The position numbers were made by a program, and so were the translations under genes. Of a stretch of DNA of 64,000 bases, positions 1 through 64,000 are shown piece by piece. The stretch is from Rhodococcus sp. JCM 9791 (lineage in GTDB: Bacteria; Actinomycetota; Actinomycetes; Mycobacteriales; Mycobacteriaceae), in NCBI GenBank assembly GCA_001312645.1, contig BBEG01000002.1, positions 1 to 64,000 of the forward strand. Reading direction: 5' to 3'. The number at the start of each line of letters is the position of its first letter. The stretch's first letter is position 1. Under the pieces are notes generated by a model. That model worked only from the letters and a program-made list of their open reading frames with translations, did no database searches and was not told where the DNA came from.

Positions 1-251
1 CCCGAACGGTGATCGACGCGTTCGCCGCCGTGCGCGAGCGCACGCCCACACCGGTCCCCGCCCTCGATACCCTCACCGGCCGCGAGCGCGAAGTGTTCGA
101 CCTCATCGGCGAGGGGCTGTCGAACAGGCAGATCTCTACTCGCCTCGGGGTCAGCGAAACCACCGTCAAAACGCATGTCGCGCGGGTTCTGCACAAGCTG
201 GATCTGCAGTCGCGGATCCAGGCCGCGATCCTCGCGCACGAGTCCCGGTGA
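1..251 (+). CDS. LuxR/NarL-family regulator, C-terminal part (cut by window edge)
   Basis: C-terminal DNA-binding part of a NarL/LuxR-type transcription factor, probably a two-component response regulator. The frame is open from the first bases, so any receiver domain lies outside the window; the GTG at 9 is not taken as the true start. The LuxR helix-turn-helix begins at LTGREREVFDLIGEGLSNRQ and continues through VSETTVKTHVARVL, a near-consensus four-helix bundle. The stop is at 249-251. The target genes cannot be told. The next gene starts 34 bases downstream on the same strand. Confidence 0.85.
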   Translation, partial: RTVIDAFAAVRERTPTPVPALDTLTGREREVFDLIGEGLSNRQISTRLGVSETTVKTHVARVLHKLDLQSRIQAAILAHESR

Positions 252-285
252 TCCGCCCACCATCGTCTGAGCGAGAATCGACGGC

Positions 286-1224
286 ATGACGCTCGAAATT
301 GCCACGTTCCCGATCGACCGACCCGCCACCTACACGGGGGTCGGAGTGAGCGTGTGCCCGCCCGACTCCGTCTCGGTGACGCAGACAGTCGGCCCCACCT
401 TCTTCGACCACCGCGGACAGGTCACGATCTCGGCGCTCGGCGCCCTGTCCGACATCGTCGGAGCCGCCCCCGCCGGTGTCGCCAGGGAGCACGCCACCGG
501 GCTCCGTGCGCAAGGCGTGCTCGCACAGCTCACAGCGTCGACCGCACATCCGTTCCCGCATTCCGGTCAGGTCTCCGGGGTCGGACGCAGCATGCATTTC
601 GACGACACCTCGGGTCTGTCGTCCGCAGAGATCCTCGATGAGAGCGGCAACCTCGTCCTGCACCTGACCGGACGAACCATCGTCGTCGGGCGCACACCCA
701 CCGACGGCGCCGGCTCGGCGGCCGACCCGTTCCCCACGGCCCCGGACAAGTACGAACCCTGGATCGACGGAGATGTCCTCGACTCGAAGTCCGGCCTCGA
801 CATCGTCAGCGGCATCGCTGCCGGCACGCTGCCGAGAGGCCCGCTCGCCGGGATGCACGCCCTCCGGGTGCACAGCGTCGAACGCGGTGCGGTGCGCGCC
901 ACCGTCACGCCGAGCGAATGGATGACGAACTTCATCGGCTCGATCCAGGGCGGCGTGCTTCTTTCGATCGCCGAGAGCGTCACCGGCCTCGCAGCACAGA
1001 GCCTCACCGAAGCGGGCGGGCAGTACAGGATGCTTCAGATCACCCTCGACTACCTGCGCTCGCCCGCGGTGCCGGGACCGCCCGTGCAGGTGCAGTCCGA
1101 CGTGGTGCGGGCCGGACGGCGTCTCGCATCGCTGGAAACGCTGCTGACCGGCGAGGACGGCACCGTGTACGTTCGGGCGTACGCGAGCGTGCAGTTGTTC
1201 GCTAGGTCCTCCGAGCAGCGGTGA
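286..1224 (+). CDS. Tandem hotdog-fold acyl-CoA thioesterase-like protein (PaaI type)
   Basis: Intact 312-residue protein that appears to contain two hotdog domains, about residues 20-140 and 190-305. The central-helix region of the first reads HRGQVTISALGALSDIVG and of the second GSIQGGVLLSIAESVTGLAA, the pattern of PaaI/thioesterase superfamily proteins. Such enzymes hydrolyse acyl-CoA thioesters in the cytoplasm. There is no signal peptide. The ATG at 286 follows a GAGCGAGAA ribosome-binding stretch. Its 3' end overlaps the convergent serine hydrolase gene by about 23 bases. Substrate unknown; a non-catalytic acyl-CoA binder is possible. Confidence 0.75.
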   Translation: MTLEIATFPIDRPATYTGVGVSVCPPDSVSVTQTVGPTFFDHRGQVTISALGALSDIVGAAPAGVAREHATGLRAQGVLAQLTASTAHPFPHSGQVSGVGRSMHFDDTSGLSSAEILDESGNLVLHLTGRTIVVGRTPTDGAGSAADPFPTAPDKYEPWIDGDVLDSKSGLDIVSGIAAGTLPRGPLAGMHALRVHSVERGAVRATVTPSEWMTNFIGSIQGGVLLSIAESVTGLAAQSLTEAGGQYRMLQITLDYLRSPAVPGPPVQVQSDVVRAGRRLASLETLLTGEDGTVYVRAYASVQLFARSSEQR

Positions 1225-2420
1225 CCACTGCGCCCCCGAGGCGCGGGAACCGTCCGTCGGAGATCGTGGTGTAGGCGTTGCCCATACGGTTGGTCACGAA
1301 CGCGAACGACAGTCCGGTCTCAGGATCGGCGAACGCGCCGGAACCCCCGAAACCGTAGTGCCCGATGGACCTGAGCGGCTGGTGCCGCACTGCGACCCAG
1401 GCAGGGTGGTAGCCGAGTCGCCAGTTGGGACGGAACCCCAGGACGTAGTCGCGGCGACGCGTCTGCACCTCGAGAAGCTGCTCGACGGTCTCCTCCGCCA
1501 GCAACCGGTGGTCACCACCTTCGAGTGCACCCCCGTGTGCGAGCGCGCCGTACATCCGGGCGAGTGAGCGGGCGGTGAACACGCCGTTCCAGCCCGGCAT
1601 CACGGCGTCGTGCGCCCGAGGCTGCGCATCACCTCGTCGAACCCCTCCGCCATCCCTGCTTCGGCGAGCCCCTTGATGCCGGGCATCCGCGACATCACCG
1701 CACCCGCGGTCGCCCACGGAGCGGGCAGGAAGTTGACCTTGGGGAACACTCGCGCGATGCGGTGCCGCTGTTCGGGCGGCACGCGATACCAGAATTCCGC
1801 TGCCCCGTATTCCTCCGCGCCGAGCGGCTCGGCGATCTCCTGCCGGACCAGATCTTGGAACGGCACACCCGTGACCCTCGCGGCGACCTCCGCGACGAGA
1901 TTCCCGTAGGTCACCGCGTGATAGCCCGGTCCTGTCAGCCGCCGAGGATCCGGGGGCGATGCCGCGAGTGCGGCGGCGACCTTCTCCGAGTCCAGGAGAC
2001 CGTAGCGTCCGGGGACGAGCCTCTGGCCTTGTGGAGCCCCGCGCGATGCGACATGAGTTCGCGGACGGTGATGCTCTCTTTCCCGGCCGCGCCGAACTCG
2101 GGCCAGTACTGCTCGACCGGTGCGTCGTACGACACCAGGTTGCGCTCGGCGAGACGGTGCAGCACCGTGCTGGCGACCCCTTTCCCCGTGGAGAACGACA
2201 GCACGATCGTGTCGCTCGCCCAGCGACGCTGCTTGTCGGCCCACCCGGCCCACACATCGAGAACTGGTTCGCCGTGCAGGTACGCAGCGATCGCGCCGCC
2301 GCCCTGACCGGGTTTGTCGAACATCCGGAAGAAGAGGTCCGCGACGGGCAGAAACCGCTTGTCGACGATCATCTCCGTGCGCGGCGTCGCCTTCGACGCC
2401 TGTTCGTCACCGCTGGCCAC
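1202..2420 (-). CDS. Beta-lactamase-family serine hydrolase/esterase (two frameshifts)
   Basis: Serine hydrolase of the class C beta-lactamase/esterase EstB fold (Beta-lactamase Pfam family), about 405 residues. The SxxK nucleophile motif is STGK in SFSTGKGVAS, the YxN motif is in VTYGNLVAEV, and the third box is probably GHYGFGGSGAF near the C terminus. No signal peptide is visible, so it is likely a cytoplasmic esterase rather than a secreted beta-lactamase. The gene is read in three frames with shifts near 2025 and 1610. The start is taken as GTG at 2420 because GGGAG lies just upstream; ATG at 2372 is an alternative. It is divergent from the M13 peptidase gene. Confidence 0.75.
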
Positions 2421-2544
2421 CGTGTTCTTCTCCCGTCCTAGGCTCCTGACCCGATGGTAGGGACCGAGGGGGCGACGTGCGCACGTTCTCCGGCGTTCGA
2501 GCGCGTACTGCATCGGGACCGTTACGGGTGGAAGGATGGTGGGC

Positions 2545-4510
2545 ATGACCACTGCGCACTCGGAGACCCGATCCGGAATCGATCTCGACCACGTCGACGA
2601 GGGCACACGCGCCCAGGACGACCTGTTCGAGCACGTCAACGGCCGTTGGCTCGCCGAACACGAAATCCCCGCCGACCGTGCCTCGACGGTGCCTTCCGCA
2701 CGCTCGCCGACAAGGCCGAGGTGGATGTGCGAACGATCATCGGGGAGGCAGCCGACTCCGACGCCGCACCGGGGACGGATGCGCAGAAGATCGGCGACCT
2801 GTTCACGAGCTTCATGGACACCGACACGATCGCGGCTGCCGGGCTCGGGCCGGTCGCCGACGAACTGTCGTCTGTCGCGGGTGCCGCCGACCGCGCCGCA
2901 CTCGCATCCGTGCTCGGACGGTTGCAGCGGGTGGGTGTCGGCGGCGCGTTCGGTCACTACGTCGACACCGATTCGAAGAACTCCCAGCGCTATCTGATGC
3001 ACGTGGCGCAGGGCGGCATCGGCCTGCCCGACGAGTCGTACTACCGCGAGGAGCAGTACGCCGAGATCCGCGACGAGTACGTCGCGCACATCGGCCGGAT
3101 GTTCGCACTCGCCGGCATCGAACACGATCCGCAGCGCGTGTTCGCGCTCGAGTCGAAACTGGCCGCGGGACACTGGGACGTCGTCAAGCGTCGCGACGCC
3201 GACCTGACATACAACCTCGTCACCCTCGAGTCGGTGCTCACCGATCTCCCCGGTTTCGACTGGTCCGGCTGGATCGCCGCAACGGGCGCCACCGCGGAGC
3301 AGTGGAACGAGATCGTGGTGCGGCAGCCGAGCTTCCTCGAAGTGTTCACACAGGCGTGGGCGGACGAGTCGCTCGACGAGTGGAAGGCGTGGGCGTCGTG
3401 GCGGATCTTGCGCGCACGCGCCCCGTACCTGACCGACGCGTTCGTCGACGAGAACTTCGCGTTCTACGGCCGCACGCTCACGGGCGCGAGGAGATTCGCG
3501 AACGCTGGAAGCGCGGCGTGTCACTCGTGCAGGACCTTCTCGGTGAGGCCGTCGGAAAACTCTACGTCGAACGCCATTTCCCGGCCGAGGCGAAGACCCG
3601 GATGCAGGTGCTCGTCGAGAACCTCACCGAGGCGTACCGGCAGAGCATCACCGACCTGGAGTGGATGAGCCCGGAGACCCGTCAGGCGGCGCTCCTGAAG
3701 CTCGAGAAGTTCACCCCGAAGGTCGGCTACCCCGACAAGTGGCGGGACTACTCGGCGGTCACGATCACCCCGAACGACGTGGTGGGCAACTATCGCAGCG
3801 GTTACGCAGCCGAGTACGACCACGAACTCTCCAAGCTCGGCGGCCCTGTCGACCGGGACGAGTGGTTCATGACTCCGCAGACCGTCAACGCCTACTACAA
3901 CCCCGGCATGAACGAGATCGTCTTCCCCGCCGCGATCCTGCAGCCACCGTTCTTCGATCTGCATGCCGACGACGCCGCGAACTACGGCGGGATCGGCGCG
4001 GTCATCGGGCACGAGATCGGTCACGGCTTCGACGACCAAGGTGCCAAGTACGACGGCGACGGAAACCTCGAGAACTGGTGGACCGACTCGGACCGCACCG
4101 AATTCGGTAAGCGCACCGCAGCTCTCATCGCCCAGTACGACGAGTTCGAGCCGAAGGCACTCCCCGGCAAGCACGTCAACGGCAGCTTCACGATCGGTGA
4201 GAACATCGGCGATCTGGGCGGACTGTCGATTGCGTTGAACGCCTACGAGATTGCCGTCGGGGACGACGAGTCCCCGGTCATCGACGGGCTGACAGGTCTG
4301 CAGCGGGTGTTCTTCGGGTGGGCGCAGGTGTGGCGTACCAAGGTGCGCGACGAGGAGGCGACGCGGCGACTCGCCGTCGACCCGCATTCTCCGCCCGAGT
4401 TCCGGTGCAACGGTGTCGTGCGCAACATCGATGCGTTCCACACTGCGTTCGACGTGAAGCCGGGCGACGGGCTCTACCTCGAACCCGAGAAGCGCGTGAA
4501 GATCTGGTGA
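2545..4510 (+). CDS. M13-family zinc metallopeptidase, neprilysin/PepO type (two frameshifts)
   Basis: Zinc endopeptidase of family M13, about 654 residues, the usual length for bacterial members. The order is M13 N-terminal domain (about residues 10-400), then the catalytic domain with NAYYNPGMNEIVFPA, zinc motif HEIGHGFDDQG, third ligand motif ENIGDLGG, and the typical C-terminal tryptophan in KRVKIW. No signal peptide is visible, as in many actinobacterial members, which are thought to act on peptides inside the cell. Frameshifts lie near 2685 and 3493. ATG at 2545 is chosen because GGAAGG at 2530-2535 is well spaced; ATG at 2536 is in frame. A strong terminator follows directly. Confidence 0.9.
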
Positions 4511-4520
4511 TCCGACAGTG

Positions 4521-4561
4521 AAGGACCCCGCGCACCGCAATGGCAGGTGCGCGGGGTCCTT
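4521..4561 (+). terminator. Rho-independent-type terminator after the M13 peptidase gene
   Basis: A perfect 16-bp inverted repeat (4521-4536 with 4546-4561, arm AAGGACCCCGCGCACC) with a 9-base loop starts 10 bases after the M13 stop codon. It lies between two convergent genes and can serve both strands. Confidence 0.85.
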
Positions 4562-4581
4562 CTCGTCTCGGGTGGAACCGC

Positions 4582-5370
4582 CTATGACAGGTGGGCTCCG
4601 GGGATCGGAATTCCGCGGTTGGCGAGCCACGGCGCGGGATCGATCTTGGTGCCGTCGGCGAGGTGAACCTCGTAGTGCAGGTGCGGTCCGGTGGATTGCC
4701 CGCGATTGCCCATCGTGGCGATCTGGTCGCCGGCGCTCACCGGCTGGCCGACCGAGACCAGCGACTGGTCGATGTGGCCGTAGACACCGACTGTGCCATC
4801 GTCCTGCTGCACACGAACCCACAGCCCGAATCCCGATGCGGGGCCGGTCTCGATCACGTGGCCGTTGGTGACGGCGAGGATCGGGGTTCCGATGGGGCCT
4901 GCGATGTCGACGCCGTTGTGGTTGGTACCCCACCGGGCGCCGTATCCGGAGGTGAAGACACCTGCGGCCGGAAACACCGATGCGGGATGACGCGCGGCTT
5001 CCTCGCGGGCAGCCTGCTCCGCCGCCTCACGCGCGATGCGATCCAGCTCGGCCTGATGCGCCGCTGCGGCCTCGGTGATGCGCTGCTGCTCGCGTTCGGT
5101 GGCCTTGCGAAGCTTGTCCGCGTAGCTCGAGACGTCGATCCCCGGGATCGACAGCACCTGAGGAGCCGTGGACAGGGCTTCGTTGCTTCCGGTCCACGAG
5201 AGCCCCGCCTGGGCGCGGGGCGTCGTGTCGGTCGCGTTGGCAGCAGTCGTTCCCGCTGCCGTGACGGCCCCTGTAACGAGGACCACCGATATCCACCTCC
5301 CCATCCGCACGGTGGCGGGTCGGCGTCGGGATGTCACGGTCGGAGCAAGATTTTCGGCAGTGAAAGACAA
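4582..5370 (-). CDS. Secreted M23-family peptidoglycan endopeptidase
   Basis: Intact 262-residue protein. A basic start (SRRRPATVRMGR) precedes a hydrophobic segment at about residues 27-47, a signal peptide or anchor. Residues about 78-125 are charged and helical (likely coiled coil), and the C-terminal half is a LytM/peptidase M23 domain with HNGVD (HxxxD zinc motif), YGHIDQS and HLHYE. It should cut peptide cross-links in the cell wall. The frame opens at TTG 5370, with AGAGGAAC upstream. The 210-base leader carries an MtrA-like direct repeat. It is convergent with the M13 peptidase gene. Confidence 0.87.
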   Translation of the reverse strand: MSFTAENLAPTVTSRRRPATVRMGRWISVVLVTGAVTAAGTTAANATDTTPRAQAGLSWTGSNEALSTAPQVLSIPGIDVSSYADKLRKATEREQQRITEAAAAHQAELDRIAREAAEQAAREEAARHPASVFPAAGVFTSGYGARWGTNHNGVDIAGPIGTPILAVTNGHVIETGPASGFGLWVRVQQDDGTVGVYGHIDQSLVSVGQPVSAGDQIATMGNRGQSTGPHLHYEVHLADGTKIDPAPWLANRGIPIPGAHLS

Positions 5371-5396
5371 AACAGCGTTCCTCTGAGCGGCCTCTC

Positions 5397-5415
5397 GGTA
5401 ACGAAAGGGTTACGA
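5397..5415 (-). promoter_or_regulatory. Direct repeat resembling an MtrA box upstream of the M23 peptidase gene
   Basis: On the minus strand TCGTAACC and TCGTTACC occur with an 11-base period (5408-5415 and 5397-5404), starting 27 bases before the M23 start. GTAAC-type direct repeats spaced one helical turn apart are recognised by the response regulator MtrA, which controls cell-wall peptidase genes in actinobacteria. The same bases also form an imperfect inverted repeat. Binding is inferred only from the pattern. Confidence 0.4.
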
Positions 5416-5581
5416 ATCCATCACAGAGTACGTGTTTTGCGTTTATCAGCGGCGTGTTGGTTTGACGCCAGCCAGTTCATCCTTCAACAAATGTCCGAAA
5501 TTTCCCCACATGAGTCACATACGCAACGCGCACGCTCATCCATGACGTCGAAAATGTGTGCGGCCTCACGATGCCGGGGCA

Positions 5582-6297
5582 TCATTTCCCGCGGTTCATC
5601 ACCTTGCCTGCGGCGTCCCAATGAGCATCGGCGACCCACAGTTGCGCGAACGCGTCGATCGCTTCATCCGGCGTTGCACCGGAGATGACGCGCTTGATCG
5701 ACCCCGAGGATTCGTTGACGAGTGAGCGCGCGAGCGAGCGCCAACCTTCGTCGAACGATGCGCGTGACAGCACCTGATCCACGAGACCGACGCGGTGAGC
5801 CTCCTCCGCTCCGAGGATCGCGCCGGACCCCGCGAGCATGAGCGCCTTCCCCCGACCCACGAGTGCGGCGAGCCGCTCGGCCCCACCCCACGCAGGCATG
5901 ATCGCGAGCGAGACCTGATTGAACCCGATCTTGATGTCGTCTGCCGCGATGCGGATATCGGCCGACACGGCGAACTCTGCGCCGCCCCCGAGTGCATGAC
6001 CGTTGAGTGCTGCCACCACAGTCCTGGAAAAGCAGCGATCCGGTCGCAGATCGTCCGCATGCGGCGCGCCATGCCCGCGGCCTCGTCCAGCGTCCGCAGC
6101 TTGGCCAGCTCCTTGAGGTCACCTCCGGAGACGAAAGCGCGGTCGCCCGCGCCGGTGATGACCAGCACTCGGGCGTCGCCCACCTTGTCGAGCGTCTCAT
6201 CGAGCCGGTCCATCGTCTCGAGCGAAATCGCATTGCGCGCCTGTGGACGATCGATCGTGAGGACTGCCAGTCCCTCGTCCAGTTCGAGCTCGACCAT
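5582..6297 (-). CDS. Enoyl-CoA hydratase/isomerase family protein (one frameshift)
   Basis: Crotonase-fold enzyme of about 238 residues, expected to hydrate or isomerise an enoyl-CoA. Oxyanion-hole segments are visible as AGDRAFVSGGDLKEL and NGHALGGGAEFAVS, with IMPAWGGAERLAALVG further on. The two parts are joined across a one-base shift near 6022. ATG at 6297 has GGGAG about eight bases upstream. It is divergent from the CoA ligase at 6484, and the 186 bases between them hold a dyad like those before other catabolic genes here plus a tandem hairpin repeat. The substrate is unknown; a beta-oxidation-type step is likely. Confidence 0.83.
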
Positions 6298-6336
6298 AGG
6301 GTAATTCTCCCAGGTGATATTGGAATTCTTGTTTAG

Positions 6337-6352
6337 AGAGAATAACATGTTC
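6337..6352. promoter_or_regulatory. Candidate operator related to AGAATAGNATTCT
   Basis: The stretch AGAGAATAACATGTTC in the divergent enoyl-CoA hydratase/ligase gap matches AGAATAGCAT of the perfect dyad at 57026 in nine of ten positions. It is a weaker member of a motif family that recurs before catabolic units in this window. Confidence 0.3.
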
Positions 6353-6420
6353 ACATGCTGGCGAAGGCCGGCAGGAACTCCGCCGACGCCGCGGTGTACC
6401 TCGCGCGGCTCTGTCACCAC

Positions 6421-6477
6421 CCGGAGCGCCACGCTCCGTAACCACTGGAGCGACACGCTCCGCGACCACCTGGAGCG
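6421..6477. repeat. Tandem 24-25-bp repeat, each unit a small hairpin
   Basis: GGAGCG at 6423, 6447 and 6472 recurs with 24- and 25-base spacing. The first two units each form GGAGCG-NCA-CGCTCC hairpins (6423-6437 and 6447-6461). The third GGAGCG lacks the right arm and sits where the ribosome-binding site of the CoA ligase at 6484 is expected. The array may affect translation or bind a protein; no family is recognised. Confidence 0.6.
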
Positions 6478-6483
6478 CAACAG

Positions 6484-8055
6484 ATGCGGCAGATACCCCC
6501 CGAGCTCGTCGAACGCTACGAAAACGAAGGGTGGTGGACACGCGACACCCTCGGCGACCTTCTCGCCCGCGGCCTGAAAGCCGCTCCGGACACCGAGTTC
6601 CGGATCTTCTCCGACGTACGGCCCTGGGAGGGGACCTTCGCCGACGTCGAACTCGTAGCTCGCCGACTCGCGGGCGGCCTGCGTAAGCGCGGCGTCGGCC
6701 CCGGCGACACGGTGGCGTTTCAGCTGCCGAACTGGATGGAGCCGCAGCCGTCTTCTGGGCATCGTCGTTCCTCGGCGCCGCGGTCGTGCCGATCGTCCAC
6801 TTCTACGGACGCAAGGAACTCTCCTACATCCTGGGCGAGGCCAGGCCGAAGGTGTTCGTGAGTGCGGCACGTTTCGGGAACATGGAGTTCACGCCGGACG
6901 TGTGTGCGGCGATACCGATCGTGGGCGTGGTCGGTTCCGACAGCGGCGAAATACAAGGATCAGCAGTCCCCTTCGAGGATCTGCTCGACGACGAGCCGTT
7001 CGAGGGTGTACTCCCCGCAGACACTGCCGCCGCAGCACTCCTGGCGTTCACGTCCGGTACCACGAGCAATCCCAAGGGCGTGATACACAGCCACCGGAGC
7101 CTCGGATGCGAGACCCGGCAGCTCGCCGCGCGGTACCCGGCCGACCGCGGCAAGCAACTGACGGCCGCGCCGGTCGGCCACTTCATCGGCATGGTCAATG
7201 CCTTCCTCATCCCGATCCTCGACGCAGTCCCATCAATCTGCTGGACGTGTGGAATCCCCAGCGAGCACTCGAGCTCATGGAGAGCGACGCGCTCGTCGTC
7301 GGAGGCGGCGCCACCTACTTCATGACGAGCCTCGTCGACCACCCCGACTTCGCCCCCGAACGGCACATCCCGTTCATGAAGTACGCGGGACTCGGCGGAT
7401 CCACGGTCCCAGCAGCAGTGACTCGGCGGCTCGCCGACTACGGCATCATCGTCTTCCGCGCATACGGCAGCACCGAGCATCCGTCGATCACCAGTTCACT
7501 GGTGACCGACCCGGAGGACAAGCGGCTCTACACCGACGGCAACGCCGCACCCGGCGTCGAGATCCGGCTGACCGGCGACGGCGAGATCCTCAGCCGCGGA
7601 CCGGACCTGTGCGCCGGCTACACCGACCTGCACTGACTGCCAAGCGTTCGACGATGAGCTGGTACCACACCGGCGACATCGGGGTGCTCGACGAGGACGG
7701 CTATCTCACCATCACCGACCGGAAGGCCGACTTCATCATCCGCGGTGGTGAGAACATCAGCGCCCTCGAGGTGGAGGAGGTTCTGCTCACCCTCCCATCG
7801 GTCGCGGAAGCCGCAGTCGTCTCTGCTCCCGACGAGCGCCTCGGTGAGCACGCCGCGGCGGTCCTTCGGCTACACGCGGGACACACCATGCCCACCCTCG
7901 GCGACATGCAGACGCACTTCGCCCAGGCCGGAGTCGCGAAGCAGAAGTGGCCCGAGGAATTGCACGAAGTCACAGACTTCCCCCGCACCGCAAGCGGCAA
8001 GATCCAGAAGTTCTTGGTCCGAAAGGATATTGCGGCACGCATCGGAAGAGAATAG
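6484..8055 (+). CDS. AMP-dependent acyl-CoA synthetase/ligase (three frameshifts)
   Basis: ANL-superfamily ligase of about 523 residues that would activate a carboxylic acid to its CoA thioester with ATP. The P-loop-like A3 motif is LLAFTSGTTSNPKGV, the A5-like region FRAYGSTEHPSI, the hinge region YHTGDIGVLDEDGYLTITDR, and the catalytic lysine region FPRTASGKIQKFLV. Frameshifts lie near 6740, 7225 and 7630. It resembles cyclohexanecarboxylate/long-chain acyl-CoA ligases; the substrate cannot be called. It heads a plus-strand unit with the amidohydrolase at 8087, the second ligase and the small protein at 10724. Its stop codon lies inside the operator-like dyad at 8049-8061. Confidence 0.85.
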
Positions 8056-8061
8056 TATTCT
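8049..8061. promoter_or_regulatory. Perfect dyad AGAATAGTATTCT upstream of the amidohydrolase gene
   Basis: AGAAT-AGT-ATTCT is a perfect 5-bp-arm dyad 25 bases before the amidohydrolase start. It differs by one spacer base from the dyad at 57026-57038 before the acyl-CoA dehydrogenase gene. It is followed by CTCACAACGAGAG. It probably marks an internal promoter or operator. Confidence 0.5.
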
Positions 8062-8086
8062 CACAACGAGAGAAGGAGCATTTCTG

Positions 8087-9268
8087 ATGACAGCGAAAGA
8101 CTTGCCGTACCAGCTGTTCGATGCGGACAACCACTTGTACGAGACCGAAGAGGCGCTCACGAAGTTCCTCCCGGACAAGTACAAGGGTGCGATCAAGTAC
8201 GTCCAGGTCGAAGGCCGTACCAAGATCGCGATCCGCAATCAGATCAGCGAGTACATCCCCAACCCCACCTTCGAGGTCGTCGCCCGACCCGGTGCAATGG
8301 AGGATTACTTCAAGAACGGCAACCCCGAAGGCAAGAGCAAGCGGGAGATCTTCGGCAAGCCGATGAAGTCGATCCCGGCCTTCCGTGAGCCGGCCGCACG
8401 TCTCGAGCTGATGGACGAACTCCAGATCGAGCGCACCCTGATGTTCCCGACGCTCGCCAGCCTCGTCGAAGAGCGCATGCGTGACGATCCGGACCTGATC
8501 CACGCGGTCATCCACTCGCTCAATCAGTGGCTGTACGAGACCTGGGGATTCAACTACAAGGAACGTATCTTCACCGTTCCCGTCATCAGCCTCCCCATCG
8601 TCGAGAAGGCGATCGAAGAGCTCGAGTGGTGTGTCGAGCGTGGCGCGAAGGCCATCCTCGTGCGTCCCGCACCGGTGCCCGGATTCAAGGGTCCGCGGTC
8701 GTTCGCGCTCCCCGAGTTCGACCCGTTCTGGAAGCGTGTCGTAGAACTCGACGTCCTGGTCACCCAGCACTCCTCCGACAGCGGATACGCCCGCTACAAC
8801 CAGGAGTGGGACGGCACGGGCGCGGAGATGCTCCCGTTCGTGACCAACGCGTTCCGCATGGTCAGCGAGTGGCGCCCGATTCAGGACGCGGTCTGCTCCT
8901 GGGTGTGCCACGGTGCACTCTTCCGTTTCCCCGAACTGCGGATCGCCGTCATCGAGAACGGCGCCTCCTGGCTCCCGCACGTGCTCCAGACCCTCGAAGA
9001 CACCTTCAAGAAGGCACCCGAGGGCTTCGGCATGCAGGACCCGGTCGCTGCCATCAAGAAGAGCATCCACGTCAGCCCGTTCTGGGAAGAGGACTTCAGC
9101 AAGCTGACCGCCCTCATCGGCGCGGAGCGCGTGCTGTTCGGTTCCGACTACCCGCACCCCGAAGGGCTCGCCGAACCGACCACCTACATCGACCACATCC
9201 AGCACCTCCCGTTCGAGGATCAGAAGCTGGTCATGGGTGGCAACCTTGCGAGGCTCCTGAAGGTATGA
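8087..9268 (+). CDS. Amidohydrolase-family (Amidohydro_2) protein
   Basis: Intact 393-residue TIM-barrel metal-dependent hydrolase of the amidohydrolase-2 family. The N-terminal metal-binding strand reads [10 protein letters not shown] (DxDxH-like), and the late active-site strand [12 protein letters not shown] carries the conserved aspartate. In actinobacterial catabolic clusters this family includes hydrolases and decarboxylases acting on ring or CoA-linked intermediates; which applies here is unknown. ATG at 8087 has GGAG nearby. It overlaps the following ligase start by ATGA, so the two are probably translated together. Confidence 0.85.
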
Positions 9269-10689
9269 ACTGGCAGACCATCCCCGAGATGGTCCTGAGT
9301 TCGGGCGACCGCTTCGGCAATGCCGAAGCGGTCGTCGACGGGGACCTCCGGATCACCTACACCGATCTCACCGACCGGATCCGTCGAGCCGCCGGTGCTT
9401 TCGCCGACGCCGGCATCCGCAAGGGCGATCGGGTGGCGATCTGGGGTCCAACTCGGCCGACTGGGCAATCGCCGCGTTCGGCCTGCTCACCGCCGGCGGA
9501 GTCCTCGTCCCGATCAACACCCGATACCGGGAGGACGAGCCGCCGACATCATCCGCCGAAGCGGAGCGAAGGCCGTACTCGTCGAGAAGGGCTTTCTCGG
9601 CCAGGATTTCACGGTCACCGAACCCGTTCCGGTGTTCGACCTGAAATCCGATTTCCTCTCCAGCGGAGAACCTTTCGAAGTGAAGATGCGCGGCGACGAC
9701 ATCGCCGACATCATGTACACCTCGGGCACCACCGGTCGCCCCAAAGGCGTCATGATGAACCATCGGCAGACGCTGCGGATGTTCTCCGAATGGTGCGATC
9801 TCGCCGATCTGCGCCAGGGCGACCGCTACATGATCGTCAATCCGTTCTTCCATATGTTCGGATACAAGGCCGGCCTGATCGCATCGATGATCCGCGGCGC
9901 CACGGTCCTGCCGATACCGGTCCTCGACGTCGACGTCGTGCTCGAACTCGTCGAACGCGAGAAGGTCACGATGCTGCCCGGACCCCCGACCCTCTACCAA
10001 TCGTTGTTGAACTCGTCGAGCGCCCACGACCTGTCGTCGCTGCGCGCCGCCGTGACGGGTTCCGCGGACATTCCGGTCGATCTCATCCGGCGGATCAAGA
10101 ACGAACTGCCGTTCGAGACGATCATGACGGGGTACGGATTGAGCGAAGGTGGAACTGCCACCGCATCGCGCTCCGGCGACACGTTCGAACAGATCGCCAC
10201 CACAGTCGGAAAACCGTGCGAAGCATCGAGATCCGCATAGCCGACGACAGCGAAGTACTCATCCGCGGTTACAACGTCATGCAGGGCTACCTCGACGATG
10301 ACCAGGCCACGGCCGAAGCGATCGACACCGACGGCTGGCTGCACACCGGCGACCTCGGAACACTCGATCCCGATGGGCACCTTCGCATCGTCGGACGCAA
10401 GAAGGACATGTTCATCGTCGGCGGCTTCAATGCCTACCCTGCGGAGATCGAAGGATTCCTACTCGAACACCCCGCCGTCGACCAGGTCGCCGTCATCGGT
10501 GTCCCCGACGAACGCCTCGGCCAGGTCGGCAAGGCATTCGTCGTCTCGAGCAACCCGGTGCCGATCGACGACCTCATCGCATGGAGCCGCGATCGTATGG
10601 CCGGGTTCAAGGCGCCCCGCTTCATCGAATACCTCGATGCGCTGCCACTCGGCGCCACCGGAAAAGTCATGAAAAACCAACTGCGGTAG
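9265..10689 (+). CDS. AMP-dependent acyl-CoA synthetase/ligase, second copy (three frameshifts)
   Basis: ANL-superfamily CoA ligase of about 474 residues. Motifs in order: [16 protein letters not shown] (ATP binding), TGYGLSEGG (A5), [39 protein letters not shown] and [11 protein letters not shown] with the catalytic lysine. Frameshifts lie near 9445, 9535 and 10220. It is not closely similar to the ligase at 6484, so the two probably have different substrates or act at different steps. ATG at 9265 overlaps the amidohydrolase stop. Confidence 0.85.
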
Positions 10690-10723
10690 GTCGACTCACC
10701 ACCGCACTACAGGAGGAGGCACG

Positions 10724-11014
10724 ATGAGGGACGAAGCTGCAATGCTGGCCTTCGCCTTGAAGTGGAGGCATTGGAACGGCGGCCCCGACGAAGATATCTT
10801 CGTCGAATTCGGCATCACCCCGCCGGAGTTCTTCCACCGACTGCGCGTGCTCCTGACGCGGGATCGGTGGAATCGGCTCGACCCGGAGATCCTCGACCAA
10901 CTCGTCAAGGTCTGCGACGAGCGTATCGGCGCGATCGACATCCGGTCGGTCGCCGACCGCGATCGGGCGAAGTTCGCCTCGCCCCAGCATCCACTCAGCA
11001 GGCTCTCGGCCTGA
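10724..11014 (+). CDS. Small DUF3263-like protein
   Basis: Intact 96-residue soluble protein. The pattern MLAFALKWRHWNGGPDEDIF followed by FGITPPEFFHRL resembles the DUF3263 family of small actinobacterial proteins, probably helix-turn-helix like; this is from memory of the family pattern. The start at 10724 has a strong AGGAGGAGG site. It is the last gene of the ligase/amidohydrolase unit and is followed by a terminator. It could be a local regulator. Confidence 0.6.
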   Translation: MRDEAAMLAFALKWRHWNGGPDEDIFVEFGITPPEFFHRLRVLLTRDRWNRLDPEILDQLVKVCDERIGAIDIRSVADRDRAKFASPQHPLSRLSA

Positions 11015-11015
11015 C

Positions 11016-11049
11016 GCGTTGCTCCGGTCCTGCTGCGCCGGAGCAACGC
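11016..11049 (+). terminator. Hairpin terminator after the small DUF3263-like gene
   Basis: Perfect 12-bp arms GCGTTGCTCCGG (11016-11027) and CCGGAGCAACGC (11038-11049) with a 10-base loop, two bases after the stop codon and before a convergent gene. Confidence 0.8.
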
Positions 11050-11060
11050 TCACACGGCCG

Positions 11061-11521
11061 TCACTTACGCATTTTACTGAAGTCCCAGCTCACGATCTTC
11101 GCCGGTTCGAGCTTCAGCCACGCGTGCCGGCCGTCGTAGGAGAAGTCGCGTCCGCCGGCATACTTGTCGGCGAAAAGCCGTTCGGGTTCGGCAAGTTCGT
11201 CGACCTCGTCACCTCGGCGCGGTATCTCACCGACGTTCACCGCTCGCCCGCGTAGTTCCACACCCCGAAGGCTCATGAAGTCGGAGCCTCCGTCGTCGAC
11301 GATCACAGCAAGCCGCGCATCGCGATCGATGTCGGTCCAACGCTGGCTACGGACCAGGGAGTTGAGCACAACGCCTTTCCGTCCCAGACGTACCACAGCG
11401 CACTCAGGTGGGGCCCACCCGAGCCGACGGTCGCAACTCGGCACACCGGCTGATTCTGCAGGAACTCGTCGCGCTCGTCGTCGGACATCGCGATCGCGGT
11501 ACCTCGTCGTTGTTCGCCCAT
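11061..11521 (-). CDS. Split-barrel flavin/F420-binding (PPOX-type) protein (one frameshift)
   Basis: About 153 residues with the pyridoxamine-5'-phosphate-oxidase-like split-barrel pattern: MSDDERDEFLQNQPVCRVATV, then PHLSALWYVWDG, a central segment ending LNSLVRSQRWTDIDRDARLA, then VELRGRAV. Members bind FMN, F420 or haem; in actinobacteria many are F420-dependent reductases, which would fit the LLM enzymes in this window. The shift lies near 11370. ATG at 11521 is chosen; an in-frame upstream extension is also open. It is convergent with the DUF3263-like gene across a terminator. Confidence 0.72.
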
Positions 11522-11671
11522 ATCGGTCTCCAATACTGCTCGGTCCGTGACATGTTCGGGAGCCGAGTGTCGCAGTGAGGGGCTGCCGGCCTTCGATCTA
11601 CGTATCATGGTCGTGGCAGCGGCGACCGGATCGGTCGCGCCTCCGATCATAGGGCAGAAGGCCGTTCGCTT

Positions 11672-12268
11672 CTACGAGTGATCGAGTCGGACCGAGCCGA
11701 CATCGGCGACGAGCGCGAATGCGCGGTCGAGCGCGGCACCGAACTCCATGCGCTCGTCGGAACTCCAGATACTCCATGCCAGATCGATCGCAGCCATCGA
11801 GGCGTGGGCAGCCGCGCACGCGCCGATCGGATCTGCCACACGTTCGAGCAGAGCCTGCTCCAGGCCTGCTCGCTGCTCCGACCTTTCCGACGCCAGTCGA
11901 GCCCTCAGCGCCGACGATTCGGCGATCATCTTCAGTCGTGCGCGCAGCAACTCCGGTGTCGCGTGCGCTGCATCGATGGTCGGCTGCATGGCTGCCCGAA
12001 CAGCGTCGACAACTCGCGTGCCGGGTATCGGTTGCGCCTGGCGTAACTGATCGGCGATCGAGAGCCGCCCGATCCGCACTGCGGCGACGACCGCGGCTTC
12101 CTTGGAAGTGAAGTACCGGAAGAACGTTGCTCGGGAGATCCCGATCGCCCGAGCGATGTCGTCGACGGTGACCGCATCGAAACCGGCTTCGGCGCAATAT
12201 GTCGCGGCCGCATCCGCCAATTCGGCCGTGAGAATCTCTCGGCCTCGATCGCGGATGTTGTCGCCCAT
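11672..12268 (-). CDS. TetR-family transcriptional regulator
   Basis: Intact 198-residue repressor. The N-terminal helix-turn-helix reads VTVDDIARAIGISRATFFRY, followed by an all-helical ligand-binding domain. It is divergent from the SDR at 12347, and a perfect 17-bp palindrome lies between the two starts, so self-regulation and control of the SDR gene are likely. The inducer is unknown. Confidence 0.9.
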   Translation of the reverse strand: MGDNIRDRGREILTAELADAAATYCAEAGFDAVTVDDIARAIGISRATFFRYFTSKEAAVVAAVRIGRLSIADQLRQAQPIPGTRVVDAVRAAMQPTIDAAHATPELLRARLKMIAESSALRARLASERSEQRAGLEQALLERVADPIGACAAAHASMAAIDLAWSIWSSDERMEFGAALDRAFALVADVGSVRLDHS

Positions 12269-12305
12269 GGTGAGAAAGACTACTGGCTGATACGCTGAAT
12301 TGACT

Positions 12306-12322
12306 ATGAGACTCAGTCTCAT
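12306..12322. promoter_or_regulatory. Palindromic TetR operator ATGAGACT-C-AGTCTCAT
   Basis: A perfect 17-bp palindrome with 8-bp arms, 38 bases upstream of the TetR start and 25 bases upstream of the SDR start. Its size and place match a typical TetR-family operator. Confidence 0.75.
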
Positions 12323-12346
12323 TCCCGTCATAGAAGAGGACGACCC

Positions 12347-13143
12347 ATGACCGAACGGAATCTTGCATTTCTCGAAGGCGCGCTCGCAGGTAGATCCGCG
12401 ATCGTGACGGGAGCCGGGCAAGGCCTCGGACGCGACATCGCAATCGCCCTGACGCAGGCCGGAGCCCGTGTCGCGGTCGTCGACATCAACCCGGACACCG
12501 CAGATGCGGTGAGTCGAGAACTCGGCAACTACGGCAGTCCGGGTCTTGCCATTACGTGTGACGTGTCCCAGCGCGACCAAGTCGACGCGAGTGTCGCGAC
12601 CGTCGTATCCGAATTCGGCGGCATCGACATCCTCGTCAACAATGCTCAGAACGTCCGCAACACCCAGATGCCGTTCGTCGACACCGACGAGGAGCATCTC
12701 ATGGTGCATCTGCGGAGCGGACTCCTCGGCACCTACTACTACCTTCAGGCCTGCTACCCGTATCTCGTGGACCGCACCGGCAGCGTCGTCAACATCGGCT
12801 CCGGGGCAGGCGTCGGCGGGCTGAAGGAGCACTTCTCCTACGCCGCAACGAAGGAAGCGATCCGCGCGACGACTCGTGTGGTGGCTCGCGAATGGGGTCC
12901 GGACGCATCCGGGTGAACACGATCTGCCCCGCCGCCTACGACACTCCCGCCATGAAGATCTACCTGGAGAAGGCCGGGGAGGAGACGCAGGCGTGGATGC
13001 GGTCTCAAATTCCGCTGGGCCGCTTCGGAGGTGGCGACGAAGTCGCCTCCGTTGCCGTCTTCCTGGCGAGCGATGCGGCCAGTTACATGACCGGACACAC
13101 CCTGATGGTCGACGGCGGATCGAAGATGGATGCCGGGCGCTGA
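12347..13143 (+). CDS. Short-chain dehydrogenase/reductase (one frameshift)
   Basis: Classical SDR of about 265 residues that oxidises or reduces an alcohol/ketone with NAD(P). The cofactor motif is TGAGQGLG, then NNAQN, the catalytic region NIGSGAG with YAATK (YxxxK), and the C-terminal TGHTLMVDGG. The shift is near 12905, where one G is missing from a GG pair, giving WGPDGIRVNT once restored. It is controlled, by position, by the divergent TetR gene. It is convergent with the MFS gene, seven bases apart. Confidence 0.85.
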
Positions 13144-13150
13144 GTCCTGA

Positions 13151-14593
13151 TCAACCCGTGGCTTGCTCCGGCACATGAGCTTCATGTGCCCGAGCGGTCC
13201 CCGGCTTCGGAACTCGAAGCACCATGGCGATGGCACCAGCGACCAGCGCGGTCACACATCCGATCATGAGACCGGTGACGAATCCGGTCCGGCTGGGAAT
13301 CACGCTTCCCGCGAACTCGATGGTCATCCAACCGAGAACCATGCCGCTCACGGCAGCCGATACAGAACTACCCACGGATCGCAAGAGAGTATTCACGCTG
13401 TTTGCAGATGCCCCTTCGGACGGCGGAACCGAACTCAGGATCACTGTCGGAATGGCGCCGTACGCGAGACCGAGACCCGCAGCGACGCTGCAACTGACGA
13501 ACATCAGTCCCCACGTCGACCCCATCAAGAAGACAGAGGACGCGAAACCTGTGGCCATGAACAAGCATCCCGTGAGCAACGTGGCACGCGGACCACGTGT
13601 AGCGGTCAGACGGGCGCTGAGCGGGGCAGCTGCCATCATCGCCAACCCGGACGGCGCACACCACAGACCCATCACGATCATCGACTGACCCAACCCGTAG
13701 CCCGTGGATTCGGGTAGCTGCCGGAGTTGCGGGACGAGCAACGACTGGAAGTACGCCGAGAATCCGATCAGGATCGTCACCGAGTTGGTGACCAGTACCC
13801 GCTTCCCCATCGAGACCCGGAGATCGATCAGCGGGGCGTCGATCCGCAGCTCCCACAGACCCCAGATCAGAAGGACTACCACCGCGCCGGCGAGCAAGGC
13901 GAGTGTCGTCGGACTCGCCCATCCCCACTCGGCGCCCTTCGACACGACCAGCAGCAGGCACACCAGACCCAGAGCAACACCGAGAGCACCGACCGCATCG
14001 AAACGCTTCCCGGCACCGTAAGCAGGCGTGGACGGTACAACCCACGCGATGAGCACCGCGGTTACCACACTGAGCGTGGCGACTCCCCAGAACAGGAACC
14101 GCCAGCTCGTCGTTTGCGCCACCACCGCGGCAAGGGGCAACCCGAGTGTCCCCCCGATTCCCAGCGACGCACTCATCACTGCGATCGACGATCCCAGCTT
14201 CTCCGGCGGTACCAGCGTGCGCAGCGCACTGATCCCCACCGGGACCATGCCGAAGCCCGCACCCTGCAGAGCTCGCCCGACGAGCATCGGCACCAAGGAC
14301 GACGACAGCGCGCACAGGACCGATCCGACGATCAACGGGATCGTGCACAGCAGCAGTATCCGGCGAGCCCCGTACATGTCCCCCAGCCGGCCGGTCACCG
14401 GCGTGGCCACAGCACCCGACAGCAAGGTCACCGTCACCACCCACGACGAGTTGGCGACGCTGGTTCCGAGTATCGTGGGGAGCTCACCGAGGAGCGGAAT
14501 CACCAGCGTCGACATCAGTGTGGTGACGATGCCACCGAATACCAGCACCCACACGACACGACCGGAACCGCTGGTGCTGTTCGAGTGCGGCAT
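13151..14593 (-). CDS. MFS transporter, DHA2 drug-exporter type
   Basis: Intact 480-residue membrane protein with about 14 hydrophobic segments, the size of EmrB/QacA-type (DHA2) proton-driven exporters. The cytoplasmic motif A appears as GRLGDMYGARR and the antiporter motif C region as VGISALRTLVPPEKLG. It is the last gene of the sulfotransferase/cys run: ATG at 14593 starts two bases after the upstream lipoprotein stop. Export of the sulfated product, or of a toxic intermediate, would fit the context but is only inferred. Confidence 0.85.
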   Translation of the reverse strand: MPHSNSTSGSGRVVWVLVFGGIVTTLMSTLVIPLLGELPTILGTSVANSSWVVTVTLLSGAVATPVTGRLGDMYGARRILLLCTIPLIVGSVLCALSSSLVPMLVGRALQGAGFGMVPVGISALRTLVPPEKLGSSIAVMSASLGIGGTLGLPLAAVVAQTTSWRFLFWGVATLSVVTAVLIAWVVPSTPAYGAGKRFDAVGALGVALGLVCLLLVVSKGAEWGWASPTTLALLAGAVVVLLIWGLWELRIDAPLIDLRVSMGKRVLVTNSVTILIGFSAYFQSLLVPQLRQLPESTGYGLGQSMIVMGLWCAPSGLAMMAAAPLSARLTATRGPRATLLTGCLFMATGFASSVFLMGSTWGLMFVSCSVAAGLGLAYGAIPTVILSSVPPSEGASANSVNTLLRSVGSSVSAAVSGMVLGWMTIEFAGSVIPSRTGFVTGLMIGCVTALVAGAIAMVLRVPKPGTARAHEAHVPEQATG

Positions 14594-14595
14594 CC

Positions 14596-16202
14596 TCACT
14601 CGCCCAGCCAGAGTTCTTCGGGGAGCGGTGAACCCCAGGCGTACGACACAACTCCGTGCAGTGACTCGCGCCAGATGGTGGACGGCGCGGACCGGATGGT
14701 CCACACGGCGGGATTCAGGGCCACGAGTCGATCCTGGACTGTGGCGTATGCCTGTGCGCGCTCATCCATCGACGTACTGGCACGGCCGACATCGAGGGCG
14801 TAGTTCAGGTCCTCGTCGTCGATCCCCGTGACGTTGCCCGGTGAATCGCCGTGGAAGGCTGTCCACAGAGCGTAATCCGGATCCTGGATGACAGCGGTCG
14901 AGATCATCGCATCGAAATCCCGCGCCCCCGCTCGCGCGGTCGCCGCCGGGTAATCCGCAATCTCCACGTCCACCTCGACGTTCTCGAAGGCACTCAGCTG
15001 CGCCTGCAGGCTCTCCCCTAGCCCGCGGCTCTCGGGCGTGGGATACGACAGGAAGGTGAACTTCACGGGCTTACCCTCGGCCGCGAGCTCGTCGAACAGC
15101 TTCTGAGCGGACTCCGCATCCCGCTTGGGGAACGCGATGTCGCGGTGAAACGGCGACGATTCCGGGAAGAGAAAGCTCTGGGTTTGTGCACTTCCCTCAT
15201 AGACGGCCGCGTTGATCGCCTCGGCGTCGACGGCCAGCACCACGGCGCGCCGCGCGCGCTCGTCGTCGAACGGTGCCCTCCGTAGATTCAGGGCGATGAA
15301 CTGGCCGCCTCCGGTGTCCACGGATTCGGTCATGAGGCCTGTGTCTTCGGCCATCGACAGGATCTTCCAACTGGCCTCGGTGGAAAGATCCGCCGCCTCG
15401 GTCGAGAGAGCGTTGAAGCGCTGGTTGGTGTCGGTCGGCATTCGGATGCTCAGACCATCGAGGTACGGCTTCGGAGCGTCCCAGTAGTGGGGATTCTTCT
15501 CTAGTTCGATCGTGTCCTGCCGGGTCCATTCCGCCAGGGTGAACGGGCCGGCGCCCACCGGGTTCTCGTCGAATGCCTCTCGGCCCTCGGCCAGCGCAGT
15601 CGGCGACGCGATCCAGTTCATCGACGTGTTGACGATGCCCTGCACGAAGTTCTCGTTGGGTTCCGGCAGCGTGATCTTCAGTGTCCGGTCATCGATCACT
15701 TCGGTTGCGGCGATCTGGGCGGCCTGCCGGATTGCCGTCGAAGCCAGCTCCGGGTCGCGCAGCCGATCCCAGTTGACCTTCACGGCTGCGGCATTGAGCG
15801 GCGTTCCGTCGGTGAAGGTCACGTCGGGACGCAGTGTCAGCGTGAATGTTCGTCCCTCGTCGCTCCCGACGAAATCCGTGGCGATCTTGTACCCGAGCTC
15901 GAGGGTCTCGGGGTCGAGGGTCATCAGCGTTCCGTACAGGGCATTCCCGATGACCGGATGATGCGACCAGCTATTGGACAGGGCCGCCGGTCGAGGGAAC
16001 GCGGTTCGGCAGGCTGCAGGATGTTCGCTGTGCCTCCCGGAACCGGTGAATCCCCCTCACCCGCGGACCGGCTCTCGCGGTCACCGGCCTCGGTGGTACC
16101 GCACGCCGACAATGTGAGGGCGGCAATGCATGCTGCGACCACCACTCCGACGGTCCGGCCGAATCGCGGACGCGCTTCTCTGTTCGGAGACCCGTGAATC
16201 AT
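14596..16202 (-). CDS. Solute-binding lipoprotein, peptide/nickel family (SBP_bac_5; one frameshift)
   Basis: About 535-residue periplasmic-type binding protein of the DppA/OppA family. The lipobox is LTLSACG at about residue 35, so it is an anchored lipoprotein. The mature start PVPGGTANILQPAEPRSLD closely parallels the binding protein at 28105-29703, and the two are paralogues throughout (both end near PEELW). The shift is near 15990, where one C is missing. ATG at 16202 overlaps the cysQ stop. No permease or ATPase genes are adjacent in this run, so it may share the ABC importer at 26-31.6 kb. Confidence 0.85.
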
Positions 16203-16930
16203 CTTCGACTCGATTCGATACTTCCGGAGAGTGATTCGAGTACCGCCCCTGCAAGTTCGGGGCGACAGATCACCAGGTCCGGCAGGTACGGGTCGGGCAT
16301 GTTGTAGCGCAGTGGAGTGCCGTCGATCCGCGACGTGTGGAGGCCTGCGCTCTCCGCCACGGCAACCGGTGCGCAGGAATCCCATTCGTACTGACCACCG
16401 GAGTGGACATAGACATCGGCCTCACCCCGCACCACCGCCATGGCCTTGGCGCCTGCCGATCCCATCGGAATCGTGGTGGCGCCGAGTCGCTCGACAACTA
16501 GAGCGACAGACTTCGGGGGCCGCGACCTGGATACCACCAACCGCGGCGGACCCGCGTGCGCCGCGGGCACCACGGGTGGTGTTCCCGTGTGGAGGACGAC
16601 ATCCATTCCAGGTAGCGCCACCGCACCGATCGCGGCGACACCGTCGATGGCGAGCGCCACGTGGACGGCCCAGTCGGCCCTCGGTGGCTCGCCGTATTCC
16701 CGCGTGCCGTCGAGGGGGTCGACGATCCAGACCCGATCGCGACCGAGGCGGACCCTGTCGTCGGCCGCTTCCTCCGACAACACCGCATCCCGAGGACGTT
16801 CTTCGGCCAGCCGACGCAACAACAGCCTGTTCGCCATTGCGTCGCCGGCATCACCTCCCTGAGAGCGAATCTCGAGCAGCAGCGCACCTGCTTCCGCGGC
16901 CAATGCCGCGGCAAGTTCGTGGTCGTTCAC
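16199..16930 (-). CDS. cysQ: CysQ-type 3'(2'),5'-bisphosphate nucleotidase (PAP phosphatase)
   Basis: Intact inositol-monophosphatase-fold protein of about 243 residues. It carries the metal-binding motifs LSEEAADD, WIVDPLDGTREY (DPLDGT) and WDSCAPVAVAES. CysQ removes the 3'-phosphate of PAP, the by-product of PAPS-dependent sulfotransferases, and can also hydrolyse PAPS. GTG at 16930 is chosen over longer in-frame starts that run into cysC. It follows cysNC with one base between and overlaps the next lipoprotein gene. Its place beside PAPS synthesis and a sulfotransferase supports PAP clearing as its job. Confidence 0.87.
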   Translation of the reverse strand: MNDHELAAALAAEAGALLLEIRSQGGDAGDAMANRLLLRRLAEERPRDAVLSEEAADDRVRLGRDRVWIVDPLDGTREYGEPPRADWAVHVALAIDGVAAIGAVALPGMDVVLHTGTPPVVPAAHAGPPRLVVSRSRPPKSVALVVERLGATTIPMGSAGAKAMAVVRGEADVYVHSGGQYEWDSCAPVAVAESAGLHTSRIDGTPLRYNMPDPYLPDLVICRPELAGAVLESLSGSIESSRR

Positions 16931-16931
16931 C

Positions 16932-18852
16932 TCATACCCCCGTTCCCGGTTGCAGGATTCCCGCTTCACGGAGATGCAGGATCACGAGATCGGCTGCGGC
17001 CTCCGGTGTGATGCCGCCGCTTGCGTCGAGATGGACATCCGGAGATTCGGGTGCTTCGTACGGTGAGTCCACACCGGTGAAGTTGACCAGATCGCCGCGC
17101 CGGGCCTTTGCATACAGACCCTTCCGGTCGCGGGACTCCGCTACCGACAGCGGAGCGTCGACGAAGACCTCGACGAACTCGGATTCACCGACCAGTTCCC
17201 GCGCCATCTGCCGTTCGGCCTTGAACGGTGAGATGAAGGATGCGAGGACGATCAATCCCGAATCGACCATCAACCGGGCAACCTCCGCGACCCGTCGCAC
17301 GTTCTCGACGCGATCGGCAGCGGTGAAACCGAGGTCCTTGTTCAGTCCGTGGCGTACATTGTCGCCGTCGAGAAGATACGTGTGAAAACCCTGGTCGAAC
17401 AGACGCTTCTCGACGAGGTTCGCAACGGTCGACTTGCCTGCACCGGAGAGTCCGGTGAACCACACGAGCGCTGCCTTCTGCCCCTTGGCACGCGCGCGAA
17501 CGCTCCTCGTCACGTCGACTGCCTGCCAGTGGACGTTGTCGGCGCGACGCAGTGCGAAATGCAGCATTCCCGCCGCCACCGTCGCGTTGGTGAATTTGTC
17601 GATGAGGATGAACCCACCCATCTCCCGGTTCTCTCCGTACGGTCGAAGGGAATCGGCTTGTCGAGGTTGAGATTGCACACCCCGATCTCGTTCATGGTGA
17701 GTGTCTTCGCAGCGAGGTGTTCGAGAGTGTTGACGTTCACCGTGTACTTCGGCTGGGCAACACTGACACCGACGGTGCGCGTACCGATCTTCATCAGGTA
17801 CGAGCGGCCGGGCAGCATCGCGTCCTCGCTCATCCAGACCAGGTGACTCTCGAACTGGTCCGACACCGACGCCGGGGCCGACGCCGCGACGATGACATCA
17901 CCACGGCTGACATCGACTTCGTCGGTGAGGGTGACCGTGACGGACTGGCCGGCGACGGCAAGACCGATATCGCCGTCTGCGGTGTGCACCTGCTTGATTC
18001 GGGTCTCTCGACCGACGGGAGAATGCGCACACTGTCGCCGGCGCTCACCGTGCCGCCCACGATCCGGCCGGAGAACCCCCGGAAGTCGAGATTCGGCCGA
18101 TTCACCCACTGCACCGGAAGCCGGAACGGAGATGTCCGGATTTCGTCGGCGATCCCGACGGACTCGAGATACTCGATCAGAGTAGGGCCGTTGTACCACT
18201 GCGTATTCGGGCTCTGCTCGATGATGTTGTCGCCGCGTAGCGCCGAGATCGGAATGCACACGGGGTCGGCGAGACCGAGTTCTTTCGCGAACACCCGGTA
18301 TTCGGATTCGAGACGCTCGAACACCTCCTGCGAGTAGTCGACCAGGTCGAGTTTGTTGACTGCGAGCACCACCCGGTCGATTCCGAGGAGCGTCACGAGA
18401 TAGGAGTGCCGTCTCGTCTGCGTCGAGATCCCGTGTCGGGAATCGAGCAGGATCACCGCGACGTCAGCAGTCGACGCTCCGGTCACCATGTTCCGGGTGT
18501 ACTGCTCGTGCCCCGGGGTATCGGCGACGATGAACTTCCGCTTCTCCGTGGAGAAGAATCGATACGCCACGTCGATCGTGATGCCTTGCTCGCGTTCCGC
18601 GGTGAGGCCGTCGACGAGCAGCGCGAAGTCCAGCTCGTCGCCCTGGGTCCCGACCCTCTTGGAGTCCGCTTCGAGCGCATCCAACTGATCCGAGAACACC
18701 AGTTTCGAATCGTAGAGAAGCCTGCCGATCAGCGTGCTCTTGCCGTCGTCGACGCTTCCGCAGGTGATGAACCGCAGCATCGACTTGTTCTCGTGGACTT
18801 CGAGATAGTCCTCGATGCCGGATTCGAGGAGGTCGGTCGTTGAATGTGCCAT
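16932..18852 (-). CDS. cysNC: CysNC: sulfate adenylyltransferase GTPase subunit fused to APS kinase (two frameshifts)
   Basis: About 639-residue bifunctional protein. The CysN part has GTPase motifs [21 protein letters not shown] and NKLDLVD followed by beta-barrel domains; the CysC part (from about residue 440) has the kinase P-loop GLSGAGKST and [15 protein letters not shown]. With CysD it converts sulfate and ATP to APS and then to PAPS. Frameshifts lie near 18013 (a GGG read as GG) and 17640. ATG at 18852 overlaps the cysD stop. The fused form is usual in mycobacteria and rhodococci. Confidence 0.93.
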
Positions 18853-19763
18853 CAGAAGTAGCCTTCCTGCTTCTTCCGCTCCATCGACCCGCTCGAGTCG
18901 CGGTCGATCACCCGGCCCTGGCGTTCGGAGCTTGTCGTGAGGAGCATTTCCTGGATGATCTCGGTGAGAGTCGATGCCTCGCTCTCGACTGCCCCGGTCA
19001 GCGGATAGCAACCGAGGGTCCGGAAGCGCACGTTCTTCTTCTCGGGCACTTCGCCCGGTTCGAGAGGGAATCGATCGTCGTCGACCATGATCAGGACACC
19101 ATCGCGTTCGACCACCGGTTGCGGGCTCGAGAAATACAGCGGCACGATCGGGATCCGCTCCCGCCGGATGTACTGCCAGATGTCCAACTCGGTCCAGTTG
19201 GACAGCGGGAAGACGCGCACGCTCTCGCCCGGGGCCTTCCTCGTGTTGTAGAGGCTCCACAGCTCCGGACGTTGCTGCTTCGGATCCCAACGATGCTTCG
19301 CGCTTCGGATCGAGAACACCCGCTCCTTCGCTCGCGACGCCTCTTCATCGCGTCGCGCACCACCGAACGCCAGATCGAAACGATGGAGGTCGAGCGCCTG
19401 CTTGAGGCCCTCCGTCTTCCACATATCGGTGTGGGTGGCGGAGCCGTGCTCGAAGGGATTGACGCCGAGCCGAACGCATTCGGGGTTCTGGTAGACGATC
19501 AGTTCGGCACCCATGCGTTCGGCTATCGTGTCGCGGAACTCGTACATGGCCCGGAACTTCCATGTCGTGTCGACGTGCAGCAATGGAAACGGCAACTTGG
19601 ACGGATGAAACGCCTTCATCGCGAGATGCAACATGACCGAGCTGTCCTTGCCGACCGAGTAGAGCATCACCGGATTTTCGCTCTCCGACACTGCCTCCCG
19701 GAAGATCTGGATGCTTTCCGCTTCCAGCCTCTCGAGATGTGTGAGTGGCTTCATATCGTTCAT
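18852..19763 (-). CDS. cysD: Sulfate adenylyltransferase subunit 2
   Basis: Intact 303-residue catalytic subunit of ATP sulfurylase, making APS from sulfate and ATP with CysN. The PP-loop motif is [18 protein letters not shown]; other family blocks are [18 protein letters not shown] and IPIVPLYFS. It lies 35 bases after the LLM gene and overlaps cysNC by ATGA. It sits inside the sulfotransferase run and is not next to sulfite reductase or sulfate permease genes, which suggests the PAPS made here serves sulfation at least in part. Confidence 0.93.
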
Positions 19764-19798
19764 GTCTCCCTACAACCGTCTACGACTGAATGTGCGGC

Positions 19799-20721
19799 TC
19801 AGAGCCGGGCTATCACTTCCGCGCCGATACGCTCGGCGGTGTCACACCATTCGGCGCGAGTGCGTCCGGCAAAGTTGACACCGAGTCCCGAGACCCCGAG
19901 CTCTCGGTACCGCCCGATGCGGTCGATCCACATCTCCGGTGCCCACGGCTCGGTGGGCTTGATGATCCCTCCGAGAACAACTTCGGGTGGTGTTGCACGC
20001 CCGACTTCTTCACAACTCACACGCATATAGGCGATAGCCTCGCGCAAGTCGTCTTCTCCTGTGATCCCTGCGGTGCGGGTCCTGGCCAGATCGGCACCCG
20101 ACACCGAGGTGAGAAACGGGTTCCATCCGTCTCCGCGCTCCACTGCGCGCCGAATCGCCTTCTTCGAGTTGCCTCCAACAAGAATCGGCGGGCGCGGTTG
20201 TTGCACCGGGCCCGGAAGGATCCGATTCCCGTAGGCGGTGTACCCCTCCCCCTCGAAGGTGAACTCACCACCGGACAACGCCGCGGTCATCGCGTCGAGG
20301 TATTCGTCGGTGAGTTCGTTGCGCCGATCGAAGTCGACCCCGAGCGCCCGATATTCACCCTTCAGATAGCCGGTTCCGACACTGAGCGTGACGCGACCAC
20401 CGGTGACCCGGTCCAGCGACGCGACCGCACGCGCAACCAGGAACGGATTACGGTAGGGCAGCACGAGAATTCCCGTCTGCAACCTCAGTGTCGTCGTCAC
20501 CGCCCCGAGGAGCGACAACATCACGAATGGGTCCTGGGCGTGATGCCCGCCGGAATCGAGCCATCGCCCTGTGGGGCACGGGTGGTCGGTGACCAAGCCG
20601 GCATTGAACCTGCTCACTCCAGGGCTCGCCCCACGTCTCGGACCGCATCGACGGTCATGAACTCATCGACTGCGTCGACGTTGTCGAACGGCAGCGGGGC
20701 ATTGATCTTGATATCCGACAT
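19799..20721 (-). CDS. LLM-class, probably F420-dependent oxidoreductase (one frameshift)
   Basis: Luciferase-like monooxygenase superfamily TIM barrel of about 307 residues. Family blocks include LQTGILVLPYRNPF, ASLDRVTGGRVTLSVGTGY and PRPPILVGGNSKKAI. In actinobacteria this subgroup mostly uses coenzyme F420. ATG at 20721 reads SDIKINAPLPFDNVDAV and needs one restored G near 20615 (ALEWSRFNAG). It is in the sulfotransferase run, between the unknown protein and cysD. Its substrate is unknown; reduction or oxidation of the molecule being sulfated is possible. Confidence 0.82.
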
Positions 20722-20771
20722 GTTCGGTGCAACCGCCACTTTCTCGGGTTCGGGATCTTCAGACGTTCCGG

Positions 20772-21830
20772 CTACGGGCGTTCGATCTTCTCGATGGGAT
20801 TCGAACGTTCCATCATTCCGTAGACCTCTTCACCGTCCCACCGGTAACGCACGCCGGATTGGTGAACCACGGGAAAATTGGTCTGCAATACCTGCGCGGA
20901 ATAGGTCTTGTCCTTGTGGTGGACGTCGTGGAGTCCGAAGGCCGTCACTCCGTCGATCTCGATCGTTTCGTCATCTGTCTCGAGGACCAGCGATGCATCG
21001 TCGCCGGACGGCTCGAGCTTGGTGAGCCACGGTGCCTTCACCACGCGCGCAGGAATCAGATCACCATCACCGCGGAAGACGAACCCTTCGTTGAACGACG
21101 GCTGCCCGTCGTCTCGCGGGGGAAATGCGAGGTATCCGAATGCTTTTCCACTCGGGAACACCGCTGACTGCCAGCAATGCCCCCAGAACTCGGTCAGCCT
21201 TCTCACACCCTGACGGCGAATGCGAAGGCCGCTACCCGAGAATGTCTGCTCCTCGCCGCCATCGACGGCGATGTACCCGGTAGCCCGGTACAGCTGCTCG
21301 TAGCGGGGCCCGCCGATGAGATCTCCCGCCGCTGTCGTCTTCAGCTGGTCTCCGGCTTCCTTGCGCATCGCACCCTGAACCCATGGCGGAACCGCCATCT
21401 TCGCCTCGACGCCGAATCGGATATCGACCAGAGGGCCGTCGACATTTCCGTCGATGAGGTCTGCGGATGTCGAGGCCACGGCCTTTCCCTCGTACGTCAT
21501 CTTCCACGTGTCGAATTCGGAGATCGACTCGAACCGCAATCCACCGGCACCGAGCACCCTCGGAAGGCCATCGTGGCCGGCGGTCGGTATCGACGGGGTT
21601 GTTTCGCGGAGCCGGTATGTTCGCCCGTCCGGGAACGCAACATTGACCTGAATATCGTGACTGTCCCAGTTCGCAGCGGTGGCCTCGATACCCATGCGAG
21701 GCAATCCCACGGTACCGCGATCGTCGAAAGTCCAGAAGCTCACCGAGTCCCTCATGTCCGGATCCTCGGGGCGTTCGTCGAATACGAGTTCTCGCGACGG
21801 ATCGATCCCACCGGTCAGGTCTACAGACAT
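20772..21830 (-). CDS. Unrecognised protein, possibly AttH/hydroxyneurosporene-hydratase-like beta barrel
   Basis: Intact 352-residue soluble protein, no signal peptide. Its many short beta-like stretches and the pattern FWTFDDRGTVGLPRMGIEA, then HDIQVNVAFPDGRTYRLRE, recall two-lobed lipocalin-like proteins (CrtC/AttH, DUF7064/DUF7065-type) found near steroid and terpenoid genes, but I cannot assign it firmly. ATG at 21830 has AAAGGTGTGA upstream. It is 50 bases before the LLM gene and about 100 bases after the first SDR, in the sulfotransferase run. It could bind or hydrate a hydrophobic substrate. Confidence 0.55.
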   Translation of the reverse strand: MSVDLTGGIDPSRELVFDERPEDPDMRDSVSFWTFDDRGTVGLPRMGIEATAANWDSHDIQVNVAFPDGRTYRLRETTPSIPTAGHDGLPRVLGAGGLRFESISEFDTWKMTYEGKAVASTSADLIDGNVDGPLVDIRFGVEAKMAVPPWVQGAMRKEAGDQLKTTAAGDLIGGPRYEQLYRATGYIAVDGGEEQTFSGSGLRIRRQGVRRLTEFWGHCWQSAVFPSGKAFGYLAFPPRDDGQPSFNEGFVFRGDGDLIPARVVKAPWLTKLEPSGDDASLVLETDDETIEIDGVTAFGLHDVHHKDKTYSAQVLQTNFPVVHQSGVRYRWDGEEVYGMMERSNPIEKIERP

Positions 21831-21928
21831 TTCACACCTTTCGTATCGGCCGCGCATGCTCCACGCGTGTGGATCGACTTGGCCGGAATTGACATGGCAA
21901 GAGTTGACACAGTCGGTACCACTCCGAC

Positions 21929-22803
21929 TCAGTTCATGTAGATTCCGCCGGCAACATCGATCGTCTGACCACACATGTAGTCGGCCGCATCACCGGCGAG
22001 GAACGCCACCATGTTCGCGACTTCCTCAGGCAGGCCCGCACGCCCGAGCTGCACGTAGTTCTCGATCGACTCGACGATCGAAGCGCGACCGGCGCGTTCC
22101 TTGTCGTTGGCCGGACGTCGGAGGTACTCCATCATGTCCGGTTGATCATGATTCCGGGCGCGACTGCAAGGACATTCACACCACGCGGTGCCATTTCGTG
22201 GGCAAGGTTTCGAGTGAACCCGATGACACCGGACTTGCACGAGTTGTAGACGACGAGGCCTCGCTGCTGGGTGCGTCCACCTGCCGATCCGATATTGATG
22301 ATCTTGCCCGAACCTTGCGGCAGCATGTGCTCGAGGGCGGCGTGCGCACCGTACATCATCATCGTCAAGCTGCCGTGCACCGTAGCGTCGATGTCCTCCT
22401 TCGTGTGCTTCTCGAACGGACCGGCAATCACGTTCACCGGATTGTTGATCATGAGGTCGAGACCTCCGAGCGCGTCACAACTTTCGTGCACGGCACGGCG
22501 CACCTGATCCCAGTCGGACATATCCGCTTGCACCGGGACCGTGTTCACATTCCAGCGCTGCTCGATTTCCTTCGCCCGGCGCTCCACCTTCTCACGGGTG
22601 CGGCCCACCAATGCGATATCCGCTCCGAGACCTGCAAGCCGAGTGGCGATAGCGTGGCCCAGACCGTCACCGCCCGCCCCGGTGACAATGGCCTTCCTCC
22701 CGGTCAGATCCATCACTTCGGTGACGCGCTGATCGATGGTGTGCTTGGGCAACCGATCCAGCCCGAGCACCTCGACCCAGTCTCGCTCATCGCCCTGCAA
22801 CAT
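21929..22803 (-). CDS. Short-chain dehydrogenase/reductase, copy 1 of a paralogous pair (one frameshift)
   Basis: SDR of about 291 residues with an unusual 30-residue N-terminal extension (DWVEVLGLDRLPKHTIDQ) before the dinucleotide motif TGAGGDGLG. Active-site blocks are NIGSAGG and YNSCK (YxxxK), and the C terminus is CGQTIDVAGG. The shift near 22141 is a CCC read as CC. It is very similar to the SDR at 24023-24897, including the extension, so the pair arose by duplication. ATG at 22803 follows GGAAGGG. It lies 40 bases after the sulfotransferase gene. Confidence 0.85.
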
Positions 22804-22842
22804 CGAATACCCTTCCTGTCGACCGGCCCACGTGTTCGAGAC

Positions 22843-23977
22843 TCAGCTGAATTCGTGCACCGTCCACTTGTTCGCCTTCTCCAGGTAGTCCGAGAACCGT
22901 GGTCGTAGCTGGTCGAGATCGATGCCGAACTCGACGGGGTCGGCGCTCTTGCTGGGCTCACGCTCGGCAGCTGCGCGAGTCCACCAGTCGCGCATCTGGG
23001 TCTCGAACCGGTCGGTGACCGGCTCGCCCAACCACTGGTACAGACCTCGGACCTGGCCGACGGGATCGGCTTGCATTGCGCGGAAGTCGATGTCGTAGAA
23101 GCGATCGTCCGCACCTGCCGCGCGGAACTCCACAGTCTTCTGCATGCCGGACACCCAATGCTCGATGTTCATCCGGCCGATGTAGGGCCTGTCCACGCTG
23201 TCGGTGAAGCTCATCACGATGTCGGTGATCAGTTCAGACAGAGAGAGCATGGAATCGGTCGGATCTCGGTGTGTCATGACGAATCGCGCGTCCGGGAAGA
23301 CCTCTGTGAGGGGTTCCAGGAAGTGCACATGCGTGGGGCACTTCAGACGCCACGGGCGCGTGGGTTCACCCCATTGCAGGAGCTTCATGACGCGCTTCTG
23401 GTACTCGAAGGTCGGTCGCAGATCAGCATCGTGGACGAGCCACTCCGCGTAGGTGGGGACCTGCGCAAACGACAAGAACATGTACGATTTGAAGTCCAGT
23501 GCCATCAGGTCGTGACATTCCATCGGACCATGCGTCTCGACCGGAACATGATGCCGGGAGCCCACCATCTCACCGGTGCCGTGGGGATTCGCGGATCGAC
23601 ACCGGATACCGTCGACGGCGGCGGACACGGCTGCGAGGACTCCCACCGTCGGATGTAGCGAACTTCGGGATCCTGTGCCAGCAGCAACGCGAGTGCACTC
23701 GAACCTGTTCGAGGAAGACCCAATCCGATCAGCGGCGCGAGATCTGCTCTGCCTCGACCTCGGGATGCCTGCGGTACCAGTCTTCGACCTGAAGCCGCTG
23801 CGCGAGATGGTTGACGATCCGCTCGTGAAGAAACGATTCGCCACGAGAATTCAGTTGCGCCTCACCGCGCAGCGAGGAAAGAAGTATGCCGAGCCCTTCG
23901 CGGAAGGAGTCGTCACCGAAATCGGTGAGCTCCGTCCGCGAGGTCGCTGCCGCCAGCATGTCGTCCATATCGAACAC
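22843..23977 (-). CDS. PAPS-dependent sulfotransferase, Sulfotransfer_3 type (two frameshifts)
   Basis: About 377-residue cytoplasmic sulfotransferase that should move sulfate from PAPS to a hydroxyl group. The 5'-phosphosulfate loop is LIGLGLPRTGSSALALLL and the 3'-phosphate region is FVMTHRDPTDSMLSLSEL; W-rich blocks such as RWESSQPCPP, and LKCPTHVHFLEPL, are typical of this family. Frameshifts lie near 23737 (GG read as G) and 23582. The start is GTG at 23977 with GGAGG five bases upstream; a GTG at 24010 is in frame. It sits between two SDR paralogues and upstream of cysD-cysNC-cysQ. The acceptor is unknown. Confidence 0.85.
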
Positions 23978-24022
23978 GTTGTCCTCCAAAGAAATATATG
24001 TCGGGTTCACGGTGAACGCGCG

Positions 24023-24897
24023 TCAGTTCATCCACTGACCGCCGGCGACATCGATCGTCTGACCGCACATGTAGTCGGCTGCATCGCTGGCGAGGAACGC
24101 GACCATGTTTGCTACTTCTTCGGGAAGCGCTGCGCGCCCGAGCTGCACGTAGTTCTCGATCGATTCGACGATCGAGTCCCGAGCCGCGCGCTCCCGGTCG
24201 TTCGTCGGACGCTGGAGGTACTCCATCATGCTGGGCTTGATCATGATTCCGGGTGCACACGCCAGCACGTTGACGCCCCGGGGCGCCATCTCGTGCGCCA
24301 GGTTGCGGGTGAATCCCACTACCCCGGACTTGCACGAGTTGTACACCACCAGTCCCCGCTGCTGGATGCGGCCGCCCACGGCCCCGATGTTGATGATCTT
24401 CCCGGAACCCTGGGGCAACATGACCTCCAGCGCAGCGTGTGCGCCGTACATCATCATGGTCAGGCTGCCGTGGACCGTGGTGTCGATGTCGTCCTTGGTG
24501 TGGTTCTCGAACGGACCGGCAACCACATTCACCGAATTGTTGATCATGATGTCGAAACCACCGAGGCCATCACGACTTTCCTGCACAGCCCGGTGCACCT
24601 GGTCCCAATCGGACATATCCGCCTTGACCGGCACCGTGTTCACGCCCCAGCGCTCCGCGATCTCCTTCGCCCGACGCTCCAACGTCTCCGGCGTCCGGCC
24701 CACCAATGCGATATCCGCGCCGAGTCCTGCGAGACGATTCGCAATGGCATGGCCGAGGCCTTCGCCGCCGCGCCGGTGACGAGGGCCTTCCTGCCGGTCA
24801 GATCCATAACCTCGGTGACGCGCTGATCGACAGTGTGCCTCGGCAGCCGATCCAGGCCGAGCTTCTCGACCCAGTTCTGCGTCTCGTCCTGCAACAT
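24023..24897 (-). CDS. Short-chain dehydrogenase/reductase, copy 2 of a paralogous pair (one frameshift)
   Basis: SDR of about 291 residues and the first gene of the long minus-strand run. It has the same N-terminal extension (NWVEKLGLDRLPRHTVDQ) as the copy at 21929-22803, then TGAGGEGLG once one G near 24768 is restored, GLVVYNSCK for the active site, and CGQTIDVAGG at the end. ATG at 24897 has AGAGGGGA upstream. The two copies may form a heteromer or act on two related alcohols; the catalytic residues are kept in both. Confidence 0.85.
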
Positions 24898-25012
24898 GGA
24901 TTCCCCTCTCGCCGATTCACTCTCGAATCCGGGTGCGTGGAAATTCACCCCGGTGAAACGAGACTATGATTCAGGTCACGAGCTATGCCAATATCGATTT
25001 CGGCGCCAAGCC

Positions 25013-25027
25013 ATAACATCGCGCTAT
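25013..25027. promoter_or_regulatory. T-N11-A LysR-type box between the LysR gene and the sulfotransferase run
   Basis: ATAACATCGCGCTAT is a dyad with ATA/TAT ends and the T-N11-A spacing bound by LysR-type regulators. It lies 24 bases before the LysR start in the 153-base divergent gap, the usual place for such a site to act on both genes. Confidence 0.5.
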
Positions 25028-25050
25028 ATCTCGAGAGGACTCAGCCGCAC

Positions 25051-25956
25051 ATGGACACTCACCGGCTCGGCTACTTCCTGCGCATCGCCGAGGAAGGTTC
25101 GATGACCCAGGCTGCCACCGTGCTGGGAGTGGCGCAGCCGGCACTCAGTCGGCAACTCCGGCTCCTCGAAGACGACCTGGGCGTGAAACTCTTTCGTCGT
25201 ACATCCCGGGGTATGGAGCTCACCGAAGACGGCGAACAGCTCCGCGCGAACACGGCGGGTCCGCTACGCCAACTGGAACTCGCACTCCAGTACGCCGGTT
25301 CTCCCATGGCACACATCGAGCGAGGACTGCGGCTCGGCCTGACCGAAACTGTCGCAGCCACGCTGGCCACGCCCTTACTCGGCAGCCTGTCTACGGCATT
25401 TCCGAAGGTCAGCTTCTCGGTGACGGTTGCACCCAGCGAAAAGCTCGTCGAGGACATGCTCAAGGAGAACTTGGACAGCGCTGTCATAAACTCGATTCCC
25501 GATGACCGCCTGTTCTACAGCGAGCTACTCGTCGAAGATCTCGTCGTCGTCGGCGGTCCCGCATCGGATCTTCATCCGAGCCGTGCAATCGAGTTCGTGG
25601 ATCTTGCGGACTACCCGCTGGTACTACCGATTTCACCGGTGGGAATCGGAACGACGTTGACGAACACCGCCCTCCGACTCGAGATCACTCTTCGGTCTCG
25701 ATTCGCGACGGACTCGCTTCAGATCTCGAAGGAACTCATCGAATCCGGCCAGGCATACGGCATCCTGCCCCAGTCCGCCTGCCGTTCCGAGATTCGCAGC
25801 GGCCGTGTGAGATACGCCCCGCTCCGCGGCCCGATACTCAGTCACAGAGTCGGTATGGCCGCGACGTCGCAACACAAACTACCCCGGGGGTTCTCGATCA
25901 AGGTCGGCATCATCATCCGCGAGGAGTTCGCGCGCCTGACCACATCGTCGAGATAA
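25051..25956 (+). CDS. LysR-family transcriptional regulator
   Basis: Intact 301-residue activator/repressor. The N-terminal winged helix-turn-helix (residues 1-60) shows SMTQAATVLGVAQPALSRQL, and the rest is the substrate-binding domain that senses a small-molecule effector. ATG at 25051 is chosen because the LysR alignment starts at HRLGYFLRIAEEG; an upstream in-frame ATG gives an unusual extension. It is divergent from the SDR/sulfotransferase/cys run and is the obvious candidate for its control. Confidence 0.88.
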   Translation: MDTHRLGYFLRIAEEGSMTQAATVLGVAQPALSRQLRLLEDDLGVKLFRRTSRGMELTEDGEQLRANTAGPLRQLELALQYAGSPMAHIERGLRLGLTETVAATLATPLLGSLSTAFPKVSFSVTVAPSEKLVEDMLKENLDSAVINSIPDDRLFYSELLVEDLVVVGGPASDLHPSRAIEFVDLADYPLVLPISPVGIGTTLTNTALRLEITLRSRFATDSLQISKELIESGQAYGILPQSACRSEIRSGRVRYAPLRGPILSHRVGMAATSQHKLPRGFSIKVGIIIREEFARLTTSSR

Positions 25957-25978
25957 CGCTCGAGAACTCCGACGAACG

Positions 25979-26013
25979 ACTGTAGGCCCCGAGACTCTCT
26001 CGGGGCCTACAGT
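25979..26013. terminator. Bidirectional terminator between LysR and ABC ATPase genes
   Basis: A perfect 15-bp inverted repeat (ACTGTAGGCCCCGAG, 25979-25993 and 25999-26013) with a 5-base loop, between the two convergent genes. Confidence 0.85.
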
Positions 26014-26028
26014 TCTCGCGACTTGCTC

Positions 26029-27075
26029 CTACGATGCTACGGCCTTGTCGAGGTCGATGTTCTCCACCTCGAACAGATTCTTACGTCCCAGGACGGAAGG
26101 CAGCGGGAAATGGCATGCCGCGTACTGTCCCGGCCTTACCTCACGCATTTCCGGTTCTTCCTTCTCGCACCGCTCCTGCGCATGCGGGCAGCGCGTCCGG
26201 AAACGACATCCCGTCGGCGGGGAGAGCGGCGACGGCACATCGCCGGCCAGAGCAGGCCCCGCGAAAGCCTTGTCGGGATCGGTCAATGGAACCGAGTCCA
26301 GCAATGCGCGAGTGTAGGGATGTGCGGGGTCGTCGTAGAGCTCGATGGAGTCGCCGAACTCGCAGACCTTGCCCAGATACATCACCATCACGTTGTCGCT
26401 GACGGTGCGAACCACACCGAGATCATGGGCGATGAACACGACCGTCAGATCGAACTCTGCCTTGAGTTCTTCGATGAGGTTGAGGATCTGAGCCTGCACC
26501 GAGACGTCCAACGCCGAAACCGGTTCGTCGCAGATCAGCAGACGTGGACCGAGCGCGAGTGCACGCGCGATCGCGACGCGCTGTGCCTGACCACCGGACA
26601 GCTGCCGGGGCAGGATCTCCGCGAACCGGTCGCCCGGCAGCCCGACCTGCTCGAGCATCGATGCAGACTTCTTCTCTCGCTCCTCGGCGTTCGCTCCGGC
26701 GACCGTCAGTCCCTCGACGACGATGTCCTTGACCGCGCGACGCGGATTGAGCGACGATACCGGGTCCTGGAAGATCATCTGCATGTCACGGCGTAGCGAG
26801 CGCATGTGCTTCTCGCTCACGCCCTCGATCCATTCCTCACCGAACCTGATTCGGCCCGCCGTCACCCGATCGAGTCGCAGAACGGCACGGCCGGTGGTCG
26901 ACTTCCCACATCCGGATTCACCGACGATGCCCAGGGTCTCGCCGGGAAGCAGGTCGAAACTGATCTTCGACACCGCCTGCACAGTGCCTGCCTTCGACGG
27001 GTACTCGACGACGAGGTCCTGCACCGAGAGCAATGCTTCGTCGCCGCGCAGATGTGCGGTACCACTACCTGCCAT
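26029..27075 (-). CDS. Oligopeptide/dipeptide-type ABC importer ATPase (DppF-like)
   Basis: Intact ATP-binding subunit of about 348 residues. Walker A GESGCGKST, signature LSGGQAQR, Walker B LLICDEPVSALD and the H-loop FIAHD are all present, and the C-terminal oligo_HPY region has the conserved GCRFRTRCPHAQERC. ATG at 27075 is chosen because GGAGG lies eight bases upstream; GTG at 27084 is in frame. It overlaps the end of the partner ATPase gene. It is the last gene of the importer unit. Confidence 0.9.
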   Translation of the reverse strand: MAGSGTAHLRGDEALLSVQDLVVEYPSKAGTVQAVSKISFDLLPGETLGIVGESGCGKSTTGRAVLRLDRVTAGRIRFGEEWIEGVSEKHMRSLRRDMQMIFQDPVSSLNPRRAVKDIVVEGLTVAGANAEEREKKSASMLEQVGLPGDRFAEILPRQLSGGQAQRVAIARALALGPRLLICDEPVSALDVSVQAQILNLIEELKAEFDLTVVFIAHDLGVVRTVSDNVMVMYLGKVCEFGDSIELYDDPAHPYTRALLDSVPLTDPDKAFAGPALAGDVPSPLSPPTGCRFRTRCPHAQERCEKEEPEMREVRPGQYAACHFPLPSVLGRKNLFEVENIDLDKAVAS

Positions 27076-28076
27076 GTGATTCACCTCCGGATACAGACCC
27101 CACCGGCACCTTGACGGGGTTCACGCACGCGACGTCGTGATCGACGCCGAAGGACTCGAGCTCGATCGGCGCGGACGAGCATGCGTCCTCCGCGTTCGAG
27201 CAGCGAGGAGCGAACCTGCACCCTTCGGGGGCGAGGTCGGGTCGGGAAGCGATCCTTCGATCAGACGCAGAGGCGAATGCCGTTCGTGGTCGATCGACGG
27301 TGTCGCACCCAGGAGCGCATGTGTGTAGCGATGCATAGGCGCGTCGAACACTCCGCGAGTGGACCCGATCTCTGCGAGACGACCCGAGTACATGACAGCC
27401 ACCCGGTCGGTGCGACCGGCGACGACAGCCAGGTCGTGGCTGATGAGCATCATCGCCATGTTCCGATCGCGTTGTACGCGGCGGAGCAGATCGAGGATCT
27501 GACGCTGCACGGTCACGTCCAAGGCCGTGGTCGGTTCGTCCGCGATCAGAAGATCCGGCTCACACGCCAAGGCGATCGCCAGCATAACGCGCTGACGCAT
27601 GCCGCCGGACATCTCATGTGGATAGTTCCTCAGGCGACGCTCCGGATCGGGCACACCCACTTCGTCCAGGAGTTTCAGCGCGCGATCGTGGGCTTCGGAC
27701 TTGCTCACGCCGAGGTGTCGTCGCATTCCCTCGGTGAGCTGACGTTCGACCCGCACAACCGGATTGAGGGACCGACCGGGATCTTGAAAAACCATGGCGA
27801 TCTGGTTTCCCCAGATCTCCAGTTTCTCCTTCTTGCTCAGGGACAACAGATCACGTCCCTGGAAGGTGACCTCGCCGGAACGACCCGAGCGTGGCGGCAT
27901 CAGACCCATGATGCACGGGCCATGACCGACTTGCCGGAGCCGGACTCGCCGACGATACCCAGCGCCTGTCCGGAGTCCAGGTTCAGCGACACATCGTCCA
28001 CAGCACGGACGGTGCCTCGCGGCGTGCCGATGTAGGCACGTAGATTTCTCACTTCGAGAAGCGGCTGAGCATTCAC
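27065..28076 (-). CDS. Oligopeptide/dipeptide-type ABC importer ATPase (DppD-like; two frameshifts)
   Basis: ATP-binding subunit of about 336 residues. It has Walker A GESGSGKS, signature MSGGMRQRV, Walker [13 protein letters not shown] and H-loop LISHD. The true C terminus, read after a shift near 27215, holds the family motif [15 protein letters not shown] and ends inside the next gene start; a second shift is near 27905. GTG at 28076 is the likely start, 28 bases after the binding-protein stop. It should pair with the DppF-like ATPase to power the importer. Confidence 0.88.
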
Positions 28077-28104
28077 GGCGAGCCGGCCCTTTCGGTCGTG
28101 TCGG

Positions 28105-29703
28105 CTAGTTACTGATCCAAAGCTCTTCGGGCAAGGTCGAGCCGAGGCTGAACAGCTGTACCCCATGCGTGTCCTCGCTGAAGGTCACCGACGGCAATGC
28201 ACGGGTGTACCAGAGGCCCACGGCGGTGTCGGCGAGAATCTGCTGTACCTCGTCGTATGCCGCCTTGCGCTCCTCTTGGGTTGCGCCGAACCGGCCGCGA
28301 TCGAGCGCAGCGTCCAGTTCAGGATTGTTGACGCCCATGAAGTTTCCGGTGGAGTCCGACGTGAACGCCATCGACAGGGCGTAATCGGGATCCTGGGTGA
28401 CCGCGGACGAGATGAGCATGTCGAAGTCGCGTGCGCCCGCGCGCGCCGTCACGGCCGCGAAGTCGGTGACCTCCACGTTCATCTCCACGTTCTCGAAGGC
28501 GCTGAGTTGAGCTTGAATCGCCTCGGCGAGCACGCGGCTTTCGGTCGTCGGGTACGACAGGAAGGTGAACTTGACAGGCTTGCCTTCTGCGGCGAGTTCG
28601 TCGAAGAGACTCTGTGCTTCTTCGATGTTCGTCTCGCCGAGCGGAATGTCGGCGTAGAACGGTGAGTCCTCGGGGAAGAACGTGGTGGGGACCTCGCCCT
28701 CACCGTTGTAGACCACGGTGTTCACGGCGTCGAGGTCGACAGCCAGCGACACTGCACGACGCGCACGCTCGTCGTCGAAGGGCGCACGACGTTGATTCAT
28801 ACCCACATACTGGCCGCCACCAGTGGACGTCACGACGTACTGGAGCCCTGCAGCGTCGGCCTTGTTGACGTTGGTCCAGCTCGTCTCTGCGGTCAGGTCG
28901 GCCCCGCCTGTAGTCATGGTGTTCGACCGCTGGCTGGCATCGGCCACCGTGCGAATCTCCAGCGTATCCAGATACGGCTTGGGCGCATCCCAATACCCGG
29001 GATTCTTCTCGAGTGTCACCACGTCCTGACGAGCCCAGTTGACCAGGGTGAACGGGCCTGCACCGATCGGGTTCTGATCGAACGCCTCACGCCCCTGCTC
29101 GAGTGCCGCCGGCGACGCAACCCAGTTGAGCGCGCCCGCAACAACAGCCTGACCGAACTGCGGGTTCGGCTCCACCATCGTCACACGCAGCGTGAGCGGA
29201 TCGACAGCCTCGGTCGACTCGACCTCCACTGCCTGCCGGATGGTGGTGGACCCCAAAGCAGGGTCCTTGAGTCGATCCCAGTTGTACTTCACCGCGGCAG
29301 CATCCAGCGGTGTGCCGTCACTGAAGACCAGATCCGGCTGAAGAACGAGGGTGTAGGTCTTGCCACCGTCCTCACTCGAGAAGTCGGTGGCCATCTTGTA
29401 TTCGAGCTCGAACGTGTCGTTGTTCGTCACCATCAACGTGCCGTAGAGCGCATTGCCGAGGAGGGGCTGGTGCGCCCATGTGTTGGACAGCTGCGCGGGG
29501 TCGAGCGACCGCGGTTCGCCCATCTGCATGATGCGTGCAGTGCCGCCGGCGACGGGATCGCCGGCCTCCACTGTGGCCGCAGTCGAATTGCTGGCAGACC
29601 CGGAATCCCCTCCGGCGCCGCATGCACCCAGAACCAGTGCCGCGGAGCAGGCGGCTGCGAACGCGGCCACCATACGTCTGTGTCGGATCATTCTCGACCT
29701 CAT
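28105..29703 (-). CDS. ABC importer solute-binding lipoprotein, peptide/nickel family (SBP_bac_5)
   Basis: Intact 532-residue extracytoplasmic binding protein. The signal peptide ends in lipobox LVLGACG, followed by a serine-rich linker and the SBP_bac_5 fold ([40 protein letters not shown]). It is paralogous over its whole length to the protein at 14596-16202. The ligand is unknown; members bind peptides, metals, sugars or organic acids. It lies between the permease genes and the two ATPase genes in one unit. Confidence 0.9.
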
Positions 29704-29748
29704 ACTTTCATGTACTTCAGGACTACGATCGGCGCGCGCTGAACGTGT

Positions 29749-30651
29749 TCAGTCGTGCAGCGTGCGGTCGTACTTTGTGCGAAGGTGATCGCCTACTTGA
29801 TTGAGGCCGAACACCGTGAGGAAGATGACGAGTGAAGGAACCATCACCAGGTGAGGTGACGTGGACAGCGCGTCCTTGCCATCGTTGATCATCCCGCCCC
29901 AGCTCGGCTGCGGCGGCGGAATGCCGAGGCCGAGGAAGCTCAGGGAGCCCTCGGCAACGATGAGAGCCGCCATCACGATGGGGAGGTAGGACGCGAGCGG
30001 CGCGATCACGTTGGGCGTGATCTCTCGGAACAGGATGCGGCCGTTCCCGGCTCCCATGTTCTTTGCAGCCCTGACGAATTCACGCGACGACCAGGAAAGA
30101 GTATTCGCGCGGGACAGTCTGATGAACGACGGAACAGCCATCAGACCGAGGCCCAGCAGCATGGTCGGCACGCTCGGAGTCAGGATCGACGCCAGCGCGA
30201 GGAGAAGGATCAGCGGGGGAAACGCGAGCATGGCATCGGTGATCAGGGTGATCACGGAGTCGAGCTTCTTGCCGAAGTAGCCTGAGATCAAGCCGAAGAA
30301 GGAGCCGATCACGAACCCGGTCAGGCCGGCGACGGCACCTATGACGAGCGAGACCTGCGCGCCGTAGACGATGCGCGAGAGCATCGATCGGCCGAGTGTA
30401 TCTGTTCCCAGGACCAGGTCGAGGGACTCGAACGACGGGGGCTGACGAGGAGATCCGATCGGAACATCGTAGGGCGCAATGGGAAGCAGGCCTGCGAAGA
30501 TCGCGGCACCGATGATGACGACAAGCCAGACGATCGACAGGTAGACCAGGATCGAACGCTGTTTCTTTACGGCCGGGACGTCGGGTAACGTCGCGGCGCT
30601 CTTTCCCGTGGAGACGCCGTCTCCACGCTTCTCGAGCGCGACCTGCGTCAT
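29749..30651 (-). CDS. ABC importer permease, DppC-like
   Basis: About 300-residue inner-membrane permease with N-terminal segment, about six hydrophobic helices and the EAA coupling loop REFVRAAKNMGAG. ATG at 30651 reads TQVALEKRGDG and has GGAGC just upstream. In the sequence as given it is in one open frame with the upstream permease; I separate them because the upstream protein, after restoring two bases near 30672, ends with RVRKVVGA and a TGA overlapping this ATG. Confidence 0.8.
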   Translation of the reverse strand: MTQVALEKRGDGVSTGKSAATLPDVPAVKKQRSILVYLSIVWLVVIIGAAIFAGLLPIAPYDVPIGSPRQPPSFESLDLVLGTDTLGRSMLSRIVYGAQVSLVIGAVAGLTGFVIGSFFGLISGYFGKKLDSVITLITDAMLAFPPLILLLALASILTPSVPTMLLGLGLMAVPSFIRLSRANTLSWSSREFVRAAKNMGAGNGRILFREITPNVIAPLASYLPIVMAALIVAEGSLSFLGLGIPPPQPSWGGMINDGKDALSTSPHLVMVPSLVIFLTVFGLNQVGDHLRTKYDRTLHD

Positions 30652-31599
30652 GCTCCGACCACCTTCCTGACCCGCGTCGATGACTTGGTAGCTGAGGTCG
30701 ACGAGGGTGTTGATACCGACGTACACGACCGCGATGAAGACGACGATGCCCTGCACCATGATTACGTCACGTGACGTGATGGACGAAGCAACCAACTGCC
30801 CCAATCCTGGTAGACCGAAGAGTGTTTCGACGATCACGGTGCCTCCGATCAGCCGTCCGAGGTTGATGCCCGCGACCGTGATGAGTGAGAAAGACGATGG
30901 CCGCAGCGCGTGCCGGAGCATCACGTACCAGGAGGGCATCCCCTTGGCTCGCGCCGACGCCACGAAGTCCTCGCGAAGCGTGCCGATGAGGTCGGTACGC
31001 AACAGTCGGTGGAATGCGGCGATCTCGGTGAGCGCGATCGCGATCGCCGGGAGGATCGCACCGCGCAGGTTGTCGCCGAGCCCTTCGCTCAGCCGCGACC
31101 AGCCCATCACCGGGAAGATCTGCAGCTGGATCGCGAAGTAGTAGATCAGCACCGGACCGGCGATGAATGCCGGCACCGAGAGAAACACTGCCGACAGTGC
31201 GTTGATCGCCCGGTCGACCTTGCTGCCCGGACGCGAAGCCGAGACGATGCCCATCACGAGGGATACGACCAACGCGATGATCAGCCCCATGGCCGCGAGC
31301 TGCAGCGTGACGGGCAGACGCTCGACGATCGCCTCGCTCACCGATTGCCCTGTCAGCGGGGAGGTCCCCAGATCGCCGCGCACTGCGTTGCCCAGCCAGT
31401 CGATGTACCGAACCCAGAACGGTTGATCCAGGCCGAGTTCGGAGTTCATCTGGGCGACCGCTTCGGGCGTGGCGTTTTCGCCCAGGATTACCTGCGCAAC
31501 CGATCCCGGCGCGAAACTGAGCAGGGCGACGACCGCAATCGTGACCAGCAGGACAACCAGAATGCTGCGCCCCACCCGTTTGGAAACCGTGGATATCAT
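30648..31599 (-). CDS. ABC importer permease, DppB-like
   Basis: About 317-residue permease and first gene of the importer unit. The N-terminal helix (SILVVLLVTIAVVALL), the large loop with GLDQPFWVRYIDWLGN, and the EAA loop EDFVASARAKG are typical of DppB/OppB. The end YQVIDAG runs straight on into the DppC-like protein in the given sequence; a two-base loss near 30672 would explain this, since the restored frame gives a normal C terminus and an ATGA overlap. The alternative is a genuine gene fusion. Confidence 0.8.
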
Positions 31600-31707
31600 C
31601 CGAACTCAACTTTCATCGCGATACCGGAATCGTGCCGCCCAGAACAAGAGACGAAGTGCTTGTGACGGCTCCCACAGTAGGACGTTCTCGCGCTGACGGC
31701 AATATCA

Positions 31708-31735
31708 GTTCACATAAAACAGAACCTATTTGTTC
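31708..31735. promoter_or_regulatory. Overlapping GTTC/GAAC dyads upstream of the ABC importer unit
   Basis: GTTC (31708), GAAC (31722) and GTTC (31732) form two overlapping inverted repeats, GTTC-N10-GAAC and GAAC-N6-GTTC, in an AT-rich patch about 110 bases before the DppB-like start. The contrast with the surrounding GC-rich DNA suggests a promoter with an operator. Confidence 0.35.
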
Positions 31736-31818
31736 AAATTACAGAACGGCAATCTTGCACCCCGGCAACATTTGGCAGATCCGGGCAGAACGGGGATCAT
31801 AAACGGGCTCACGGCACG

Positions 31819-31859
31819 ACGAAAACCCGCGTCACAGTTGCCTGTACGCGGGTTTTCGT
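31819..31859 (-). terminator. Terminator after the SCPx-type thiolase gene
   Basis: Perfect 14-bp arms ACGAAAACCCGCGT (31819-31832) and ACGCGGGTTTTCGT (31846-31859) with a 13-base loop, nine bases beyond the thiolase stop on the minus strand. Confidence 0.8.
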
Positions 31860-31867
31860 GCTGATCA

Positions 31868-33023
31868 TCAGCCGGCTGCCGACTCCAGGATCGTCACGGC
31901 CGCAACGGCAGTCGGACCTCCCACATTGTGCGCCAACCCGATCCGAGCTCCGTCCACCTGGTTGGCAGCGTCGCCACGCAGCTGCTCGAACAGTTCGACG
32001 CACTGGGCAACTCCGGTGCGCCCGGAGGGTGCCCCTTCGTGTTGAGCCCTCCACTGGGGTTGACAGGGAGCGATCCTTCGACACCCGTACCACCGGACTC
32101 GATGAGTTTGAACGCCTCGAACTTCTCGGCGAACCCGAGATCCTCGTAGCTGATCAGCTCGATGCCCGTGAAGTAGTCGTGTACCTCCGCCACGTCGATG
32201 TCGGACGGAGTCATCCCTGCCATCGCAAACGCCTGCTTCGCCGCGCGCACTGTCGCAGGGAAGGAGGTCAGGTCGCGCTTGTGCTGGTGCATAACCGAAT
32301 CGAGCCGACGCCACTTCCACGTATCCAGACAGGACGATCGGTGAATCTGTCGACCATATCCTCTGCGACCAGAACCACCGCAGCGGCGCCGTCGCTCTGC
32401 GGTGCGCAGTCGTAGACGCCGAAGGGGGTGACCACCGCATCCGCCGCGAGAACCTCTTCGACGGTGAGCTCGAATCGTCGGCATGCCTTGGGGTTACTCA
32501 TCGCATTGTGGTGATTCTTGACCGCCACCATCGCCATGTGCTCACGGGTTGCCGGCGATTCGTGCAGGTACCTGCGTACATGCAGCGCGAATCCGGCCTG
32601 CGCCAACCCGAGTGGGTAATCCCAGGCCATGTCGCGGGACATGGCCTCCCATTCCCACAGCATCCCTTTCGACGCTGTTTCGCGGAGCTTGTCGGCTCCC
32701 ACGACGAGCGCGACGTCGTAGGCTCCGGATGCGATGCCGAACATGGCATTTCGGATCGCGTCGTGCCCCGTGGCACACGAATTCTCGACGCGGGTCACAG
32801 GGATATCGCGTAGGCCCAGGGTGTCGGCGAGGATCCCCGACGGAAATCCGTCGGTGGTGCCCATGGAGCCGAACCAAGCCGCCTGCAGGTCCGAGAGGTC
32901 GAGCCCCTTGTCGACACTCGCCGCGCACTCCGAGAACGCCATCGGCAGAAGGTCTCTGATGCCCAACGCGAAATGCTCCGCGAACGGCGTCATTCCCGCA
33001 CCGACGATCGCTACGTTCCTCAT
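31868..33023 (-). CDS. SCPx-type thiolase family protein (two frameshifts)
   Basis: About 385-residue thiolase of the lipid-transfer-protein/SCPx group, which cleaves or forms C-C bonds in 3-oxoacyl-CoA esters. The nucleophile region is VENSCATGHDAIRNA with the cysteine kept; later blocks are EVHDYFTGIELISYEDLG and NPSGGLNTKGHPPGA. Frameshifts lie near 32285 and 32030. ATG at 33023 overlaps the stop of the upstream thiolase-like/DUF35 gene, so the two proteins probably work as a complex. It is last in the aldehyde-dehydrogenase/CaiB unit and is followed by a terminator. Confidence 0.85.
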
Positions 33024-34221
33024 GCCGCGTCCTCCGTTCCCGCACCGACCGTGCCCGCAGTATCAGGCTCGAATGCATAGCCGTAGTCGGGCACGCCCGA
33101 GCGGACGGCCACCCGCCTGAGTACCAGTCGACCTCGATCTCCGATGTCGACCGTGCCCGCGTCGACACCGGTGACCCGCACCAGTGCCCGCACCCCTACC
33201 TCGTCGAGTTCGACGATCACAAGTGTGTACGGCGTCTTCAGTCCGGGGACCGGGACGTGCACAGTCACCTCGGTGTACACGACGCCGGTGCGAGGCAGTT
33301 CGACGAAGGTGTAGTCCGTCTTCAATGTTCCGTCATGATCCACCCGGTATCGAGGGGGAAGTCCAGTTCGTCGCTGTCCGAGAACTTTCCCGCCTCCCAC
33401 CGCACCTTCGCTTCGAAGGCCCGCTCGTAGGCGGCAAGGGAGATGGGAATCTCACCGGCCGCGAGCTGGCCGGAGTCGGACAGCGGCTGCGCGGCTCGCT
33501 CTCGACGAAGGACCGAAGCCGAGCCGTCCGCGACCGTGATCCCCGACAGACTCGCCTGTTCGATCCCCACCAACGGCCCGGTCGTACCTGCTTCCGCCAT
33601 GGCTGCCAACGCGAACAGACTCGAACTCGCGCCGGTGGTGGGAAGCGCAACTGTCTCGCCGATGGCCAGGGGTGCCGCGTCCTTGCGCCCGATGCCCGCG
33701 ACGACGACGGGGCTGTCGACCCACGCCGTCGTCAAGGACGCAAGATAGCCGCGCTTCTTGAGCAGTCGCGGATCGCCGTAGTCGTGGACGTCCCCCGAAC
33801 TGTTCCGCGTACGGACCGGCAGACTGCGGGACACCCGCGCGGCGGTGCGCACCTGCAGCCCGCGTTCTGCTGTGAGCGCCGCTGCCGCACCGGCAGCGTC
33901 GATATCGACACCGATCACAAGTGTCCTGGGCCTGGCCGAGCCGAGTGCGTCGAGTGTCGCAGGAGCCCCGCCCAATCGCTCGATGACTTCGAGCTCTGGA
34001 TCGAGCCCGAGGCCGGCGAGAAGCACCGCGGCATTGCTGCTCTCCGTGAGCGGCAGGTCGCGGCTCACGAGCACGACGTACTCGACGGAACCTCCGGACT
34101 CGAGTGCGGCGCGACCTGCTTCTACAGCAAGCGTGATCGCGTCCTCGTCGTCTCCCGGCACCCGGGAGTCGGCTGTACCCCAGCATGGCAGGTAGGTACC
34201 GATCGAAGCGATGTATGGCAT
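33020..34221 (-). CDS. Thiolase-like (HMG-CoA-synthase-like) domain fused to a DUF35 OB-fold (one frameshift)
   Basis: About 400 residues in two parts. The first, residues 1-290, starts PYIASIGTYLPCWGT and has the thiolase-fold pattern of HMG-CoA-synthase-like proteins; at the usual nucleophile site it reads ERLGGAPATLDALG without a cysteine, so it may be non-catalytic. The second is a DUF35 OB-fold, PPRYRVDHDGTLKTDYTFVE to GVPDYGYAFEP. A one-base shift near 33360 separates them; restoring it gives a continuous protein. Zinc-ribbon cysteines are absent. It overlaps the thiolase gene and is probably its partner. Confidence 0.7.
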
Positions 34222-34254
34222 GGGACTCTCCCGACGAACTAGGCGACTGCCGAA

Positions 34255-35454
34255 CTAGGTGACTGCACCGGCAGTCTTGAGGGCAATGATCCGCTCCCAA
34301 TCGAGGCCGAGCTCGAGGAGAACTTCCTCTGTCTGAGCGGCGAATTCGGGTGCCGCTCCGATGCTCGGAGCCGTGACGTCGAACTGCACCGGGTTGCTCA
34401 CCAGCTCGAGTTCACCGGCCTTGATGATGTACTCGTTCGCCCGGACCTGCGGGTCGCTCGCCACTTGCAGGGAGTCCTGCACGGGCGCCCACGGACCGGA
34501 GAGACTTCCGAAACGCTCGGTCCACTCGGGGAGCGTGCGGGCGCGGATCGCCTCACGAATGAGTTCCACGGCTTCTGCAGTGTGTGCGGCTATCTGCTCC
34601 GCCCCGACGAAACGCGGATCGTCGATGAGTTCCGGGCGCTCGATGAGCGTGCACACCTCGGCCCAGTACTTCGCCGGCTGCAGCATGACGAACGACAGGA
34701 AGCGTCCGTCCGCGGTCTCGTACAACCCGGACAGCGGTTGGTGAGTGCACCATGCCCACCGGTACCGGCGCCACCATGTGATCCTGCATGTGCACCGACA
34801 ACGCGATCCCGTGGCCCATGGCCCACACGCCGCTACTGAGCAACGACACGTCGACGATCGACGGCTCGCCGGTACGTTCACGCTTGAACAGTGCCGCCGA
34901 GATGCCACCCGCGAGGTTCGTGCCGGAGATGGTGTCGCCGAACGCCGGCCCCGGAGGAGTGATCATGCCTTCGGTCCCCGGCGGTGTGAGGGTGGCAGCG
35001 ATTCCCGCCCGGGCCCAGAAAGCGGTCATGTCGTAGCCGCCCTTGTCGGACTCCTCGCCACGTGGACCGAGCGCACTTCCGCGCGCATAGATCACCTTCG
35101 GGTTCACAGCCCGGATATCATCGACGTCGATACCGAATTTCGCCCGGGCCTGCGGGAGGAAGCTCGTCAGGAAGACATCGCAGTTGCGAGCGAGGTCGTG
35201 GAGGAGTTCCCGGCCCTCGGTCGTACTCATATCGAGGCCGATGCTGCGCTTCCCGCGGTTCGCGTGTTCGACGTTGGGATTCGGGTCGCCTTCGACACGC
35301 ATAGGACCAATCTGACGGAGGCCACGCTGCGGATCACCGGTGACGGCGTGCTCGACCTTGATGACGTCGGCGCCCCACTCTGCAAGTACTGCACCCGCAG
35401 AGGGAACGAACCCGTACATCGCGACCTCGAGGACGCGAACCCCTTCCAGCGGCC

Positions 35455-35458
<4 letters not shown>
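34255..35458 (-). CDS. CaiB/BaiF family III CoA-transferase (one frameshift)
   Basis: About 400-residue CoA-transferase that moves CoA between acids. Typical blocks are [29 protein letters not shown] and [18 protein letters not shown] with the catalytic aspartate. The shift near 34740 joins VPVGMVHS to [18 protein letters not shown] at 35458 overlaps the aldehyde dehydrogenase stop. In this unit it probably loads CoA on the acid made by the dehydrogenase, but donor and acceptor are unknown. Confidence 0.87.
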
Positions 35459-36952
<1,494 letters not shown>

Positions 36953-36973
36953 TCCGTCTCCTCACACTGGTGG

Positions 36974-36998
36974 AAATAATATTCTCGCATCTGAGAAT
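36974..36998. promoter_or_regulatory. Candidate operator with perfect dyad ATTCTC-N6-GAGAAT
   Basis: ATTCTC at 36981-36986 and GAGAAT at 36993-36998 are perfect 6-bp arms, about 30 bases upstream of the aldehyde dehydrogenase. The left part, AAATAATATTCTC, also resembles the AGAATAGNATTCT dyads, and TTCTCGCATCTG is repeated exactly in the site at 37145 on the other side of this divergent gap. Confidence 0.5.
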
Positions 36999-37133
36999 CA
37001 GAGATCTGCTGGACGCGACTGTACCAAGTCAACCGGCTCACGCCTACCCCAGAACGTGATTCACGCCACCGATACTAAGTGGGAAGACACCGGCGAGACC
37101 CGGACAAATCCGGTCTTGCAACCCCCAATCGAA

Positions 37134-37159
37134 CGAGAGTATGGTTCTCGCATCTGGAA
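37134..37159 (+). promoter_or_regulatory. Candidate operator/promoter upstream of the dioxygenase gene
   Basis: CGAGA-N7-TCTCG (37134-37150) is followed without a gap by a copy of TTCTCGCATCTG (37145-37156) shared with the site at 36982. The TfdA-like gene starts at 37171, so this probably covers its promoter. Confidence 0.45.
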
Positions 37160-37170
37160 GGGAGATTCTT

Positions 37171-37979
37171 GTGATTGAGACAACAGCACTCAGTCCGTCG
37201 CTCGGGGTAGAAGTCACCGGCCTCGACAGCCTCGACGACGACTCGGTGGTGGCGCGACTGCTCGAGGCGCTCAAATGGCGAGGGGTGTTGCTCATCCGCG
37301 GCCTGAACCTCGACGACGAGGGCCAGCTGGCCTTCAGCCGTCGTCTGGGGAAGTTGGTACAGCCGGCGCCGGGGCAGGAAATCTTCACTGTCTCACTCGA
37401 TCCCGCAAAGACGCCTACGGCCGAATATCTCAAGGGCACTTTCTGCTGGCACATCGACGACACCACCAACGACGTCCCGGCCAAGGCGACCACACTGTCT
37501 GCGCGCCACGTCGCGATGGTCGGCGGCGGGACCGAATTCGCCAATACCTACGCCGCATACGAGAACCTTCCCGCGCATGAGAAGAAGCGCTACGAAGGTC
37601 TGCGGGTCGTCCACAGCTTCGAGGCCGCGCAGCGCCTTGTGTACCCCGACCCCACCGACGAGCAGGTCGCCGGATGGCGCCGGCTTCCCGAGCACGAGTC
37701 CTCGCTCGTGTGGGATCGCCGCGACGGCCGCCGGTCGCTCGTGATCGGAGCAACAGCCGATCGAATCGTGGGCATGAGCCCGAAGAGAGCCGCGAACTCC
37801 TCGACGAACTCCTCACGTGGACCACACAGGAGCGCTTCGTCTACTCGCACGAGTGGTCGGTCGGAGACCTCGTCGTCTGGGACAACACGGGCATGCTGCA
37901 CCGTGCTCTCCCGTACGATCCGTCCTCCGAGCGCCTCATGCGTCGCACCACGATCGTGGGTGACGAAGCATGGGCGTGA
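37171..37979 (+). CDS. TauD/TfdA-family Fe(II)/2-oxoglutarate dioxygenase (one frameshift)
   Basis: About 269-residue non-haem iron dioxygenase. The iron-binding HxD is in FCWHIDDTTND and the distal histidine in GMLHRALPYDP, with the C-terminal arginine in MRRTTIVGD binding 2-oxoglutarate. Members hydroxylate aliphatic or phenoxy acids, taurine or alkyl sulfates. The shift is near 37780. GTG at 37171 has GGAAGGGAG upstream. It overlaps the next SDR and heads the nine-gene plus-strand unit. The substrate is unknown. Confidence 0.87.
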
Positions 37980-38680
37980 AAACAGCAGTCGTCACCGGCG
38001 GAAGCTCGGGAATCGGCAAGGCCATCGCGGAGCGTCTGCGCAAGGATGGCTACCAGGTCGCTGTCTTCGATCTGAACCCGTCCGGTGCAGAGCTCGAATA
38101 CAAGGTCGACGTCTCCGATCCCGAACAGATCGCGGCAGCGTTCGCGCAGGTGCGCGAAGAGCTGGGGCCCGTGACGATCCTCGTCAACGGTGCAGGCCTC
38201 GAGTTGTACAAGCGATTCAAGAACATCGACTACGCCACCTGGCAGAAGGTCATCGGCGTCAATCTCGGCGGCGTGTTCCACTGCGTCCAGGCCGCGCTCC
38301 CCGACATGATCGAAGCAGGCTGGGGACGCATCGTGAACATCTCCTCATCGAGCGCGCAGTCGGGACAGCAGTTCATGTCCGCGTACGTCTCGGCCAAAGC
38401 CGCCGTCAACGGGCTCACGAAGTCGCTCGCGCTCGAATACGGACCCGAGGGAATCACCGTCAACGCGGTCCCCCCCGGATTCGTCGACACCCCCATGCTC
38501 CGCCGCTCCGAGAGCAAAGGTCTACTCGGCGGCACCATCGAAGACCACATCCAGCGCACACCGGTCCGTCGGGCCGGCCGTCCCGAAGACATCGCCGCTG
38601 CGTGTGCCTTCCTGATCTCGGAGGAAGCCGGCTACATCACCGGACAGATCCTCGGCGTCAACGGTGGCCGAAACACATAG
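37970..38680 (+). CDS. Short-chain dehydrogenase/reductase (FabG-like)
   Basis: Intact 236-residue classical SDR. Cofactor motif TGGSSGIG, NGAG, active site NISSSSAQSG and YVSAK, and end TGQILGVNGGRN. It has the short FabG-like form and could act on a 3-hydroxyacyl-CoA or a small alcohol. Its start overlaps the dioxygenase stop, so it probably handles the alcohol made by that enzyme (inferred from position). Confidence 0.88.
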   Translation: MGVKTAVVTGGSSGIGKAIAERLRKDGYQVAVFDLNPSGAELEYKVDVSDPEQIAAAFAQVREELGPVTILVNGAGLELYKRFKNIDYATWQKVIGVNLGGVFHCVQAALPDMIEAGWGRIVNISSSSAQSGQQFMSAYVSAKAAVNGLTKSLALEYGPEGITVNAVPPGFVDTPMLRRSESKGLLGGTIEDHIQRTPVRRAGRPEDIAAACAFLISEEAGYITGQILGVNGGRNT

Positions 38681-38735
38681 CAGTACGTAGTCAGCAGTGC
38701 GTAATCGCAATACGTAAATCGCAGTACGTGAACAC
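38681..38735. repeat. Four degenerate tandem copies of CAGTACGTAATCG
   Basis: Units start at 38681, 38695, 38708 and 38722 (spacing 14, 13, 14) with core CA(G/A)T(A/G)CGTA. The array directly follows an SDR stop codon and precedes a small GGCCC-N6-GGGCC hairpin at 38740-38755, within the 111-base gap before the next gene. Function unknown; it may be a protein-binding or transcription-attenuation element. Confidence 0.55.
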
Positions 38736-38791
38736 TGCCGGCCCATCATCGGGCCTGTGAAAACCACACACTCGATCGAAAGGGACGAACA

Positions 38792-39652
38792 GTGGGACGC
38801 GTAGAAGGCAAGGTCGCATTCATCACCGGCGCGGCGCGAGGTCAGGGCCGCAGCCACGCGGTCAAACTCGCATCCGAGGGCGCCGACATCATCGCGGTCG
38901 ATCTGTGCCACAACGTCGACAGCATCACCTATGCGATGGCTACCCCTGAAGACCTCGAGGAGACCGCCCGCCTCGTCGAGAAGGAAGGTCGCCGCATCGT
39001 CACTGTGCAGGCGGACGTCCGCATCGCCGAACAGATGCGTGCGGCAGCCAAGCAGGGCATCGACGAACTCGGCAAGATCGACATCGTCGTTGCGCAGGCG
39101 GGCGTGGCAGGCATGCGCGGAGAACCGCAGGTGGCGGCGTGGTCCGACACGGTCGACATCAACCTGGTCGGCACCATCAACGCCGTGCAGGCCGCCCTGC
39201 CGTATCTCAACGAGGGCGCCTCGATCATCGCGACCGGCTCGACCGCCGCACTCATGGATGTATCGAAGAAGGATCAGCCCGGCAAGGACCTCGGTGGCGC
39301 GGCCTACGTGTTCTCCAAGCGCGCTCTGACGCACTTCATCCACGATCTGGCAACCCACCTCGCCCCGCGTGGTATTCGCGCGAACGTGCTGCACCCCACC
39401 AACTGCAACACGGACATGCTGCAGAGCGAAACGATGTACAAGTCGTTCCGTCCTGATCTCGAGCACCCCACCCGCGCGGACGCAGAGCCCGTGTTCAGCG
39501 TCCAGCAGGCGATGAAGATTCCGTACATCGAGGTCGAGGACAGCAGCAACATGGTGCTCTTCCTCGCATCCGAGGAGTCCCGCTATGTCACCGGCATGCA
39601 GATGCGCGTCGACGGTGGCGGCTACCTCAAGTGGTACGACCACCACCTGTGA
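38792..39652 (+). CDS. Mycofactocin-coupled SDR (carveol-dehydrogenase-like)
   Basis: Intact 286-residue SDR. The start VEGKVAFITGAARGQGRSHA, with GARGQGRSHA, is the hallmark of the mycofactocin-coupled SDR subfamily, whose tightly held NAD is recycled by the peptide-derived cofactor mycofactocin. The end reads TGMQMRVDGGGYL. The GTG start at 38792 follows AAAGGGAC. No mycofactocin synthesis genes are in this window. It likely oxidises a secondary or terpenoid-like alcohol. Confidence 0.9.
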   Translation: MGRVEGKVAFITGAARGQGRSHAVKLASEGADIIAVDLCHNVDSITYAMATPEDLEETARLVEKEGRRIVTVQADVRIAEQMRAAAKQGIDELGKIDIVVAQAGVAGMRGEPQVAAWSDTVDINLVGTINAVQAALPYLNEGASIIATGSTAALMDVSKKDQPGKDLGGAAYVFSKRALTHFIHDLATHLAPRGIRANVLHPTNCNTDMLQSETMYKSFRPDLEHPTRADAEPVFSVQQAMKIPYIEVEDSSNMVLFLASEESRYVTGMQMRVDGGGYLKWYDHHL

Positions 39653-39737
39653 TCACCGGCCCCGGCCGTCGCGCCGGAAGCCGACTCCCTGAAATGTACA
39701 GCCCATCACCGATACCCATTCGAACGGGAGGAACGCA

Positions 39738-39929
39738 ATGAAGGTGCGAGTCGACCCCGATCGCTGCCAGGGACACACGTTGTGCGCCATGGCAGCACCG
39801 GATGTCTTCGAACTGAGCGAGATCGACGGCCACGCCACGGCCATCGATACCGAGATCCCCGAACACCTCGAGGAGAACGTCCACGAGGCCGTGCGCTCAT
39901 GTCCTGAGCAAGCGATCACCATTCTCTGA
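39738..39929 (+). CDS. Small 3Fe-4S-type ferredoxin
   Basis: Intact 63-residue ferredoxin. The cysteine pattern is RCQGHTLCAMAAP, then RSCPEQAIT, with only three cluster cysteines, as in the 3Fe-4S ferredoxins that give electrons to actinobacterial P450s. The start at 39738 has GGGAGG upstream. It lies 17 bases before the P450 gene, its probable partner. No ferredoxin reductase gene is nearby. Confidence 0.92.
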   Translation: MKVRVDPDRCQGHTLCAMAAPDVFELSEIDGHATAIDTEIPEHLEENVHEAVRSCPEQAITIL

Positions 39930-39946
39930 TTCCCGAGAGGACAGTC

Positions 39947-41310
39947 ATGAGTGTCGACCCAGTTGCCGACGCAGCCCGCAAGACTCCCAAATTCGACTTC
40001 GACCGGCACGCAGCGGATTACCGGGATCGTTTCCTCGACGTGACCGAGGAAATGCAGTCGAAGTGCCCGATGGCGTGGTCCGACACCCACGGTGGCCACT
40101 GGGTCGCTGCGGGTAGCAGCCAAGTCTTCGACCTTGCCCGCTCGACTGACGTATCCACCGACCACGACCTCCACAACAAGCGCAAGGGATACAAGGGAAT
40201 CGCGATTCCGTCCATGGAACGCGCATCCGGTGTCCGCGGTGGCATCCTCGAAATGGACGACCCCGAGCACCACGAGTTCCGTGTCTGCTCAACCCCTATC
40301 TCTCCCCCGCAGCCGTCGAGCGGTGGATCCCCTTCGTGGACGAAGTCGTCCGGGCGGCCATCGACGAGAAGATCGAAAGCGGAAAGATCGATTTCGTCGA
40401 CGATCTCGCCAACATCGTGCCGGCGGTGCTGACCCTGGCCATGATGGGAATTCCCATCGAGAAGTGGGTCATCTACAACGAGCCCGTGCACGCCGCGGTC
40501 TACACCCCGCCGGACTCCCCGGATATCCCGCGTATCAACGAAATGCATCGCGCAATGGGGCTCGATCTCCTCACGAGTTTGTTCGAGATCCGGGAGAATC
40601 CTCGCCCGGGCTTGATCAATGCGATTGCCAACGTCGAGGTTCTCGGTGAGAAACCCGACGACATGGAGCTGCTGGGAATTCTCAGTCTCCTGATCGGCGG
40701 CGGTTTCGATACGACGACCGCGCTCACCGCCCATTCACTCGAATGGCTGGGCCTCAATCCCGACGAGCGGACTCGTCTGAGCGAGGAGCGCGACACCCTC
40801 CTCAACCCCGCCACCGAAGAGTTCCTGCGCTACTTCACTCCGGCGCCGGGCGACGGCCGCACTTTCTCGGCCGACTACGAACTCGACGGCACCGAATTCA
40901 GGGAAGGCGACCGGCTCTGGTTGTCGTGGGCCATGGCCAACCGCGACCCCGAACTGTTCGACGATCCGAACAACATCGATCTCGAGCGACGAGGCAACCG
41001 TCACTTCAGCTTCGGACTGGGAATCCACCGGTGTGTCGGTTCCAACATGGCGCGCATGGTGTTCAAGCGGATGGTGCTCGCGGTTCTCGATCGGATGCCC
41101 GACTACAACGTCGACCTCGAGGGAACGGTGCATTACGACACCATCGGCGTGATCCAGGGCATGCGACATCTGCCCGCGACGTTCACCCCTGGGCCGCGTC
41201 TCGGCGACAACCTCGACGACACGCTGAAGAAGCTCCAGAAGGTCTGCGACGAGCAGCGTCTCGCGGATCCGATCACGCGGAAGAAGGACTCGGCGAACAT
41301 CGGTAACTGA
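39947..41310 (+). CDS. Cytochrome P450 (one frameshift)
   Basis: About 454-residue haem monooxygenase. The haem-binding loop is FSFGLGIHRCVGSNMAR with the cysteine ligand, the I-helix oxygen-activation region is GGGFDTTTAL, and the K-helix ExxR is EEFLR. The shift near 40283 (restoring RRLLNPYLS) joins the two parts. There is no membrane anchor, so it is the soluble bacterial type, fed by the adjacent ferredoxin. The substrate cannot be predicted; neighbours suggest a hydrophobic CoA-pathway precursor. Confidence 0.9.
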
Positions 41311-41398
41311 GCCGACAGCAACCGATCTCACCCCGGGGGCGCCGCTGCCTCGACGCGCAGCGGTGCCCCCGGCACAGACAGTAAGGAACCCGACGCAC

Positions 41399-43098
41399 GT
41401 GGCCGAGACAGCGGTGGTCGATCAGACCGGAGACACATCCGTGGCGAAAGCTCGGGACGTCCCCTACCCCAACTCACCTCTCAGAACCGATTCTTCTGGA
41501 CGGCCGGTGCCGACGGTGTGCTGCGAATTCAGGAATGTGAGTCGTGCTCGGCCCTCATTCATCCGCCACAGCCGGTCTGCCGGTACTGCAGAGATCACAG
41601 GATGGGGGTCCGTGAGGTATCGGGTTTCGCGACCCTCGCAGGGTTCACGATCAACCACCGCTTTGCCGTGCCAGGCATGCCTGCCCCGTATGTCGTCGCG
41701 CAGGTTGCGATCGAGGAAGATCCTCGGGTCCGGCTGACTACCAACATCATCGACTGCGACCCCGACACGCTCCAACTCGGCATGCGCATGGAAGTCGTGT
41801 TCCAGCAGGATGCAGACGTGTGGCTTCCGCTCTTCCGACCCGCGCGGGAACAGGGCGAATTCTCCCCTCTCCCTCAGGACGAGATCGAGCCGGACCAGTT
41901 CCGGTTCCATGTGCGCCCCCCGGCCACGCAGGACAAGTTCGAGGACAAAGTCGCGCTCACCGGCATCGGTATGTCCGAGATCGGTCGGCGGCTGATGCGG
42001 TCACCCATCGACCTGACGATCGAGCTTGCGAACGAGCGGTCGCCGATGCAGGTCTGACGATGGACGACATCGACGGCATCGCCAGCTATCCCGGTGGCGG
42101 AAACGTCGGCGGGTTCGGTGAGGGTGGCATCACGCCGGTCGAGGCTGCGCTGGGCCTGCGGCCGACGTGGCACAACGGCGGCATCGAGACGTTCGGCCCG
42201 GGTGGATCGGTGATCGCCGCGATGATCGCGGTCGCCAGCGGCGCTGCACGGCACGTGCTGTGCTACCGGACCGTGTGGGAAGCCACCTACGGTGAGCTGA
42301 TGAAACGCGGGGAGATCGCTCCCCCGGCCGCGGGCGCACCCCGAACTGGTTCATGCCGTTCGGTGCCACGTCCGCCGCCCACACCCTCGCGCAGAACGCA
42401 CAGCGACATTTCCATCGCTACGGAACCGACCGTGAGACGCTCGGTTGGATCGCCCTCAACCAGCGTGCCAACGCGGCGCTGAACCCGACCGCGATCTACC
42501 GCGATCCCATGACGATGGACGACTACATGTCGGCCCGTCCGATCACCACCCCGTTCGGTCTCTACGACTGCGATGTCCCGTGCGACGGTTCGATCGCCGT
42601 CATCGTCTCGGCCGTCGACGCGGCACGTGACCTCCCGAAGACGCCGGTGCTCGTCGAGCTGCCGGCACCCAGATCATCGAACGAATGGACTGGGATCAGA
42701 GCACGCTCACCCACGAGCCGCATTCGCTCGGGCCGTCTGCGCACATGTGGTCTCGCACTTCGATGAAGCCCGAGGATGTCGACGTGGCCGAACTCTACGA
42801 CGGCTTCAGCTTCAACTGCCTGTCGTGGCTCGAGGGTCTCGGATTCTGCGGTATCGGCGAAGCGAAGGATTTCCTCGCCGGTGGCAAGAACATCGCACGC
42901 GATGGAATCCTGCCCCTCAACACACACGGTGGTCAGCTGTCGCACGGTCGTACTCACGGCATGGGCCTGATCCACGAGGCCGTCACACAGTTGCGCGGAG
43001 AAGCCGGTGCGCGGCAGGTCCCCGGCGCACGTGTCGCGGTGGCCGCGACCGGCGGGCTCTCACCGGGCGGCGCGATGCTTCTGCGAGCCGACTCATGA
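41399..43098 (+). CDS. DUF35 zinc-ribbon/OB-fold fused to an SCPx-like thiolase domain lacking the usual cysteine (several frameshifts)
   Basis: About 566 residues. Residues 20-180 form a DUF35 domain with zinc-ribbon cysteines in CESCSALIHPPQPVCRYC and an OB-fold. From DKVALTGIGMSEIGRRL on, a thiolase fold follows (MDDIDGIASYPGG, PFGLYDCDVPCDGS, DVAELYDGFSFNCLSWLE). The normal nucleophile site reads ETFGPGGSVIAAM with no cysteine, as in Ltp2-type aldolases, which work with a DUF35 partner. Frameshifts lie near 41465, 42010, 42335 and 42670. It overlaps the next gene by ATGA. A retro-aldol side-chain cleavage is possible. Confidence 0.75.
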
Positions 43099-44024
43099 CC
43101 TTCACTTCCCCACAATCCTCAGCGATCGAGGAGGCCGGTGTCGGCGACGCGTGGAGTTCCTCACCCGTCTCCCGCGTCGTCGATATCGAGGGCATCCCGA
43201 TCTCGGGACTCCTCCTCGAGGCCCCCGAGCCGCGCGCAGTGATCGTGGCACTGCACGGAGGTGCCGCGTTCTCCGCATATTGGGACTGCCCCGGCCACCC
43301 TGACCTGTCGATGATGCGCGCCGCTGCCCAGAGCGGATACACGGTGCTGGCTCTCGACCGTCCCGGTTACGGCGCCTCGAGGCCGTTCGCCGAGGAACTC
43401 CGCGATTCGCAGCGTCGGGCCGACCTCACCTACGCGGCAGTCGATGCCGTCCTCGGCTCGGGTTCCTGCAGGACCGGCCTGTTCCTGTGGGGCCACTCGG
43501 TCGGCAGCGAACTGGCAGTTCGGATGGCCACCGACGACCACGGCCACGATCTGCTCGGCCTCGCGATTTCCGGCACCGGTCGCGAGCACCACGCGCTCGC
43601 GGTCGGAATCCTCGGCACGCGTGAGCGATACGCTCAAGCAAAAGGTGTGGGCGAACTGATCTGGACTCCCGCGGAGGACCTCTATCCACCCGACGTCATG
43701 GGCGGCGCAGCAATCGGCTCTCGCACACCGGATTACGAAGCCGATGTCACTGCGATCTGGCCCACTGAGACGTTCCCACCGCTCGCAGCGCGAGTGCGTG
43801 TCCCCGTCCACTACACCGCCGCCGAGTACGAGCGAGTATGGCGCAGCGACCCGGAGGCACTCGACGATGTGGCCTCGATGTTCACCGCATCCCCTCGCGT
43901 CGCCACCGCCCGGATTCCCGGAGGCGGCCACAATCTCAGCATCTGCAACGCCGCACCGGAGTACCACCGGACGGTCATGAACTTCATCGACGACTGCCTC
44001 GCACGCGAGGGTAAGGACACATGA
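43095..44024 (+). CDS. Alpha/beta-hydrolase fold protein
   Basis: Intact 309-residue hydrolase. The nucleophile elbow is LWGHSVGSELA, the oxyanion region VIVALHGGAAFSAYWD, and the likely catalytic histidine is in IPGGGHNLSIC near the C terminus. It may cleave an ester, lactone or thioester in the pathway. It overlaps the DUF35-thiolase stop and the next dehydrogenase start by ATGA, so it is translationally coupled to both. Confidence 0.87.
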   Translation: MTFTSPQSSAIEEAGVGDAWSSSPVSRVVDIEGIPISGLLLEAPEPRAVIVALHGGAAFSAYWDCPGHPDLSMMRAAAQSGYTVLALDRPGYGASRPFAEELRDSQRRADLTYAAVDAVLGSGSCRTGLFLWGHSVGSELAVRMATDDHGHDLLGLAISGTGREHHALAVGILGTRERYAQAKGVGELIWTPAEDLYPPDVMGGAAIGSRTPDYEADVTAIWPTETFPPLAARVRVPVHYTAAEYERVWRSDPEALDDVASMFTASPRVATARIPGGGHNLSICNAAPEYHRTVMNFIDDCLAREGKDT

Positions 44025-44838
44025 TGCGCGTCGGATTCATCGGTCTCGGTAGCCAAGGCGGCCCCATGGCGCGCCGCATCGTCGAAGCCGGCTACGAAGT
44101 GACACTGTGGGCGCGCCGGAAGGAGTCGTTGGAGCCGTACGCCGACACCGCCGCGAAGTACGCAGATACACCCGCGCAGCTCGCGAAGGCCAGCGACCTC
44201 GTGTGCCTGTGCGTGGTGAGCGACGACGACGTCCGCGCAGTGATCACCGGCGAGAACGGCATCCTCGAAGGACTGCGCGACGGCGGCATCATCGCGATCC
44301 ACAGCACCATCCATCCCGACACCTGCAAGGAACTCGCCGAGGTAGCCCGCGAAAAGGGTGTGTCGATCATCGATGCACCGGTCAGCGGCGGCGGCATGGG
44401 CGCGGCGGCGGGAACGCTGCTCGTCATGCTCGGCGGGGACGACCACACCGTCGAAGCGGCCCGGCCGGTGTTCGAGACGTACGGCAACCCCGTCGTCCAC
44501 CTCGGCGACCTGGCGCCGGGCAGGTCGCGAAGCTGCTCAACAACCTGCTCTTCACCGCCAACCTGTCGACTGCGGCGAGCACCCTCGAACTCGGTGAGTC
44601 GCTCGGCGTCGACCCCGCCAAGCTCGGTGAGGTCGTCTCGCACGGCACGGCGAACAGCTTTGCGCTGGGCCGTGTCGTCTCTGCCGGCGGCCTCGAGCGG
44701 ATCGCAGGTCACGCCGGTGAGCTACTGCGCAAGGACGTCACGCTCGTCGCGAGCCTTGCCGCCGGCGTGGGAGCCTCGGCCGGGATTTCTCTGACCACGG
44801 CAGACGCCACCCTCGACATGATGGGATATCAGCGATGA
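44021..44838 (+). CDS. 3-Hydroxyisobutyrate-dehydrogenase-like NAD(P) oxidoreductase, copy A (one frameshift)
   Basis: About 272 residues of the beta-hydroxyacid dehydrogenase family. The NAD(P) motif is VGFIGLGSQGGPMARRI, the substrate-binding block IIDAPVSGGGMGAAAG, and the catalytic lysine is in GQVAKLLNNLLF, seen after restoring one G near 44520. It is followed with an ATGA overlap by a second member of the family. Likely reaction: oxidation of a 3-hydroxyacid to a semialdehyde, or the reverse. Confidence 0.85.
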
Positions 44839-45628
44839 GCCGCATCGGATTCATCGGGGCAGGCCGCATGGGTATGCCCATGGTCGAGCGTCTGCTCGGT
44901 GCAGGTCACGATGTTCGGGTGCTCGGACGATCCGACGAGTCGCGCGCCGCGATCGAAGCAGCGGGAGCGAAGGCGGTCGCTGACCTCTCGGAAATCGGTG
45001 TCGATGCCGATCTCGTGACAGTGTGCGTCTTCACCGACGCGCAGGTCCGTGAGGTGTGCCTCGAACGCGGCTCCTGCAGTCGATGCCGCGAGGGTCGTGC
45101 CTCGTGATTCACACGACCATCAGCCCGAAGACGATCGACGATCTTGTCGCCGTGGCCGAGCCGCTGGGAATCGCTGTCGTCGACGCTGCAGTGAGCGGCG
45201 GCCCGCACAACATTGCGGCGGGCGATCTCGCGCTCTTCGTCGGCGGGGCCGAAGACGCGGTCGGACGCATCGGCCCGATACTGAAGAGCTACGGCAATCC
45301 ACTGATCCATGTCGGCCCGAGCGGAAACGGACTTCGCGTCAAGCTCGTGAACAACGCGCTGTTCGCCGCGCAGATCGGGCTTCTGGCGGAGGCCGAAGAG
45401 CTCGGAAGGCAACTCGGTGTCGCACCGGAGACGCTGTTCGAAGCTCTCCCGTACGGCAGTGCGTCGTGCAAGATCATGGGCAACGTCGCGATGCGCGGGT
45501 CCGTCGAGGCGTTCCGCACATCCGTGGGTGAGTTCATCTCGAAGGATGTCTCGGTGGTGCGCAACACGGTTGCCGAACTCGGCGCCGACCTCGGTGTGCT
45601 GGACACCGCGATCAACGCGCGAACCTGA
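44835..45628 (+). CDS. 3-Hydroxyisobutyrate-dehydrogenase-like NAD(P) oxidoreductase, copy B (one frameshift)
   Basis: About 264 residues. It has IGFIGAGRMGMPMVERL for cofactor binding, VVDAAVSGGPHNIAAG for substrate binding, and the catalytic lysine in LRVKLVNNALF. The shift near 45062 is a GGG read as GG. It is only moderately similar to copy A, so the two are distinct enzymes or subunits, not a recent duplication. Last gene of the plus-strand unit; it converges on the ligase gene 10 bases away. Confidence 0.85.
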
Positions 45629-45638
45629 CCGACACGGT

Positions 45639-47198
45639 TCAGATGACCCGGGTGTCGTGACCGGCCCAGTACTGGTCGCGCACTCGGCGCTTGTACAGCT
45701 TCCCGTTGGGGTCGCGGGGAAGTTCGTCGACGAAATCGATGCTGCGAGGGCACTTGTAGGACGCGAGTTCGGCCCGGCAGAAGGAGATCAGTTCGGCCGC
45801 CAGGTGCGCACCCGCCTCCGACGGATCCAGTAGCTGGATAACGGCTTTGACGGATTCGCCCATCTCGTCGTCGGGCACTCCGATCACCGCGGCGTCCGCT
45901 ACCGCGGGGTGCGTGACGAGCAGGTTCTCGGTCTCCTGCGGGTAGATGTTCACACCGCCGGAAATGATCATGAATGCGACTCGGTCGGTGAGGTAGAGGT
46001 ATCCGTCCTCATCGCGGTATCCCATGTCGCCGAGGGTCCGCCACCCCTTGTCGTTCGTGACGGACGCGGTCTTCTCCGGATCGTTGTGGTATTCGAACGG
46101 GCGACCTCCAGCGAAGTAGATCGACCCGATCTCACCGTCGGGAAGCTCTTCGCCGTCCTCACCGACGATGTGGCATTCCTGCATGGGCCGCCCGACGGAT
46201 CCGGGATGCTCCAGCCACTCCGCAGCGGTAATGATCGAGGTTCCGACATCTTCTGTTCCCGAATAGTATTCGTCGATGATCGGGCCCCACCATTCGAGCA
46301 TCTGCCGCTTTACCGGTATCGGGCACGGCGCCGAGGCGTGGACGACCGAGCGCAGGCTCGACATGTCGTACCGGGAGCGCTCGGACTCGGAAAGTTTGAG
46401 CATGCGGACGAACATCGTCGGAACGAACTGGGCGTGGGTGACCCGATGTCTCTCGATGAGCTCGAGGCACCGCTGAGGATCGAAGCTCTCCATCACCACG
46501 ACGGTGCCGCCGAGCCGGTGCCACGACATCGAGAAGACCAGCGGCGACGAATGATACAGCGGTGCCGGGGACAGATAGACCACGTCCGATTGTGGACCAC
46601 TCATGACCAGCCCCTTGGCGATCTGCACGGGGGCCGATGACGGGTCGCCGAACGCGGTTCGGGGCAGCGGCTTGCGCACACCCTTCGGGAATCCGGTGGT
46701 ACCGCCCGAGTAGAGCATCTCGCGCCCCTCGGATTCGTCGATCGGCTCGAAGGTCTCGCGGTCGAGAACTTCGTCGTAGCATTCGAAACCCGGCATGTCG
46801 CCGGAGGCGCACACCCGGACGGGGATATTGCCGAGGTCGAGTTGTTCGACAGTCTCGCGCACCGTGTCGCTGGTGATCAGCGCGGTGGCGCCGCAGTCGT
46901 CGAGTACGTGCTGAACCTCGCCGGTCTTGAAATGTCGATTGATCGCGGTGTAGTACAGGCCGGAGCGCTGAGCGGCCCAGCAGATTTCGAGGAAGGGCCG
47001 GTTGTTCTCCATGAGGATGGCAATGTGATCCCCCGGCATGATCCCGCGGGCCCCGAGCGCACGGGCGAACCGCACCGAGCGTTCCTCGAGCTGTGCGTAG
47101 GTCACAGTCTCGCCGCTCGTGCCCATCACGATCGCCGGCACCTCCGGACGCGCGTGGGCGTGTGCGGACGGTGTCAATCGGATATCGGTGCCCGTCAC
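45639..47198 (-). CDS. AMP-dependent acyl-CoA synthetase/ligase, third copy
   Basis: Intact 519-residue ANL ligase. Motifs: EMLYSGGTTGFPKGVRKPL (ATP binding), EYYSGTEDVGTS (A5), WRTLGDMGYRDEDGYLYLTD, RVAFMIISGGVNIYPQE and RDPNGKLYKRRVRD with the catalytic lysine. GTG at 47198 is the start. It stands alone on the minus strand between two units, with a candidate operator 80 bases upstream. It is probably specific for an acid entering or leaving the neighbouring pathway. Confidence 0.92.
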   Translation of the reverse strand: MTGTDIRLTPSAHAHARPEVPAIVMGTSGETVTYAQLEERSVRFARALGARGIMPGDHIAILMENNRPFLEICWAAQRSGLYYTAINRHFKTGEVQHVLDDCGATALITSDTVRETVEQLDLGNIPVRVCASGDMPGFECYDEVLDRETFEPIDESEGREMLYSGGTTGFPKGVRKPLPRTAFGDPSSAPVQIAKGLVMSGPQSDVVYLSPAPLYHSSPLVFSMSWHRLGGTVVVMESFDPQRCLELIERHRVTHAQFVPTMFVRMLKLSESERSRYDMSSLRSVVHASAPCPIPVKRQMLEWWGPIIDEYYSGTEDVGTSIITAAEWLEHPGSVGRPMQECHIVGEDGEELPDGEIGSIYFAGGRPFEYHNDPEKTASVTNDKGWRTLGDMGYRDEDGYLYLTDRVAFMIISGGVNIYPQETENLLVTHPAVADAAVIGVPDDEMGESVKAVIQLLDPSEAGAHLAAELISFCRAELASYKCPRSIDFVDELPRDPNGKLYKRRVRDQYWAGHDTRVI

Positions 47199-47276
47199 AG
47201 ATTCTCGCTCTCACGTCAGCCACTGACGCGTCGTCGGGATCGGATGACCTCAACCTAGAACGCCATTCCTGATTCC

Positions 47277-47294
47277 AGAAGCATAGTTCTCGCA
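47277..47294. promoter_or_regulatory. Candidate operator AGAA-N6-TTCT with TTCTCGCA
   Basis: AGAAGCATAGTTCTCGCA combines AGAA/TTCT arms with TTCTCGCA, the core repeated at 36982 and 37145. It lies about 80 bases upstream of the third CoA ligase gene. Confidence 0.35.
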
Positions 47295-47351
47295 GGTTCC
47301 TCATGGAAGGCCTGCAGGAGATCACAGAAAATGGTGGCCACCGACCGGAAA

Positions 47352-47377
47352 AGCCTCGCTCCCTGGGGAGCGAGGCT
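47352..47377 (-). terminator. Terminator after the copy C dehydrogenase gene
   Basis: Perfect 11-bp arms AGCCTCGCTCC (47352-47362) and GGAGCGAGGCT (47367-47377) with a 4-base loop, then a short T run on the minus strand, seven bases beyond the stop. Confidence 0.85.
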
Positions 47378-47383
47378 GTTTTC

Positions 47384-48335
47384 TCAGTGGTCGGCCGGAT
47401 CTCCCAGCGACACGTGGTGGAGTTCCTCCAAGTACCGCACCACATCCGTCTGGTCTGCGGCCGGATCGAGTTCGTCGACCGCCGCGTTCCACAACCTGCC
47501 CACTGCCTCCCCGAGGAGCGGTGAAATCTCCTGATCGTGCGCGAGGTCGAGTGCAATTCCGATGTCCTTGCGCATCAGGCGCGCGGCGAACCCGGAGTCG
47601 AACGAGCGGGACAACACGAACTTCTCGAACTTCGTCTCGGTCGCCTGATTTCGTCCGCTGCTCGCGTTGAGCACGCCGAGCAACGTGGCGGGATCGATCC
47701 CGAACTTGCGGCCGACGAGAAGCGCTTCCGCCGCGATGAGTACGTTGTTCGCGGCCATCAGGTTGTTGAGGCCTTCGCCGCGTGACCGGATCCGACCGGA
47801 CCGACGTGGATGACGTCGGTGCCGTCGCCTTCAGCAGGGGGACCACCGAATCGACTGCGGCCGCGTCTCCGCCGACCATCACGGCGAGCGCGGCTTGCCG
47901 GGCCCGCGCGACACCGCCACTGACCGGGGCGTCGACGACTGCGATCCCCTTCTCTGCCGCAGCTGCGGCGAGTGCCTGTGTGCGCGCGGGGATGCTCGAC
48001 CCCATGTCGATGATCGTGCTACCGGGCCGAAGGTGCTTCAGCAGACCGTCGTCCGAGAGGACGACGCTGTCGACGATGTCGCTCGTCGGGAGCACCAGGA
48101 CCACAATGTCGCAGTCCGCGAAGTCGGCCGGACCCGCTGCGCCCCGGATACCGGTGTGGCCGGCGAGGAACCGTTCCTGGGAGGTCGTATCGGCGTCGAA
48201 CACCACCGTGGATTGCCCGCTGGCCACGAAATTCTGTGCGATGGGCCGCCCCATCGCGCCGAGCCCGATGTGACCGACAGTCTTTCCGGGCAACGGCACG
48301 ATCTTGATCGTTGCAGTCTCCGGGCCGGCGGTCAT
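47384..48335 (-). CDS. 3-Hydroxyisobutyrate-dehydrogenase-like NAD(P) oxidoreductase, copy C (two frameshifts)
   Basis: About 317 residues. Cofactor motif VGHIGLGAMGRPIAQNF, substrate block VVDAPVSGGVARARQA, and catalytic lysine in HAAKALNNLMAANN once two shifts near 47820 and 47773 are repaired. It is the last gene of the LuxE/LuxC-like unit; ATG at 48335 overlaps the stop of the carboxymuconolactone-decarboxylase-like gene. It probably acts on a branched 3-hydroxy intermediate. Confidence 0.82.
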
Positions 48336-48777
48336 GCGTTGTCCTCGGCGGTGAGCGGGCCGAGTTCGGTCACGAGCACTTCCTGGACCACTCGCATAGC
48401 CGAAATACCTGCGGGGCAGCCACATAGGCGGTCGCGTGGACGACCGTCTCGGTGATCTCCTTGCGGGTGAGACCGTTGCCGAGACCCGCGCGAATGTGTG
48501 TCGCCAGTTCCTGGTGCTGGCCCAGCGCAATGAGAATGCTGATCGTCGCGAGTGAGCGGTCGCGGCGTTCGAGTCCGTCGCGCGTCCACACACCGCCCCA
48601 GACGAATTCGCTGACATACTCCTGCAGCGACTCTCCGTCCGAGCCTGCGTTGCGTTCGAGAGCTGCATCGACGTATGCGTCGCCGAGCACTTCCCTGCGG
48701 ACCGTGAGTCCGGCGTCGAAGAGTGCACGGTGCGCATCATCGACGGACGCTCCGCTCACCGCTGAGTCCTGGGTCAT
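48332..48777 (-). CDS. Carboxymuconolactone-decarboxylase-family protein (one frameshift)
   Basis: About 148-residue all-helical protein of the CMD/AhpD-like family. The pattern VWGGVWTRDGLERRDRSLAT then LATHIRAGLGNGLTRKEITE, followed by VVHATAYVAAP, is typical of the decarboxylase branch; the CxxC of AhpD peroxidases is absent. The C terminus (MRVVQEVLVTELGPL) is reached after a shift near 48405. ATG at 48777 has GGAAGGAA upstream. In this unit it may be a lactone decarboxylase or a structural homologue with another task. Confidence 0.82.
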
Positions 48778-48820
48778 CAAAAGTTCCTTCCGAAAATGGA
48801 CAGCAGCACCGTGTGCGTGG

Positions 48821-50239
48821 TCAGAGCTTGATGGTGACGCATTTGACCTGCCCGTAGTGGTGCAGGGCCTCGACGCCCTTCTCGCGCCCGTAGCCACTGT
48901 TCTTCCACCCACCGAACGGGGTCTGCACCGATGCCGTCGACCACGTGTTGACGAAAACCTGGCCGGTGCGCAAGCGGTCGCTCACAGCAAGCGCCCGGGA
49001 CACATCCCTGGTCCACACACCGGCGATCAAACCGTACTCCGAGTCGTCGGCGATCGCGACCGCGTCGTCGTCGCTGTCGAACGGGATCACTACGACGACG
49101 GGACCGAAGATCTCTTCTCGCGCAATGCGCATCGAGTTGTCCACCCCGGTGTACACGGTGGGATCGATGTAGAAGCCGCCGGTCTCCTCGGCGAGTGACG
49201 AGACACTGCCCCCGGTCTCGACGCGGACGCCTTCCGATTCGGCAACCTTGAAATACTCCTGGACGCGTCCGAACTGTTCGCGCGTGATGATCGGACCCAT
49301 GTCGCGTCCCACCCGGATGAGAGCGACACCGTCGACCAGTCGGCGTACGACTTCGTCGTGGATCTCGCGTTGCACGAGCAGACGGGTACCGGCGGAACAC
49401 ACCTGACCCGCGTTTCCAGTGAAGGCCGCCAGCGCACCGGCAACGGCGGCATCGAGATCAGCATCGGCGAAGATGATGTTCGCCGATTTGCCGCCGAGTT
49501 CGAGGGTCACCGGAATGACCCGTTCCGCCGCGATACCCGCGACAGCGCGACCTGTCGGCACCGATCCGGTGAACGCGACCTTCGCGACCGTCGGATGCTG
49601 TGCGAGCGCAGCCCCCGCGTCGCGTCCGTTCCCGAGCACGATATTGACCACACCGTCGGGAATTCCGACCTCCGTAGCGAGTTCCGCGAGCCGCACGCTG
49701 GTCGCCGAGGTGTTCTCGGATGGCTTCAAGACCACCGTGTTGCCGGCGGCGAGCGCGGGTGCACAGGCCCGCGACGCCTGGTTGAGCGGCACATTCCACG
49801 GTGTGATGACACCGATGACACCGTACGGCTCGCGCTTGGTGAACACATGCTGATCGGGTGCCACGTCGAGGGTTTCCCCCGCCGGCATCCCGACAAGCCC
49901 ACCGTAGAACTCGAAATACACGGCGGAGTTCTCGATTTCGCCCAGCGCAACGGCGAGTGGCTTGCCTGTCTCACTCACTTCGAGTTCGGCCAGTTCGGAC
50001 TTGTTCGCACGAATCGCCCGGCCGAGGTCGGTGATCAGACGCCCACGCGCCAGAGCCGGGATCTTCAACCACTCCGATGTCGCCCTCGACGCAGCAGCGA
50101 CGGCGGAATCGATGTCGTTGCTGTCGCCGTCCGCGATCTGTCGCACGGTGCGACCGGTCGCGGGATCGGTCACCGGGAGGTAGCCACCGCCGTGGGGTGC
50201 TGCGGCAGCTCCGTCGATCCAGTGTTCGAGGGTCTCCAT
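48821..50239 (-). CDS. NAD(P)-dependent aldehyde dehydrogenase
   Basis: Intact 472-residue aldehyde dehydrogenase. The cofactor-binding region is VITPWNVPLNQASRACAPAL, the glutamate is in LELGGKSANIIFAD and the nucleophile in GNAGQVCSAGTR. It lies between the aldo/keto reductase and the CMD-like gene. Next to LuxE/LuxC-like aldehyde-forming proteins it could oxidise the aldehyde again, or act on another aldehyde in the pathway. Confidence 0.93.
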   Translation of the reverse strand: METLEHWIDGAAAAPHGGGYLPVTDPATGRTVRQIADGDSNDIDSAVAAASRATSEWLKIPALARGRLITDLGRAIRANKSELAELEVSETGKPLAVALGEIENSAVYFEFYGGLVGMPAGETLDVAPDQHVFTKREPYGVIGVITPWNVPLNQASRACAPALAAGNTVVLKPSENTSATSVRLAELATEVGIPDGVVNIVLGNGRDAGAALAQHPTVAKVAFTGSVPTGRAVAGIAAERVIPVTLELGGKSANIIFADADLDAAVAGALAAFTGNAGQVCSAGTRLLVQREIHDEVVRRLVDGVALIRVGRDMGPIITREQFGRVQEYFKVAESEGVRVETGGSVSSLAEETGGFYIDPTVYTGVDNSMRIAREEIFGPVVVVIPFDSDDDAVAIADDSEYGLIAGVWTRDVSRALAVSDRLRTGQVFVNTWSTASVQTPFGGWKNSGYGREKGVEALHHYGQVKCVTIKL

Positions 50240-50276
50240 CGTGTATGCCTTCCTCAGTCGCGAGCTACCGACGGGC

Positions 50277-51241
50277 TCAGGCCCGAAGAGCGTCCGGTGT
50301 GAACATCGCCCGACGCTCGTGCAGGAATTCGTGCGGATAGCCGAGGCGGATCTTCGATGCCTCGTCGAGCCGCGCCAGGTGCGAGTCGTCGAGTTCTACG
50401 TCCAGTGCCGCCAGATTGTCGTTGATCTGATCGACAGTGCGTGCACCGATCGACAGCATAAGCCCTTGGCTGCGTACCCATGCGAGCGCGACCCTCGCGG
50501 GTGAGACGCCGATCTCGCCCGCGACCTCCCGCGTGACTGTGAGGATGCGCTGCACGAACTCGGGTAGCTTCGCGAAAGCCTCCTCGGACATAGGACGGGC
50601 GAGGGTGCCTCGCCCGAGCGGACTCCATGCGGAGACCTCGATACCCAGTGCCCGCGCCATCGGGAGGAGATCACGCTCGGCAGTGCGTGCCGTGAGCGCA
50701 TACTCCACCTGCATCGTGCAGAACGAGCTCCATCCGCGCAGCTCCGCGATGGCGCCGGACTGCGATACGACCCATGCCGGTGTGTTCGACACCCCGATCG
50801 CGAGCACCTTACCCGACCTCACCAGGTCGTCGAGGGCTCGCAGGGTCTCGTCCACCGGCGTGCACTGATCCCACGCGTGGACCCACAGCAGATCGATGTA
50901 GTCGGTGCCGAGCCGACGAAGGCTCGTCTCGACACTGCGGCGCAGGCTCTTACGATGGTTTCCGCCCGTGTTGGGGTCGGCGGAGTCGGTGGGGAAGGTG
51001 TACTTCGTACTCACGACGACCGAGTCGCGCTCCGGTGCCACGAGCCGCCCGAGGATTTCCTCGCTCGAACCGTTCGTGTAGTTGTTCGCGGTGTCGACGT
51101 AGTTGCCGCCGGCTTCCCTGTACGTCTCATAGATCTTCCGGCTCGTCGATTCGTCGGTGCCGAAACCCCATTCGGTCCCGAAGGTCATCGTGCCGAGCAC
51201 AATTCGCTGACCCTGATTCCGGAACGTCCGAGCACCCTCAT
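50277..51241 (-). CDS. Aldo/keto reductase (one frameshift)
   Basis: About 321-residue NADPH-dependent TIM-barrel reductase. The catalytic tetrad is visible as NYVDTANNYTNG (Asp, Tyr), VVSTKYTFP (Lys) and LLWVHAWD (His). The start is ATG at 51241 (RVLGRSGIRVSEL), joined to VLGTMTFG by restoring one G near 51205. It follows the LuxC-like gene by 40 bases and could reduce the aldehyde made there to an alcohol. Confidence 0.88.
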
Positions 51242-51281
51242 CGGAATAGCACTGCGTGTCGCTTCAGGCCGTGTTGCAGAT

Positions 51282-52691
51282 TCAGGCATCGTCGTCGACC
51301 ACCCAGTTCACCATGCGGTGCAGCGGGTACATGCCGTCGTGCGGGCCACCCATGCTGCCGCGCAGTGCGCCGCCGAGCTTGACGATCCGCTGGACACCCG
51401 CGGTCGCGAGGTGATCACGGATCTCGGCCTTGCGGTGGTTCGGGTAGACGCCGACCGTCTGAGTTGCCACCGTCGCATAGGACGCGGCATCGCGCAGGTT
51501 CGCGATCGGAATGACGTTGACGGTCTTGAAATTGGGGTGGAAGTCGACCATCTCGGGAGAGCGGACCACGAGTCCGGAACCGTCGAACGTGCCCCACACG
51601 CGGTAGTCCGGCTCCAGGTAACGCATTCCTTCGACGCTTCGCGGATTTCGGAGTCGGGCTTCGGACCCACTGCGGACGCGAAATCGCGGTCCACTCCCAG
51701 CCGCTCGTGCAACAGCGCGCAGAAGCGATCGACCTGCTCGACGTCTCCCTCGACGCAGATGTGTCGCGCTGCGAGACAGGCGTCCTGGTTGAAGATCGTC
51801 GCGTCGGCGGCCGCGAGTTCAGCGACCTCCCGTAGCGTCTCTTCCGACTCGAATGCCTCGCGACCCACGATCGCCATCGAGACCTTCGGGTCGAACGAGA
51901 TCAGATCGAATCCCGGCCCCGCGTACTTCGCCGCGTTCTCGATCGCGGGACCGCCACCCCACGCCACAAGCTTGTCGAAGTACTGCGAGCGGTAGAGCAC
52001 GCCTTCGACCGACTCGTCGCCGCCACGCCAGTAGACCGCGGAGATCGACTTCAGGACGGGGTGGTCGGGTGCGATGTCGGCCATCGTCCGGAGCACGGCG
52101 ACGGTGGTGAACGGGTCTGCCGACGGCATCTTGAACACGTTGACGGCCTTGAGCAGTGCCGCGTCGGCGATCGACGTCATGGCGGCGCTCGGCGAGTTCC
52201 CGGCGAGCATGTGGACGAGTCGCGGCGGGAAGGCGCGGATCTTGCTGACGCTGCCGTTGGGATCGGTGTTCTCGACCCATCCGTCGAGTACGTCGATGCT
52301 TCCGAAGGTGCGTTCGAGCCGGTATTCGAGGGCTTTTTTTCGTCAGGAACTGCCCCGGTCGGCGGAAGGTGTTCTCGATGATCCGGCGAGGCAATGCGCT
52401 GACCTGCAGCGTCATCTCCAGCGATTCCTGAAGGTAGGGGTTCTTCTCCAGGGAGAGTTGCCCGGCGGTCTCGACGAGGAAGTCGATGATCTCCGAGATG
52501 GGCACATCGAAGGCCGGTCCGGGCTCCGTGCGCGGAACGAACAGTTCGTTGTATTCGATCTTGGGAGTCACGAACGGGACTCCGAAATCGCGCGAGAGGT
52601 ACTCGTTGTCCTCGCCCCAGACCAGCTTTCCGCGAACGAAATGCGGAACCTGGATCTTGGTGCGTGCTGGCGCAGGTGCAGTTGCGGTCAT
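51282..52691 (-). CDS. LuxC-like acyl-CoA reductase (two frameshifts)
   Basis: About 469-residue protein of the LuxC family (acyl-CoA reductase), close to the usual 480 residues. It has a family N-terminal domain (IEYNELFVPRTEPGPAFD), the cofactor-binding stretch AGNSPSAAMTSIADAALLKA and the acyl-accepting cysteine in TIFNQDACLAARH. LuxC reduces an activated acyl group to an aldehyde with NADPH. Shifts lie near 52337, where a run of seven A needs six, and 51630. It starts seven bases after the LuxE-like stop, so the two are surely co-expressed. The acyl group is unknown. Confidence 0.85.
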
Positions 52692-52697
52692 GGTGCT

Positions 52698-53995
52698 CTA
52701 CTCCCCTACGATTCCGCGGACATAGGCGTCCATGGTTCCGGCACAGGTGATCTTGTCGTCGTCGCCGAGGTCGGAGTACCGCACGATGTTCGGCATGACG
52801 GTCTCACCGTCGCGCCCACACGGGCAGCGACCCTGATCGACGGTGATCTTGTCGCCCGAGATCGTGCCGCCCCAGCGACCGTCGACGGTGGTGTCGACGA
52901 ATGCGGCCCGGCCTTCGACGATGTTGTCCGAAGCCTCGGCGAGTGCGTCGCCGTCCTTGTTCAGAACAAGGAGGACGACCTCCTTCGGCACGTGATAACG
53001 CCCCTCTTCCGGGCACTTGAACAGGCGGTTGTTGAGTTCCTGCATGGAGTAGTAGTGCAGGAAGCGCTCCGGAGCGATGTTGAGCATCCGGTAGATCTGT
53101 TCCTGGTAATCGTCGGGCAGGTTCGTACCCTTGAGTCCGCCGCCGCTGGTCAGTCCGTTGAGGCCGGTGATGTCGCCGTCCTTGATACCCCGCTCACGGA
53201 GGACCTCGACGAGGCGGTACAGCTGCGGGAACTGCGAGCTGAACAGGATGTTCTCGTCACGGTGCGCGAGGACCTGGTCGGCGTAGTGGTTCAGCTTCTG
53301 TTCCTGGAGCGCGGCGCGTTCGGCGGCTTCCGCCTCGAAGGACGCGATGTCGTCGGGAGCCGCAGTGCCGTCGGCCATCGCGCGACGCATCGCCGACAAC
53401 CGGGACAGGTAGCGATGGAACCCTTCCGGTGCGGGGCCGTCGAACAGCGGGAGCGCATCCGACTTTGAGAACGAGTTGATGATCAGATCGCGCACGGCTG
53501 CGTGCTGAGTCTGTCCGGTGTCCGGCCCGACCGGGATGACGTGCCATGCCGTTTCGGGCGGCATTCCCAATGAGTCGAAGCATGCGAGCAGGTTCTGCTT
53601 GTTGACCTCGAAGTCGCGGTAGGACTTGTTGAGGAACGAACCTTTTCCACTGGTTCCGCTCGAACTCGACACCATGTGGCCGGCCTTCTCCAGCGCGGCG
53701 ATCCAGCCGTCCACGTCGGTGACACCGGATACGTCGACGTCGTCGACCCGGCGGGTGGACAGCGAGCCGAGCCACCGGTTCATCTGCTCCCACTTGCCCT
53801 TCGCGATAAGCGATTCCGGGTAGCTCTTGTAGGTCGTGTGGGGGAAGAGCAGGGGAACGATGTCCTCGCGGGAACGAATTTCGGTGATGCCTGATCATCC
53901 GCACGCTGAGTCAGGACGGGGACCTGTCCCCGTCGCTCCTGGAAGTACGAATTCAGCGTCCCGATGACGTCTTTCTGCATCGTCGTTTCTGTCAC
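52698..53995 (-). CDS. LuxE-like acyl-protein synthetase (one frameshift)
   Basis: About 432-residue member of the LuxE family, ATP-dependent enzymes that activate a fatty acid as acyl-AMP, hold it on a cysteine and pass it to LuxC. The ATP-binding loop is SSSSGTSGKGSFLNKSY; ITGLNGLTSGGGLKGTNLPD, FLHYYSMQELNNRLF and GRCPCGRDGETVMPN are further conserved-looking blocks. The shift is near 53885. GTG at 53995 has GGAGGG close upstream. It is divergent from a TetR gene around a long imperfect palindrome. No LuxD-like transferase is present. Confidence 0.82.
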
Positions 53996-54043
53996 TGTGC
54001 CCTCCGGCCGTTGAGTTTCGGGAGATCCGAGATAACTAGACTT

Positions 54044-54080
54044 GTGGGTATAGTTAGTGATTACGGATAACCATACTCAC
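54044..54080. promoter_or_regulatory. Long inverted repeat between the TetR and LuxE-like genes
   Basis: GTGGGTATAGTTA (54044-54056) and TAACCATACTCAC (54068-54080) match as inverted repeats in 11 of 13 positions, with an 11-base spacer. The element is about 50 bases from either start, as expected for an operator controlling both divergent units. Confidence 0.7.
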
Positions 54081-54131
54081 TGGGAAAGTTTTATGTCCAG
54101 AGGCAATTTCGTTTGGCACACTCTTCAGATA

Positions 54132-54813
54132 TGACACCGGTGAATGATGCGCCGCAGGCCGAGGGCACCGTTCGGCGCAGAGGCGGCCGACCGACCAGGG
54201 AGGAAGCAGGCAAACTCGACGCAGCCGTACGTGAGTCCGCGCTCCGGCTGTTCCTCGAGAACGGCTACGAGGCACGACGATGAATGCCATCGCAGCCGCA
54301 GCAGGAACGACGAAACCGTCTCTGTACGCACGCTTCCCTACCAAGGAAGACGTCTTCCGGTCGGTACTCGGATGGGCGATGTCGCGCAGCGACTGGCCCT
54401 GGCCCGAGCCCGAGCTCCCGGATTACGAAGACCTGGAGAAGGCGCTGACCGCGATCGCCGACACCGCAGTCCGGCGTGCCCTCGATCCGTCGATGATCAA
54501 ACTCCAGCAGGTCGCAGTCGCCTATGCGTCCCGCTACCCCGATATCGCCCGCAAGGCACTCGGTTCCGGGCACTGGCCGCGCACGAGACAGGTCGCCGAA
54601 CTCCTCCGCCGGCACGCGGCCACCGGCGCCATCGTGGCCGACGACCCCGATACCCTCGCCGAACTGTTTCTCGGCATGGCAGCCGGCGCACCGGCGCGCC
54701 TCGCATCGTTCGGGATCATCCGCGACAATCCCGACGAGCACATCCGTGCCGCAGTCGCCCTGTTTCTGCGCAGCCTGCACCCGGAGACGGACCGTCCGAG
54801 GTCCTACGAGTAA
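54132..54813 (+). CDS. TetR-family transcriptional regulator (one frameshift)
   Basis: About 226-residue repressor with a basic N-terminal tail (VRRRGGRPTREEAGK) and helix-turn-helix MNAIAAAAGTTKPSLYARFP. The shift near 54272 is a GGG read as GG, restoring FLENGYEGTT. It is divergent from the luxE/luxC-like unit around the inverted repeat at 54044-54080 and is its likely regulator. Its 3' end overlaps the convergent LLM gene by 10 bases. Confidence 0.88.
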
Positions 54814-55657
54814 GCCGCGATCTCGTCCAGGATCGGTAACACGACATCGTCGTCCGCAGTCGGGACGTCGACGATCACCCGCTCGACAGGCATCTGCCGA
54901 AACCTGTCCAGCACATCGGCGAGGTCGGGACGAAGTCCCTGCAGGACCGTCACCCGGATACTGTCCGGATCCCGGCCCACCCGCTCGAATTCGACGGCGA
55001 GTTGCTTCAGGTCCTCTTCGAGGGTGTCCACCGGATGATGCCCCATGGGTATCCAACCATCCGCCCACTTCGCGATCCTGCGGAATCCGATCGGACCGGA
55101 CCGCGCTCCCAGCAGGAGCGGAGGATGCGGGCGTTGCAGAGGTTTCGGCCACACTCTACTGGGCGACAGCCGCACGTGCTTGCCGTCGTACGATGCTTCT
55201 TCCTCGGTCCAGAGGCTTTTCATCAGCGCGATCTTTTCTTCGACCACCTTGTACTTGTCGCGAGCGTCGTACCCGTGATCTTCGAATTCGTCGTTGTTCC
55301 AGCCGAAACCGACGCCGAGAACGAGACGACCACCCGACATGACATCGAGTGTGGACACAGCCTTTGCGTAGGAAATCGGGTCGTGCCCGCCGGGAAGCGC
55401 CGTGCAGGTTCCGACGGTCAGGCCGGTCGCCGCAGCGACGAACGACAAGCTCACGAGCGGTCCCACAGACGGAAATAACCGTCGGGTAGAACTCCGCCAC
55501 CAGGGAAGGGCGTCCGGCGGACACTCGGAATATGTGAATGCTCCGGCACGAACAGTGATTCGAACCCGCGATCCTCCGCGGCACGCGCGAGGTCGACCAG
55601 CGGCATAGACGTATCGGTTCCGCCGTAGTGCAGCCCGACTCCCATGGAGTCGGTCAT
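54804..55657 (-). CDS. LLM-class, probably F420-dependent oxidoreductase (one frameshift)
   Basis: About 284-residue luciferase-like TIM barrel. Family blocks are LFVPEHSHIPSVR, TLDVMSGGRLVLGVGFGWN and RPHPPLLLGARSGPIGFRR. It resembles the F420-dependent TIGR03619-type group, not the LuxA/LuxB luciferase subunits. The shift is near 55455. ATG at 55657 overlaps the SDR stop. It lies next to the LuxE/LuxC-like unit but faces the same way from a separate promoter region. Confidence 0.83.
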
Positions 55658-56490
55658 GTCGCGGACTCAGCGCGTCGGGCAGTAATTGCTGCCATGACAC
55701 CGCCGTCGACGAGGACGTCGATGCCGTTGACGAAGCTCGCACCGTCGGACAGCAGGAACGCCACGACCTTTGCCAGCTCGTCTGCCTGCCCGAGTCGTGC
55801 GAGCGGCGTCGCGCGCTGCATGTCGGCGATACGCGGATTACTCGCCGCCTCCTGCCTGCCCTGCGGAGTATCGATCAGCCCCGGCGACACGGAGTTCGCA
55901 CGTGCTCCAGCGGCACCGAGCCGGATGGCTTCCGCACGCGCGAATCGCTGCACACCGTGCTTCGCCCACGAGTAGGCGATACCCGGTTGCTCGATCGATT
56001 CGCCCACGATCTCGCGGAGCCTGTCGAGGAAATGTTCATCGAGCGGATCATCCAGGACTGCACCCAGTTCCGGGTCCGGATCCATCCGCCCGATCAGCGG
56101 TGCCATGGAAGCGAAATAGACCATCGCCGTACCTGCGGTCGCAAGCGGACGAAGCGTGTGCGCGAGCAGTGCGGTACCGACCAGGTCGACCGACACGATC
56201 CTGCGCCAGTCGGCCATGGTCGGAGAGATTCCGGCGGCGTGAGCGACGGAACGCAAGTTTCCGAGTTCGGCCGCGCGGTCCGCGAGTCTGCCGAGCGCTT
56301 CGGCGTCACCGACATCGGCGACGAACGACTCGACCACGGTCCGGTCCGATGACAACCGCGCCGCGGCCTCTTTCGCGGAGGTCTCATCGATGTCGACGAG
56401 TAGCAGTGTGTCGACTGTGCCGACCATCCGCTCCGCGCACGACAACCCCATCCCGCGACCTCCACCGGTCACGATTCCGACGTTTCCCAT
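55654..56490 (-). CDS. Short-chain dehydrogenase/reductase
   Basis: Intact 278-residue SDR. Cofactor motif VTGGGRGMGLS, AHAAGI, active site YFASMAPLIG and YSWAKHG (YxxxK), end NGIDVLVDGG. The long loop between the serine and tyrosine (about 50 residues) resembles 3-alpha-hydroxysteroid-dehydrogenase-type SDRs. ATG at 56490 has GAGGGAAA upstream. It is followed by the overlapping LLM gene and lies 43 bases after the VOC gene. Confidence 0.87.
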   Translation of the reverse strand: MGNVGIVTGGGRGMGLSCAERMVGTVDTLLLVDIDETSAKEAAARLSSDRTVVESFVADVGDAEALGRLADRAAELGNLRSVAHAAGISPTMADWRRIVSVDLVGTALLAHTLRPLATAGTAMVYFASMAPLIGRMDPDPELGAVLDDPLDEHFLDRLREIVGESIEQPGIAYSWAKHGVQRFARAEAIRLGAAGARANSVSPGLIDTPQGRQEAASNPRIADMQRATPLARLGQADELAKVVAFLLSDGASFVNGIDVLVDGGVMAAITARRAESAT

Positions 56491-56533
56491 ATTTTCCCTC
56501 TTCGCCTCGTTGATCTGCCGACCTGCACTACGA

Positions 56534-56977
56534 CTACTGCGGCGCCGCCCAGCACTGCGACATACTCGGTTCCACCACACGGGTCACGAATTCGAGCAGG
56601 AGCCCGGACGGGCTGCGCATGAAGGCGAAGAAGAGGCTGCCGTCGGGCGCCTGGCGGGTTGCTTCCGTGCTGTAGCCCTGGCCTGCGAACTCGTCGCGAT
56701 CCGCGTCGACGTCGTCGGACCAGTAGCCGAGATGGTGAATACCGGGGACCGACTCCCACAGAGGTGCCGGTGCACTCCGGACGAGTTCGATGCGCGGCTC
56801 GGTGATCGAGAACGCACACAACAGATCGACCACCTGATCACCCGTCGGGAGCGTCACCGCTACCTCACCGCCGACCTCCGGCCCCCACTCGTACCCGAAG
56901 AGCTGCGTGAATTCGGCCTTCGTGCTGGCCAGATCGTCAGTCACGACGCCCAGATGGAAAAGGTCTTCGGCTTTCAA
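56534..56977 (-). CDS. VOC-superfamily (glyoxalase/dioxygenase-like) protein
   Basis: About 147 residues with two VOC half-domains: DLFHLGVVTDDLASTKAEF and GIHHLGYWSDDVDADRDEF, plus SGLLLEFV with a metal-ligand-like glutamate. Members act as epimerases, lyases or ring-cleavage dioxygenases, or simply bind ligands. The start is uncertain: TTG at 56977 fits the family, with AAAGG upstream; TTG at 57007 is an alternative. First gene of the unit with the SDR and LLM enzyme. Confidence 0.75.
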   Translation of the reverse strand: MKAEDLFHLGVVTDDLASTKAEFTQLFGYEWGPEVGGEVAVTLPTGDQVVDLLCAFSITEPRIELVRSAPAPLWESVPGIHHLGYWSDDVDADRDEFAGQGYSTEATRQAPDGSLFFAFMRSPSGLLLEFVTRVVEPSMSQCWAAPQ

Positions 56978-57025
56978 CTCGGTGCCTTTCGTAGCGGACT
57001 GTTCCAAACTGTCTTCAGTCGTGTA

Positions 57026-57038
57026 AGAATAGCATTCT
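57026..57038. promoter_or_regulatory. Perfect dyad AGAATAGCATTCT before the acyl-CoA dehydrogenase unit
   Basis: AGAAT-AGC-ATTCT, 46 bases before the acyl-CoA dehydrogenase start and about 50 before the divergent VOC start. It is identical to the dyad at 8049-8061 except for one spacer base. Confidence 0.55.
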
Positions 57039-57083
57039 GGAAAGACGGAATCGACATTCTTTTGATCAGAGAGGAGCCAGGCA

Positions 57084-58384
57084 ATGGCGTGGGACTTCGA
57101 AACCGACCCCGAATACCAGGAGAAACTGGACTGGGCCGACGCATTCGTGCGCGACGAGGTCGAGCCCCTGGACCTGGTGTGGGAGCACGAACAGTTCGTG
57201 CCCCTCGACGGGCTTCGGCGCAAGGCCATCGATCCGCTCAAGCAGCGGGTTCGTGAACAAGGCCTGTGGGCCACACACCTCGGGCCGGAACTCGGCGGCC
57301 AGGGCTACGGGCAGCTCAAGCTCGCCCTGCTGAACGAAATTCTCGGTCGCTCATCGTGGGCACCGATCGTCTTCGGATGCCAGGCGCCCGATACCGGCAA
57401 CGCAGAGATCATTGCGCACTACGGCACTCCTGAGCAGAAGAAGAAGTATCTACAGCCGCTGCTCGACGGCGAAATGTTCTCCACGTATTCGATGACCGAA
57501 CCGCAGGGCGGCGCCGACGTTGCGCAGTTCCGCACCCAGGCGGTCAAGGATGGCGACGACTGGGTCATCAACGGCTGGAAGTACTTCTCCTCCAACGCCA
57601 AGACGGCCTCGTTCCTGATCGTGATGGCCGTGACCGACACCGAGGTTCCGGTTCACAAGGGCATGTCGATGTTCCTCGTGCCATCCGACACCCCCGGTAT
57701 CGACATCGTGCGCAACGTCGGTCTGTACGGCGAGCCGATGAACGGGGGTAGCCACGCACTCATCCACTACGAGAACGTGAGGGTCCCCGCCGAAGCTCTC
57801 CTCGGTGGCGAAGGCCAGGCGTTCGCCGTCGCTCAGACTCGGCTCGGCGGCGGCCGCATCCACCACGCGATGCGCACCATCGGCCTCGCCAGAAGGCCCT
57901 CGACACGATGTGCGAACGCGCGCTGAGTCGTGAGACCGCCGGCAGCCGCCTCGCCGACAAACAAACGGTCCAGGGCTACATCGCCGACTCCTACGCGCAG
58001 CTGACGCAGTTCCGCCTGTTCGTGCTGCACACCGCGTGGAAGATCGACAAGTACAACGACTACAAGAAGCTCCGCAAGGACATCGCGACGGCGAAGATCG
58101 TGATGCCGACCGTGCTCCACGACATCGCCTGGCGCGCAATGCAGGTACACGGAGCGCTCGGCGTCACCAACGAGATGCCGTTCTTCAAGATGATCCACGG
58201 CGCGGCCGTCATGGGTCTGGCCGACGGACCGACCGAGGTCCACAAGACGACCGTTGCCAAACAGGTCCTGCGCGACTACACCGCAACCGACGACCTGTGG
58301 CCCTCGGAGTGGCTCCCGCGCAAGCAGGACGAAGCCCGTGCCAAGTACGCCGAATACCTCGAACTGGAAGTGGGGAACCTGTGA
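57084..58384 (+). CDS. Acyl-CoA dehydrogenase, ACAD10/11-like (one frameshift)
   Basis: About 433-residue flavoprotein that removes two hydrogens from an acyl-CoA. FAD-binding blocks are FSTYSMTEPQGGADVAQF and WVINGWKYFSSNAKTAS; the region LGGGRIHHAMRTIGLAQKAL and the end QVHGALGVTNEMPFFKM are typical of the ACAD10/ACAD11 group. The shift near 57890 is a CCC read as CC. The stop overlaps the start of the APH-like kinase gene, as in ACAD10/11, where the two domains are fused. Confidence 0.9.
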
Positions 58385-59402
58385 TCGACACGAAACGACT
58401 CGCCGAGTGGATGGACGAGCGCGGACTGCCTGGTAAGGGCGCCCCGCTCGAAGCCACCTATCTTTCGGGCGGCACGCAGAACGAAATCTACAAGCTGGTC
58501 CGCGACGACTTCACGAGCGTCATCCGGATACCGCCGAAAGCCGCGCCCGCCGACCGCGACAACGGAATCATTCGCGAGTGGAGAATCATCGAGGGCCTCG
58601 ACGGTACCGACGTGCCCCACACCGCCGCGATCGCCGCATGCGAGGACACCTCGGTGCTCGGCCGCGCGTTCTACCTCATGGGATTCGTCGACGGCTGGTC
58701 CCCCATGGATCATCGCGACGGCTGGCCCGCTCCGTTCGACAACGATCCCGAGGCACGTGCCGGTCTCGCCTACCAGCTCGCGGAGGGCATCGGCCTGCTG
58801 TCGAAGGTCGATTGGAAAGCTCAGGGCCTCGAAGGCCTCGGACGACCGGATGGTTTCCATGATCGACAGGTCGACCGCTGGACCGATTCTTCGAGCGGAT
58901 CAAAGCCCGCGAGATCGAGGGCATGGACGTCGCCACCAAGTGGCTACAGAATCACCGGCCGCTCGACTACATCCCGGGCCTGATGCACGGCGACTACCAG
59001 TTCGCCAACGTGATGTACAAGAACGGCGCGCCCGCGAAGCTCGCAGCGCTCGTCGACTGGGAAATGGGCACCGTCGGCGATCCGAAGCTCGACCTCGGCT
59101 GGATGCTCATGAACTGGCCCGAGGACATGGACGCCCCCGGAGAAAGCGCGGTCAGCTACGTCGACCTGAGCGGCATGCCGAACCGGTCGCAGATGCTCGC
59201 CCACTACTCCGAGGTCTCCGGTCGTCAGGTCGACGACATCGACTACTACCTCGTCCTCGCCAAGTGGAAGCTCGCCATCGTCCTCGAGCAGGGCTTCCAG
59301 CGCGCCGGCGACGACGTGAAGCTGCAGTCGTACGGTCCGGTCATCACCAACCTCATGAAGTCGGCCGCCGACCTCGCCGAATCGACGGACTACCAGGGAT
59401 GA
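58381..59402 (+). CDS. APH-like phosphotransferase, ACAD10/11 kinase-type (one frameshift)
   Basis: About 340-residue protein kinase-like/aminoglycoside-phosphotransferase fold. The catalytic loop is LMHGDYQFANVMYKNG (HxDxxxxN) and the metal loop LVDWEMGTVGDPKLDLGW. The N lobe begins LEATYLSGGTQNEIYKLV. The shift is near 58885. GTG at 58381 overlaps the dehydrogenase stop and its own stop overlaps the hydratase start. In ACAD10/11 this domain phosphorylates the hydroxyl of 4-hydroxyacyl-CoA; the same job is likely here. Antibiotic resistance is unlikely in this setting. Confidence 0.87.
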
Positions 59403-60177
59403 GCGAACCGGTGGAAGGACTCGTACAAGAACAACACGGCGCGGTTCTCCTGCTTCGGCTGAACCGCCCCGAGGCACGCAATGCGCTGACCGGTGCCGTG
59501 ATCAACGGGATCGGTGCAGCCGTCGAGAACGCGGAGGCAGATCCTCAGATCCGGGCGATCGTCCTCATCGGCACCGGCGACCGCGCGTTCTGCTCGGGCA
59601 TGGATCTACGAGCATTCGCAAGCGGCGAGAAGATCGGGCTGGACTCCGGCCCCGGTGCCGCGTACGCGCGGCTGGCCAAGGGCGAGACGGACATTCCTGT
59701 GATCGGCGCCGCCAACGGCACCGCGATCGGCGGTGGGCTCGAACTTCTCCTCGGATCCGACATCATCGTTGCCTCCTCGGCGGCGAAGTTCGGTCTTCCC
59801 GAGGTGAAGCGGGGTCTGTTCCCCGCCGGAGGCGGCACCAACTCGGGACGCGGATTCCTCGGGCGGCCGCTCTGGAGCTGACACTGACCGGCGACCTGAT
59901 CACTGCGCAGCGCGGATACGAACTCGGTCTGATCAACCAGGTTGTCGAACCGGAAGGCGTACAGTCGGCTGCGCTGGCATTCGCCGAACGCATCGCGGCG
60001 AATGCCCCGCTGGGCCTCTCAGCGGTCAAGGAACTCGTGCGTCTCGCGCAGGTGGACCCGGCGCGCGCGGACGAGCGTCTCGGACACTGGCAAAGCCTCG
60101 TCTTCTCGAGCGACGACGCCAAGGAAGGTGCGGCCGCGTTCGTCGAGAAGCGCGCACCGGTCTGGCAAGGGCGGTAA
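59399..60177 (+). CDS. Enoyl-CoA hydratase/isomerase family protein (one frameshift)
   Basis: About 259-residue crotonase-fold enzyme. Oxyanion-hole blocks are RAFCSGMDLRAFASG and GAANGTAIGGGLELLLGSD; LPEVKRGLFPAGGGT follows, then after a shift near 59855 LTLTGDLITAQRGYELGLIN. ATG at 59399 overlaps the kinase stop. With the dehydrogenase and kinase it forms a compact route that would move unsaturation and rehydrate the chain. Confidence 0.87.
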
Positions 60178-60182
60178 CGGGC

Positions 60183-61154
60183 ATGCGCGCAGCGGTCTGT
60201 TCCGAGTACGGGGAGCCCGAGGTCGTGCGGATCGACGAACGCCCTTCCCCCACGCTCGAACCGGGCCAGGTGCGAGTGCGGGTCGGTGCTGCAGCGGTCA
60301 ACTTCCCCGATGTTCTGGTCGTCGCCGACAAATACCAGATCAGCGTGCCTACACCGTTCGTGCCCGGCAGTGAATTCGCCGGGGTCGTGGAGGAGATCGC
60401 CGGCGATGTCGGCGACCTCGCCGTCGGCGACCGGGTGAGCGGCACCGGGATCGTCGGCGCGTTCGCAGAGGAGATCGCGGCAAAAGCCGCGTCGCTGAAG
60501 CGGATACCCGACGGCGTCGATCACCGCACCGCTGCCGCGTTCGGTGTGGCGCACCGCACCGCGTATCACACGCTCCGGTCGGTGGCTCGGCTCCAGCCTG
60601 GTGAAACCCTCGTCGTGCTCGGTGCGGGCGGCGGCGTCGGACTCGCCGCGGTTCAACTCGGAGCGGTCCTCGGTGCAACGGTCGTCGCGGTGGCCTCATC
60701 GTCCGACAAGCTCGAGGTCGCCGCGTCGTACGGTGCGAAACATCTCGTCGACCATCGGTCGGGTGAGCTACGCGCGCTCCTGAAGGATGCTGTTCCCGAG
60801 GGCGCCGACGTCGTGGTCGATCCCGTCGGCGGCGACCTGTCGGAACCGGCGTTGAGGTCGCTGCGCCGCGGCGGGCGCTTCATCACCGTGGGGTACGCGT
60901 CCGGAACAATCCCTCGAATACCACTCAACCTGGTTCTGGTGAAAGGTATTCGCATTCAGGGGTTCCAGTTCCAGGATCTCGACCCGGACGAGTACCGGCG
61001 AGGTGAGGACGAACTGGTCGAGCTCCTCGTCTCGGGCCGCGCCGTGCCACATATCGGTGCGGTGTATTCGCTCGAGGGCACCGTCGATGCTCTGCGTCTG
61101 GTCGGTGACGGGCGGGCAATCGGTAAGGTCGTCATCGACCTTCAGCAGAACTGA
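60183..61154 (+). CDS. NAD(P)H:quinone-oxidoreductase-like MDR family enzyme
   Basis: Intact 323-residue zinc-free medium-chain dehydrogenase/reductase. The N-terminal part has VNFPDVLVVADKYQ and FVPGSEFAGVVEEIAGDV, the Rossmann motif is VLGAGGGVGLAAVQLGAVLG, and the end AIGKVVIDLQ is typical of quinone oxidoreductase/enoyl reductases. It lies five bases after the hydratase and ends the unit before a terminator. It may reduce an enoyl-CoA or enone. Confidence 0.9.
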   Translation: MRAAVCSEYGEPEVVRIDERPSPTLEPGQVRVRVGAAAVNFPDVLVVADKYQISVPTPFVPGSEFAGVVEEIAGDVGDLAVGDRVSGTGIVGAFAEEIAAKAASLKRIPDGVDHRTAAAFGVAHRTAYHTLRSVARLQPGETLVVLGAGGGVGLAAVQLGAVLGATVVAVASSSDKLEVAASYGAKHLVDHRSGELRALLKDAVPEGADVVVDPVGGDLSEPALRSLRRGGRFITVGYASGTIPRIPLNLVLVKGIRIQGFQFQDLDPDEYRRGEDELVELLVSGRAVPHIGAVYSLEGTVDALRLVGDGRAIGKVVIDLQQN

Positions 61155-61167
61155 CCGACCGAACACG

Positions 61168-61199
61168 ACGTCCCGGCGCTCATCCGAGAGCCGGGACGT
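61168..61199 (+). terminator. Terminator after the quinone oxidoreductase gene
   Basis: Perfect 10-bp arms ACGTCCCGGC (61168-61177) and GCCGGGACGT (61190-61199) with a 12-base loop that can pair further, 14 bases after the stop codon. Confidence 0.8.
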
Positions 61200-61228
61200 T
61201 GGTCATTTCTGGGCTGTCGAACGGCTAT

Positions 61229-61285
61229 GTCTTTACACCGCTGTGTCTTTGCGCTGCCGTCTTTGCACTGCTGTTCTTGCAATCC
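61229..61285. repeat. Degenerate tandem repeat of GTCTTTGCRCTGCY
   Basis: Four imperfect copies start at 61229, 61245, 61259 and 61273 (GTCTTTACACCGCT, GTCTTTGCGCTGCC, GTCTTTGCACTGCT, GTTCTTGCAATCCG). The array is between a terminator and the 3' end of a minus-strand gene. No function recognised. Confidence 0.5.
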
Positions 61286-61293
61286 GGTCTACA

Positions 61294-61791
61294 TCAGACC
61301 GACGTGAGGTGACCCGACTGCGGTGCAGAAAATCCGGACGTCCGGAAGGATTCGGTGGGCGCGATCACGGGCTCGCGGACCTCCGCTGCAACGAGCGCAT
61401 GGCGCTTGAACACCTGCGCCGCCCTGCTCATACAGTATTCAGAAGGCGAGAACCGGGCATCGATATCTGCCGGGATCTCATCGCCCCACATGCTGAACTT
61501 CGTCATGCCGCGTTCAAGGACTCGGTCCAGCCCGACTCGGATGCGTTCGTCGGTCGAGTAGAGCTCCGCCGACGCCACCAACGCCTCTGGAACGAGACCA
61601 TTTTCGGTCGACACGGCCGAGTCGAGATCGACGACCCGGGCTCCGAGGATCTCGAGGGGACGAATGTCCTGATGCTCTCGCGTCAGGACAGTGACTTCCC
61701 ATCCCGCGAGGGCCTGGTCGTAGAGCCATCCGCCGACGTGGCGCACGGTATCGACCACGCGCGGTGCGACGATGACGACGCGGTGCCTCAA
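61294..61791 (-). CDS. Unrecognised protein coupled to a TetR gene
   Basis: About 165 residues, soluble. It begins RHRVVIVAPRVVDTVRHVGG and goes on WLYDQALAGWEVTVLTREH, an alternating beta/alpha pattern like a Rossmann-type half domain; I do not recognise a family. The start is taken as TTG at 61791, which overlaps the TetR stop as TTGA; the longer open frame upstream lies inside the TetR gene and is probably a shadow. It may be a partner of the regulator. Confidence 0.6.
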   Translation of the reverse strand: MRHRVVIVAPRVVDTVRHVGGWLYDQALAGWEVTVLTREHQDIRPLEILGARVVDLDSAVSTENGLVPEALVASAELYSTDERIRVGLDRVLERGMTKFSMWGDEIPADIDARFSPSEYCMSRAAQVFKRHALVAAEVREPVIAPTESFRTSGFSAPQSGHLTSV

Positions 61792-62387
61792 ACTGTGCTG
61801 GTGGGCATGAGCTGTTGCTCGAGCGACTGTGTGAAGTCCTCGAATATCTCGGCCAGCGGGAGCGAACGATCGAGCAGCCATGAGGTTTCCATTCCGTTGA
61901 GGAAAGCGACGATTTCCACCGCTTTGACGGCTGGGTTCACATCCGTTCGATACCGGCCGGCGTGTTGACCACGTCGGATTCCCGCCTCGATTGTGTCGAC
62001 GGCGGCCCGGTGTCGAGCGAGTAGGCGATCGTGCAGTGGAGCATCCGGCTCCAGGTTCTCGATCAGGAGTACAGCAAACATCCCGACCAGGTCAGGGGAC
62101 TTCTCGAAACGCAAGTAGAGGCCCCTGATCTGCTCGATCGGATCTCCCGAACGATCAGCACGTGCATCATCGTCTGCATCCCGGGCGTCGAGCACGGCAT
62201 GCAGCAACTGGTCTTTGGACTGGAAGTGATGTAGCAGACCCGCGGGCGTGATGCCCGCGGCCCGTGCGATCTGAGCGAGGCTTGTGCTGCGCCACCCGTT
62301 CCTCGCCAACAACCGCTGAGCTGCGCTGAGAATCAGCTCCCTGCGGTCCTCACCCTTGGCGAGAAGCGTGTCGTAAGCCCTTTGCAC
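61788..62387 (-). CDS. TetR-family transcriptional regulator
   Basis: Intact 199-residue repressor. The helix-turn-helix is TSLAQIARAAGITPAGLLHH with FQSKDQLLHAVLDARD, followed by a helical effector domain. GTG at 62387 has GGAGAGGGG upstream. It is followed by the unrecognised coupled gene. It could regulate the thiolase gene upstream or the shared AGAATAGNATTCT dyads; no palindrome was clear in the 115 bases before it. Confidence 0.9.
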   Translation of the reverse strand: MQRAYDTLLAKGEDRRELILSAAQRLLARNGWRSTSLAQIARAAGITPAGLLHHFQSKDQLLHAVLDARDADDDARADRSGDPIEQIRGLYLRFEKSPDLVGMFAVLLIENLEPDAPLHDRLLARHRAAVDTIEAGIRRGQHAGRYRTDVNPAVKAVEIVAFLNGMETSWLLDRSLPLAEIFEDFTQSLEQQLMPTSTV

Positions 62388-62502
62388 GCTGCCCCTCTCC
62401 CTCGCGTCCCCAACCTACTGAACACACATTAGGTCGGTTTGCCGGATGTGACAAGGGTCTCAGGCCTGCAATTTTTCTGGATGCATCACACTATGTGCAA
62501 CC

Positions 62503-63649
62503 CTACGTACCGAGCAGTTCGACGATGGTGGCGTTCGCGGTTCCGCCCCCCTCGCACATCGTCTGGAGACCGAATCGAATTCCGTTGTCCCGCATGTGAT
62601 GAATCATGCGAGTCATCAGTACTGCGCCCGAGCCGCCGAGCGGATGCCCCAGCGCGATCGCCCCACCGAGGGGATTGACCAGCTCCGGATCGCGCCGGTC
62701 TCGGCCAGCCACGCCAGCGGAACCGACGCGAATGCTTCGTTGACCTCGAAGACCCCGACATCCTTCAGACCGACCCCCGCCTTCGCGAGTGCCTTCTCCG
62801 TAGCCGGGATCGGACCGGTGAGCATGAGCACCGGATCGGCGCCCGCAACCGCACCCGCGCGGTAACGGACGAGCGAGGTCAAGCCCAGCTCACGGGCCTT
62901 GTCAGGGGTGGTCACCAGCAGCGCGGCTGCACCGTCGGAGATCTGCGACGAGTTGCCGGCGTGGATCACCCCGTCGTCGGCGAATGCGGCTTCAGGCCGG
63001 CGAGCTTTTCGACCGTGGTGCCGCGGCGGATGCCCTCGTCCGCGCTGACCGTGCCCTCGTCGGTGACCACCGGAACGATCTGCGCTTCGAATGCCCCTCG
63101 ATCCTGCGCCGCAGCAGCCCGCTCGTGCGAGGTCGTCGCGTACTCGTCGAGACGAGTACGCGAGAATCCCCACTTCTGGGCGATCTTCTCGGCGGAGATT
63201 CCCTGGTTGAACGCGAACCCGTCGTAGCGCGCGAGCGCTCGGGGACCGTACGGTTGCCCGGAAGCACGCGCCGAACCGAGCGGGACCCGGCTCATGATCT
63301 CGACGCCACCGGCGACAACCACGTCCTGCTGCCCCGACATCACTGCCTGAGCCGCGAAATCGATCGATTGCTGACTCGATCCGCACGCCCGGTTGATAGT
63401 GGTACCCGGGATGGACTCCGGCCATCCGGCAGCGAGCACCGAGTAGCGTCCGATGTTGCTCGATTGGTCGCCCACCTGCGACACGCAACCCCAGATGACG
63501 TCGTCGACGATCTCGGGATCGAGGCCGGTGCGTTCTACCAGCGCCTCGAGCACGAGCGCCGACAGGTCCGCCGGGTGCACCCCGGCCAGCCCACCGTTGC
63601 GCTTGCCTACCGGCGTTCGGACGGCCGCAGCGATGACCACTTCACGCAT
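62503..63649 (-). CDS. Acetyl-CoA C-acyltransferase (thiolase, FadA-like; two frameshifts)
   Basis: About 382-residue degradative thiolase that cleaves 3-oxoacyl-CoA with CoA. The nucleophile is in NRACGSSQQSIDFAAQ, the histidines in EVNEAFASVPL and GGAIALGHPLGGSGA, and the second cysteine in MCEGGGTANATI. It starts REVVIAAAVRTPVGKRNGG. Frameshifts lie near 62985 and 62690. ATG at 63649 follows the CaiB-like gene by about 50 bases on the same strand, so the two may be co-transcribed. Confidence 0.9.
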
Positions 63650-63700
63650 TCGAATTCTCCTGGTTCCAAGTGTGTTTGCCGGCCATCTCTCGTATTTCGA

Positions 63701-64000
63701 TCATCTCTGTACCGACCCGATCGCGCCCTGCTCGCGCAGGAGATCGATCTCGTCGGGGCGGAGACCGAAGTCCGCGAGGATGATGTCCGTGTGCTCGCCC
63801 AAACCGGGTACGGGCGCCATCGGCGGCTCGTAGCCTTCGATCACCGGTGGCGGCAGAATCGCCTCGACGGGTCCGTTCGGGCTCGCGACCGTCCGCCAAC
63901 GATTACGGGCGGCCAGCTGCGGATGATCGATGACGTCGCGCGGCGTGTTGTAACGCGAATTGCCGATACCCGCCTCGTCTGCGATCTTCTGTACGTGGTC
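63701..64000 (-). CDS. CaiB/BaiF family III CoA-transferase, C-terminal part (cut by window edge)
   Basis: The last 99 codons of a minus-strand gene that continues past the right edge. The visible part reads DHVQKIADEAGIGNSRYNTP, with DVIDHPQLAARNRWRTV and then VIEGYEPPMAPVPGLGEHTD and LRPDEIDLLREQGAI, the standard C-terminal pattern of CaiB/BaiF CoA-transferases. The stop is at 63701-63703. It precedes the thiolase gene in the same direction. Confidence 0.85.
   Translation of the reverse strand, partial: DHVQKIADEAGIGNSRYNTPRDVIDHPQLAARNRWRTVASPNGPVEAILPPPVIEGYEPPMAPVPGLGEHTDIILADFGLRPDEIDLLREQGAIGSVQR

Follow-up and report, generated by a model that had tools for sequence, protein, structure and literature searches.

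Adjacent genes for LuxC and a distant LuxE homologue in a Rhodococcus operon: a putative two-protein carboxylic acid reductase

Introduction

The closest described counterpart of the genes studied here is the LuxC–LuxE pair of Photobacterium phosphoreum (7XC6), which is encoded in a luxCDE operon. Carboxylic acid reductase (CAR) is a single-chain A–T–R enzyme that converts an acid to the aldehyde at the expense of ATP and NADPH. PaaK-type phenylacetate/acyl-CoA ligases belong to the ANL superfamily, and in these CoA ligases the C-terminal ANL domain completes the CoA-ligation half reaction. For the luminescence enzymes, PMC8301110 gives Cys286, within YDQQACFSTQ, as the acylation site of P. 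phosphoreum LuxC and Cys364 as the acyl-acceptor cysteine of LuxE. LuxE/LuxC genes also occur in flagellin glycosylation islands, away from luciferase, according to PMC4875605. In addition, a Chloroflexota plasmid (L116) carries adjacent, annotated LuxE/LuxC-type genes away from luciferase. Unlike the Rhodococcus pair described below, these are matched by PF04443 and PF05893, and they have other neighbours.

Here, a 64,000-nucleotide stretch of contig BBEG01000002.1 of Rhodococcus sp. JCM 9791 (the window) was analysed. A first-pass annotation had recognised adjacent LuxE and LuxC homologues in this DNA, followed by genes for further oxidoreductases. The occurrence of LuxE/LuxC genes outside luminescence is already known; the LuxE-like branch and its putative catabolic setting appear to be new. 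In the literature searched (mostly without subscription journals and bioRxiv), no account that places a LuxE/LuxC pair within a catabolic operon, no description of this unrecognised LuxE branch and no lead to its substrate were found.

Results

Gene content and reading frames of the locus

The LuxE-like gene and luxC are separated by 6 bases on the minus strand (Table 1). Downstream, the aldo/keto reductase (AKR), aldehyde dehydrogenase (ALDH), carboxymuconolactone decarboxylase-family (CMD) and hydroxyacid dehydrogenase genes of the first-pass annotation were all found, the last with a match to NAD_binding_2, and an acyl-CoA ligase gene comes next. Thiolase and CoA transferase genes are also among the island neighbours in Rhodococcus.

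Table 1. Features of the lux-like locus and its surroundings (positions in the window).
Feature	Position	Strand	Remarks
Two convergent HIBADH-like genes	44015..45625	+	Present too in the 11 same-genus loci
Acyl-CoA ligase (AMP-binding)	45639..47198	-	FadD4-like, below NCBIfam cut-off
3-Hydroxyisobutyrate-dehydrogenase-like oxidoreductase (HIBADH, NAD_binding_2)	47393..48293	-	Two frames
CMD	48379..48735	-	PcaC-like, below NCBIfam cut-off
ALDH, PF00171	48821..50284	-	BADH-like, below NCBIfam cut-offs
AKR, PF00248	50277..51289	-	Two frames
LuxC, predicted acyl-thioester reductase	51282..52691	-	Frameshifts at at least 2 places
LuxE-like, putative acyl-protein synthetase	52698..53995	-	Adenylating enzyme (predicted), C-terminal candidate acyl-acceptor Cys; frameshift near 53890
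TetR-family regulator, AefR-like C-terminal domain PF14246	54125..54810	+	Divergent; two frames
Luciferase-like monooxygenase family gene, PF00296	54804..55742	-	6.6e-36; beside TetR gene
Short-chain dehydrogenase	55654..56580	-	
ACAD, APH-family kinase and ECH genes of island	57066..60174	+	

Several genes across the window (1-64000) are each broken into two or three parts that lie in different frames, and the host assembly, of 947 contigs, reaches 76% completeness. The closest named matches of the locus are in Rhodococcus sp. SMB37 and HNM0563. The SMB37 orthologues (locus L023) are intact, with a LuxE-like protein of 432 amino acids encoded at 8044–9342 and a LuxC of 467 amino acids encoded at 9349–10752, and are 95% (LuxE-like) and 98% (middle part of LuxC) identical to the window sequences. 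The existence of these intact orthologues indicated that the spans listed in Table 1 are right as gene extents. A pseudogene reading of the locus was rejected: many genes of the window are broken, yet luxE and luxC are open and directly consecutive in 11/11 same-genus island loci. Because the breaks hit many genes and the orthologues are open, indels in the assembly are the likelier cause, and the frame breaks in the window are probably assembly errors. A natural LuxE–LuxC fusion, hinted at by long open frames spanning both genes in Frankia loci, was likewise discarded, as no single frame in 86 loci holds both HMM matches.

The LuxC protein

Two pieces of the window gene matched PF05893 (4e-35 and 2.8e-14; 121.9 and 53.2 bits, cut-off 21), and the third, N-terminal piece had no match in Pfam. 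The motif FNQDACLAARH is present, and its acyl-site cysteine, reported as kept by the first-pass annotation, was invariant in an alignment of LuxCs from related loci (68/68; position 303 of the intact protein, 300 in the trimmed row), as well as in a smaller alignment (9/9). The larger alignment comprised 68 of the 70 LuxCs above 450 bits; L090 and L095 were left out, and split LuxCs fell below the filter. When the 68-LuxC profile was searched against the PDB, a single match below 0.001 was obtained, to the LuxC chain 7xc6_A (1.5e-55), in which the NQxxC of the family aligned to DQQAC with the cysteines in register. Consistent with this result, the predicted LuxC model (pLDDT 89.9) retrieved 7xc6_A as its top Foldseek match (2.6e-23, vs 7.3e-15 for the next aldehyde dehydrogenase). 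By these sequence comparisons, the gene encodes a LuxC of the PF05893 family, whose nearest solved relative, with the same fold and catalytic cysteine, is the LuxC chain of 7XC6.

The Rhodococcus LuxC differs from the long-chain-fatty-acyl-CoA reductase LuxC equivalog (NF052251, cut-off 750 bits), against which the SMB37 protein scored 164 bits and three further LuxCs of the family 137–178 bits. The substrate may therefore be something other than a long-chain fatty acid.

The LuxE-like protein

Curated models do not recognise the partner of LuxC. The largest open piece of the window gene, 53894–52701 (-), had no match to a LuxE model in Pfam, its only Pfam matches at E up to 1 being PF17389 (0.019) and PF03687 (0.26), both sub-cut-off; NCBIfam gave zero matches up to E 0.1. 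Genome-wide profile searches with PF04443 returned zero matches in the window's own genome and in those of L101, L102 and L103. PF04443 and LuxE models likewise did not match the LuxE-like proteins of L034, L082, L101, L103 and L078, nor did NF052244 match those of L023, L017 and L101. In a set of seven family members, PF04443 was reached by one (E 0.0017) and AMP-binding by two, at 0.0062 or worse, compared with 147–657 bits against PF04443 for three reference LuxEs. These references came from a set of five records, of which L117 and L118, lacking annotation, were left out.

Searches with family profiles gave a different picture. A profile of seven relatives retrieved the LuxE chain 7xc6_E first from the PDB (4.8e-7), ahead of a PaaK-type ligase (1.1e-5), and with 71 relatives 7xc6_E was again the best match (7.8e-5), followed by a PaaK-type ligase at 0.007. 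The 71 sequences came from the 80 luxE loci described below (left out: L038, L044, L058, L072, L074, L080, L090, L095 and L108). In hhalign, the family aligned with the three PF04443 LuxE proteins at Prob 98.2 and E 6e-14, and the alignment reached the tail. There, a cysteine that is invariant in the family (71/71; Cys418 in the 432-residue SMB37 protein) was in register with the tail cysteine of lux-operon LuxE; among the three references, that cysteine occupies the same column in two and is shifted by one column in the other. This cysteine lies 13–15 residues from the end in 78/85 frames with the pattern, which was missed in 3/88, and the reference cysteines lie 11, 14 and 22–23 residues from the end. 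In its first-pass annotation, the assignment to LuxE was to be abandoned if HMM searches placed the protein elsewhere; the Pfam and NCBIfam models do leave it outside LuxE, but profile–profile and PDB-profile searches place it beside LuxE. On this sequence evidence, the protein is a distant LuxE homologue that falls outside the Pfam/NCBIfam LuxE models.

The elements SSGTxGK, YxMxE, GD and a late Arg, which we take to be AMP-forming motifs, were invariant or nearly so in the LuxE-like alignment. A CxCG motif was found in the family, in PaaK-like proteins and in two of the three PF04443 LuxE references. The predicted model of the SMB37 orthologue (pLDDT 86.5) consists of an adenylation domain to approximately residue 411 and a disordered tail (409–432) that holds Cys418. 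Residues 1–411 gave VIA Z scores of 19.9–22.2 against PaaK-type AMP-forming enzymes, and a PaaK-type adenylation domain is thus predicted. The top matches listed by Foldseek and VIA were CoA ligases (PaaK, HCL, ClxA) and related AMP ligases; 7xc6_E was absent among the matches listed. Trimmed structural matches ended near residues 310–364 of ligases of 398–477 residues. The protein accordingly shares with PaaK-type ligases the fold of residues 1–411, the P-loop, the AMP motifs and CxCG. It differs from them in a short tail that replaces the C-terminal ANL domain, in the invariant tail cysteine and in its genetic tie to LuxC.

Linkage of luxE and luxC across genomes

Relatives were collected by LuxE-like sequence alone, and 80 of 191 were kept as named genome loci, from Actinomycetota and from Alpha-, Beta- and Gammaproteobacteria. 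luxC was the direct same-strand neighbour in 71/80 loci (70 in the automatic count, plus L063, where a second luxE copy is adjacent). One gene separates the two in L092, and the remaining 8/80 loci had no luxC in reach, two of them (L072, L073) ending within 0.9 kb of the LuxE-like gene. Direct adjacency in 71/80 loci means that the pairing is no chance event. Together with the PF05893 matches of LuxC and the profile searches for LuxE, it upholds the initial description of the pair as adjacent LuxE and LuxC homologues. The tail cysteine was also kept in the six aligned loci among the eight without luxC. LuxE-like genes without a nearby luxC were seen in L061, L068, L072, L074, L075, L079 and L086; in L068 such genes stand in tandem, and in L075 the gene lies beside a Rieske oxygenase.

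On plasmids, 17 records gave a match; the loci of six were inspected, and all of them (6/6) contain the pair, with the synthetase annotated as 'hypothetical protein' in each. A phylum-wide sample of 296 genomes, with five candidates scored per genome among the matches shown, yielded matches in six. In three of these, among them the window's own genome, the match spanned the full length or most of it; the other three were partial matches (E 1e-14 to 1e-20) and were taken as PaaK-like.

Distances between LuxE proteins correlated with those between LuxC proteins (r = 0.936, n = 64, raw values that include species kinship), and the nearest neighbour was the same for both proteins in only 40/64 loci. 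The LuxC tree mixes phyla. An Acidimicrobiaceae MAG (L059) and a Sphingomonadaceae MAG (L060) carry sister LuxCs and share a reversed order, luxC–luxE, which suggests transfer of the pair between phyla.

The operon and its accessory island

Among 18 Rhodococcus genomes, all 12 carriers (the window and 11 others) had the fixed order of a divergent TetR gene and luxE–luxC–AKR–ALDH–CMD–HIBADH. The luxE–luxC–AKR–ALDH linkage that the first-pass annotation had singled out for a search therefore holds throughout these carriers. AKR directly follows luxC in 20/25 of the closest loci. A divergent TetR gene precedes the pair in 23/25 of the closest loci and in 27/55 others. The ALDH–CMD–HIBADH triad occurs in order in 10/25 of the closest loci and beside the pair, on the opposite strand, in 11/55 others (Nocardia, Mycobacterium). 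These gene-order counts for the 25 closest and 55 other loci are lower bounds, some loci being cut by contig ends. An acyl-CoA ligase gene was near the operon in 6/11 same-genus loci.

Co-occurrence across the 18 genomes was examined for LuxE-like, LuxC, ALDH, CMD, HIBADH and APH kinase, with thresholds of E up to 1e-190 for ALDH and up to 1e-50 for HIBADH, and identities of >=74% for CMD and >=81% for APH. The operon-type versions of all six were found in the same 12/18 genomes and were absent from the other six, which had more distant CMDs (6/6) and, in two of the six, more distant APH kinases. Because the genes co-occur in this way, the operon looks like an accessory island gained or lost as one unit. 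In the APH and ACAD genes, the island may have a counterpart of the 4-hydroxyacyl-CoA kinase/dehydrogenase pair LvaA/LvaC of levulinate catabolism, a likeness that serves as a lead only.

The first-pass annotation had stated that no luxA/luxB lies at the locus. Strictly, no luxAB pair was seen; a PF00296 luciferase-family gene is nevertheless present beyond the TetR gene. We did not adopt a true luxA or luxB as its identity: the orthologue in L024 belongs to TIGR03619 (NCBIfam), of the F420 type, and besides the window only 4/11 same-genus loci have a PF00296 gene beside the pair. Moreover, the six genomes searched had 27–66 PF00296 matches each, the maximum being in the window's own fragmented genome. 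PF02273 (LuxD) matched in 0/6 genomes searched; as the control was equally without a match, a LuxD gene may have gone unseen.

Elsewhere in the window, an oligopeptide-type ABC transporter (ATPase, solute-binding protein, permease) is encoded at 26032-31605 (-).

Discussion

The luxE-like/luxC pair probably acts as a two-protein carboxylic acid reductase, in the manner of LuxE and LuxC within the fatty acid reductase of bioluminescence. The LuxE-like protein would take ATP and a free acid in its PaaK-type adenylation domain and form an acyl-AMP, from which the acyl group would pass to Cys418 in the flexible C-terminal tail. Cys418 would then hand the acyl group to the active-site cysteine of LuxC, which would reduce the thioester to an aldehyde with NAD(P)H; the AKR or ALDH of the operon may subsequently handle this aldehyde or a product thereof. 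We infer the activity, the order of the steps, the contact between the proteins and the catabolic role from sequence. The pair would form part of a regulated catabolic island, with a divergent TetR gene, CoA ligase, ACAD, kinase, ECH, thiolase and CoA transferase. The earlier suggestion that the unit reduces an acid to an aldehyde, as a step of catabolism or of biosynthesis, fits the kept cysteines, the cross-phylum linkage and the AKR and ALDH genes downstream, and catabolism is the setting that we favour.

With the Photobacterium system, the Rhodococcus pair shares the adjacency of the genes and, through remote homology of the LuxE-like protein, the adenylation domain and the C-terminal cysteine. 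It differs in a LuxE-like branch outside the curated models and in its putative catabolic operon. The net reaction proposed is that of CAR, from which the pair would differ in the use of two proteins, a cysteine relay in place of the phosphopantetheine arm and a reductase of the aldehyde-dehydrogenase fold. Several observations count against this explanation: reducing an acid at the cost of ATP would be unusual for a catabolic operon, no curated LuxE model was matched above its cut-off, and one-tenth of the 80 loci lack a luxC in reach, with the tail cysteine kept in the aligned ones all the same. The nature of the neighbouring genes (CoA ligase, ACAD, APH kinase, ECH, thiolase and CoA transferase) suggests that the acid of the pathway is perhaps one that ordinary beta-oxidation fails to attack at once.

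The acyl group might instead be exchanged as a free CoA thioester, between a LuxE-like protein that is a PaaK-type acyl-CoA ligase and a LuxC that works as an acyl-CoA reductase or as an acylating aldehyde dehydrogenase. We regard this as unlikely, although among the structure matches listed for the LuxE-like model the best are CoA ligases and AMP ligases related to them, and 7xc6_E does not appear. The Pfam name of LuxC, acyl-CoA reductase, also agrees with it, as does the CxCG motif common to PaaK-like proteins, although two of the three PF04443 LuxE references share that motif. Where CoA ligases carry their C-terminal domain, however, the SMB37 model has a 24-residue disordered tail with an invariant cysteine; this cysteine aligns with that of LuxE, and the partner protein is nearest to an acyl-protein thioester reductase. 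These features argue against exchange as a free CoA thioester.

Two other explanations concern the fate of the aldehyde. It is rather improbable that the unit is biosynthetic and produces an aldehyde building block or signal. On the Pseudonocardia plasmid pLS1-1 (L021 10984-13913), a type I PKS does lie just upstream of the pair and, with one gene between, a P450 downstream of it, and the flagellin glycosylation islands described in PMC4875605 also contain LuxE and LuxC. The Rhodococcus neighbours (ALDH, CMD, HIBADH, ACAD, ECH, thiolase, CoA transferase and CoA ligases), in contrast, are typical of catabolism. Very little probability is attached to a functional parallel with the lux pathway, in which the aldehyde would feed the luciferase-like monooxygenase and for which a role in light emission is not known. 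Its basis is the PF00296 gene beside the pair in the window and some same-genus loci, a PF00296-type gene in 20/86 loci in a lenient scan, and a Mycobacterium avium plasmid (L020 9839-12426) on which an F420-dependent LLM gene lies immediately ahead of the LuxE-like gene and overlaps its start. Against it, no PF00296 gene was found in 7/11 same-genus loci (the HMM may miss other subfamilies), and the window gene has an orthologue of the F420 type. With so many PF00296 matches in each of the six genomes searched, the proximity of one of them is weak evidence.

A wider proposition, somewhat short of even probability in our estimate, is that this second LuxE branch, nearly always found with LuxC, constitutes a widespread two-protein acid reductase of catabolic islands exchanged between actinobacterial and proteobacterial phyla. 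Such a reductase would act on acids other than long-chain ones by means of a swinging C-terminal cysteine, and would make the conversion of acid to aldehyde a regular step of breakdown. If so, the chemistry by which light-producing bacteria reduce acids serves metabolism elsewhere, a use that would have stayed hidden because the synthetase half is annotated as 'hypothetical protein'. The pair would then also offer biocatalysis a new family of small acid reductases made of two proteins, give access to a catabolic island that is so far uncharacterised, and help to trace the origin of the lux fatty acid reductase. Separately, the PKS-linked pair of Pseudonocardia may belong to an aldehyde-making natural product cluster.
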